Shown here piece after piece: positions 1 through 64,000 of a DNA stretch of 64,000 nucleotides. The DNA lies in contig OZ014425.1 in assembly GCA_963965975.1 (NCBI GenBank), positions 67,001 through 131,000 on the forward strand, given 5' to 3'. The notes beneath the pieces are model-generated. The model saw nothing but the letters and a program-made list of their open reading frames with translations, was not told the origin of the DNA and ran no database searches. Every line of letters begins with the position of its first letter. The stretch's first letter is position 1. The stretch is from Xestospongia bergquistia (lineage: Eukaryota > Porifera > Demospongiae > Haplosclerida > Petrosiidae). Made by a program: the position numbers and the translations under genes.

Positions 1-3000
1 TTTATTGCCATTCTATTTACAGATAAATGAGTTTGGTAACTCACTCTACCAGGGACTACAGAGAGTGAGTATATCTTTTAATGATCCCTTCATTTATATC
101 CTTAATTAGAACACCACATCATGGGTGTTATATAATTTAGCTGCTATATATTGGAGAGTAAGAGGTGAACCAAGCCAAGCTATTGATTGTATCCAACAAG
201 CATTGTACTACTCACCAAGGTATATATCTCACTATACATCCATTTTACTAGTTATTGATCCATTTAGCCAATATCATGATATAGCATTACTACATCTAAC
301 AAATGTATTATATCTATCTGATCAAATATATGATGCACTAATACCACTAAAAGCAGCTTTGTCATTCTCTACATCTCGTGGAATTCTATTCTATACTTTA
401 GGAAAGATATATGCAGTAAGTTATGAACTAAAACTATTATATTTATTACCTTATATGGTAATAGAATTTAGGATATCTTAGTGAATCTGTTAGTGCCTTA
501 GAGACAGCATTTTATTATAAAGCTCAAAATAAAGACCTCCTTTCACTTCGACAGTCACTCTTATGTGATATAACTGCTCAACAACTTAAACATCATCACA
601 TTGACAAAATAATGGACACTAAACAGTTATTACATCAATTTTACAATATACTTTCTGAGGCCCATCGTCATAGTGTGTTAGACTCATCAAACTTGTTTTC
701 AAACTGGATTAACCTCTTAGTTGAAACTGCTACATATGATCCCTACATCTTCAGATATAATAAACAGTCTCATACAAGGGATAAGCAGATTCATTCCTAT
801 GCCAGTGATAAGCAGACGCATTCCTATACTAGTGATGATTTGGAGATACTCTTGAGGTCTGCAGTAGAAGATATTACATTATTAGAGAACAAATGTGACA
901 ACTGGACACGCCCTTTATCTCTTGAAATAACTTTAAAGAAAATATTGGCAACACAGCAAAATGCTAAACCTAAAATACGTTTAGTTCGAGAGAGTTGTCA
1001 TAGTAACAAGTCAGCCAATATCAACACGTGTTCTCATGTTATTTCTCAATTTTATCCTCATCCAGTATGCCCTGTTGTGCATATCAAAAACCACACCCAC
1101 CAAAATAATACTCAATATAAAGTACCAGCACAAAAAGTAAAGAAATCTTCAAAATATACTGAAGCTTACAGGCGAATGGAATTTTTACCATATACTGCAC
1201 TCCCCGCTTCATTAGAACAAGTAATATTTCCAAACCACACCCCCTCATCAACAAATGACTATAATGATCCTTATTGGCCTACAAAGACACAATGTCTTGA
1301 ACTAGTAGAAGGACTAACTGATAATCTTCCTCGATTTACTGGTACCTTTCTAACACCAGAAGCTCGTGGAATAAGGTATACCAATGTACTCCACTACTGA
1401 AGTACATATCTGCACCAAACTTGTATTTAATCCATACTTTTAATTAGTTACTTTTGATGCAATAATTAGAATTAGAATATATCTCTAAATATGAGGCTAT
1501 TTAATAATTAGCAATTAACTAGCAAATCTACTAATTATAGATATGCAATTACTTCACTTGAACCTAAGTGACATTAATATTACTACTTACAATATGTTAC
1601 ATTAGATTTTATAATAATATATATATATATATATTGTAGTTTTAAGGAGTTGTTAGCTGATGTCCCATTGTTGTCATGGCAACAGGCTCCTTATTGTACT
1701 AACATCACAGATTTACCATTCAGTATGATAACTATGGATCATTTAGAGGGTGTGGCTAATAGACACAGTCTTGCATCAGGAGAACCTGTAGCAGAAGCAG
1801 GACTAAAACAAGTAGGATGTGTCAATTTATCATTTACTATATATTCTTGTCTGTAGTTATTAGTAACTGCAGTTGAAGATGCTACTGGTAGTAGATATAC
1901 AGTTAAAGAAGCAGCTCAGAGAGTAATGAGTGCATTATATAAGGTACTAGTAATAAATTGTGTACTATGTCATCATTTTATCAATAGCATGGACATCATT
2001 GGGGTTTGTTTAATCTAGCTTCAGTTTACTGGAGAGCTATAGGTAATGGTCATCAAAGTATTGAATGTTTACGTCTTGCTATACATTATGCTCCTTATAA
2101 TGCAAGAGATATTGGCTATATTGGGTTAGCTAATGTACTTCATCGCCATGGTTACCTAGATAGTGCTATGGTTATAGCAAGAGCTGCACTAGATATTAGA
2201 CCTGATTCGGTAAATAAATGTGGGTGTGGTCATGATTCATTCCTTGTAGCCTATAGGTCATTATACAGTGGCTGGAGTTTACCTAACAAGTGGTAATCTT
2301 GTTGCTACTAATTTACATTTGAGAATGGCCTTACATTTACAACCTCAGTTTAGCCACGCCTACTCAGCTCTTAAACTAGTACGCTGCTCACTTAAATTTA
2401 AAGAGGAACAGAAACTATTAGAACAAAAGGTAATTGTTTAACTCTCTTTGTTAAAATTATTATAATTTGTATAGCAAAATTTATTATTAGCACAGCAAGA
2501 ATTAGTTAAGAAAGGTCATGATCCTACTCCTGAGAATCTTCAAGAAGCATTACACAACATTGTATCACAACAAAAACAAGATGTACCAGCCATTAATCTA
2601 GCTGAAGATGAAGCTATCAAATACTTAACCTTTTTATCACTTACATTTCGCACTGCAAGTTTGAGCCAGCAAAGCAAAATCATATCACCTTCACCATCAC
2701 TAACTACACCATCACTACCTTCATCATCACATCCATCCACACATCATGAGACAATGGTATCATCAACTCGAAAGAAACCTCAATATACAATGGAATTTAT
2801 GGCTAAAGAAAATGAACGAGAAGAAGAATTACGTAAGAAATGGCCAGAAAATCTCCCTTGGCCAACTTTGGATGACTGTAAGCGCAAACCACCTCCTCAA
2901 TATATGGTGTTTACAAGTACTTGGTTATCTGTGACTGCTAAGAAAATAAAGTAAAATAATTCATTATTACTTGTTTCTATAACATGTCTAGTATTACACA

Positions 3001-3922
3001 TTATATGGACTTTAATATTTCAATTACTGACTATTCTCTGCTACCATTTTGTGAGCTCAATTTTCAACCTTCATCTATAACACTTGATTATTTAGAGGTA
3101 TATCATAACCATTGTAATTACAATATTTGTATATAATATAGGGTATGAATAAAGCTCCATTATTAGACTATATAGCAGAAAGAGGACTAGAAGAGGTAGT
3201 CATTAACTAGTTTAAAACTTTATACAAATTACTTATAATTCAGGTTTTATGTAAATTATCTGGAACATATACTCCAATGGAAGAAATGGCTACTAGAATG
3301 AAATTAGCAATGATGAAGGTATTTAATAATTCTAGAAAGAACTTTATATTGTTATTTAGAATGATTCCAATTGGGTTGTCTCTAATTTAGCTGCTCTATA
3401 TTGGAGGATAGTAGGCAATGGACAACAAGCTCTTAAATGTTTGAAACATGCATTACATCATGCACCTCCTCATAACAGAGTTAGTATTACATTAATATAT
3501 ACTGTTTTAAAAGTATTATAGGATGTAGGCTATGTGAGTTTAGCTAATGTCCTCTATCGATCTGGTTACTATGACAATGCAGCTACTTCAATGCAGTTAG
3601 CTTTGAAGGTATTGATACATTATAATTGTACCTATCTAGTAAATATCCTTTTGTTAGACTTCACCTAATTTAGTGGTTAATCATTTTACTATGGCTAATA
3701 TATTGGCTGCCCAGGTAACACTAATATAACCACTTGATGTAATTACAGTTCATGTTGTAGAATTATTATCGTGAAGCTGCTGGTTATTATGAGTTAGTTC
3801 TTTATCATCAACCTGAGTTTGGTCCTGCATCTGAAAGGCTTCGTGCTGTACGTTGTATGATAGTTTTAGGAGAAAATAAAGTGAAACTCAAACATTTACA
3901 TGAAAAAAACAATTCTAATTAA
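1..3922 (+). CDS. TTC17: TTC17-like tetratricopeptide repeat protein, 3' part
   Basis: The window opens inside this gene, so its 5' end is missing. Spliced translation gives TPR pairs of the type NLAxxYWR...A...CLxxAL..AP near 125-480, 2006-2210 and 3360-3620, each followed by a GYxxLANVLxRxGYxDxA helix pair. Between the TPR blocks are two linkers with a WPTxxxC...FxxTxLxxxAxxI pattern (about 1280-1370 and 2860-2950), each followed by an LPF...LEG segment. This arrangement is that of TTC17, a protein linked in vertebrates to actin polymerisation and ciliogenesis. The stop is TAA at 3920-3922. Introns are short. The next gene begins only 79 bases downstream on the same strand. Family assignment rests on TPR spacing plus the linker motif; exact exon edges are not certain. 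Confidence 0.75.
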
Positions 3923-4001
3923 TAAATATACCTATTTATAGCATGCATATATTTTCATTGTTAGTATAACATAACCTTTGTGGTTACATGTGGTTTGTAG
4001 C

Positions 4002-6774
4002 ATGGATCAGATTGACTCTGTCACTTTGAGAACTTTACAAGGTTTAGCCTCTGCTTTGAAAAAGGCAGAGGCCATTAAGTCTGGGGAACCACCACCACCT
4101 GATGATAAGCAGGAAACATCATCTTCAATTCAAAGGAAAGAGTTCCAATGGGATGAAGTTCTCAAGTGGTTGGTGGCAGCCATTTTTGGTTTGACATTAC
4201 TCAATGTATCTGCTGATTTCTTTCGTAATTATACAGTAACTTGTTATGTTCCTAACAGTACTAGTCGTGATGATGTCTCTTATATTAACAACTACTGTCA
4301 CTCTAGTTTACCTAGATCAGAATACTTCACTCTGTTTATTATAATTCATGGTTTTCTGATAATTGGACCACATGTCTTGTGGAGGACTATGTTTGATGCA
4401 AATTTCCATTTTTTCTTTGATCTTGTCTCTAATCTTGATCGATTAAGAGAAAGTTCTAGTGGAAAATATTCACAAAAGAACTTTGAAATTATTGCTCGAT
4501 TAGAAGATGAATATACTAGACCTGTTGTCATCAATTTATTAAAATGGCAAATCAATCTACCATCAATTTATGCATTCTATCTTATTAAGCTAATTGTTCA
4601 GTTACTAGCTGTCATTGGATCTATTGTCTTCATTGGAATATTTTTTGATGACTTCTCAGAAATGTTTACTTGTCCAACTCTTTCACAACAAGCTAGCATT
4701 ATTTCTGATCCCAGAAGATGGCCTATTTCACACTCTGTTGTATGTGTTTATCCCTCTCTTCGTTTTCTCTCTCTGTTACGTTATGGTGATCTCATTCTCC
4801 TTTGTTTGATTGCTATAGTACTTATCTATGCTTTGTTTTGGTGCCTATTACGTCATACTGAACAACTAGGTCACAAAAGTATTGCCACTTTTTGCACCCG
4901 TTCTAATTTACCACAAGATAGTTATACCTCCTGTAGTATCTTAAAGAGCCCCTTCACTCCAGGAATTAGAACTGATCTGGACTTCTTAACTTTAATGTTA
5001 TTTCGTGCTAGTTCTGGACGAGGAGTGACATTTAAAGAACTTCAAATTATAAGAGAAATGAATCGTCAATATGATCGTGATGGTGAATTATTACAGCTCA
5101 TTATCAATCACAATGCACAAAGAGCAAAAAGAGAAACTGATGCTGAAGAGTGTTTTAAACAAGCTGGGTTTCGCTGGAGTGTTAAAGTTGACTTTCGCGG
5201 TTCACCACGATTTCAAGTGGAGTCTCAAGCAAAGCCATTGCTTGGACTAGTAGATATGGTAAGATTTACTAACTGCCAATATGCTATATAATTGTCTTTG
5301 TAGGAGAGATCTCCTACTAAAATTGAAATTAAAAGTATTTCATGTGATTTACACAGTGCTCAATCAAAACAAATTGACCCACAGGGCCAGTTTGAGGATT
5401 TCTTCCGAGTCTTATTTAATAATATAGGTGGTCAGCCTGATTTTCCTAAAAAACAAACAAAATATCAACAATTTGATGCTCTCAATTCTACTTTAAAGTC
5501 TGTTGATTATCAATACATGTTAAATCAATGGTGTACTGAAGGTGAAGGAAGAGGAACTCTAAGATTGTTGCAATTAACTTTGATAGATCAAGGTTATCCA
5601 GAATTAGCTGATAAGTGAGTTTTAAATACAGTAGCAATTTATAATTGTCTTGTAGAATAACTAGTGGAGAGTTCTCCAAGACCTCTGCAAGTGACAAGAA
5701 AGTTTTGAGTTTTCAAAACCGAGTATATGGATTCTTACAACTGGTCAAACCTCATCGTCCTGATCATCATCGTCTGTTAGCTGTAGATGTCTCTTTTGAT
5801 GGACTTGGTTGCTCATTTATTTTAGCCTGGGTTTTTAAAAGTGTGAGTAAATAATTACTATTATATTTTATCTATACTAACCAGGTTTGTGTATTGAATT
5901 TTCATTCTCATTATCGCAATGACAAAGAAATAGTGGAGCTAGATCGTCTTCACAATCAAGTTAGTATCATCACATTGCCAACAAATTTTTATTCTCTGCC
6001 AGCTAATCCTAATAACAATGTAAGACAAAATGATTCCTATTGTTATTAGTTGTAATTAGTTAGATCAATGTTTGGATGACATTTTGTTTATTTGTCCACC
6101 AACTGGAGATGACAGGGTAGCTCAAAGAAGTGGCAAAGATGACTCCGATGACTACTATATTAATTTTTTTACAGTGGGTCCAATTACACAAGATGCACGA
6201 CATGTTACTGGTAATGATACTATTTTTATTATAATATAGTGACTATCATCTATTCAGTAAACTTATTATTGGAGAAGTTTCAAAATGGTATGGACATTGC
6301 TCACAATTGTCTAATGTTAACAATAAGACCATTAAAAATTGCTGGCAGTGATGTTACACATAAATTTTTACGTTATATACCACCTTCTGAGTAAGTCATA
6401 GTGCTACATCATACAAAAATAGTGTTTCTAGTCTTTTTAAACCAATAGGTTCTAAAAAACAGGAGAGTGAAACAACAATTGTTCAAGAGCAGGAGAGTGA
6501 AACAATAATTGTTGAAGAGCAGGAGAGTGAAATTCAAATTGTTCAAGAGCAGGAGAGTGAAATTCAAATTGTTCAAGAGCAAGAGACTGAAAGACAAGTT
6601 ACTGAAGAACCTAAGTCATCCAAATTTATTGAAACAATGGACGATTTACAAAAAGCAATTGGACCTTCTTCATATTGTACTGTTAATGGTGAAGAAGGTA
6701 TCATATGCTATTGTGGAGATGTAGAGTGTGTTATAGAAATGAAAGTATATCGTTATGTTGGAGAGAGACCATAA
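4002..6774 (+). CDS. LRRC8/pannexin-like four-TM channel protein 1 with novel C-terminal domain
   Basis: The first exon (to about 5260) encodes a cytosolic N-terminus, then four hydrophobic helices at roughly residues 55-75, 110-130, 190-215 and 255-280. A TM1-proximal extracellular loop reads TCYVP...YINNYC and a second loop carries paired cysteines, as in the pannexin/LRRC8 fold. After TM4 come LLRHTEQLGHKSI and TDLDFL...LF segments that parallel the LRRC8 linker. No leucine-rich repeats follow. Instead, exons from 5305 to 6774 encode an alternating strand/helix domain (LLAVDVSF..., FTVGPIT, LTIRPL, ending CVIEMKVYRYVG) that I do not recognise. Start chosen at MDQIDS (4002), just after a TTTGTAG acceptor-like site; an in-frame ATG lies at 3978. 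The paralogue is immediately downstream. Likely a large-pore or volume-regulated channel, by analogy only. Confidence 0.7.
6455..6600 (+). repeat. In-frame 30-base coding repeat in channel gene 1
   Basis: About five tandem copies of a 30-base unit encode Q/E-E-Q-E-S-E-x-x-I-V decapeptides in the C-terminal tail of the channel-like protein. The second paralogue lacks them. The unit is glutamate-rich and probably a disordered or coiled spacer; copy number may vary between alleles. Confidence 0.85.
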
Positions 6775-6951
6775 AGATGAAATAAACTATCATTGCTATT
6801 ACTGACATTTCTAGGAATAATTCATTAATTATCACTTGAGATTATCTAAGAATTGCCTTGTGGTTCACTAAAACAACTCTGGTTTCTCCCTTGAAATGAT
6901 AACCAGTCCATCCCTTGGTGGAAACATCATCCTTGACATATCAGTACAACA

Positions 6952-9908
6952 ATGGCTGCAGAGTTAGTTACCAAAGTGGCATCTAGTGCAGTGGAAAATT
7001 CAAGAGCAGATAAGCTTGTTTTCGGGGACAAGCCTCAAACAAGTGATATAATACCAGAGAAGTCAGACTCTACATCTACTGTTGGTGGTAGTGGTGATAC
7101 ACCCATTACACCTAAAGATTTCTACTGGGATCAAATCCTGTTTTATCTTGTCTCAGCAATTTTGGGTCTCAGTTTTCTTGACATTTCAGTTGAGTTTTTT
7201 CGTGGTTCTGTTATCCAGTGTTTCACTCCAAGCAATCTTACACGTGATCAAATAGCTTATGTCAATAACTTTTGTTATAGTAGTCTACCTAACAGTCAGT
7301 ATTACTTAATCTATATCCTTATCTCTGCAATATTAATTATTGCTCCACATTATCTCTGGAACTCATATTTTGGAGCTCATTTTGATTTCTTCTTTGATTT
7401 GGTAAAGAAACTTAATCGTTTACGAGATAGCTCTACAGGAGAATACAACCCTCTTAATTTTGAGCTTGTTAAGAAACTAGAGCAAAAGTTTTCAAAATCC
7501 AACACGTGGATATTTCGCTTGTACAAGTTGAAGTTGTTAATTCAACTAATAATTAGTATCGTTGTCCAATTAGTAAATGCTTTTTACTTTCAAATAGATG
7601 ATTTTAACAACAGTTTTACTTGTCCTAAAGATTCTGTTTCTCTTAATTCTAATATTTGGCCAATTAATGAAGAGCTTACCTGTGTATATAGTTCATTGAC
7701 TTTACTTTTATTTTTACGCAACACTGCATTTGCCTTAGTATCTGCTGCTATTTGTGTTATTATATTTGGTTTATTGTGGTGCTTTAGTCGTCATACCACA
7801 GAATTAGGTGCTAAGGACATTGCTACATTTTGTGATGTATCGTGCCTTCCTCCTGAAGATTACCCTTATCCTTCAGCTCGTAAAGTTTTCAAACAAATTC
7901 TTTGCTGTGGTCAAGAAGAGGATCTCCACCAATATACGAAAGTGAGACAAGCAGAAAACTCTCTTGAAGAAGTCATTGAAGAACAAAGTGCTGAAGTAGA
8001 AGGTTCCCTCTCTTGTTTTGATGGATTATGGAAGGGTCTTAAACAAGCCTTTTCTCCTCGAATTACTAATGATCTTGACTTTTTATTGTTGAGGTTATTT
8101 TATGCTGACTCTGGTCATGGACAAGTGTTTAAAGATATTCAAGTTCATAAAGAGTTAACATACAAAACAGCTCAAGATCATGAGCTACTTTTTTTATTGA
8201 ATATAGTTCATGGAGATTTATTAGATAAATATCTAGATGAGCTTGAAGGTTAGTGTAACAATTTCATACAATCTATGACTCTATTACAATCCTATAGCTG
8301 AGGAGGATAGAAAGTTACAATTACAAGAACAAGGACTACCATATACTCCACTACCACAGACTGAAGAACAAAAGGAGTGGGAAAGACTCACAGATCTTCA
8401 AAAATATTTTTATGAGTCTGGATTTGGTGACACAAGTCCTGAGGAACAAGTTTATTCATATTTTGAATCTCAAATGGGAATTACTCTGAAAGATTGGGTA
8501 AGCAACATATCATTTAAATATTATATTCTCTTGGTTTTAGTCTCATTCTCCTCTGAGAACTGTACTACTCAGTTTCCTGAAATTTGCACCTAAAAATAAA
8601 TTAGCCATTGACATTTCCTTTGGAAATAAAAGTGGTTATTCACTTGTGTTAGCAAGAGCATTCTATGAAGTAAGATTTCAAATACCAACTAACAATATTC
8701 ATATTTTATAATCAGGTTGTAACTATACACTTTAATAAGTATTACCAAAATCCAAAAAAAGTATGTAAAGTGGATCAATATCAAGCTAACTATCGCACAT
8801 TTACATTTCCTGCTGATATCTTCAGTCAAAACGCTTCAAATATAAATGAAGTAACAGTTACTCTATTAAAACATAATGTGTTATTGTTTCTATAGGCACA
8901 AAAACTTGTTATGGAGTTGTTTCAACGTCAAACTAGAAACAAACGCAAAGTGGATCTTATCATGATAGGACCTATTACAGATCGATCCAAAATAGTGACT
9001 GGTACATTCCCTATGTCTCTATAGACTATATTATCTGCTTGTCTCTAGCCAATGTAATGATTGAAAAACTATATACATGTAAGGAATACTTCAATAAAGA
9101 TGCAGTACTTATTGCTGTTCGACCTCTTATGATTGGAGCTAAACCAAGAACAGATCATTTTATTCAATATAAACCTCCTAGTGGGTATGTTATACTGGTT
9201 TGAACCAGTTTATTTTAATATACTTCTACGAATTCCTACTATACACTATGACTACTATGTTATTACATGACATAATTCTCTTTAAATAACTATGAATTCT
9301 ATTACTGCAGCATTTTTGAGGACATTGGTAATGAGGTTATTGAGAAGCTAAGAGACAGTAATGTACCACTTTATTCTGTTAGTTCTAAAGGAGATATCAA
9401 ACTAGTTGATCTATCTTTACCACAACAAGACACTCCACCCACACTACCTAATGGGGAATATCGTAAATTTTCTTCCACATCATCTGGTGTTCAACGAAGA
9501 CGTTCACAATCTATGATGACAAGATTACAAAGTATTATTCAACCAAAAGATGAACCATTGCCTTATGGCATAGCAGTTCAATGTAACAATATCCAGTGTA
9601 TCTTTGAGTTCAGAGTATTCCGTTATATTGGACGATATGGTAATGAAGAAACCCCACCCCCTTCTAATGAAGTTACAAATGAAAACCACTCCCCTTTGCC
9701 TCTTGATGTACCAATAGAGCGACTAGTATCCCCACTAGAATCATCATCATTCCCTTTATTAAGCAATGCGGATAACAATTTGAGTGATACCAGACGATCT
9801 GAGCCATTGTTACATGGAAGTGTAGATGATCTCTTTTCCTGTCATGAAAATAACAGGGCATCTTCTGATAATGATCTCTCAAGACCATTAACAAACAATA
9901 ATGACTAA
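6952..9908 (+). CDS. LRRC8/pannexin-like four-TM channel protein 2 with novel C-terminal domain
   Basis: A tandem paralogue of the preceding gene with the same exon plan: a long first exon (6952 to about 8249) holding four membrane helices, then several small exons. The first extracellular loop reads IQCFTP...YVNNFCYSSLP, very close to its neighbour. TM2 contains APHYLW and is followed by HFDFFFDLVKKLNRLRDSS. After TM4, RHTTELGAKDIATFC and NDLDFLLLRLF match the LRRC8-type linker. The C-terminal domain aligns with that of paralogue 1: LAIDISFGNKSGYSLVLA, VDLIMIGPIT, LIAVRPL, then IQCIFEFRVFRYIG. It has a longer Ser/Pro/Asn-rich tail ending at TAA 9906-9908, with an Arg/Ser-rich stretch around 9490-9510. 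No leucine-rich repeats are present. Function in anion or metabolite release is inference. Confidence 0.7.
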
Positions 9909-9992
9909 GACATTATACATACACAATACTAGATATCAATGAAGTATAATAACAAATTTTAGGATTATTTTTGATGTGAGATTTTGGTCATT

Positions 9993-10255
9993 TCAATGAT
10001 TTGATCCTGGTTTTCTTCTTGATAATAGATGTATTGGACAGTGTCTTAATTTACTGGAGTTAATACAGGAGTCACATAGTGGATGTAACTCATAACAATC
10101 AAATAATATTATATTATAAACTGTAGTAGTCTCTTTACAGGCTAAACATAGTCCTTGATATGACTAGAAGGAGAGAAAAGATAGAGAATTAACTTCAACT
10201 TATTTACCATAGACATTTTGCTGATGCTGATATTAGTATAACTTTGTTGACTCAT
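9993..10255 (-). CDS. Small cysteine-rich protein, array member Z (two exons)
   Basis: Exon 1 (10208-10255) ends ATGTCTATG before a GTAAAT donor; a 44-base intron follows; exon 2 is 10163 down to the TGA at 9993-9995. Read this way the protein is 72 residues if the upstream in-frame ATG (10255) is used, or 59 if translation starts at MSM (10210), which matches the three-codon first exon of the other members. Exon 2 has a CxxC, then HPLC..C, then HCPIH: a probable zinc-binding module. It is nearly identical over about 165 bases to member F at the other end of the array. I do not recognise the family. It converges with channel gene 2, 84 bases away. Confidence 0.6.
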
Positions 10256-10935
10256 GATATTCCATACTTCCTTTGATGTCATACTATTCTAATAATTAGA
10301 TAGCAAACAAAATAAATCAATTCTCTATAGAAAGTGTTGTATCCACTTTACATTAATAAAATATAGCATTACATGACTACATGTAGTTGAGATCATCTTA
10401 AATTAATACTTATATTTGAAGATACTAAACAAATTATGATGCTATTGGATTATTAAAATTTGTTGACCACTTCATGTAAACAGTGGTGCAATAAAATGAT
10501 AAATACTGTCATTCACTAGTCTATACTGTCGTTATTATGAACAAGTATGTACTTCAAAGTACATGTACATTATGACATATATACATGTACATGAACATTA
10601 ACATGTACCTTATACCATATATGGACATATACTTTATATGTTATTATAGTACTTCAATGTAATATTGTATTGTCTGATAAGGTTGAATTTATAATAGACA
10701 GTGTGTGTTAGGCCAATCCTTTTACATTTCAGTATTTATCACTCATGTCAAGAAGCTGCAGTGTTACTGGAGTTCAGTTTGTGTGTAGCTAATATTTAAT
10801 ATTCTGATCTTTTGATATACTGGACAGTGCATTTATTGGGACATCCAAGGACAACAACCAGCAATACAACATGTCTCCTTTGTAAGTATTGTTTAATTGT
10901 TTTATTCAAAGACAATACATACTTGATACAATATA
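10256..10935. repeat. Non-coding spacer with palindromic TACATGTAC block
   Basis: No convincing gene. Bases 10540-10740 hold a degenerate copy of the block that recurs through the array: overlapping GTACTTCAAAGTAC and ACATGTACAT palindromes, then a conserved TATTGTCTGATAAGGTT and TTAGGCCAATCC. It lies 5' of member Z and 3' of member A. The left part, 10260-10530, is AT-rich with nothing I can identify. Confidence 0.6.
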
Positions 10936-11422
10936 CTAAAGATTAAATTCCAAAAGTTCCAAAAGTTCACTTTTGCTTTCTGAAGTGAGAGGATTTTTAT
11001 CATGGTTGCAAGTTTGGTTCCTCAATGCACAGTGACTGCAGTATTGAAATTTGTGATTACATGGAGTATATGCAAGTGTAATGTGCTCATTTAGCTTGAA
11101 ATATAAGCTGCAGCACGTACATTGTTTTGGTCCACGACTGTAAGTTAGCTATAATAGACTGAAAGTAATTAATTTCATGAAATATTCATACCAAAGATGA
11201 AGGAGATTTATCTTCATAAGTTTGTAGTACACGACCCAGTCTTTTGTTGTGTTTCTTGCAATGCTTACATACATCAATATGCCTCTTCTTGTATTCATAC
11301 CTATTCTTTGCATAATAAACTTGACAACAGCCACATTTAGACGGCTTGAGAGATTGAAATACATCATTTTAAGGATTTCTCCAGTAAGGCATGCAATTTG
11401 TCTCCAAACTTACTGTAGCCAT
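10936..11422 (-). CDS. Small cysteine-rich protein, array member A (three exons)
   Basis: Exons 11414-11422 (M-A-T), 11192-11344 and 10936-11148, all joined in phase 0, give 124 residues. Exon 2 encodes CGCC...C..C spaced by about 22 residues; exon 3 encodes CTCC...H.F.YC..CA and a second C..H pair, followed by a Ser/Glu/Leu tail. The acceptor for exon 3 (TATTATAG) was chosen because it keeps phase and matches member D position for position. The spacing suggests two zinc-binding modules, by inference; no family is recognised. An ATG 140 bases upstream of the start opens a seven-codon ORF closed by TAA, unlike the longer upstream ORFs of B-D. Confidence 0.6.
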
Positions 11423-11574
11423 TGGTTAAGTCCAGTATCTGACTGTATATAAGAAAATAACTATACAAACATAATATCATTACATTCAAAAATTACTGAT
11501 TTTCTATACCTTAGCTAAAAAACCAACGTACTTTCTTCTTATGGAGTCATTCTACAACTCATCCCTTATATATT

Positions 11575-12075
11575 CTTTGGAACCCATTTTAATTACGTCA
11601 TCTAACTTGAAATTAGTTTAGGTTTTCATGGGAAAGTTACCGTTGCTAGATAGACATTATCTTTTCAGATCTTGTTTGCTATGTCCTCTTTCCAACGTCT
11701 GCTATCAGTAGATCTTGGAATGTCCGAACATTCTAGCATATTCCTATTTGATACTACCCATTAATCATATGATAAGTACATTCAAAAGAGCGGGAGGTAT
11801 TTATGACCACTTTATGTCAGCAGTGTTGCCACCGAAACCAAAAGCAAGTATAGCTTCTTTAGAGACCCATTATCTGATATGTACACATAATTATGTACTA
11901 TAAAGTACATGTGCATTATGAGATGCAAAGATATTTTAATGCACATGCTGTGCATGTACTATATATGTCTTTAATATACACATTGTACTTTGAAGGTCAT
12001 CATAATGTATTAATGTACTGCTCATGAGTTTGGTTTATGGTAGATAGGCCATTACATTCCTCTATTTATGGTAAG
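11575..12075. repeat. Array spacer: conserved upstream element and palindrome block, copy A
   Basis: Bases 11593-11600 are TTACGTCA, a CRE/bZIP-like octamer present at the matching place 5' of most members. It is followed on the plus strand by a degraded copy of a roughly 250-base element that forms an open frame in other copies but is broken here. A palindrome-rich stretch of TGTACTTTAAAG/ACATGTAC type covers about 11880-12010, then the TTAGGCCAATCC-like end. This spacer separates members A and B. Confidence 0.6.
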
Positions 12076-12217
12076 TGAAATATCTCTGACTCATCAGAAG
12101 TAATACAAATTGAATAAAGTTTGAAGATTTCTTTTTACCAAAAAAAGTGCATTTTTCAATTATACTCCTTTAGCACACTAATATGTACTTTAATGATTTA
12201 ATAAAAATTATATCCTG

Positions 12218-12673
12218 TCAGCATTGTTGAATGAATTTCCAGAGATCATTCTTGCTCGATAAAGTGAGATCACTGTCATCTTTGGGGCTTCTTTTATGTT
12301 TCTGTGCACAATTACAACAATACTTAAATTCATTTTCATCATGAGCACTGGAACCTTGATATTCAAGTGTAACAAGATATGTATTGCGTTGACAGCAGTC
12401 GCATTTCTGATCATATCACTAAAAATAAAGATTAAAAGACATTGATAGTTTCTGTATTGTTTCTTACCGAATGTCTAGGATTGTTTCGAAATTCTATGCA
12501 ATTTTCACAGAGCACGATATTATACCATTGATATTTTGCTTCATAAAACTGACAACATTGACATTGTCGTTGACTTAAACTTCCTTGCCCATAGTACTTG
12601 AAAAACTAAAATACATCATTAAGCTACATTTTGCTAACATATATATACATTAGTCAAAACTTACTGATGCCAT
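12218..12673 (-). CDS. Small cysteine-rich protein, array member B (three exons)
   Basis: Exons 12665-12673 (M-A-S), 12468-12605 and 12218-12406, all phase 0, give 111 residues. Exon 2 carries CQCCQ...LCENC and ends in NPRHS; exon 3 carries CDCC...YCCNCA, then KRSPKDDSDLT and a lysine/tryptophan tail. The exon 3 acceptor used is GATCAG, because the nearer TTTTTAG would put a TGA in frame. The exons are closely related to those of member C. An upstream ATG at 12722 (MSSRIPPLENL...) opens a frame that overlaps the start in another frame. Probable zinc-binding protein; function unknown. Confidence 0.62.
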
Positions 12674-12744
12674 CATCTAATTCAGGAACAAGATTTTCTA
12701 ATGGAGGTATTCTACTACTCATAATTTATATGTTGTTAGTAACC

Positions 12745-13265
12745 CATTTTAATTACGTCATGTAACTATAGATCATTATCTACACTCATGGGAAATTGTC
12801 GTTGCTGGATAGACCTATTCCTTATCATATCTCCCTATGTCATCTTTCCACCATCTGTTATCATCTTGTTTGTTGGAAGACGCAAAAATATTCATAATTA
12901 TTTGGTATTACCCGCAGTAGATCATATGATGGGAACGCTCAGAGGAGGAGGAGATATTCATCAACAACTACATGTCAGCAATATTGGGAACGATATTATG
13001 AATACTGTCCACTTTACTTAGTAAGTATGGCTTCTTTAAAACTGATATATTGTATATGTACATGTACATATGGTGCATATGTACTTCAAAGTACATGTAC
13101 TTTAATGTACATATATTACATGTACTTTGTATGTTATCATAGTACATTATTGTACTTATATAGAATTAATGTATTGTCTGATAAGGTTGGGTTTATAATA
13201 GACTGTGCATGTTAGGCCAATCCTCTTACATTCCTTTACTTGTGACTAGTGAAATCATATAACTC
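12745..13265. repeat. Array spacer copy B with plus-strand open frame 12788-13021
   Basis: TTACGTCA lies at 12753-12760, 80 bases 5' of member B's start. A plus-strand frame of 77 codons (12788-13021, starting MGNCRCW) runs through the conserved element; copies C and D of the same DNA are frameshifted, so I treat it as repeat DNA rather than a gene. The palindrome block covers about 13055-13150, followed by TATTGTCTGATAAGGTT and TTAGGCCAATCC. Confidence 0.65.
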
Positions 13266-13359
13266 TTTGTTTTATAAATCCATGACTATTTTTTAATTGT
13301 CAATAATACACTTAACACATCTTATATCACATAAATCAGCATTAAGTGTAACAATAAAG

Positions 13360-13790
13360 TTAGCTTCTTTGTTGTTGTTTAAGAAGATCAGCTTTACCAT
13401 TTGAAGTAAGTTCACTGTCATCTTTAGGACTTTTACGATATTTTCTGGCACATTTACGGCAGAAAGTGTACTCATGAATACCCCTTCCTTCATATTCAAA
13501 TGTAACAAGGTTTTCAACATTGCGTTTACAGCAGTCACATTTCTTAGCATTTTCTGAAAATAAAGATTGTAAACATTAATAGTTTCTGCAATGTTTCTTA
13601 CGAAATGTCTAGGATTTTCTCGAAATTTCTTGCAATTTTCACAGAGCTTGGTCTTTGTATCCTTTGACTCATAATACTGACAGCATTCACATTGTGGTTG
13701 ACTTAAACTTTTAACCTTATAGTATTTGAAATATTGAAAAACATTTTGCTAACATATATATATATATTAGTCAAAACATACTGATGCCAT
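13360..13790 (-). CDS. Small cysteine-rich protein, array member C (three exons)
   Basis: Exons 13782-13790 (M-A-S), 13602-13748 and 13360-13542, phase 0 throughout, give 112 residues. Exon 2 carries CECCQYYESK...LCENCKKFRENPRHF and exon 3 CDCC...YTFCRKCARKYRKSPKDDSELT. The first intron is only 33 bases. The exon 3 acceptor (ATGCTAAG) was chosen to keep phase and to match B. Member C is the closest relative of B, suggesting recent unit duplication. An upstream ATG at 13839 again opens an overlapping frame. No recognised family. Confidence 0.62.
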
Positions 13791-13854
13791 CATCTAATTC
13801 AGAAACAAGATTTTCTAATGGAGTTATTCTACTACTCATCCTTTTATGTTGTTA

Positions 13855-14300
13855 GTAACCCATTTTAATTACATCATGTAACTTAAGATCATTATCTACA
13901 TTCATGGGAAATTGTCGTTGCTGGATAGATCTATTCTTTATCACATCTTTCTGTGTCATCTTTCCAGCGTCTGTTATCATCTTGTTTGTCCAAAGACTTA
14001 AAAATATTAATAATTATTTGGTATTACCCGCAGTGATCATACGATGGGAACAGAGGAGGAGGTGGAGGTATTTATCGACCACTACATGTCAGCAATATTG
14101 GGAAAACATTATGAATACTGTTCACTTTACTTAGTAATATGGCTTCTTTAAACCCGTTATTTGGTTTATATATGTACTTTAAAGTGTATGTACATTTTAA
14201 TGTACATTATGTACATGTAATTAATATAATACTTACTGTACTATATTATAAGGTTTTGTTTATGATAGACAGAATATCTTTGACTAATCCTCTACATGTG
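13855..14300. repeat. Array spacer copy C
   Basis: The octamer is altered to TTACATCA (13869-13876). The conserved plus-strand element spans about 13880-14134 but is frameshifted near 14030 relative to copy B. The palindrome block (GTACTTTAAAGTGTATGTACATTTTAATGTAC type) at 14165-14240 is shorter than in the other copies. Confidence 0.6.
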
Positions 14301-14397
14301 ATATAAAAAAATTATAAAAGTCTTTATCTTATTTAGTTTCTAATATAGCAGCTAAAAATATAAAGTGTCTCTTATTATCACAAAAGGTACAATATAA

Positions 14398-14873
14398 TTA
14401 TTTATTTTGTGAAAGAGCTCTTTTAGCAGTCAAAGTAAGAGAATTTCCATCAATATAGCAAGTACGATGTTGTCGTGCACAATTTTTGCAGAAGTTAAAT
14501 TCATGATAGCACGGAGTGTAGTCAAGTGTAATGAGCTCTTGTTCCCAAGAATATAGGTTACAACACTTACATGGTATCATTCCAGGACTAGCAGTACCCT
14601 ATAATAAAACAAATTAAATATACCACATTCATAAAATTCTCATACCAATAATGGCTCTTTGTCAATGTATGTAAGAAGGACAGGACCAAGGTCTCTATGG
14701 TGCTCATTACAATTAGTGCAAAGATTGATAGTCTGGTACTTATATTTTGTATAATAGACTTTACATCCGTCACACACTGGTGGATCTGAGTTCTTGAGTG
14801 ATTGAAATATATATCATTAGGAGGATTTCTCCAGTTAAGACATGCATTATGTCTCCAAACTTACTGAAGCCAT
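14398..14873 (-). CDS. Small cysteine-rich protein, array member D (three exons)
   Basis: Exons 14865-14873 (M-A-S), 14646-14792 and 14398-14598, all phase 0, give 118 residues. Exon 2 carries CDGCKVYYTKY...LCTNCNEHH; exon 3 carries CKCC...CYHEFNFCKNCARQHRTC and a lysine-rich tail. It pairs with member A (shared LG.VL.TY.DK and the SxG..PxC.CC start of exon 3) as B pairs with C, so the array seems to contain two alternating subtypes. The upstream ATG at 14976 opens a long overlapping frame that reads through exon 1 and intron 1 out of phase with the protein. Confidence 0.65.
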
Positions 14874-14994
14874 TGGTTAAGTCCTGTATATAGAAAGCTC
14901 TAACAATACCAGTTAATATACTTTCAGTTAATATCAACGTACTGTTCTTATCTAATGGAGTCATTCTACGACTCATTTCTTTTATATTCTAAGT

Positions 14995-15535
14995 AATCCA
15001 TTTTAATTACATCATGTAACTTAAAACTATTTTCTATTTTAGACTTTTACGGGAAACTTGTCGTTGCTTGATAGACATTTTCTTAATTGCATCTTGTTTG
15101 CTGTGTCACCTCAGTATCGGCTGTTATCAGCAAATCATCATGTTTGTCCGAAGACTTAAATATATTCATAAGTACTTGGTATTACCCATAGTAGATCATA
15201 TGATGGGAACGCTCAGAGGAGGAGGAGGAAGTATTCATCGACCACTACATGTTAACAATATTGGGAAAGATATGAATACTGTTCACTTTACTTAGTAAAT
15301 ATGGCTTCTTCAAAACTCATTATTTGATACATCATATGTACATGTACATATGTACTTTAAAGTACATGTACTTTAATGTACATGTACCTTGTATGTCATC
15401 ATAGTACTTTATTGTACTTATATAGAATTAATATGTATTGTCTGATAAGGTTGGGTTTATAATAGACTGTGTGTGTTAGGCCAATCCTCTTACATTCCTC
15501 TACTTGCGACTAGTGAAATCATATAACTTATTAAA
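14995..15535. repeat. Array spacer copy D
   Basis: Contains TTACATCA at 15007-15014, the conserved plus-strand element (about 15045-15295, open from 15068 but with a different N-terminus from copy B), then the longest palindrome block (about 15335-15420), in which GTACTTTAAAGTAC is flanked by ACATGTAC units. It ends with TATTGTCTGATAAGGTT and TTAGGCCAATCC. Confidence 0.65.
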
Positions 15536-15687
15536 TCTATTACAAATTCTTTTTATTATGAAGTAATTTTTATCAAGACATTTTGATGTCATTAATACAT
15601 AACTCAACATGTGTAATATTCAAAATATTGTAAACAAAATAAAGTAAATGTAGCAAGAAAGTAAAAGATTAATAATTAATATTATAG

Positions 15688-16049
15688 TTATTTTCTCATT
15701 CGTTGTTTTAGTTTCCTAAGATCATCTTTACTATTTTCAGTCAGCTCACTGCCATCTCTAGGACTTTTACGATGTTTTCCAGCACATCCACTACAGAAAT
15801 TATATTCATGGAAACCAATACCTCTTGTCCCTTTATATTCAAGTGCTATGATGTCGTTAACTGGAGGATATTCCCGACAAGAGTCACATCTTTTTCCACG
15901 ACGATATTGCTAAAAATACAATTACATATCAATAATAATAAGTAGTTTATAATAAACTGGACCTTTCCATGTCTTAGGGAACTTTCACAGGATTTGTATA
16001 AACTATTTAATAGCAATAATAATATTATCACAGAATATACCTTAGACAT
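15688..16049 (-). CDS. Small cysteine-rich protein, array member E (two exons; middle exon decayed)
   Basis: Exon 1 is 16041-16049 (M-S-K) before a GTATAT donor; exon 2 runs from 15909 to the TAA at 15688-15690. The 76-residue product has a single module: CDSC...GFHEYNFCSGCAGKHRKSP, then SELTENSKDDL and a basic end. That matches exon 3 of members B and C. Inside the intron, at about 15965-16010 on the same strand, a decayed piece (SCES...RHG) resembles the end of exon 2 of B and C (LCENC...NPRH), so this member appears to have lost its first module. Confidence 0.6.
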
Positions 16050-16134
16050 TCTTGTTTATAGCACAGAAAATGGTCTTCAAAAGATATTTATGATAAATCA
16101 AATATATACAATGTCATTTTTATATTATTTGAAA

Positions 16135-16500
16135 CTACATTTAAATTACGTCATATAACATGATACTATTTTAGGCCTTCATGGGAAACTAGTCGTTGCT
16201 TGATAGACACATTTTTATCGTATCTTGTTTGTTCAAACATTAACGAAACATTCGTTTCTGGTAATACCCAGAGATCATATTGTGAGAACGTTTGGAGGAG
16301 GAGGAGATATTCATCGACCACTTCATATCAGCAATGTTGCGAAAGAAATCATGAATATTGTCCATTTACTTAGTAAATACGGCTTCTTTACAACTAAATC
16401 TACAATTACATATACATATGTACTTCAAAGTACATATATACATGTACTTTAATGTACCTGTATATTATGAAATATAATGGAATGTATCATTACCTTCTCT
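16135..16500. repeat. Array spacer copy E
   Basis: TTACGTCA at 16146-16153, 97 bases 5' of member E. A shortened, frame-disrupted copy of the conserved plus-strand element spans about 16180-16380, followed by GTACTTCAAAGTAC and ACATGTAC palindromes at 16415-16460. This is the last copy; none is seen 5' of member F. Confidence 0.6.
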
Positions 16501-16579
16501 TCCTATGGTACTGTTGATAACAACTGTAAAGTTTATTGTTACTTCAATAAATTTTGTATAATTTGAGAAATAATTAAGT

Positions 16580-16850
16580 TCAATGTTGTCCTGGTTTTCT
16601 TCTTGATAGTAGATGTACTGGACAGTGTCTTAATTTACTGGAGTTAATACAGGAGTCACATAGTGGATGTAATTCATAACAATCAAATAATATTATATTA
16701 TAAACTGTAGTAGTCTCTTTACAGGCTAAACATAGTCCTTGATATGACTAGAAGGAGAGATGTTGATGTAGTAACAGAACACTATATGAAGTATTAAATG
16801 CAATTAATGAATGTAATAATGAATTATATAACTATTCTTACTTGAGACAT
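16580..16850 (-). CDS. Small cysteine-rich protein, array member F (two exons)
   Basis: Exon 1 is 16842-16850 (M-S-Q; an in-frame ATG two codons upstream at 16856 is an alternative). The donor is GTAAGA; exon 2 runs from 16747 to the TGA at 16580-16582. The product is 58 residues with CxxC...HPLC..C...HCP, almost identical to member Z 6.5 kb away, differing at only a few bases across exon 2 and into the intron acceptor. First in the array in the direction of transcription. No recognised family. Confidence 0.6.
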
Positions 16851-16856
16851 TTTCAT

Positions 16857-17316
16857 ATAACAAAGCAGCTATAACTTTTTTGCAGTCAAAAAACCATAGG
16901 AATGAACCTGGTTGCCATGGTAACATGTAATGTATGTAATGTCTCGTAAGGTGGGTCATGTGGTAAAGTCTATCTTTAATTCTAAATTCATCAGTAACAT
17001 ACCATATAGTGTAGTACTAACTAACAGTACTATAATAGTGTGTAGTATGGAAGGTTGTCTTAGTCTACAATACTGTAGTATTGAGGGTTGTCCTTAGTGG
17101 CGGACAACACTTGAAGTCCATTAGATCAAATTAAATGGCTTCAAAATACTTTATCTGGAAACTTTGCAAAAACATGAATTATAACTAATTCAATAACCAC
17201 AATATTAATTAACTGAAAAGCAATGAATTATTAACAAGAGAAGTAATAAAATCAAATGTACAATAAATATCAAAAACCTAGTCAATAAAACAATGTCCCT
17301 ATTTATGATAATGTCA
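16857..17316. other. Intergenic spacer between the cysteine-rich array and SEC31
   Basis: I see no gene. The stretch is AT-rich, holds a short repeated GTAGTATGGAAGGTTGTC / GTAGTATTGAGGGTTGTC pair near 17040-17095, and serves as the 5' flank of member F and the 3' flank of SEC31. Confidence 0.5.
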
Positions 17317-20300
17317 TTAAACTCTTAATTGCATTCCTAATTGCAGGAGTGTTTTAATTCCTGGCATAAAGGAGGTGATCTCAGAGAGATTACTAGTAGA
17401 TACCATGTGATTTAAACGCACTAGACCTCCTGAATAATTAATAGCTTGAGTATCTAATAAAGAGAGAAAATAAAAAAGTGTGTAGACTCCACCCACCTTG
17501 AGCAATAGCATGTAATCCCTGTAATATATCTGGTGAGAGACGTGATTGACGCAATAGATCATACATGTGATCTAATTTACGTCCAATATCATCAACTTTA
17601 CGACGCATTATCTAATGAATAATAACATAATCCATTATATTATAATAGCATCACATTATTATGATATTACATTATATAGTATTACTTATATAGTATTACA
17701 TTATAAAGCCATTACAATATATTATAGATACTTACATTGTTATTAGCTCTAGCTTTACATTGAGTTAATAATCCATTAAATATTGTATAAAGTAGAATAT
17801 GTTCTGATGGTATGGGCTGTTGTTCAACTGGTGTCATTGGACTAGGAGGCTAATAAAAGTGGGTGGAGCAATAATTAATGTAAATTAATCAACAATTATT
17901 TTACTTGTTGAGGTGTAGTGGGAGTGGCAGGTTTAATATTAGTGGGTGGAACAGTAGGAGGAGTTTCACTAGGAAGCATTAATGGTTGCAATGGCTCCTG
18001 AGTTGCTAATGGAGCTGTTAAAGGAGGGGGTGGAGCTACATAACCAGATGACTAACGAGATATGATAATTAATAATAACTTCATAATACCTTCTTTGTCT
18101 GTCTTAAAACAGGTGGATCATTCCATGTAGTACCAATATTACTACCAGGAATAGATATACCACTAGTGGGTGGAGACTGAGATAATAATTGAGTGGATGG
18201 GATCATCATATTAGTAGTAGCATGTGGCTGTGTGGGTGGAGTCGGTATCATAGTTGGCTGAATGGGTGGAGTCGGTATCATAGTTGGCTGAATGGGTGGA
18301 GTTGGCATCATAGTTGGCTGAATGGGTGGAGTTGGTATCATAGTTGGCTGAATGGGTGGAGTCGGTATCATAGTTGGCTGAATGGGTGGAGTTGGTATCA
18401 TAGTTGGAGTCACCTATGTATACATGATAGTCACTATGGCAACATTATGTCACATGTACCTGTGAATAAGGACCTACAGGATGTCCACTGTGGGTTCTTC
18501 CCATTTCAGTATATTGATAAGAGGATCTCAGTCCTCTTTGTTGAGCTATTATTTCTGTGTTATCATGTAAAGGTAATATATTAGGTGTAACTGTAGGAAC
18601 AATAGCTGGAGACAGAGGTGGTAGGACATCAACTTGTTCAAATGGAAATTGTGGGGGTTTACCCATTTTCCTATCTCCTAAACACCTGTATAACCTGTCA
18701 TACAGGATTCCATTACTAGTCTATAAAAGATCAATAAACTTAATAACCAGTTAAACCAGTTATAATTACTTGTATTTCTTCAATTTGTTCTAAATATTGG
18801 AGAGCAGTTTGTAAAGATCCTTGTGAGATCAGTAAACTTGAATATTTACTATAAAACACATTATGTATATAACTTAGTATTTAGAGTGATGGAAAACCTT
18901 AATTTTTCCACTAACAAAGGGTGATTCATAGGGGTCACCTCGTGTCTTCCCATCCTAACAGCTTGACATAAAAGTACAACTTTTTCAATGAGATCTTGGA
19001 GTGTCAGGGGATCAATATTATTGTCACATGACTTCATACTATAATGTCATATGACTTATCACATGATATGTCACACGATGTACTAACCAGCATTCAGTAA
19101 ATTTGTTAATATTGCCAGAACAAATGTAGCACAATGCAGCATTGTCATGGCAACCATCCTTTCCCTCATCTTCCAGTCTCTCTCCTAATAAATCTAATTA
19201 GGAAATAAAAAAAATGAAAACAAGAAAACTTTGTAATTTACCACAGAGTGTGGCAAATTCTTCAGAACTAGAATATGTCACTAACAAAGCCAATATCTCA
19301 CGCCAGTTATCCAGGTTCCCATACTGGACAATTTCAGACCAACTCCTACTGGTAATTAATGAAATGAGCTATAAATTAGACAATATTATTAATTGAAAAT
19401 CATAATATTATAAAATACTTGAGTAATTGTAGTTTTGTTCTTCTCAAAAAAAAGTCGTTGAGTTGATTGAAATAACTCAGCTCCTCCAGCCACAGATAAT
19501 ATGAGGGCTTCACTCTAATTATATGATAAGTCACATGACTTGTCACATGATATTATTAAACGTACCATTTGATTATTAGATATACAAATATCAACAGCTG
19601 CTTTAAAATTACCCACTAATAAAGCTGTAGTGAGGAGTCCATCAGAAGTGTCTTCATTAGTAACAAAAGATACACTTGCATCTATAATGTATAATGACCA
19701 TTTAATATAAGGAGGTGTGTCCTTACCTTTAATAAGAGGGGGTGTGTCTAATGGAATACCTGAAAGATCATCAAATGCACTAGATGAGGAAGGACCTACT
19801 CGTTAATGATAATCAGACCCATTATTGGAATAACATCTTTACCTTCTAGTCCAAATAGTTCTGCTGTTGTAACGCCATCTTTGGTATCCTTATCTTCTTC
19901 AATCAGCTGACTATTGTCTTCATCTTCTGAGAGTGGGAGAACTGCTAACTTATCTTGTAGTTCATCAACATCTAGACTTTTAGCTCCAGGTGGATCTTGT
20001 GACCCCACCCACTCAGTAACCTATAATTAATTACATACTATATATGGTATACCATTATATTTAGTACTTTTTCAGCTATTTCTTCAGGACTAAATCCCAG
20101 TAATTGAAGGTATTGACGACGAGGCTCAGGGTCAAAGGTCGCCTAAAGATAACAATAAAATGATATATTGAAAACAAGTTATTTTACTTTTAGAAAACTC
20201 CAAATTGTTTCATGAGAAGTAGTTGATGTTAACTTATTAGTACAATATTCAGAATAGAGTTGTTGATTGATAGCTTCTTCAAATTCCATCGATTGTTGAA

Positions 20301-21798
20301 GTAGCTTTTGTTCAGTGACAACTTGACTAATGACAACATGTTTACTATCAGAGAAGGACACTAACTTCCCTCCAAACTAGAAATTAAAGAGATAATACAT
20401 ACTATAGTATATATGATATAATACTAACTCCAAAATTAGCACCACAGGGTCGTCTAAACCACTTGGGCGGGGTCTTAAGTGGAGCAGACTCACTTTCCTT
20501 CACTTTCTGTTGTAATGCAATATTTTCAAAAGGATCCATGTTATCAATCTACAGTACATATTGTAAATACAATACATTGTATATTGACTCTACCGTATCC
20601 TCAGTGACTTGACCCTGCCTATCATTAGCTCCACCTCCCAATAATGAGTATAAGCTTATGTGTCCATCAAATGATGAAGTACTGATAATAGCAGGATTAC
20701 GAGGGCACCAGTGACACTCAAAGATCCATTGTGTAGTAGCTGGTAACTGGTATACAACCTAATGAGAATATTATGTAATAAACTATATATATTCTAATGT
20801 ACTTCTCCTCCTGGTACATCACTGTTAGGATTCCAACAATAGACGTGATTATCTTTAGCAGCACTTAACAACAGATCACAGTCTTGAGGACACCATTCTA
20901 GACATAACACACCACGTTTATGACGTTCCAATGTCCTCATAGGAGCTGTTGCATAACGAAGATCCCACATCTGTATAACTGGACATCGATCATCTTCAGA
21001 ACCAGTTACTAATTGAGTTGCAATATCAGGATGCCAAACAATGGCCTTACAACGAATCTAATAATATAATGTGTAGAGAATATTAAGACACATTCCTATA
21101 CTTACCCTTGAGCTTGAGTCTGAGACCTGAATGATAGGTTCATTTTTACGCAAGTCCCACACAACAGAACGTCCATTTGGTGATGTTGATGCTAATATAT
21201 GCTGGACTTGTCTGTTCCACGCTATACTATTAATATCCTCAAGTGGGTGGAGCTTGTTACCAGGACTCATTGGAGATGAAGGATTATTTAAATCCCATAT
21301 AAATATTTCAGAGTCACTAGCACCTGATGCTAAAAGATTAGCTTGAAAAGGATTAATATCGAGAGCTCGAACTGGTCCTATATGTTGATCTAATGTCATT
21401 ACCAATGCTCCTTCATTTTCTGATCTAAATTAATATAATATATAATTAATATAATATATTTCATCCACTCACTGTATTATTTTATCAGGATCCCACAAAC
21501 TAATACTCCCATTGTCAGATCCTCCGATAACTAAACCCATTGGATGCATCTCCTCTGTTCGTCCAAAGTCACTCCAAATAAGTTTATGAAAACGTTGCTT
21601 AGATTCAACATGTCCCACTACAGGCATTACTAAGTCTGACGTCGTTAAATTCAGTGAAAATATTTCCAAACTTGCAGTGGTACTAAATGTAGCATCAAGT
21701 TGTTGAGCTACGGTCCCAGCAGCAAGATAAATGGATTGTAATGGCCGTGGACTCCATGCTACATTAGCTGTTCTCTTAATCTCTTTGATTTTCCCCAT
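17317..21798 (-). CDS. SEC31A: SEC31, COPII outer coat protein
   Basis: The N-terminal exon (from ATG at 21798) reads MGKIKEI.RTA..AWSP, then [23 protein letters not shown], the hallmark opening of SEC31. WD40 repeats follow in exons at 21405-20600 (for example [23 protein letters not shown]). The middle holds an alpha-solenoid, the 18.1-18.7 kb region is proline-rich and contains a decapeptide repeat, and the last exons (17600-17317) are the conserved C-terminal helical domain. SEC31 pairs with SEC13 to form the outer cage of vesicles leaving the endoplasmic reticulum and stimulates SAR1 GTPase through SEC23. More than ten short introns. It lies head-to-head with the ING gene, 136 bases between starts. 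Confidence 0.93.
18233..18415 (-). repeat. Decapeptide repeat in SEC31 proline-rich region
   Basis: Six tandem 30-base units encode [10 protein letters not shown] with few substitutions (one M-M, one I to T). The near identity at DNA level suggests recent expansion. It sits where SEC31 normally carries its disordered proline-rich SEC23-binding segment. Confidence 0.92.
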
Positions 21799-21934
21799 CT
21801 CTCAGTGAAAAAGAAATTGACTCAAACAATGGATACAATAAAAGGGACTCGTGGTAAAGGAATTATTAACCCTTTGTAAACATGACACGTAAATTCAGAT
21901 TTAACCCTTTATGATCTCAATTTTTCAAACAAAG
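21799..21934. promoter_or_regulatory. Probable bidirectional promoter, SEC31/ING
   Basis: The 136 bases separate two divergent start codons and must contain both 5' leaders and the core promoter elements of two housekeeping genes. No TATA box stands out at a clear position. Confidence 0.55.
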
Positions 21935-22666
21935 ATGGCCTCTGCAATTTATCTGGAAAATTTTCTAGAGACTATAGAGCATCTTCCTAAAGAGTTACAG
22001 AGAAATTTCCTACTAATGAAAGACCTTGATCAACGAATTCAAGACGCTATGACAGATGTTGATGGGTGGGTACGAGATTACAAGAAACATGTGTCAAGTT
22101 TATCTCATGAAGAGCGCAAAACTAAGTTAAGTAAAGTCGATGAACTGTATCAAAAGGCTAAGGAATACAGTGATGACAAAGTCCAATTAGCTATGCAGAT
22201 GTACGAAATGGTTGACAAACACATTAGGAGATTAGACACAGATTTAGGACGATTTGAACAAGAACTACAATTAAAGGAATCCACTCAACGTCGGCCATCA
22301 TTAGCTAATGGAGAAGGACAAATGGCGTCTATAGTAAATAGAAATAAAAAAAGATCCAGTGAAAGTGGAAATAATTCTCGTAAGAGACGATGTGAATCAA
22401 TGTCTGAAGAAGGAGGTCCTCCAAGTCTGTCCAGTCCAACTAATGGTGGAGCAACATCTGATGTCTTAGATATGCCAGTTGATCCAAATGAACCAACATA
22501 TTGTTTGTGTCATCAAGTGTCATTTGGTGAAATGATTGGATGTGATAATCCTGACTGTCCAATAGAATGGTTTCATTTTCAATGTGTGGGACTAACTTCT
22601 AAACCTAAAGGAAAATGGTATTGTCCACGATGTAGTCAAGAGAGAGACAGACACAAAAAGAAATAG
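21935..22666 (+). CDS. ING5: ING4/ING5-like PHD-finger chromatin protein
   Basis: An intronless reading frame of 243 residues starting at MASAIYLENFL; an in-frame ATG at 21911 is less likely because ING4/5 start at the equivalent of the second. The N-terminal ING helical domain is highly conserved (DDKVQLAMQMYEMVDKHIRR). A basic Ser/Lys-rich linker with KKRSS and RKRR gives nuclear localisation. The C-terminal PHD (Cys4-His-Cys3: YCLC, CDNPDC, WFHFQC, WYCPRC) reads histone H3 trimethylated on lysine 4. ING4/5 bring HBO1/MOZ acetyltransferase complexes to chromatin. ING4 versus ING5 cannot be separated here. The lack of introns among intron-rich neighbours is unusual. Confidence 0.92.
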   Translation: MASAIYLENFLETIEHLPKELQRNFLLMKDLDQRIQDAMTDVDGWVRDYKKHVSSLSHEERKTKLSKVDELYQKAKEYSDDKVQLAMQMYEMVDKHIRRLDTDLGRFEQELQLKESTQRRPSLANGEGQMASIVNRNKKRSSESGNNSRKRRCESMSEEGGPPSLSSPTNGGATSDVLDMPVDPNEPTYCLCHQVSFGEMIGCDNPDCPIEWFHFQCVGLTSKPKGKWYCPRCSQERDRHKKK

Positions 22667-22785
22667 TGTTTTGTTATGTTGTGAATCTAAATTAACAACA
22701 TTACCATCTTTAATTAACGTTAATTAAAAGTAACACGCGCTACTATATAGTGGGTGTGTCCCAACAGGATAGTACTAGCAGAGAT

Positions 22786-22823
22786 ATAGTATAGACTACA
22801 TTACGTTACGTAGTCTATACTAT
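22786..22823. repeat. Perfect 14-base inverted repeat
   Basis: Arms 22786-22799 and 22810-22823 are exact reverse complements around a ten-base centre. It lies between the ING stop and the cathepsin start. It could be a transcription stop hairpin, a factor-binding palindrome or a tiny inverted-repeat element remnant. Confidence 0.8.
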
Positions 22824-22946
22824 CTATACATAATTATGGTAGTAAGCACGATCACATGACAATTGTTCACGTGGTTATTCACAGAGCGACAGTTCGTGTT
22901 GAAGAATCATTATTTATTCCTGATAGACTCATTTCTCTCCCTAAAC

Positions 22947-24529
<1,583 letters not shown>

Positions 24530-24758
24530 TTCATCTCAAGATAATACAACTCAACTTACTGCTGCTGCTGCTATTGTTAATAGAATCACATCCTTAACAA
24601 TTAATTTAGAATCATGCCCTCCCTTGTAACATCCTTAAACAGTTAATTTAGAACTTGTAATAACAATGATTAATTAGGTTATTTGCTAAACATTTTTTTT
24701 CGAAAGTTACAAAATAGTAATCACTCTGATGCTATTAATGTGACATTGTCACAAAATT

Positions 24759-25622
24759 TTAACCTAAACCGTATGCTTGACATTGAATAGCTTGCATGAG
24801 TTTTCTCTTAAGAGTATTATAAGAAGGATAGAGAGGAATAGACATACGTTGACTACAAGTTGAAGCAACAGGTAAAGAGTCTGTATTACCACCACCAATA
24901 ACATCAATATTAATAGAAACAGAAGCTATAGTAAAAATAATGGAGTATAATGATAATTAGTAGTAATGTACTTACAAGGTTCCTGGTCACTGGATACTGG
25001 TAAGGATGCACTGCCTGTGGCAAAGTAGAGGAGCTGTTGTCTTTGAGTATTGTTCATGTGACTGACAACTCGCCAGAACATTCTGAGACACCATATCATA
25101 ATATTAAGAATTATATAATATTGGTTTACTTTTCAAATCGATCACATATGTTAGGAGGTCGACCATGAGTATGATTAAACTTCATGACAGATTTTAGTCT
25201 TTGCAATGAGATACTAGCTGAATCTCCAGATAACAAAAGTTGAAAATCCTACAAAATAGTATTATGAGTACATTGCTATTAGGAGAGCTGTACCTCAGCA
25301 GTTAGTCCTACTAATAATTCAGGTGGTATAACATCAGTTAGACCACTCCTCATTGACATGAGCTCATCACGTATACAACCTACCATTACAAACCTAGCAT
25401 AGAGACTACAAGAAAGATAGATCACACTACACATTAAACTGATATATTAAATACCGAACATATTCTTCAACTCTGTCTGGAGTAACTGGTATTTTAGAAC
25501 CTCCTGGTATGAGATCTGTGAATACAGTCTCTGTAGATTGTCCTGTGAGTAGTTGACCAGACACTGGAGCCTGAGAAGGAAATATTGGAAAACAGTTCAC
25601 ATACATTCTCAAGCAAGCACTT

Positions 25623-25673
<51 letters not shown>

Positions 25674-28600
25674 GAGCCCACCCAGGTGCGAGCTTTTTTT
25701 GTTTCTATTTTAAAATAAACTTTGTAAAACTCGTACCTCAAAATAGCAACAGTAAGTTCCTTGAAATTCTTCTTTACTTTTTCCACTTTTTGCATCCATC
25801 ATCATCCTCCGAAGTCCTTCATACAAGTCAGCATTGTAGAAAGCAAGATCATGCCATGCAGAGTCCCTATATTATCACATAATCTTATTAAGAGATGTTA
25901 TTGTAGGGGCAATACCTGTCCAATAAATATTTGGCTACATGACGACACACCATAAAAGGAATTGTGTGCTTGAACCAAAAACATAGTCCTATAAATCGAC
26001 CAATGGCTTTAAAAATATTTAGTCGTTGACTGCGAAGAGCTGAAGACTTAACAGACGAACAAGTTTGAGGAATCACAAAAGGCTGAGGAGCAAAGAGACC
26101 AGACTGTTCAGGTTCTTTACCAGGTTGATAAAACAATCCTCCAATTTTATTACATGGAGGTTTGGTCTACAAAATAGACTCGTGATGTGAGAAGAATTAA
26201 AGAGATACTTACGATATCACAATGTTTGATGGCATTAGCAAGAGATGCAAAGAACCCTCTATTAACTCCAGGACCAGATCCGTCTTCTCCCTCAAATTTA
26301 ACTCTAATCTGACTATAATGGAACTTTGTCATCTATAAAAGAACAGACACTAAATAGTGGGTGTGGCTAATAGCTTGAATTACATGTCCTAGATATTCCA
26401 GTGCATCCTCTAATAGATGATCTCGTCTCACACGTATGGACAGAGTATTAGAGACTGATGCCCAATCACCACGTCCAGTTTGAGTGGACTCAAACAATTG
26501 TGACACCTGAGAGTATAATAACAATTGGCCACACCCACTTTACTCTTACCTGATGTCTGAAGCGTGCCATTCTACTGGCAAATCCAGCTCTAGCATTGAG
26601 GAAGTTATCTCTCTCACTGCCTGGACCCTCAGCTAAAAAGATATGTGCAAAAACACTAATGGATGTGTTCCAACGTTTCAATGTCTCCTCTGTTGTCCAT
26701 TGTAAAGTGACCGGCTGTTTAATAGTCCTAATAAAATGGGTGGAGTCACAGTTCAATATAGCATAAAAATAAATACCTCTTATTTAGATGCATATAAGAG
26801 ATAGGTAATTCAAGAGGTGGACAAGAGTTTTTGACATGTCTACTTTCTTTTTGACTTGTTTCTAATGTTGGATTAGGACTACTAAATAATTGTTCTTTAC
26901 GAGCATAAGGTTTTAACAAGTGAGGTTGTTTTGCTAAAGGAAAGGCTTCTTGAAGTGGTCCACTTGATGGTACTGGACTAGCAGCTGTACCAAAGAACTC
27001 GGCATTACACTTTTGAACTTCTTCTTCACTATCAACAATAGATTCAGTACGTGCAAAGAAACGTTCTTCAGATGCACTTCGTTTACGAGAAACAGATTCC
27101 ACATCATCATCAGTCTTAGCATCTGATTCTGCATTCTCATTAGTCTGTGATGACATCATCGTTTTATTCAAGAGACTTTGAGTTTGCATCTTTGGCCAGT
27201 TATTTAGAGTATACATCAAACCATCCAGTATATAAACAACATGTTCATATCTAAAAAAAGACACTGACAATTCTAATTAATGCCTTACACTTACCCATAC
27301 AGATCAATAACAGGTAGACAACCCTCGTCTTCGTGAGTCTGACTACGTAAGAGATAAGTGATATATTCTCCAGGCGTTGAACCTATAAAACTTTTACTAG
27401 CAGTACGGGAGATAATTCTCTGTACAACAGAGGAGGTAGTAGATGGTGACGTAGCTCGAATACTTCCACGTAATGTAGCCACATAGCGCTAAGTTGTTAA
27501 ACAAAGCATCTATTAAAATATAACATTATAACTTACTTGAGTGTCAAACATTTTTCCTTTTTTTAGTTGTCCTTCAGCTACATCTAATACATCAACTAAC
27601 CAACTCCATGTTTTGTCTAATGTCGTAATTGTAGACTCAATTAATGGAGGAATGACATCATCAGGTAAATTTATAACATACTATGAGGAAGGAGACATAG
27701 CATCATGCCCCTACTATTATACAAGTAACGATGAACTTACAAGAGGACGTCTTGGTGAACAGCAAAGAGCATGAACAATGTCGACAAGATCTTTTGTGAC
27801 ACGAGAAAAACTACGAGCTAAAAACCCTGAACCAAATCGTATACTTGGTATTGTACAAAGGGGTGTGGTTATCTCACCATGTCCAAACTATATTGTATTA
27901 TAAAAATTAACACTAAATAGTACTGACTTACAAAACTTGATGTAGGTGATGCAGGACGGACAACAGGAGTATTCTCTCCAATACGACGTCCATCAAGAGC
28001 CCAGGCATATGGATATATACCATCCATCTCAGATTCTCCATCTTCTCCACCTCGAGCATTAGTATTACCATGGCGACCTAGTCCCTCCTCCACGATGTCA
28101 CCAAATGGATCATCTTCATCAGAACTACTGCTGTCACCAAAATGAACAAAGTTAGGTCGTATGTAATCATTAGAGGCATAGACTTCAGCATGGGGTGTGT
28201 ACCCTCGAACAACAGGAGTTCCTTCAAAGCTATCATTAGCAGTATCTGGTACATCAGAGTCAGAGAGATCCATACCAAACTCCTCTTCTTGAGATAACTG
28301 ACTTCCACGATGCTGAGGTATTAATTTTATACCTGATATTGGTGGAGTGGGTGTGGTTTTTTGAGTAAGTACATGTGGTTCTTCAGTACCAACTAAAGCT
28401 GATCGTACATGAAATTGTCTAACAAGAGATCGTGTTCTATTCAGACCTCTCTCTGTAATAGATCTCATTGAAGAATGCATACGATGTGATTGGTAATCAT
28501 TTGTAACAGAGCTTGCTCCAAATGGCTTAGCAACACCCATTCTAACGGGAAGACAAGCTGTTTCAGCAGCTCTAGCCATCACATCAACTGCTAACCATGA

Positions 28601-31600
28601 GAATGAAGTCAATGTAGTTCTATATAAAGAAATGATTTAATTAATGATTATTAATGACAGGGGAACACTCACTTTATCATGTCATGAATTAATCGTCCTT
28701 GTAATAGCTGGCTTCTCATACGATCACGTGAAGATGGTAACTCAACAAGAGTTCCTTTGACACGACTATGTTCTAAAGCTAACGTACGAACTACAGCACC
28801 CAAGTATCTCATCCCTACATATAATGCTAAATTACCAGGGGTAATCCCCTCCATGTTATGAATATCAACAGAAGACAATTTCTCTCCATTAGCTAAAGCA
28901 GCGTTCATATTTTTACTGAGACAGGAGAGGATGGCCATTATTAAACTGCACTCATTGCTTACGAACAAACTGGTAACAAAATTATCCAAGTCCTGAATTG
29001 ATGTGGGAATGGGTGGAGTTGAATGAGATACTAAAGGGTTAAATCCGAGAATCGTTGTCACGAGTATAGGCCAATTCATGTACAAGTTATGCACAAGATC
29101 ATAACCTGTCAAGTATTCTATCCCATGAAGGGCACAGGTATCACAATCTTGACGAGGTAGAGAAGTGGGTGGGGCTATTGAAGCTACAGGAGTAGTAGTA
29201 GGTTGAGGCAGTTCGCTATCTGGATTACCTTCTCCAAATTTCAACACAGGACCTGTTTCTGAGGCTGTCTCAGTTCCAAATGGTCTCCATAATGATGTGG
29301 GCGTGGTCTCATTATTAACAGGATCTGCTCCAAATACTTCTAGCTTTGTTGATTTTTCATCAGAAACAGGTGTGTTCACATTAATGACATCAAGAGGTTC
29401 ATTCATTAGTGCTATCATAGAACCTGGTATTATAGAGGTCTCATCTTTCTTATCAGATTTTGAATTAGGTATAAGTGGGCGGCGATGTTTAGAATAAGGT
29501 GGAGAACAACTTAGCTTTTTAAAAGAACTAAGGCAACGTTGATTGTGTATAAGTGAAGTAACTGTTGTCTCTCCATTGTTGTCTTGAGCAGTAACAATTT
29601 CTGGTTTGGAGAGTAGAACACAAAGTAGACTAGCAGCTTCACGAAGACAAGCAGATGCTTTCTACAAGGAAACAATACAAATTATAATATATTGCTAGTA
29701 ATTTGGCCACTTACTTTATTTCTAGCCTCTCTTTTAGCTTCCATGTTAACGGCAGGCTTATTAGTACCCCAACCAACTCTAAATCCTCCACCTCGTATCC
29801 TTCTGGCAGGGGTCACACGAGAGACAATACCATGACCAACGTCCAATAAAGTAGGAAATCCTTCTTCTCCTGTATTTTCTTCTTCATTTGTTTCCTCTGG
29901 TTCTAAGCCCACACTGAGAAAGCTCACAGAATGAGCTTGTCCAAAACTACCTCCACGAGAGCTATTGTAATTAGAAAATACTCGAAAGTCTTGCATTTCC
30001 TGATGAGCTGCTCTCAACTGATGAATATCGCTAAAATAGACCACACCCCTTAATGGAATATTGTTATCAACCAGTCCTGAATTTGGGGTGGTCCTTGGAC
30101 GTCTAGTAACATTTCCAGTACTACTAGTTAATCCAACAGCAGATAATTGAGGGTCAGTCTCATCTTCAGATTCTGGTTCTGTAGACTCATTGTCAAGGTC
30201 TTCATCTAAATCTTGAGTGACCTCAGCTCGATAAACTGATGGGTAGCATTCTTTAAAGAGAGAAAGAAGTTGTTGAGCAGTATAGCCCAGTGGTAAACTT
30301 GACACATAAAGTTTCATATTGAGAGTATCATAGCAACTACCATAACTAGCAAAAAACATTTGAAGTGGAGTAAGTCCCTCTCGATTTCTTGTTAAAATTG
30401 CTTGTTCAAACAATGACTCGTTATCTGCTGAGGAGGTTGAGATAATGTCGTCAATAAAATTAATAATTTTCAAAGCTCCAGTGAAGTTCTGGTAAGCTAG
30501 CGCTGTCATGAATGGTGTCTCACCAAAGGCATTCTTTTGACAGAGCTACATAAAATAGGAATATTCAAATTTACATCATGTGACAGTCATATGACTCACT
30601 AATTTGACAACATCATTCTTAATGGCTTCGCAAGACAAAAAAGTATCTAAAATCATCACTTGAGCATAAACTAAATCTTGCCAGTCTCGTTTCATATCAG
30701 GGGAGGAGAGATCATATCCTCTCTTACTATAATACGTGTGACGTAACTCTTCAAAACTAGTCTGATGGTATTCAGGATAAGCTGTCATACTCTGATAAGA
30801 TAGACCCATATCTCCTAATATATAAAAATGCATTAAATACAATTTTTGATATATAATACCTTTGAATGGAATGAATTGTTTACTATATTTGTCATCATCA
30901 TCTCTTCTTGCTGTACAAACATGAAGTATGTTACAATTATGAGCTGTACATTCGTATAAGACATCACGTGTAAGACTGAAACCCATACCAGACTGAGTCT
31001 GAGGATCAAAACATAGCTCAGTATCAATACTCATTTGAGAAGAAAACTCTATTTCACTTGGTTTATTTTCCATATCAATATCCTCATCAAGTGAGTCGGC
31101 AGAAGCTGTGACATCATTATGACTCATGTTTAGCATGGGTCGTTTAGCTGGTGTTACATCAGGGTCATTCTCATTAGACTCTACTCCATTTGATGAAGAC
31201 ACTTGACTGTTGTTGGCAATACTTTGAATAATTCTTTCTACACCGAGAGTATCCATTTTCATAACAGCAGGCAACAATTTAGTTAATTTAGGTACTGCAG
31301 GGGAGAGAAAGACTATTACATTATCTGTATGTACACTGACTTACCAACTGTTAACAATAGAACTTTCTTATTGCTACCATTTACAGTATATTGGCGACAT
31401 ACTATGCCCTTATAAGGTAACGACAATGTAGGCTCACGGCTTTGACCAGGTGATAACCAGCCAGATATGCGGTCATGGAAACGAGGCTGAGTAGGTTTAA
31501 GCTTGAGTCCAGCTGGTATAGGAATGAGGATACCATGAATATCTTGTAGACAAAGGACTTCAGAATTATATAGGTTTATAAAAGATGCTGTTTTTTGACA

Positions 31601-34004
31601 AAGATTTAAAGGAAAGACATCAGTAGATGTTTCTGTCAAAATATCTCGCTGAGCTAACTTGCGCTTTCTCTTCCTTCCTCCTCTTTTTCCTTTCTCATTA
31701 GGTATGGGAGTGGATACTTTCTCCAAAAACCACGCCTCCAACCCACACTCTTTAGAATGACAACTTTCTTCTTCAATAGTACATTTGTGAGGTTTTTGGT
31801 CACGCCCACCCACAGCAACAAATGATGAACTCTGTAACAATCCTGAAGAGGTCCCATTAGTACATATGATAAATGCTTTATCATCGGAACATCTTTTAAC
31901 TAAAAGATAAGGACCACTGTTTGTTGGATGAATAGCTAGTGGGGAAAACCCTACTAATGTTGTACGAGTGGACATACTACCTTCATTAATATCATCAATG
32001 ACTGATAATTGAGGGGCTGGGTCTAGTAGACACACTGGATGATGTTGAACAATACCAGCAACATGACGACTGAGGCTCCTTGTTGTTGTAGGGGGTGTGG
32101 TCTCATTAGAGAGATTAGAATCAACACCAACACATAAAGCCAGTTCTGATACTTTAAAGACTTTTAAAGAACCTTGACTTTTAGAGGAAGTACTTTGTGT
32201 TTCATGAGCATATGATATGTCAATAATAGCTTGATTGTTATCAACAGCTACTACACGACCTAACACAGCAGGAGAATCATCAAGAAAGACAACATCAGAT
32301 TGTTTCCAAACTTCTAGACTCTCATAGACTTGATCTTTGAGACCAGGATGATGTAACACTTTTACAAGTACAGTTGTTGTTGGATCAAGACTGCTCTGCT
32401 CAATAATATTAACAGTCTGACCAACACGAGGGCCGTGGGTCTTGGAACATTGAAGAACGAGGGCATTAGCACCACAGGGAGGTCCATTTTTGAGACGAAC
32501 TAATGAGCCTTGTGTTATAGTGCTTGTTGATGAGGGTGTGTGGTCATCAGATAGAGATATTGATGATTTAGCTTGTGGACATAGACCCCTGTAATTAAGG
32601 TAATAATTATTAAATGCAATCAATAATCTTACCACCAATATACTTTGCCACTTGTTGTCATGGCAATGGTAATAAATTCAGATACTGATAAAGAGGTAAC
32701 AGGATCATTAACAAATTCAGGATAAACAATAGCGGAATGTGAAAGAGAATTAATTAAAGGGGGTGTGCCACTCTCAGAACAACCTAAATACGTCAACAAG
32801 TTAATATAATTTAATTATTAAGGGTCTTACTTCTTAACATTTGATCATAAAATGTTGCTGTTCGTCCAGACTCTGTGACCAAAGATGCTCTAATTTCATT
32901 AGATGATAACAAAACAATTCTGTCGTCTTGTAGCTCCAACTCTCCGTTGAGTGGGTGTGGTTGAGGATTGACTACACCCATTCCACATGGCCATGAATAT
33001 AATTGACCTGTAGCCCCTCCCACTAATAATATTTCAGAATGCAAGGCAGCTGCATGAGAAAACTGACTATCAGAACTCAGGGAATCTGGGTTCTAAGTGA
33101 ATAACATCATAATTACATCATAGCTATATTAAGAACATACCTGTTTAACAATTAACCATTCAAGTGTTCCAATATCAGGCCACACCTCCTCTTTAGCTTT
33201 TGACATTTGACTTGATTCATTGGAACGTAATTTATTTTCCTCTGAAGCATCTCTCATGTCCATCTGTGTATCTCCAATTACTGGAGTGGGTGTGGCTGCC
33301 ATCGCCCCCTCACTTGATTGTCTCCCAAGCGCAGGTTCAAGAAGATGGAGAGGTGAAGGTGGCCGATAATCTTGTAATGATGAAGAAAAAGATACAGAGT
33401 AAGGGGCATTAATTGGAGTATAAACAGGAGAACCAGGAACATAGGTAGGAGAGGCGGGGCTATAAGTAGGTGAAGAAGGTGCTACTGTAAAATTAGTATT
33501 TAGTTGAGAGGGTACCAGAGGAGGTGGAGATGAAGGATTCCAAGAGGGTAGGGCCACATAAGATAAAGCTGTACTATTATTTAAACCTCGTAAAATATCT
33601 AACTCACGATTAAATCGACCAGGATGACTCGATCTCTCTTGATCAAATTGAGCTTGTAGACGTCTAGCATATTCTGCATCAGACAAGACTTGAAAACTGG
33701 GATCATGTGATCGCCTTGATGTTATTTCAGGTACCAATTGATACCGAGTTAGCTTAGAAGATGAGGACACTCGTAGTCGACAGACACGCCCATCTTTCAT
33801 AAGAAATACAATATACTGTGAGTTACTAACAACACGGTATACATCATCTATTACTAATCCATTAATCCCTTTAACATGACTTGTTGTTGTGGGTGATTTC
33901 TCTAACTTTTTTAACCTCCTTAAAATTCTTTGTTTGATCTTTTCAGGACTCTCTCCTTCTTTAAGATGTATACTTATCAGTTTAGCTTGAAGAGATGTAT
34001 CCAT
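24759..34004 (-). CDS. UBR5: UBR5/HYD-like HECT E3 ubiquitin ligase with altered domain set
   Basis: A gene of over twenty exons starting at ATG 34004. UBR5 landmarks in order: IVLLSSNEIRASLVTE (32.9 kb), NILHVCTARRD (30.9 kb), GETPFMTALAY (30.5 kb), VRMGVAKPF (28.5 kb), QPHLLKPYARKEQLF (26.9 kb), LFYQPGK (26.1 kb), and the HECT C-lobe with catalytic Cys in LPVASTC (24.86 kb), ending at TAA 24759-24761. HECT ligases pass ubiquitin through that cysteine to substrates; UBR5 acts in the nucleus. Three oddities: the UBR box position (about 30.0-30.3 kb) holds an RRM-like fold and no cysteine cluster; the MLLE/PABC domain expected inside the HECT N-lobe is absent (26.15-26.25 kb); and the N-terminal region has proline/tyrosine repeats like the RNA polymerase II tail (33.41-33.48 kb). 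ARL1 diverges from it. Confidence 0.88.
25617..25690 (+). tRNA. tRNA-Asn (GTT anticodon)
   Basis: A complete 74-base cloverleaf: acceptor stem GCACTTG with CAGGTGC (one G-T pair), an A-box TGGCGCAATCGG, anticodon loop CTGTTAA, and B-box GGTTCGAGCCC. It is followed within five bases by a run of seven T, a pol III terminator. It lies inside a UBR5 intron between two HECT-domain exons, on the opposite strand. Confidence 0.96.
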
Positions 34005-34129
34005 ATTAACTGTTGACTAACTGGTCAATTTAGAAGTTTCTACACCAAATTCACACTCGGCATCAAAGTAGATTCTAATTAATGCCTTTTCAATTTTCGA
34101 ATTAATGCTCATTTGACGTGACATCAATA
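34005..34129. promoter_or_regulatory. Probable bidirectional promoter, UBR5/ARL1
   Basis: The 125 bases between divergent starts contain TTGACGTGACATCA near 34112-34125, two overlapping CRE-like half-sites (TGACGT and TGACATCA), a plausible bZIP site placed just 5' of ARL1. Confidence 0.5.
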
Positions 34130-35081
<952 letters not shown>

Positions 35082-35254
35082 TAAACGCTATTTTATATCA
35101 TTTTAATGTTAACATTATTCATTAATTTTAATATTAAGTAATATTGCTAATCATTATTATTGCTAATTTAACCACGTGTTCTTATATTACATCAGTTTCG
35201 CAGGAAGTAGTATTGGAGCTAAAGATAAAGAAACAAGAAATTCTTCAGTCTAAA

Positions 35255-37469
<2,215 letters not shown>

Positions 37470-37913
37470 GCTCACATGACAATTACATGATTGTAATATA
37501 GGTTCACATGACAATCACATGATATAGACCATGCAAAAATTTCCTTTGATTATAATTATGTATTGTTACCAATAAATGATTTATTAAAATTAAATTCAAA
37601 AGGTTTTGTAAAGAAAAAATTTGCCCTCTCCCCCCCCCCCCCCAAAAAAAAACGTTTGTCCTAGGACAAAATAACTTGACTGTTCTTTTGAAATTTTTTG
37701 TCTGGTGTTATAAATTTTTGTCCTACCTGACCAAAATGGCCGATTCCCAATTGTACCACAGCTATTAGGTTATCCAAATTATACAATGATACTTATCAAT
37801 CATTAAACTTTTAATAGTTTTGGAATAGTACATAAGGTACATCAAGACTATCAACACTATTTGTCTGACTCTGTCTACACAGACTTAATGCACAAAATAA
37901 ATCTAAATTTATT
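37470..37913. other. Intergenic AT-rich spacer with poly-C/poly-A run
   Basis: Nothing coding. A homopolymer junction of about sixteen C then nine A lies at 37629-37653, and a direct repeat of CACATGACAAT follows the cathepsin stop. Confidence 0.6.
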
Positions 37914-38310
37914 AAAAAAAAAAAAACCCTTGTGTGTTGCCCAAACGATTCCTACTCGCTCACCCACTCAGGCTTCCACTTAGGCTCCAGGATTCCCTGC
38001 TATTGCTAGCTGGGACCGCCACCTGGCTTGGTAACCCTCGTCTTCGCGAGGTAATCCTGGCTGGAGCGTCGCCCTAACTTAAAACCAGCCGTACGGGATT
38101 CCAGCTCTTAGGGAATTTCGCATTCAGAAACCGGGAACCACAAATACACCAGCCTCATCTCGTTTAAAGGGAGACTACCAGCCCTATCCTAGTCGGCCTT
38201 TCGGATACTCCGTAGAGTATGCTGGTAACCATCTCAGAGGTCTGATGCATTGCAGAACGCTGGCCCACAACACACTGGCACTCATGACTGTTTCAGTTTG
38301 CTTATATATG
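37914..38310. repeat. GC-rich structured element, candidate retroposon or ncRNA
   Basis: A block with much higher GC than its surroundings, starting at a 13-base poly-A tract (poly-T on the minus strand). It contains compact hairpins, for example CCTCG/CGAGG at 38036-38051 and ATACTC/GAGTAT with a four-base loop at 38205-38220, and the motif GGTAACC twice. No open frame and no match to a tRNA, 5S or spliceosomal RNA that I can recognise. Most easily explained as an inserted SINE-like or structured-RNA-derived repeat. Confidence 0.5.
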
Positions 38311-38927
38311 TACGTCAGATTTTGTCTTCAGCCTCTTGTGGGGCACAACTGTGTAGCACTATGAATCTCATTAACGGTAACTATGAATATGATTACTAGC
38401 ATTAAAATAAAAAGTTATACTTTTAATGGCTAAGAATAAAACTAGTCCTACTTAAGCAAACTAGAACAACACTACTAAATATAATAATTTTTATCATATT
38501 TTAATTTTATAGGGGCTTAAGAAATAAAAATCATTACCTAAACACTCTTCATAATTTTGTCTTACATAGTTGTCTTTGAGAAGTTACTGCTGATTTTTTT
38601 AATTATTTTTTGCATTAATTATGTGCTACTATTTTATGACAAAATATATCAGAATATCTTTAAAAAGTTTGTTTGTTCAACACAATTATTACAAGGATAA
38701 TAAATTTTCAGCAAATTTTTATGACCTATAATTAAGTTTTTGTTGGTGGGATAAAAATTTCTGATATTTCTTAACTTAAGATAAAAATTGCTTGATAAAA
38801 CGGAATAAAAATAACCTTTTTATCCTTGGACAAATTTCAACAGATCTAAAATTGCTATGACAATCCACAATCAATTAATAATAAATAATTCATTAAAATT
38901 AAATCCACAAGGGGTTAATTATTCAAG
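38311..38927. other. AT-rich intergenic region upstream of P2X-like gene
   Basis: No gene seen. AT-rich with many short A and T runs; presumably includes the promoter of the P2X-like gene, but no element can be named. Confidence 0.5.
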
Positions 38928-40130
38928 ATGTCCTCTTTGTGGAGTTATGTGACATACAAATATGTGATCCTAAAAGACTCTAGATTGGGAATAGCCTATT
39001 ATGTATTAGCTGTTGCAATAGTTCTTTATACAATAAGTGAAATAGTCTTCAGTAAAGGCTATTTAGAGGTAAGAACCTACCATTACTCTCAATATTTACT
39101 AACTTGTCTATACTAGATAGATACTAATCCACAAGGAGTAGTTCGAGTTATGGTATCAGATGATTTTGCCAATGAATCATTTGACCCCACATTGTTACCA
39201 TATTGTAATAATATTACATGTCAATATAAAGATCCTTAAGAATTAAACTGGCCAATGGAGGGTCGAGCTGTAACTATCATGACATTTGCAAAAGATAAAG
39301 TACAAAGGTCAATAAGTCAGAGTAATTCACCTCAAGATGAATATAATATTGTTAAAGAAGATCATTATTATACTCAGTCTCCTGAATATGTTATTATTAA
39401 GGTGGATCATGCTGTTGTAGCATCACGTTTTATTAATCATCAAGGTCAAGAACAGTTGGCTGCTTCAAAGAGACAAATGAGAGGTTATTTAAATAATATT
39501 GATGGGAAAATGATACGAAAATTAAGTGTTCCTGGAAAACCTGACAAAGTAACATTACAAGAGTTATTATTAGCTGGAGGTGTGGCTGGACTTGATGTAA
39601 AAAGTGATGCTATAAATGCCAAAGGTCAAAATATTCGTCAAAGAGGGGCAGTACTTCGAGTCTCCATTTATTACCAAAATTGGTTTAATACATGGTTTGG
39701 TACAAGGTGAGTTAAACCCTATAATTACCTAATGATTATTTCTATTATTAGTGATATTGAGTACACTTATCATGTCCGTCATATACCTTATATGGATTAT
39801 AATTGTAAACAAGTATTACCCTATTTTTCATCTGAGAGTGCTACATCAACTGATCAGTGGAGATTATTGAGAAAACGATATGCAATACGAGTTGAATTTG
39901 AACAATCTGGTAGTCTTGGTAAGAACATCAAAATAATTATTAATAATTATGTTTTATTCTTAGGGTTATTCTCATTTTCTACGTTATTACTCAAGTTGGT
40001 ATCTGGTATTGGCTTATTAACACTAACAGCCACTGTTATTGATACTATAGCACTCCATTTTCTTCCTAATAGAGCAATATATCGTCAACATGTCTATGAT
40101 GAAAGTGATGATATTAAAAAACACTATTAA
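38928..40130 (+). pseudogene. P2X receptor-like ion channel gene interrupted by an in-frame TAA
   Basis: Exons 38928-39068, 39117-39706, 39752-39918 and 39964-40130 give about 354 codons, the usual P2X size. TM1 is followed by KGYLEIDTNPQGVV, as in P2X receptors, and the end (RYAIRVEFEQSGSLG, a TM2 containing SGIGLL..ATVID, then YRQHVYD) parallels the P2X family closely. P2X proteins are ATP-gated trimeric cation channels. Oddities: an in-frame TAA at 39237-39239 splits the ectodomain 87 codons in, while the frame stays open for about 265 codons on its far side; and the ectodomain has only about three cysteines where vertebrate P2X has ten. It could be a null allele, a recent pseudogene, a sequence error, or skipped by an unseen 108-base intron (39153-39260). 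Confidence 0.72.
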
Positions 40131-40131
40131 T

Positions 40132-41093
40132 TCATTCATTATGTTCTGATGATGAAGTACAATGTGACATATCTACTAATCCACTGTTCATTAAACCACG
40201 TAATGCTTCCTCTACATCATTTTCTCCACTAGATTGTAACATTTTTTGTAAATCAGCATCACTTAAATTTAACTCCATTGGCAGAGAAGGTGTGGTCTCA
40301 TCATTTACTTCTGAAGCTTCTGATTCTATTGGACTCTTGTCAGATTTTAAAGTGGGTGTGGCTTTTTCTGTAGGGACAACAATGTCTTTTGCTGAACTTC
40401 CTTTTTGAAACCGTCCAAATTCACCACGGTTTCGTTTAAGTGCATGAAGATGACGAGACTCATATATATATTTCTATTAATAAAACAACAAATGACATCA
40501 TGATGACATCAAAACTAACTTGTCTATTTTTAGGAATTTTTCCTTCAGCTTCTAACTTAGCTCGTGCTTGACGTCGTTTCAAAATACGATGATATTGTTT
40601 AGCATTAACATAAAGTGGCTCCTCTTCTAACATATCGTTAGCTCCTAAGGGAAACCGAGCTAATGCACTCAATGCACCAGCAGCTCCTGGTAACATCTAC
40701 AGAAAGATCACATAATATACATTACATTAGTACTATCTACCATTAACATTTGTGTTGCTTGTAGACCAGATAAACCATTTAATGCTGTCAATATAGAACT
40801 TAGAGCAGATGCATCTTTGTCACTGAAGGAATCTATTAATTGGGGGGTGGGTTGAGGGGTAGAGGCACCAGTGATTGTTGGTGTTGTAGTGAGATTACTT
40901 TGTAGAGCTTGTAATATAGCAGCTTCTGATACTGACTACAGGAGAAGGAGATTATTACGTAATATATTATAAACAATCATACCTCAGATAATAGTCCTGT
41001 TGTTTGGTGTACTGAGGGATAAGTTGGATTTGGTCCAGATGATGAGGATGATGGAAGAAAAGACAGAGAAGATGTCACTGGCACAGATTCCAT
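40132..41093 (-). CDS. NFYA: NF-YA, CCAAT-binding factor subunit A
   Basis: The core domain spans two exons: EEEPLYVNAKQYHRILKRRQ continuing through KLEAEGKIP, then YESRHLHALKRNRGEFGRF. The first half binds NF-YB/NF-YC and the second contacts the CCAAT box minor groove. The N-terminal part is Ser/Thr/Leu-rich with few glutamines compared with vertebrate NF-YA. The tail is acidic. ATG at 41093, TGA at 40132-40134. The second DNA-contact segment has changes from the usual RHRHAMARKRGEGGRF, notably LHALKRN, but keeps most basic residues. Convergent with the P2X-like gene (one base between stops), divergent from the FYVE gene. Confidence 0.93.
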
Positions 41094-41206
41094 GGTTACC
41101 TTTATAGTGGGTGGAGGAAAAGATAATAAATTCTAGTTAATTAAAAGGTGTGTCAGCAATGTCTGATAATTAGAGGTGTAGCAGATCTTGTTTGCAAACA
41201 GAGTTC
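41094..41206. promoter_or_regulatory. Probable bidirectional promoter, NF-YA/FYVE protein
   Basis: Only 113 bases separate the chosen start codons. It includes GTGGGTGGA near 41108, a motif that recurs throughout the window. Confidence 0.5.
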
Positions 41207-43105
41207 ATGGCTAGTGGAGGAGTTCCCTATTCTTTGCCATATCAGAGCATCTCTAAGTTATTTTCCAGATCTCCAGGTTATGTAGATATGGCTGATGGTG
41301 AGATGTTACGGAGAATGGTCGCTTATAATGAGAGATCAACTTCATCTCCATTTGTTGATTATCCTGTCGAATTAGGTCACGTTGAGAGTAAAGATCAGGT
41401 CCCAGAAGAGAGTCTAACACCAACAGCAACACAAACTTTAAAGAGAAGTCACTGGAAAAATGTGGCTAAAGCAGATCGTTGCTCTGATCCAAAATGTCAG
41501 AAGAAATTTACTGGATTGGGTAGCCGTAAGAGAAATTGTTGTATGTGTGGTGAAGTATTTTGTAGAAGTTGTACAAGATATCGTCGTAAGTTATCACCTG
41601 ATGCTACTCCTGATCCAAGTCTAGGTGTTCTCTGTCATGTCTGCCCATCTTGTTTTGCCAGTGAAGAACAAGAGATGGGTCAATCTACTGACTGGAATAT
41701 TGAATTCACTTATTTCAGAACTGTAAAAGCAAGTTCAGAACGCACAAAAGAACAGACATCAATTGCTATGCCCATTCCTGCTCTGAATACAGTTGGTAAA
41801 GGAAAGAGAGATCGTATCGTGCGAGAAATGAAACGTTTGACTATTGGTTATGAAAGTAATACAGGTATCATTAACAGTTTTATGTCAGAATACAAAGTAC
41901 CCTCTTGGCAGAAGTCGTCACATTGGGTTGAGCCTAGTAAATCACATCAATGTCAAAATTGTCATGTTTCATTTAAAATGATGGCCAGAAAAATCAACTG
42001 TCGTGTTTGTGGTCAAGTCTATTGTACAAAATGTACAAAAGATGAAGTTATTTTATTTATTGGGGATGTAGAGCTTAATGCTAAATGGGCTCTTAATGGT
42101 AAGACTGGTTGTCCTGATAAACCCCCTCGCTCTTTTACACTTGTTCCAGTATGTCAAAGTTGTTCTAAAGAATTAGAAAATATTTTAATTGAAGAAATTG
42201 AAGCTGAAGAAGATTTAATGCCTGAAGAAGAAGATTTTATGGACACACTTGCCAATTTACAGAACATACTTTATCGTAGCAAGGCCCATATTGAATCAAG
42301 TTTACCTCAATATCAAAAATTAGTTGATTCAATGGATATAGTTGATGGCGCTCCTCGATCAACCCATTCAAAAAGTCCAATTAATGATCTTGCTCGTTCC
42401 CAGTCAAACTTGTCTGACCAGTTTTCTTTGTTGGCAATAGAGAGTCAGAAATTGCGTGCATTGAAACCACTTACTCTTATACAGGCTAAAGTCCTTAAAC
42501 ATGTTACCATAGCAACATACCAATTTTACAGTGAAAATATGTACATGTTTCGTACAACTCGTCAGAGGTTAGCTAATTTTATGCCAATTGAAAGTATTGA
42601 AAGGATACAATGTTGTCTCAATAAATTGAGTATAGAACGTGTACATATTCTTATGAGACAGATCACCTTTGAAGCAATGAATTTAGAGATTGTTTACAAG
42701 TTAGTGAGTTGCAACATCACAGGACCACTTGTGAACTGTGTTGAAACCCTTGAAGAAGAAATGGAGGCCTTCTTTTTAAAGATTGGTGAGAGTTGGGATA
42801 AGCATGCCAAGGCAGTATCACAAATGGTACGTGAAGATTATGAAGGCACAAATCCTGAGGGTAAAAAGCGTCGACGAATAAATATTCCAAATCGAATAAA
42901 GAAATCTCCATTTCGTAATGTTATAGTTCAGCATAAAATTTTGTCTCAATGTTCTCATTTTTTTAATGAGTCACTTCGTGAATTAGATGCTAAAACACCA
43001 GAAAGTTGTTTTGAAGCAACTAAAAGTGCAATCAAGGAAGTATGTGATAATTTTGATAAGCAAATAGCAGTACTTACTAGGACAAATCATAATATCTTTC
43101 AATAA
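41207..43105 (+). CDS. Double FYVE-like zinc finger protein, intronless
   Basis: A single open frame of 632 residues from MASGGVPYS (an in-frame ATG at 41192 would add five). Two FYVE-type fingers: residues about 95-150 with C..KC, RKRNCCMCGEVFCRSC and CPSC, and about 245-325 with CQNC, RKINCRVCGQVYCTKC and CQSC. Both lack the double histidine of the R+HHC+xCG signature that binds phosphatidylinositol 3-phosphate, so lipid binding may be weak or changed. The second finger carries an insertion of about 30 residues. The C-terminal half is predicted helical (acidic patch EEIEAEEDLMPEEEDF) and unlike any family I can name. Probably endosomal. Intronless among intron-rich neighbours, so possibly an old retrocopy. 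Confidence 0.75.
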   Translation: MASGGVPYSLPYQSISKLFSRSPGYVDMADGEMLRRMVAYNERSTSSPFVDYPVELGHVESKDQVPEESLTPTATQTLKRSHWKNVAKADRCSDPKCQKKFTGLGSRKRNCCMCGEVFCRSCTRYRRKLSPDATPDPSLGVLCHVCPSCFASEEQEMGQSTDWNIEFTYFRTVKASSERTKEQTSIAMPIPALNTVGKGKRDRIVREMKRLTIGYESNTGIINSFMSEYKVPSWQKSSHWVEPSKSHQCQNCHVSFKMMARKINCRVCGQVYCTKCTKDEVILFIGDVELNAKWALNGKTGCPDKPPRSFTLVPVCQSCSKELENILIEEIEAEEDLMPEEEDFMDTLANLQNILYRSKAHIESSLPQYQKLVDSMDIVDGAPRSTHSKSPINDLARSQSNLSDQFSLLAIESQKLRALKPLTLIQAKVLKHVTIATYQFYSENMYMFRTTRQRLANFMPIESIERIQCCLNKLSIERVHILMRQITFEAMNLEIVYKLVSCNITGPLVNCVETLEEEMEAFFLKIGESWDKHAKAVSQMVREDYEGTNPEGKKRRRINIPNRIKKSPFRNVIVQHKILSQCSHFFNESLRELDAKTPESCFEATKSAIKEVCDNFDKQIAVLTRTNHNIFQ

Positions 43106-43344
43106 AGTGTGAACATTAATGACTTGACTTGTGAACACAGAACACTAGACAAGTAGTAATGTCCTTTTATATTAACTTTATATACTTTTTATAATTTTAA
43201 TGTTTTTATTTTCAACATCAATAATACATGTCTTCTTAAATAATGCAAATTTTACCTCTGAAAATTATCTTCTCAGAGTTAAATAATGGGTTAAAATATA
43301 ATACACATAATACAATATAATAATATACTTTGACAAATGGTTTA

Positions 43345-44643
43345 TTAAAGGGAGCCATCAAGAGTTGCTTTAAGGTCATCAGTTCCCAATGGTACTGAAT
43401 TATCTAAGTGATGATAACATCCATTATCATGTCGTGGAGTATATCCATGAAGGAAGTCATTAAGATCCTTGATTGGAGTGCTAAATTTGAGTCCTCTAGG
43501 AGAGAGGAACACACCACTATCATTCTCTGCAGTAATATGGCCAAATGGTTTTAGAGGAGTGCTAAGAGGAGATATCCCTGGTTGTATTTTAATGGGAGTA
43601 CCATGACTTGGGTCTTTTGGTGTAAGATAGCTGAACAGTGGGGAAAAGGAGATGCCATTTAGATCAACATTCTGCAAAGGATAATCCTCTTTTAATGGTG
43701 TTAAGAAGGACAAATCAAGGAGACTGCTGTTATTAGTGGCATCATTATGAAGTACACGAACCTGTCCAGCAATAAGGTTACTTTCTGTAGATGGATTATA
43801 GGGTTGGATGGAGGGAGGGTATGCACGAGGGTAAGTATAATTGTGTTCCAATGGATGAACTAATTGCAAAGGATGACCCTCTTCCAGACCAATATTTGTG
43901 AACGAATTTTCTTTATTTTCCTCTATATCAGAATCCGTTTTGACTTCTACTTGTTGAGTACAAGAACTTTCAGAACAACTTGGAATAAATTGACCACGAC
44001 TGCGTATCACTTGAGAGGAGGATGACCCTTGAGTTAAGTAAATAGATGATGGATCAATAATGGGTGGACGGAGGGTAGTCAATAGTTTCATGCACCTCTC
44101 TACTTCCTCAACACCCTCAGTGAGTAGGGTCCAAAATGCACCACTACCACGCCGAGGAGGATCAACATATACCTTTTGAAATAGATTCTTTTTTATTGAC
44201 AGATTATGGCGAATAGAGTTCTGCAGAAAAAAGATAACAAGTTATAATTAGTGTTAACATGCACTCACCTTCCATGCCCTCGCAGCTGGCATTCTGAAAA
44301 AGGGGAAGTTATCTTCAATCCATCGGTAAATAGAATTTAAGGTTAACATTTTTTGAGGATGGCTATTGATAGCTAGAGCTATCAATGCTGCATAAGAAAA
44401 GGGAGGACGAATGTTGTCAACTTCATCTTTGCTGTCTTTCTTTCCATAACTTAGTTTTTTGCAAATTCGTCCTTTAGATTTATTTAACATTCTGTGTCGC
44501 TGTTCCATTCGATCAAGAGATGGGAAAGAATGAGCATCCATACTACCCAACCAACGTATGTCTGTTAAACTGTCATCAATAACACTTGATATTTGCTCCA
44601 CAGGATTGGGTGGAGCTGGGTTAGATACTGAAGCATGGAACAT
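43345..44643 (-). CDS. Forkhead-box transcription factor
   Basis: Two exons, 44269-44643 and 43345-44220. The forkhead domain spans the junction: NIRPPFSYAALIALAINS, LTLNSIYRWIEDNFPFF, then WKNSIRHNLSIKKNLF in exon 2 and a wing with GSGAFWTLL. This helix 3 contacts the forkhead DNA core. The rest is Ser/Pro-rich with acidic patches and no other domain. The subfamily is unclear: the single intron within the forkhead domain and RWIEDNFPFF recall FoxJ/FoxM/FoxN relatives more than FoxA/FoxC, but this is not decisive. The first ATG (44643) may be preceded by non-coding exons. Head-to-head with the SERGEF-like gene. Confidence 0.9.
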
Positions 44644-44981
44644 TACAATAGTAACCTACAATGATGAAATAGATGCGAGTTAGACAAGCAACTAGACGTC
44701 GCAGATAAATAACATTTGATGTCATGACTACAAACGAGCAATTGCAATAATTTTCGCGGGTAATAATAATAAATTTCCATTACATACCTTATCTTCAAAA
44801 ACAGCGTACTAGTTTTCGTAACAACTGCTATATACAATAATACTGTTACAAAAGACGAAGTATTGTGATATCGCGGGGGAAGAAGTGATTTTGATCGATA
44901 ACACTTTTCGATCGAAAAGGTGGGTGTGTTTCGCGCTATTAACCAATTTTAAAAGTTTGTTCTGCGCATGCGTTATTATTC

Positions 44982-46471
44982 ATGGCTGGTGCTCCTGAGT
45001 ACACTTTGATGTCTTGGGTAAATATACTAAGTCTTTTTTACAACATTTTAATTACTACAGGGTGCAAATAGTTATGGACAGTTAGCATTAGGTCATGAAG
45101 ATGATGTATCACTTCCAACGTTAGCTCCAAAATTTGTTACAAGTAAATTACGTCAAATTACAGGAGGAGGTGCTCATACAATGTTACTGACTAGTAATAC
45201 ATTAATAACAATGATGTATATGTCATGTTTGTTTTATGTAGAAGATGGTGATTTATATAGTTGTGGATGGAATAAACATGGTCAGTTAGGCTATCAAGAA
45301 AAGAGTTTGTTACCAAAACTAATACCATTACTTTATAAAATTACCAAAATATCTTGTGGGTGGAGTCACACGTTAGCGTTAACTGGTCAGTAATCTTTAT
45401 CTAGTATATTTATTAATCCATTTTAGACAAGGGTATTGTCCTTTCTTGGGGATCAAACATTTATGGACAGCTAGGTTTTAATAATTTACAAGATATTAAC
45501 AAAGTCCCTCAACAACTTGATAATGTTAGTTAGTATTATTATATCATATTTATAATATTAGTGTAGGTATTTAATGGAGCTATTATTACTGATATCAGTG
45601 CTGGTTTAAGACATTCTGCTGCTATTACAGGTACCATAATAATTATTGGTAATAGTATGTTGTTGTCATAGAAACAGGTGAGGTATTTACATGGGGTAAT
45701 GGAAAGAAGGGTCAATTAGGACTTGGGGAGGTGGGTGTGGTTAAGTCATGTACTCCGCCACAACAAGGTACACATGATTATGTAATGATAAAGTCATTTA
45801 TTTTATTGTTTTAGTGAATGGATTAAAACATTGTGTCAAAGTATCATTAGGATCATATTTCAGTGTTGTATTAACAGTTAATGGTGACCTTTATAGCTGG
45901 GGCTATAATGATCATGGACAATGTGCTGTATCATTAGATCATAAAATAATAAAACAACCACATTTGATTAATGGTGTTCCATCAATGGCTGAATTATGCT
46001 GTGGGTGGAGTCACATAATTGCTATTACAAGTAGTTATGAATTCATTAATAATTGTCTTTATATGTCCATAGTACACAGACATGTTTATGTGTGGGGGCG
46101 TGGTGATTATGGACAGCTAGGTACTGGATATAGTGTAGATCAATCTCAACCAATAGAGCTACCTGAACTGCAAGGAGTATGTCAGGTAATGCCCCTAGTA
46201 ATTATGATATTAATTAGTATGTTGTAGTAGGTAGCTTGTGGCTCTGAACATAATATTGCAATTAATAGTGAGTTAATAAGAGGAATTGACTCATTCAATA
46301 ATAGTTTTATCAGGCTCAGGTCAGGTTATCTCCTGGGGATGGAATGAACATGGAATGTGTGGGACTGGGAATCAGACCAATGTCTTGAAACCTCAAATTA
46401 TCAAAACTTTGGAATCATATGTACCCCATTTAATTGGCACTAGTGCAGGACATAGTATGGCAGCCATTTAA
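44982..46471 (+). CDS. SERGEF: SERGEF (DelGEF)-like RCC1-repeat protein
   Basis: Seven RCC1 blades with the G-x-N-x-x-G-Q-L pattern: SWGANSYGQLALGHEDDV, SCGWNKHGQLGY, SWGSNIYGQLGF, TWGNGKKGQLGLG, SWGYNDHGQC, VWGRGDYGQLGTG and SWGWNEHGMCGTG. The first and last blades (WGANSYGQL.LGH, CGSEHN.AI, WGWNEHGMCG) match SERGEF specifically; vertebrate SERGEF binds DRG1/Sec5 and affects secretion. About 380 residues, without the C-terminal tail of the human protein. Seven short introns. Start MAGAPEYT at 44982, TAA/TGA-free to 46471. Confidence 0.88.
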
Positions 46472-46692
46472 ATAACCAACTTTAAATATTTTCAAAAGAC
46501 AAAAGATTATTCAACTCAACATTTATACTGTGGAGTTATAATCGAAAAAAAAATTTTGATTGAGAAATTTTAAGAAAATTGAAAAAAATGTTAACCTAAT
46601 ATTTTTTTAATTGTGTGAATTATATCTTTTAAAAAAAGAATAATTTGATAGAGAAAAAGTTAACCTACTGATTTTATATTGTGTGGATTGCC
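46472..46692. other. AT-rich convergent spacer between SERGEF and nurim
   Basis: A 221-base stretch between two stop codons with a repeated TTAACCTA...ATTTT...TTGTGTG(A/G)AT pair (46590-46690). Presumably the two 3' untranslated regions; nothing else is visible. Confidence 0.5.
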
Positions 46693-47691
46693 TTAATCTG
46701 ATTTTGAATGTAACAGTGTTTGTTTCTTTTGACGATACATATCATTAACATAGACAACATCATCACCAACAAGACCACTTCCCCATAATAAATAGAGGGG
46801 GATCATGACAGCCAATAAAATGCGATCATATGTCATTGTAGGCACTGCCCACAATATAATTAATGGTGACAGAAATACTGGATGACGCATGTGTTGGAAT
46901 AGCTCTCTATGCTCTTCAGATTTCATAGATAATGGATCCTCTAGTCCCTTAAAATAATAGTATATCTATTGTGACATAAATACATGTCATTATCACAATT
47001 AATATTAATTACCTGTTTAATTCCCATTAATTCTAAGTAGTCTGTGGTAAACATTGAACATATTATTGAGATCCAACAAAAAGCATGCACTATTGCCATG
47101 GATACCAAAAGGAAGGTGGAGTTATCAGGACAATGCCACACATAATAACTAATAGGAGTCCATAGCCAATGTATAACCTAATTAAAAAAGTGTTAATTAA
47201 TGCTATTATAACAGGGGCATACATCTAATGTAATACATGTACCCAGTACATATATAGCACGTTTATAAACTTCAATATTGAGTGACTTCAATAAAGTGGC
47301 TAAATTTATATGAGCCATCAAAGAATGTTGAACAAGAAACAATAGCATTAGTAGTCCATTCTTGCTAATTGTCATTATTAATCTCGTTGCTATGGAAACA
47401 TATTAATGAAGTCAATTAAATTAAACACTTACTATTAACTGGTGCTGTATTATTCTCTAGTATATCATGACGATTAACAAGTGGAGTGTAAGTTGCTGGT
47501 AGAAATAATTTTGTCAATAGACTACTTATAACATAACAGTACATCATTAATAGAAGTATAAACTGAATTAAACGAGAGAGGACTCCTGGTCTCTCTTTCT
47601 CCTCATCAATGTTTTCCTCCTCCTCATATCCTGGTCCTGGTTGAGGTTCTTGCAATAAAGTTGCCTCCATTTCTTCTTCTAACCCTGCCAT
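46693..47691 (-). CDS. NRM: Nurim-like inner nuclear membrane protein
   Basis: Acidic N-terminus (GLEEEMEATLLQEPQ), then five or six hydrophobic helices over four exons. Conserved nurim/isoprenylcysteine-methyltransferase-fold marks: LFLVQHSLMA, FTTDYLELMGIKQ, FQHMRHPVFLSPLIILWAVPTMTYDR. Nurim is a multispanning protein of the nuclear envelope with the fold of ICMT but without proven enzyme activity. The acidic N-terminal extension of about 40 residues is longer than in vertebrates. Head-to-head with CKAP5 (207 bases). Confidence 0.9.
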
Positions 47692-47898
47692 TTTTCTCTA
47701 ATTATCAGGTTTTGTAAAAATTTTGATGTTTACCTCCAATTTTGGTCACGTGGTTAACTTGTCGTATAATTTGATTGGTCAGTCAGTTTCCCGGTCTTCT
47801 GACATTTCTTAGTTTAAAAAGTCTTCAGAAACGTATGTCATCATTTCTGAGTTGCTGAGTCACTTTATTATTCTCTATATCTTTTATATTAGACGTTA

Positions 47899-55697
<7,799 letters not shown>

Positions 55698-55763
55698 AAT
55701 AGTGTTATTGTCATATAATCCATATCAACTAAACACATATTAAAGAAATTGTAAAAGTTTAAA

Positions 55764-58700
55764 CTACAACAAACTATTAAAGTCAGCAAAAGGGTTTGGA
55801 CCAGGAGCAGGCCCTGATGACCAACCAGTCCCCATAAAATTCTGCTGAGGTTGCATTATCCCCATTCCTACTCCACCAATGGACTGACTTTGAGGTTGCT
55901 GCAAAAATCCCATTCCCATGTTATTAGAGTGAGGTTGTGTTGGTTTCTCAAAAGACCATCCCATGGTTTGAGAGGTTGTAGGTTTCATAGTATTAGACTG
56001 TGGTTGAAGAGGCTGCATAACCCCCATACTAGTGCCCATGTTTAAAGAACCAGAATGAGTCTGAGGTTGCATAAGTTCCATTCCCATATTGGTGGTACCA
56101 GAATGAGGCTGCATTGTCTTACTGATGTCAGAAGACCATCCAGTTAAGGAACTAGAATGAGTCTGAGGTTGCATAAGTTCCATTCCCATATTGGTGGTAC
56201 CAGAATGAGGCTGCATTGTCTTGCTGATGTCAGAAGACCATCCAGTTAAGGAACTAGAATGAGTCTGAGGTTGTATAAATTCCATTCCCATACTGGTGGT
56301 ACCAGAATGAGTCTTATTGGGTTGCATAATTTCCATTCCCATACCAGAATGAGGCTGTGATATATCAGATGACCAACCCATATTAGATTGGGTTTTTGTA
56401 GCGATAGGTATGTTATTTGAATTCCCACTAATACCAGAGGCCCAATCATTTTGGGAACCAGAACGAGTCTTAGCAGTATCATCAGATGTGGATTGGGTCA
56501 TGTTCATACCACTGAACAGACCAGCTGTAGATGTAGTAGGACTAGATGTAGGGAGTCCCCATGTATCACCAACAAATGATTGAGGGGGTGTGGCTGTTAT
56601 CTTTGCCTCACTGAAATTAATTCGTTTCATACTTCGAATACTTGTACCAGTGGGTGTGGTCTTGTTAATGAGTGGTGGGGTGGATGGTTCCAGTGTATCA
56701 AGACCCAGTCCAGAGAAGATGTCATCATTCTATTTATATAACAATGCACTAATAATAAATTGATTGATAATACCTTTGATATAATAGGTGGTGATTTGGG
56801 TGGTAGATGACTTCCTACTTTAGACACAATGACATCATTATCTCCTCCTCCTCCTCCAAAAGCTTCTATTGCTTTAGCAGTGTCCTCTTGGGCTTTATTT
56901 TCAGCTACTTCTCGAGCAAATTCTACAGTTGATCTGAGAGAGATATTAAAGTAATCTTTGAGAGAGACACACTTACTTCGTTTGCTCTTCCATTTTAGCT
57001 AGTTGATCCAAATGTGTCCTTTGTTCATTTTCTATCTTTTTTATCATTTCTTTAATGACCATCATAAATTGATTGAACTAGAAATACATACCAAATACTA
57101 TATAATACAAATTACATCAGCTGGTACCTGAGGTACATTGAGTCCTGAGTCCATTGACAATGGTATCAAATATGGTAGAGCTTTATTAGCGATATACTGT
57201 CTCTCGAATCCTAATCCTTTTGATGTCATTGTTTTATGATATATACCTGTACACAACACATGATAATTGAATACAACATGTAGGCATACCACCTAATATT
57301 CCCATTAAAACTCCAGGTTCCCTTGACGATATCTTAGATATGGTTGGTAATATATTCTCCATTATTATATACTTATCAAGTGATTCCAACATTTGACCAA
57401 CAGCTAAAAGGCATTTAATACGAAGCTATTGACAATAGTAATAAAAATGGAATAACTGATAACACATACTTACTGAACTAGATGTTGTATTAACATAGAG
57501 GTCAGTTATACGTGGTATAATAGAATGTTTCATTGACGAGTAGTCTATCATATCAGCAAATGTAGGTAAAATACTCACACAGAGCTCCTAATATAATTAA
57601 GTTATAATTACTCTTTAATTAGTAATAGTAATAATTTACTTGTACTTGGCTGTTATCAGACCCCATAGCTCCTAATATCATTGGTAATATATGTTCTTTC
57701 ATTTGTTCTGGTCCAGTCATCTTGAGAAGCAAATCCATTTTTTGAAGAAATATTAATGGTATCTAAAGTGGGAGTGGTAGTAGGTGTGGCAAACACTATT
57801 GTAAAGATATATACCTGTATTGGTTTATAGATACAAAATGCTGGTATTAAAACTGGCAATATGAGCGTGTTATATTCTTGCATTGTGCAGTCTTCAGCTA
57901 TTAACAGGACAAGTGGTAGAACGAATGGTATCATTTTATGATTACGAAACTCTTGAGATAATGCAGGCAATATACGTTGATGTACCACTCTCTGTAGATA
58001 AATTAAAGATTATAATAAAAGAGATACTTTATTACCTTAGGAAACTTGGTAATAAGTCGTGCTAAATTATTCTTAAACCATTGTGATTTTTCCATGTCAC
58101 TTTTTTGAACAAGAGCATCAATATAACGAAGACCACTTACTAGGACATCCTCAAAGAAGGTATGCTATAATAATATTATCGTAATTAATAATAAAAAACC
58201 ATAAACAATTACATTTGTTATTTGTAGGGCATCAGGACGAACTGAGGGCTCAATAGTTAATAAATTTCTAACAAGTGGACGTAATTGAAGAGGTGTGTCA
58301 CCTAGTGCAGACTCTGAAATCCGACTTATCTACAAAAGGATATTATTTCATTATAATTAAAGGGACAATGTAAGTCATCCTCAGTATCATATGTCAACAA
58401 AGACAAACAAGTTACATTCCATACATCATTCAGTTTCATTACCTGCTCAATATTGTGTTTGAATGTTAACGTATTATTGTGACAGTCAAATAGAGGTTTT
58501 CCTCCATTATAAACAGCAAACGTTAACATACCATAAGAATAAAGATCACTTTGATGAGAACACGACTCAGATAATATGTATTCAGGTGCCAAATAATCTA
58601 ACAATGGATTCGTTGGTAGAGACTTGTCTGTGTTCCATTCACTAAAGTTAAAGGTTGTCTATAGTAAACATAAACAACAATATTCATAAACATAATGTTC

Positions 58701-61688
58701 TTTGAATGAAAACAAATAACTTCAATGCACATGAGGGTTAATTGAACCATACCAACCTGAGCAGTGGTTTGATATTGAACGAAACTAGCAAAATTGAATC
58801 CGGCCAGCTTCCAATCGCCATGACGACTAATCAGGATGTTGTTTAACATGAGGTTCCCATGCATCATTTTAACATCATTATGCAAGAAATTAAGAGCCTC
58901 GGCAATTTGTAACAATCCATAATGTGCCTCCACAGTATGTAATTGATATTCCTATACAATAATAGAATTGGAGTAACTCCTCTACTATTATCATTAGTGT
59001 ATTATTAAAAGGTGATTTTAACAAAACTACTCACATAACAATTATGACAAGTATGTAATCACACACACTATTAATTTAATAGTAGTAAGTGTTAATGGGG
59101 TAAGTCCCCATGTTCAAATATCAATGGTGACAAACTGTTATTTAATTAGTGCTCAGAGCCATTCAAAGCAGACGTTGTTCCATTCAATGCAGGACTAAAA
59201 GGAGGCGATTCAGGACTATTTTGAGTGTGAGCCTCGTCAGCAGAATCAATGCTAATTGTGTGAGCTGCTACCAATGTACTTCTGCTAGGTCCAGAGCTAA
59301 ATCCAGATGGCATGTGACGAGGTAATGTTCCAGTGTTTATACTACCAGCTGCAGGTGTACGAGGTTGATTCCCTTTTAACGTGACAGAGGAGACACGAAT
59401 TTTTAGACAATCATCACGAACAAATTCAGTATCTTTATCAGGATTATAACTCAAGTCACCATGAGCGATAAACTGTGTAGGACCATTGCCTTCCTTAGCC
59501 ATTTCTTTATCAATAACCCTATTACAAACACCAGGAGGAGTGTCTTCTGTAAAACGTATAACCTTTTGATAATGTTGACGGTCGCCTCGTTGGTTTAGTA
59601 AATGGACAGTAACATTACCAAGAAAAGGCCAGTCCAATTCATCGTCATACTCACCTCGAACAATATACAAGAATACAGACAAATGAGAGCCTTTACCATC
59701 TAATACTCCATTACAAAATACAAACATTCCCAATTTATAACCACCAACATGAGAGTAGAAAGGTCGACTGTACCACCATTTACCAGACTGACGTAACTGT
59801 TCAAATTTGTTTATTGTGAACGTGATAGGAAGAGGATTAGGTATAAATTGACGAAGACGGCTAATATCTCGAGTTAGGGTGTGGTTTTGTTGTTCCATGA
59901 GAGACAAACGTTGTTCCTGAAGGTCAAGAGAACGTCGCATTTTCTCGAGTAAAGCATGTGTATTTCCATCTTGGTCTTCTTTCTCGCGTCGAAGTTGTTG
60001 AACTTGTAATTTGAGTTGTCGTATTTCCTGATCTTTTGATTTCAAAAATTCTTCATCAATTCCAACATTTTTAGGTACCACTTCAGATGGTAGGGCTTCA
60101 ATTTTGTCTTCAACTTCTTTCTTAAAGTCAACAAATGCAGCACTCATCATTATGATGTGACTAGCAATGTTTTTCTCCAAATGAGCTGGAATATTTTTAC
60201 GTTGAAGTTTGTCTTGACAACCAGCAAAGCTCACAGCACATGACACGTTTTCTTGATACTGACATTTATTTTTCACATGGTCTTCCAACTGAGAGCGAGG
60301 TACAGTCCTTTCTGGACACTTATTGGGACAAGGGAGAGGATAACCAGGACACGTTGGGAAATGATCACGTTGAACATCCTCAAATATTCCCTGGTTTTCG
60401 CTACAATATTCACAGGTATATGGTCGTTTTAAACAACGATTTTTAGCATGCTCCTGCAGTACTTTTCTGGCATATTTATCTCCACAATTATGAGGACAAG
60501 ATAGCTTTATAAAAATACATCCAGACTTATTGTCTTTGTCAATATGGCGAGGTAGCTGTTCTAACCTACCGAACCAAAGACAGCCGTCAGTAACGTGCAA
60601 ACAACGAACATACAAATCGTTAACATTACGTTGAGAGGATTCGTCGAGTACTATTTCCCACGAATCTTCGCTGCAACTGGGACAAGGACCTCCTGTCGTC
60701 TTGTCGAGACATTTACGGCAATATGTCGTACCACAACAAGACGTCTTGTGCGGGTCTCTAAAGACTTTATTGCAAACAGGACAGCATAACTTGACAGGAG
60801 GGAGCTCAGTAAAATCTACTGACACTTCGTCCAAATCGACTATAACTTTACTGGAAGTCGCCATAACGTTTTGTCCAAATTTGCTGTTTTCTTCGTGTAA
60901 ACGTGAGGTATCCTCCCCCACAATATCGCCACGACCCAGTATTATAAACTGATCATTACAACTCACTGTGGAAGAGATGCCACTTCCAATTACTCTCAAA
61001 TAGTTAAAATGCAATAACAATGACCAGTAGATTTTTAAAATACTGACCAAATTAAAACATGTGATAAGTTTCAGCAATAACAATAAAAATAAACAACACT
61101 TAACAACGTACACATTACAATAGAGGTATGAAATACTATATCCCTCAATTTGAATATTTATTATTATCTATAATTTACCTTAATTACTAGGGGCAGAGGT
61201 GTTGGTAAGTTGTCATAATAACCAAGAACATTAGCCAAACTTGCAAAGACAGGTTCGGTTGTGAATGCAATACAATCACTAAATAAAATAACTCGTAAAA
61301 TACAACATATTATATCCTACATATAGTAGATGTACCTTGATTCTTCAACTGGATGATCAATTGTAAGGATTTTAGGATGTCGGAGACGTGCTAAATGGGT
61401 GGGGCCTCGTTTTAACATTTCAAAAAGTACTTCACGTTTTTTCTTTGGTATCTTCTCAATTTCAGGAGTTTGCTTGTAAAATATAAATACAGAAACTTCC
61501 TAAAATGGAAATTATGGACATAAACTCCACCCACATTCATTTAATACCTGTTTTGTTGACTTTTTAATTCCATTATAAACTTTCCAAAGCAAGCCTGGTC
61601 CAGCACTAGCAACATGTTTGACTAACTCGTACTCTTTGAGGACTGGGTTACCTACAATAGCAGTCTTCAACTTACCTAAAAAAGACAT
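55764..61688 (-). CDS. SCYL2: SCYL2, clathrin-associated pseudokinase
   Basis: Exons upstream of 61182 give the N-terminal pseudokinase lobe (GPGLLWKVYNGIKKSTKQEVSV, PVFASLANVLG); the frame resumes at about 58955 (EYQLHTVEAHYGLLQIAEALNFLH). The catalytic HRD is HGN and DFG is replaced by AGFNF, as in SCYL2. HEAT-like repeats follow (58.2-57.1 kb), then a coiled coil (KMEEQTKSTVEFAREVAENKA), and a C-terminal Gly/Met/Gln/Ser-rich tail ending in NPFADFNSLL, including an NPF motif. SCYL2 works in clathrin trafficking between Golgi, endosomes and plasma membrane. The intron 58956-61181 is very large for this window because it contains a complete TRAF gene on the same strand. Head-to-head with the TM7SF3-like gene. 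Confidence 0.93.
56040..56340 (-). repeat. Tandem coding repeat in SCYL2 tail
   Basis: Two nearly identical 105-base units plus partial flanking copies encode GTTNMGMELMQPQTHS and LTGWSSDISKTMQPHS segments. DNA identity is close to complete between the two full units, indicating recent duplication in a disordered clathrin-adaptor tail. Confidence 0.88.
59146..60864 (-). CDS. TRAF-family adaptor, intronless, nested in SCYL2
   Basis: An uninterrupted frame; the start chosen is MATSSKVIVDLDEV (60864), because upstream in-frame sequence to 61113 is hydrophobic intron-like filler. 572 residues: RING finger at about 25-65 (CPVC...CCGTTYCRKC...CPSC), TRAF-type zinc fingers (CLH...H, CPHNCG, HAKNRCLKRPYTCEYC, CPGYPLPCPNKC), a coiled coil (LKLQVQQLRREKED, LEKMRRSLDLQEQRL), a MATH/TRAF-C domain (TFTINKFEQL, WWYSRPFYSHVGGYKLGMFV), then a Ser/Pro/Thr-rich tail of about 60 residues after the TRAF domain. 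Such proteins link TNF-receptor and Toll-type receptors to NF-kB and MAP kinases as E3 ligases or scaffolds. Lack of introns and its position suggest a retrocopy inserted into a SCYL2 intron, in the host's own direction. Confidence 0.92.
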   Translation of the reverse strand: MATSSKVIVDLDEVSVDFTELPPVKLCCPVCNKVFRDPHKTSCCGTTYCRKCLDKTTGGPCPSCSEDSWEIVLDESSQRNVNDLYVRCLHVTDGCLWFGRLEQLPRHIDKDNKSGCIFIKLSCPHNCGDKYARKVLQEHAKNRCLKRPYTCEYCSENQGIFEDVQRDHFPTCPGYPLPCPNKCPERTVPRSQLEDHVKNKCQYQENVSCAVSFAGCQDKLQRKNIPAHLEKNIASHIIMMSAAFVDFKKEVEDKIEALPSEVVPKNVGIDEEFLKSKDQEIRQLKLQVQQLRREKEDQDGNTHALLEKMRRSLDLQEQRLSLMEQQNHTLTRDISRLRQFIPNPLPITFTINKFEQLRQSGKWWYSRPFYSHVGGYKLGMFVFCNGVLDGKGSHLSVFLYIVRGEYDDELDWPFLGNVTVHLLNQRGDRQHYQKVIRFTEDTPPGVCNRVIDKEMAKEGNGPTQFIAHGDLSYNPDKDTEFVRDDCLKIRVSSVTLKGNQPRTPAAGSINTGTLPRHMPSGFSSGPSRSTLVAAHTISIDSADEAHTQNSPESPPFSPALNGTTSALNGSEH

Positions 61689-61792
61689 CCTTGAAAATAG
61701 AGATACTAAAGGGTTAAATTAAGACCACGCCCATGAAGGGTAAACGCCCATGGCTCATATGTTGATCTTGTGATGATCTGTCATCAGTAATA
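61689..61792. promoter_or_regulatory. Probable bidirectional promoter, SCYL2/TM7SF3-like
   Basis: 104 bases between divergent starts, containing GACCACGCCCATG, one instance of the CACCC/CGCCC-type motif common in this window. Confidence 0.5.
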
Positions 61793-63816
61793 ATGGATTG
61801 GGTGATATTGTCCATTCTCTTTACTACTATATCTGGTACTGTATTAGGTGAGTTATAAATGATTGAGCTGTTAATATTTTATGTTTTTTAGACTATAATT
61901 TGACAGTGGGAGATGTAAAGAGACTAGACATTACTGTGGAAACCAAATATACCTTCCTTATTAATGCTCATGCTGAGTTTACTGGTGTAATTTTCCAGCT
62001 CCACTCTCAACATCACAATATCACTTTATCAAAGTCACCTAACTTTATATATGATGATACCATTAAAGGAAGGGATATCGGACTATGGCAAGAAATAACT
62101 GATAGTATGGTCCAATTTACATTTTATGCTATTGTATCTCATATCAATAATGATACAAGTGAACAATTATTGATATTAGCAGCTGTTACATCAGTATCAA
62201 ATAAAGGTCAGTTTATTATGTTAATATAAAAGTGTTCTATTACATTAATACAAATGTTCTATTTATAGCTCTGTTCTATTTATAGCTCCTATACCTGGTG
62301 GTTGTACACTAGTCTCTGCTCTCAATGTTGATCCAAATCTCCAGTTAACATATTCCATGTACACAACAACAATAGTATTTCAAGATGGTAACTTAGGTTA
62401 TATACCTACTGAGGTCAGTAAATGAAGGAGATAAAATCATTATTTATTTTTCATTAGAATGAAACTCTGCCCCAATGCAGTGGCAGTGGAGATATTGATG
62501 CATACCGTCAGTTAAAATATATTGTATATCGACAATTACTAAATATCAGAGATTATAGTATTAATACTTTATTTGATGCACTTGAACATATCATTAAACC
62601 TAATCTTGAGGTGGGTGTATCTTAGTAATGTAATAATTATTCTTATCCTTCTTATTAACAGGGTCTTCCTCATTTAACAAAGGATTCAAGTGGCATTAAA
62701 TCAGTCACAGTTGACTCATTTTATGGTGATGGTGTAATTTATGCAGTGTTAGCTACTAGTCTAGTAAATGGACAGACTTCAACTTATGTTCCTGCTGTGA
62801 CATATGCTTGTGAGTTTGACTTGAGAGAAGCTAAGTGTCAAGATGATCTACCTGTTATTAATATCATTGTGTCACCATTACTTGGACTGGTTGGATTATT
62901 AATGTGTTTATTTGCTCACCGACTATTTCACATAGAAGTACTAGTATTTTCATGGATTATTATATTACTTATAACTTATATAATCTTCTCAGCATTTATA
63001 CCCACAACACATACAGGTAAGTCATTTGGTCACATGACTGTCATGTGACTTCTTTCTATTATAGTACGAGTTTCATTAGCTATATCGTCAAGCATTGTCA
63101 TATCATTTGTATTATTTTTGATATGGTTCTTAACAGGATGGTATCTACCTTTTATTTTAATGTTTTCTGGAGTCACAGGATTCCTTATTGCAGCCATTTT
63201 AATGTATTCACCATTTGGTTAGTCAACAATTTCATTGACCACACCTCCTTATTATATTCTACGATACAGGGATGTTCACTATATTGAAGATCAGTTATGT
63301 GTATGGACTTTTCATGGCTTGCCTTGTTGTATTAACACTTATACCTGGAGTGATTTTTCCACGAGCTATGAATATATTTGCTTCCTCGTTAATAGGAAGT
63401 TATCTTGTAGTATATGCAATAGGAACTTTTGTATTTACTTCACTTAATGAAATTGTTATGAGAGTTGTAAAAGTTGTTTCTGTAAGTGGTTACCTAGCAA
63501 CAAATGAAGTCTACCCATTCCAACTTAATGGTAAGTATCACATGACAATCACATGACTGATTTATATTTTTTAGATATTTTATTATCATGTGGTTGGTTC
63601 GTACTTCTTGTGGCTAGTATTATAGTTCAAGCATTACTAGCCAGAGGACGTGACCCTTTTCCTAAAACATCACTGTATAAACAATGTTACAACAAATGGA
63701 GAAAGAGGTCAAACCGGTTACAACAACCTGCTATTAATGAAAATAGAAAGCTTTTACATTCTTATTGTAGCAGTCCAAGAACTCATGCTACATATGGCGC
63801 CCTCTCTAGTCAATAA
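61793..63816 (+). CDS. TM7SF3: TM7SF3-like seven-transmembrane protein
   Basis: Signal peptide MDWVILSILFTTISG; a long extracellular domain with several N-glycosylation sequons (61.9-62.8 kb) and CTLVSALN and YACEFDLRE segments; then seven hydrophobic helices (62.85-63.65 kb), beginning PLLGLVGLLMCLFAHRLFHIE and including SSLIGSYLVVYAIGTF; a short cytosolic tail with RGRDPFPKTS. This topology and the helix 1-2 motif fit TM7SF3, a protein described in vertebrates as protecting cells from stress-induced death. About eleven exons. Stop TAA at 63814-63816. Confidence 0.8.
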
Positions 63817-64000
63817 ATGTACTTTTATTTTAACCCCTTGTATCATACAATGTGTTAATGTTCTAAATGTACTCTTTTATTGTCATCTGATTGAGATGAT
63901 GCAACAAGATGTCTCTTTTGTCCAGCCAAATGGACAGAAAATTCTGTACACAAAGTTGTTAGCTGACGTCTTAAGATTTGTAGAGCATTGAGATCACGAC
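63817..64000. other. 3' flank of the TM7SF3-like gene
   Basis: A short stretch with no gene I can support; an open frame over the last 110 codons is a shadow of the preceding exon. Confidence 0.5.

Follow-up and report, generated by a model that had tools for sequence, protein, structure and literature searches.

The locus raises the question of whether a run of very small, cysteine-rich reading frames in the sponge Xestospongia bergquistia represents a real gene array and, if so, what its products do. The window, the whole stretch of 64,000 nucleotides that was analysed, carries on its minus strand, between 9993 and 16850, seven genes (Z and A–F) that all fit a single model and constitute a real array. 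By computation, the exons are coding with their frame under selection, the genes are of tandem origin, and they have promoter-like elements in common. The best reading of the products, quite plausible if short of probable, is that they are small intracellular zinc-dependent binding proteins with a variable finger and a constant tail, possibly engaged in host–microbe conflict.

Structure of the Genes

Each gene starts with an ATG exon containing nine coding bases, which is followed by a phase-0 GT-AG intron and one or two Cys/His exons:

16842..16850, minus strand: gene F exon 1 (MSQ)
16580..16747, minus strand: gene F exon 2, 8-ligand C3HC3H finger, C-x2-C-x13-C-x3-H-x2-C-x2-C-x8-C-x2-H
16041..16049, minus strand: gene E exon 1 (MSK)
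15688..15909, minus strand: gene E exon 2, C-module and conserved tail
14865..14873, minus strand: gene D exon 1 (MAS)
14646..14792, minus strand: gene D exon 2, N-module (CxxC...CxxC)
14398..14598, minus strand: gene D exon 3, C-module
13782..13790, minus strand: gene C exon 1 (MAS; directly preceded by an in-frame ATG)
13602..13715, minus strand: gene C exon 2, N-module
13360..13542, minus strand: gene C exon 3, C-module
12665..12673, minus strand: gene B exon 1 (MAS; directly preceded by an in-frame ATG)
12468..12605, minus strand: gene B exon 2, N-module
12218..12406, minus strand: gene B exon 3, C-module
11414..11422, minus strand: gene A exon 1 (MAT)
11192..11344, minus strand: gene A exon 2, N-module
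10936..11148, minus strand: gene A exon 3, C-module
10208..10216, minus strand: gene Z exon 1 (MSM)
9993..10163, minus strand: gene Z exon 2, C3HC3H finger

The preliminary description of this DNA, which proposed seven minus-strand genes, each with a tiny coding first exon and a phase-0 intron, is borne out by the fit to a single model and by the proposed frame, which was the best conserved in all eight exon pairs tested. Because an additional in-frame ATG abuts the start ATG of B and C, exon 1 of these genes may encode MMAS, and an acceptor-like site seen by eye just 5′ of the ATG of A and D suggests an intron in the 5′UTR. The C-modules of A–E have the invariant columns C, C, Y, C, C, A, D, L, T, K and L; the longer C-terminal signature formerly ascribed to the genes is complete in C and E and not in the remaining A–E modules. 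A hydrophobic N-terminus was absent, by inspection, from all seven proteins. With their three-codon first exons and tiny size, such genes are easily overlooked in annotation.

Promoter-Like Elements

Upstream of A–E, the following elements are present:

11538..11600, minus strand: gene A, TGACGTAA, TATATAA and CTCCATAAG at -178, -150 and -124 from the ATG
12698..12760, minus strand: gene B, TGACGTAA, TATAAAT and CTCCATTAG at -87, -57 and -33
13815..13876, minus strand: gene C, TGATGTAA at -86 and CTCCATTAG at -33, without a strict TATA match
14952..15014, minus strand: gene D, TGATGTAA, TATAAAA and CTCCATTAG at -141, -113 and -87
16118..16153, minus strand: gene E, TGACGTAA and TATAAAA at -104 and -75, without a CTCCAT match

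The spacing of these elements is almost constant among A, B, D and E, and the combination of a TATA box with a TGACGTAA-type site suggests inducible expression. The TGA[CT]GTAA site, which by itself is not rare (23 sites within the window), is common to A–E and a second array; the promoter elements of A–E were not found in F and Z. The upstream unit (12640–13060) was found nowhere but in the array. The palindromic stretch distal to the promoter belongs in part to a dispersed repeat, and its similarity was therefore set aside as evidence. A plus-strand frame is also present in the upstream units.

Two Apparent Classes of Modules and a Second Array

The second array lies on the plus strand, 14 kb from the first and beyond the window, and contains related modules, among them the P and Q exons; together with the common promoter elements and the differing divergence of exons and flanks described below, it goes beyond the preliminary description. 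That account regarded the seven genes as one family, which is now doubtful, as F and Z match the second array weakly (E 0.03–0.04; 33% identity to Q) and A–E hardly. From their sequences, the genes look like two module classes: A–E have paired fingers and a conserved tail, and F and Z have an 8-ligand, RING-like C3HC3H finger, of which six further copies occur in the second array. Comparison of the A–E C-module profile with a mixed F/Z/P/Q alignment gave a probability of 8%, which is weak evidence because some rows of the mixed alignment have their first cysteine pair out of place. The link of F and Z with A–E lies in their location and in the common layout of a tiny first exon followed by a phase-0 intron. 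F, Z and the second array keep strictly to the 8-ligand spacing, and the motif, which was derived from these very sequences, has eight matches in 104 kb, all inside the two arrays, and none in 30 mononucleotide shuffles. A looser cysteine pattern also matches ordinary RING-like sequences (C15:44057, C15:53399 and position 60673 of the window). A TRAF-like gene at 59146–61113 is too distant from the array to count as an immune neighbour.

Conservation and Change among the Copies

In the first array, dN was lower than dS in 13 of 17 exon pairs and the remaining four were saturated; all 13 estimable pairs therefore have the excess of synonymous change between paralogues on which the preliminary description had staked the genes. 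Between B and C, only exon 2 has dN close to dS. The finger exons are mostly under purifying selection, and, with silent divergence high or saturated, the divergence looks old and not adaptive; positive selection across this array is not claimed, since dN is lower than dS. B and C are 77% and 66% identical in their exons and 88–93% identical over the 360 bases that precede the ATG. Exon 2 of Z and exon 2 of F have 97% DNA identity with unrelated flanks, the shared block being confined to the exon.

It is possible that the genes form an ordinary, lineage-specific family of zinc fingers that bind RNA, DNA or protein in housekeeping or development, free of any conflict, in which divergence would be old and constrained and flank similarity would result from gene conversion and conserved promoters. 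The dN/dS values, the preserved spacing of the promoter elements and the almost identical exons of F and Z all agree with this explanation, whereas two patterns are not expected from it. In the four E-type sequences (E, P0003, P0005 and P0006), 17 of 37 finger columns vary, compared with none of the 22 tail columns (A-G-K-H-R-K-S-P-R-D-G-S-E-L-T-E-N-S-K-D-D-L; p = 7e-5) and four of the nine last residues; without E, the finger still varies in 9 of 37 columns and the tail in 0 of 22 (p = 0.02).

The second pattern is found in units 2 and 3 of the second array, which are near-identical. Their P exons have 10 base differences, all in amino-acid-changing codons (NG86 dN 0.088, dS 0.019), compared with 11 differences at 946 flanking positions (p = 1.8e-5), or 11 at 800 (p = 7e-5) when the Q exon, with no differences in 146 positions, is left out; differences per site are six to seven times as frequent in the P exon as in the flanks. 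Taken alone, the all-replacement pattern is not significant (p = 0.12); the case for rapid change depends on comparing exon with flanks in a single pair of units, where gene conversion by a further copy could mimic the excess. Protein change that outpaces the surrounding DNA is frequent in genes of biological arms races.

Resemblance to Known Zinc-Binding Domains

The fingers of F, Z, P and Q resemble the binuclear treble clefs of RING, B-box and ZZ domains in having eight Cys/His ligands over about 40 residues and a C-P-x-ligand ending. RING fingers follow the C3HC4 spacing C-x2-C-x(9-39)-C-x(1-3)-H-x(2-3)-C-x2-C-x(4-48)-C-x2-C. F, Z and Q fit these spacings but end in His, so that the order is C3HC3H and not C3HC4, and P deviates also at the first pair (x4) and at ligand six; here, moreover, the predicted fold would make up a tiny stand-alone protein. 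The match of F to zf-RING_14 (E = 0.023, 15.6 bits) is below the cut-off of 26.6. The P exons share their C-x4-C start with AN1 domains (ZFAND proteins and yeast Cuz1), for which PMC5035049 gives a C6H2 ligand set and a conserved Phe ahead of the penultimate zinc-binding cysteine. A Phe just before the penultimate cysteine (F-C) is found in all three P exons, and their ligands are C5H3. Against the zf-AN1 cut-off of 27.9 bits, P2 scored 17.6 (E = 0.0044) and P3 13.4 (E = 0.085), and P1 gave no match.

F, Z and the second-array proteins might accordingly be modifiers of the ubiquitin–proteasome system of RING or AN1 type, stand-alone domains that would either recruit E2, ubiquitin or the proteasome or prevent such recruitment. 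The ligand order C-C-C-H-C-C/H-C-H with C-P-x-H at the end and the weak profile matches of F, P2 and P3 are consistent with such a role, and RING-like treble clefs vary in their ligand motifs, several acting in the ubiquitin system (PMC4506424). This role is nevertheless quite improbable, as every RING or AN1 score is under its curated cut-off, the last ligand is His and not Cys, the P exons are not among the 17 matches listed in a genome-wide AN1 search, and the A–E modules have no RING or AN1 similarity.

Proteins A–F resemble unnamed database proteins. None of 16 queries exceeded a Pfam cut-off, in keeping with the earlier view that no described family could be recognised, and none of three proteins did so in NCBIfam (E against TIGR02179: E 0.0071, 16.4 bits versus 60). 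Rfam gave no match at gathering scores for 9000–18500. In sequence searches of the PDB, the C-module profile had a best E of 0.15, F had no match up to E 10, and the P exon had 288 matches (best E 2.4e-4), of which those listed were antibody chains; this last likeness is attributed to chance, as in the alignments shown the single stretches had E of at least 4 and only a Y/F-x-C..H run in common. Among the papers listed in a literature search, none dealt with this miniprotein family, which is not proof of its absence from print.

Distribution in the Genome

In this genome, the family was found at a single locus in the searches as run: there were no off-locus matches with E at E ≤ 0.001, with F at E ≤ 1, or with Q, B and P at E ≤ 10, and D had one (E 2.6). 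Beyond this genome, one scan each of a collection of genome contigs and one of viral contigs with the E-type alignment found no relative. On its 5.4 Mb contig the locus lies at a distance of about 58–84 kb from the start, and we do not call it subtelomeric, since bases 1–5000 are read as N.

This single, near-terminal site on the contig would suit a gene cluster in decay or genes of a mobile element, selfish or domesticated, as would the exon-limited block common to F and Z and the appearance of P0002 and P0010, which, judged by eye from the protein sequences, are frame-shifted relative to B and C. Such an origin is very unlikely, because the upstream unit occurs in the array only, all seven modelled frames are open and under selection, and the lack of Pfam matches above cut-off means that no mobile-element domain was detected.

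Possible Function

The preferred reading, that of intracellular binding proteins, supposes a lineage-restricted set of very small proteins that lack obvious signal peptides and consist of one or two compact modules each. In these modules Cys and His would hold zinc in treble-clef-type folds, which in F, Z and the second array would be binuclear and RING-like. Inside the cell, the proteins would act as adaptors or inhibitors by binding other proteins; the variable finger would face the target, and the tail would bind a constant partner. Through duplication and gene conversion the promoter half would stay similar, whereas the finger exons would diverge or undergo exchange, to which phase-0 introns may contribute. 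Intracellular conflict with a virus, bacterium or selfish element is weakly supported as the most likely setting.

Viperid three-finger toxins are secreted and disulfide-bonded, whereas the array proteins, in which no signal peptide is visible by eye, resemble zinc modules that work inside the cell. The likeness between the two lies in the mode of gene evolution only, and homology is not claimed: the toxins are described in PMC2474615 as a small multi-exon family in which introns are alike, exons differ, and exchange of exon segments is proposed.

A more specific proposal, which we consider unlikely, is an animal effector system, of immune or self/non-self type, made of stand-alone zinc-finger miniproteins with many copies and a homogenised inducible promoter, in which exon-wise exchange and positive selection would diversify the finger face and the invariant tail would join the variants to one partner. 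Even without conflict, the locus is a clear example of homogenised promoters with diverging modular exons. If the conflict reading is true, intracellular zinc modules diversified exon by exon would amount to a defence repertoire of a new kind.

Gene models and database relatives

The seven genes (Z and A-F) of the minus-strand array at window positions 9993-16850 (array 1) were rebuilt with a coding first exon of 9 bases and phase-0 GT-AG introns, the acceptor of exon 3 in A being corrected; distances from ATG to ATG are 801-1251 bases. When six frames were compared (F/Z left out), the proposed frame was top-scoring in all eight exon pairs. Synonymous change is in excess between the paralogues, the lack of which the preliminary description had named as a refutation: dN is below dS in all 13 estimable pairs among 17 overlapping exon pairs, by a narrow margin in exon 2 of B and C, and the other four are saturated. 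The conserved frame, the substitution pattern and the related proteins listed below bear out the accompanying claim that the seven members are probably genes.

The relatives came from 5.8 billion proteins queried with three alignments, which returned eight and one (E-value up to 1) and five (E-value up to 10) proteins, ten of them distinct.

Database relatives of A-F (assigned by reading)
A: P0004, P0008
B: P0001, P0002
C: P0010
D: P0007
E: P0003, P0005, P0006
F: P0009

Identity to these relatives is 74-82% over five stretches aligned by hand, and none of the ten carries a Pfam domain or a name. Because P0002 and P0010 are apparently frame-shifted, some copies may be broken. P0004 has L-L-Q where the frame of A, read through intron 2, gives L-L-stop.

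Cysteine modules and the eight-ligand finger

A-D carry an N-module (CxxC...CxxC) and a C-module, and E the C-module alone. The two modules match each other with an hhalign probability of 85% (pairwise E-value 6e-6; profiles of five and four sequences), which fits an internal duplication. F and Z appear to be of another kind: their comparison with the C-module gave a probability of 8%, the F/Z side being a mixed, imperfect alignment. The ligands of F and Z are spaced C-x2-C-x13-C-x3-H-x2-C-x2-C-x8-C-x2-H. The eight-ligand pattern has eight matches in 104 kb of host sequence, all inside array 1 and a second array, and none in 30 shuffles, a count that measures rarity and is not an independent prediction, since the pattern was derived from the same sequences.

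A second array and its genomic restriction

The second array (array 2) was reached through weak matches of F (E-values 0.03-0.04) at 57-63 kb of the same contig (C15), just outside the window (C15:67001-131000), in the adjoining stretch C15:57001-67000 (L016).

Array 2 (positions in L016)
starts about 18, 2359 and 4699, plus strand: three tandem units of ~2.34 kb

Each unit has a tiny ATG exon (MCHK, MDNPQ and MGNSQ, read by eye), preceded by an acceptor-like site similar, by eye, to that of A and D, and followed by a P exon and, downstream, a Q exon. Both P and Q encode the eight-ligand finger; in P the first pair is C-x4-C and ligand six is His. Parts of the unit are repeated at L016 7637-8195, overlapping a kinesin-like reading frame identified by eye (L016 8502-8083, minus strand).

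In the genome searched (146.46 Mb, 21 contigs), no copies outside the two arrays were found with gene E (E-value ≤ 0.001), F (≤ 1), or Q, B and P (≤ 10), and D gave one extra match, on contig C8 (E-value 2.6); the search scores only the best candidates, so that more distant copies could escape it.

Promoter-like elements

TGA[CT]GTAA is present in A-E, although with 23 such sites in the window the element is by itself weak proof. A TATA match lies 28-30 bases past it in A, B, D and E, and C has no strict one. CTCCAT[AT]AG occurs in A-D, in A, B and D 24-26 bases past TATA; F and Z have none of the three elements. The three array 2 units carry TGACGTAA, presumably a bZIP-type site, with TATAAAA at a wider spacing than in array 1. 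For Amphimedon, one survey places a TATA box in ~26% of surveyed promoters, with a peak ~30 bp before the start (PMC4773876).

Neighbouring features

3978-5291 and 6952-8253, plus strand: one single open reading frame each, scoring 29.2 and 31.5 bits against Pfam Innexin (cut-off 25 bits)
12743-13018, 13859-14131 and 15020-15292, plus strand: upstream units with an open frame of 91-92 codons and identical last residues, the second departing in the middle (by eye)
13020-13150 and similar: palindromic stretch rich in GTACATGTAC, matching sites on contigs C1, C5, C6, C11 and C14, a dispersed AT-rich repeat
18195-18434: tandem repeat with a period of 30 bases (six overlapping 90-base copies), inside a plus-strand reading frame, 18189-18584

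A genome-wide Innexin search (E-value ≤ 0.001) returned no match, and missed both window frames and the controls likewise. PMC10280926 describes its sponge as without innexin-related genes, 'as for other sponge lineages'. The upstream unit at 12640-13060 had no genome match beyond array 1.

Divergence within the arrays

Upstream of B and C, identity is 88-93% over the first 360 bases and 73-78% over the next 240; their introns are 89% and 83% identical, against 77% for exon 2 and 66% for exon 3. With a dS of 1.44 in exon 3 against 0.28 in exon 2, their halves are apparently of different age, as in a mosaic. Between A and D, identity is 88% in intron 1, 70% in intron 2 and 61% in the exons. Z (9993-10176) and F (16580-16760) share a block of 185 columns, 97% identical with three gaps, which begins 13 bases ahead of the exon and stops just past the stop codon between unrelated flanks, possibly a single-exon gene conversion or exon copy.

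Between units 2 and 3 of array 2, the P exon differs at 10 of 141 bases, all within nine amino-acid-changing codons (NG86 dN 0.088, dS 0.019), against 11 of 946 in the flanks (p = 1.8e-5). The excess persists with Q removed from the flanks (11/800; p = 7e-5) and when, in addition, the nine codons are counted as single events (p = 3e-4); the all-replacement share is not significant alone (p = 0.12). The Q exon shows no difference in 146 bases. Units 1 and 2 are 93-100% identical in adjoining bins and about 65% (186/285) in the gene body, including untranslated parts, with P proteins 41% identical, a pattern consistent with an old divergence retained while the flanks were homogenised. Among four E-type proteins, variable columns number 17 of 37 in the finger, 0 of 22 in the adjoining tail and 4 of 9 in the last residues.

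Array 1 mainly shows purifying selection, and the evidence for adaptive change comes from a single exon, compared between units 2 and 3 of array 2, together with the four E-type proteins. The array proteins are predicted to bind zinc, and their fold and role are putative. With somewhat less than even confidence, we take them to be small intracellular zinc-dependent binders in which the finger varies and the tail is constant; they may take part in a conflict with selfish elements or microbes.
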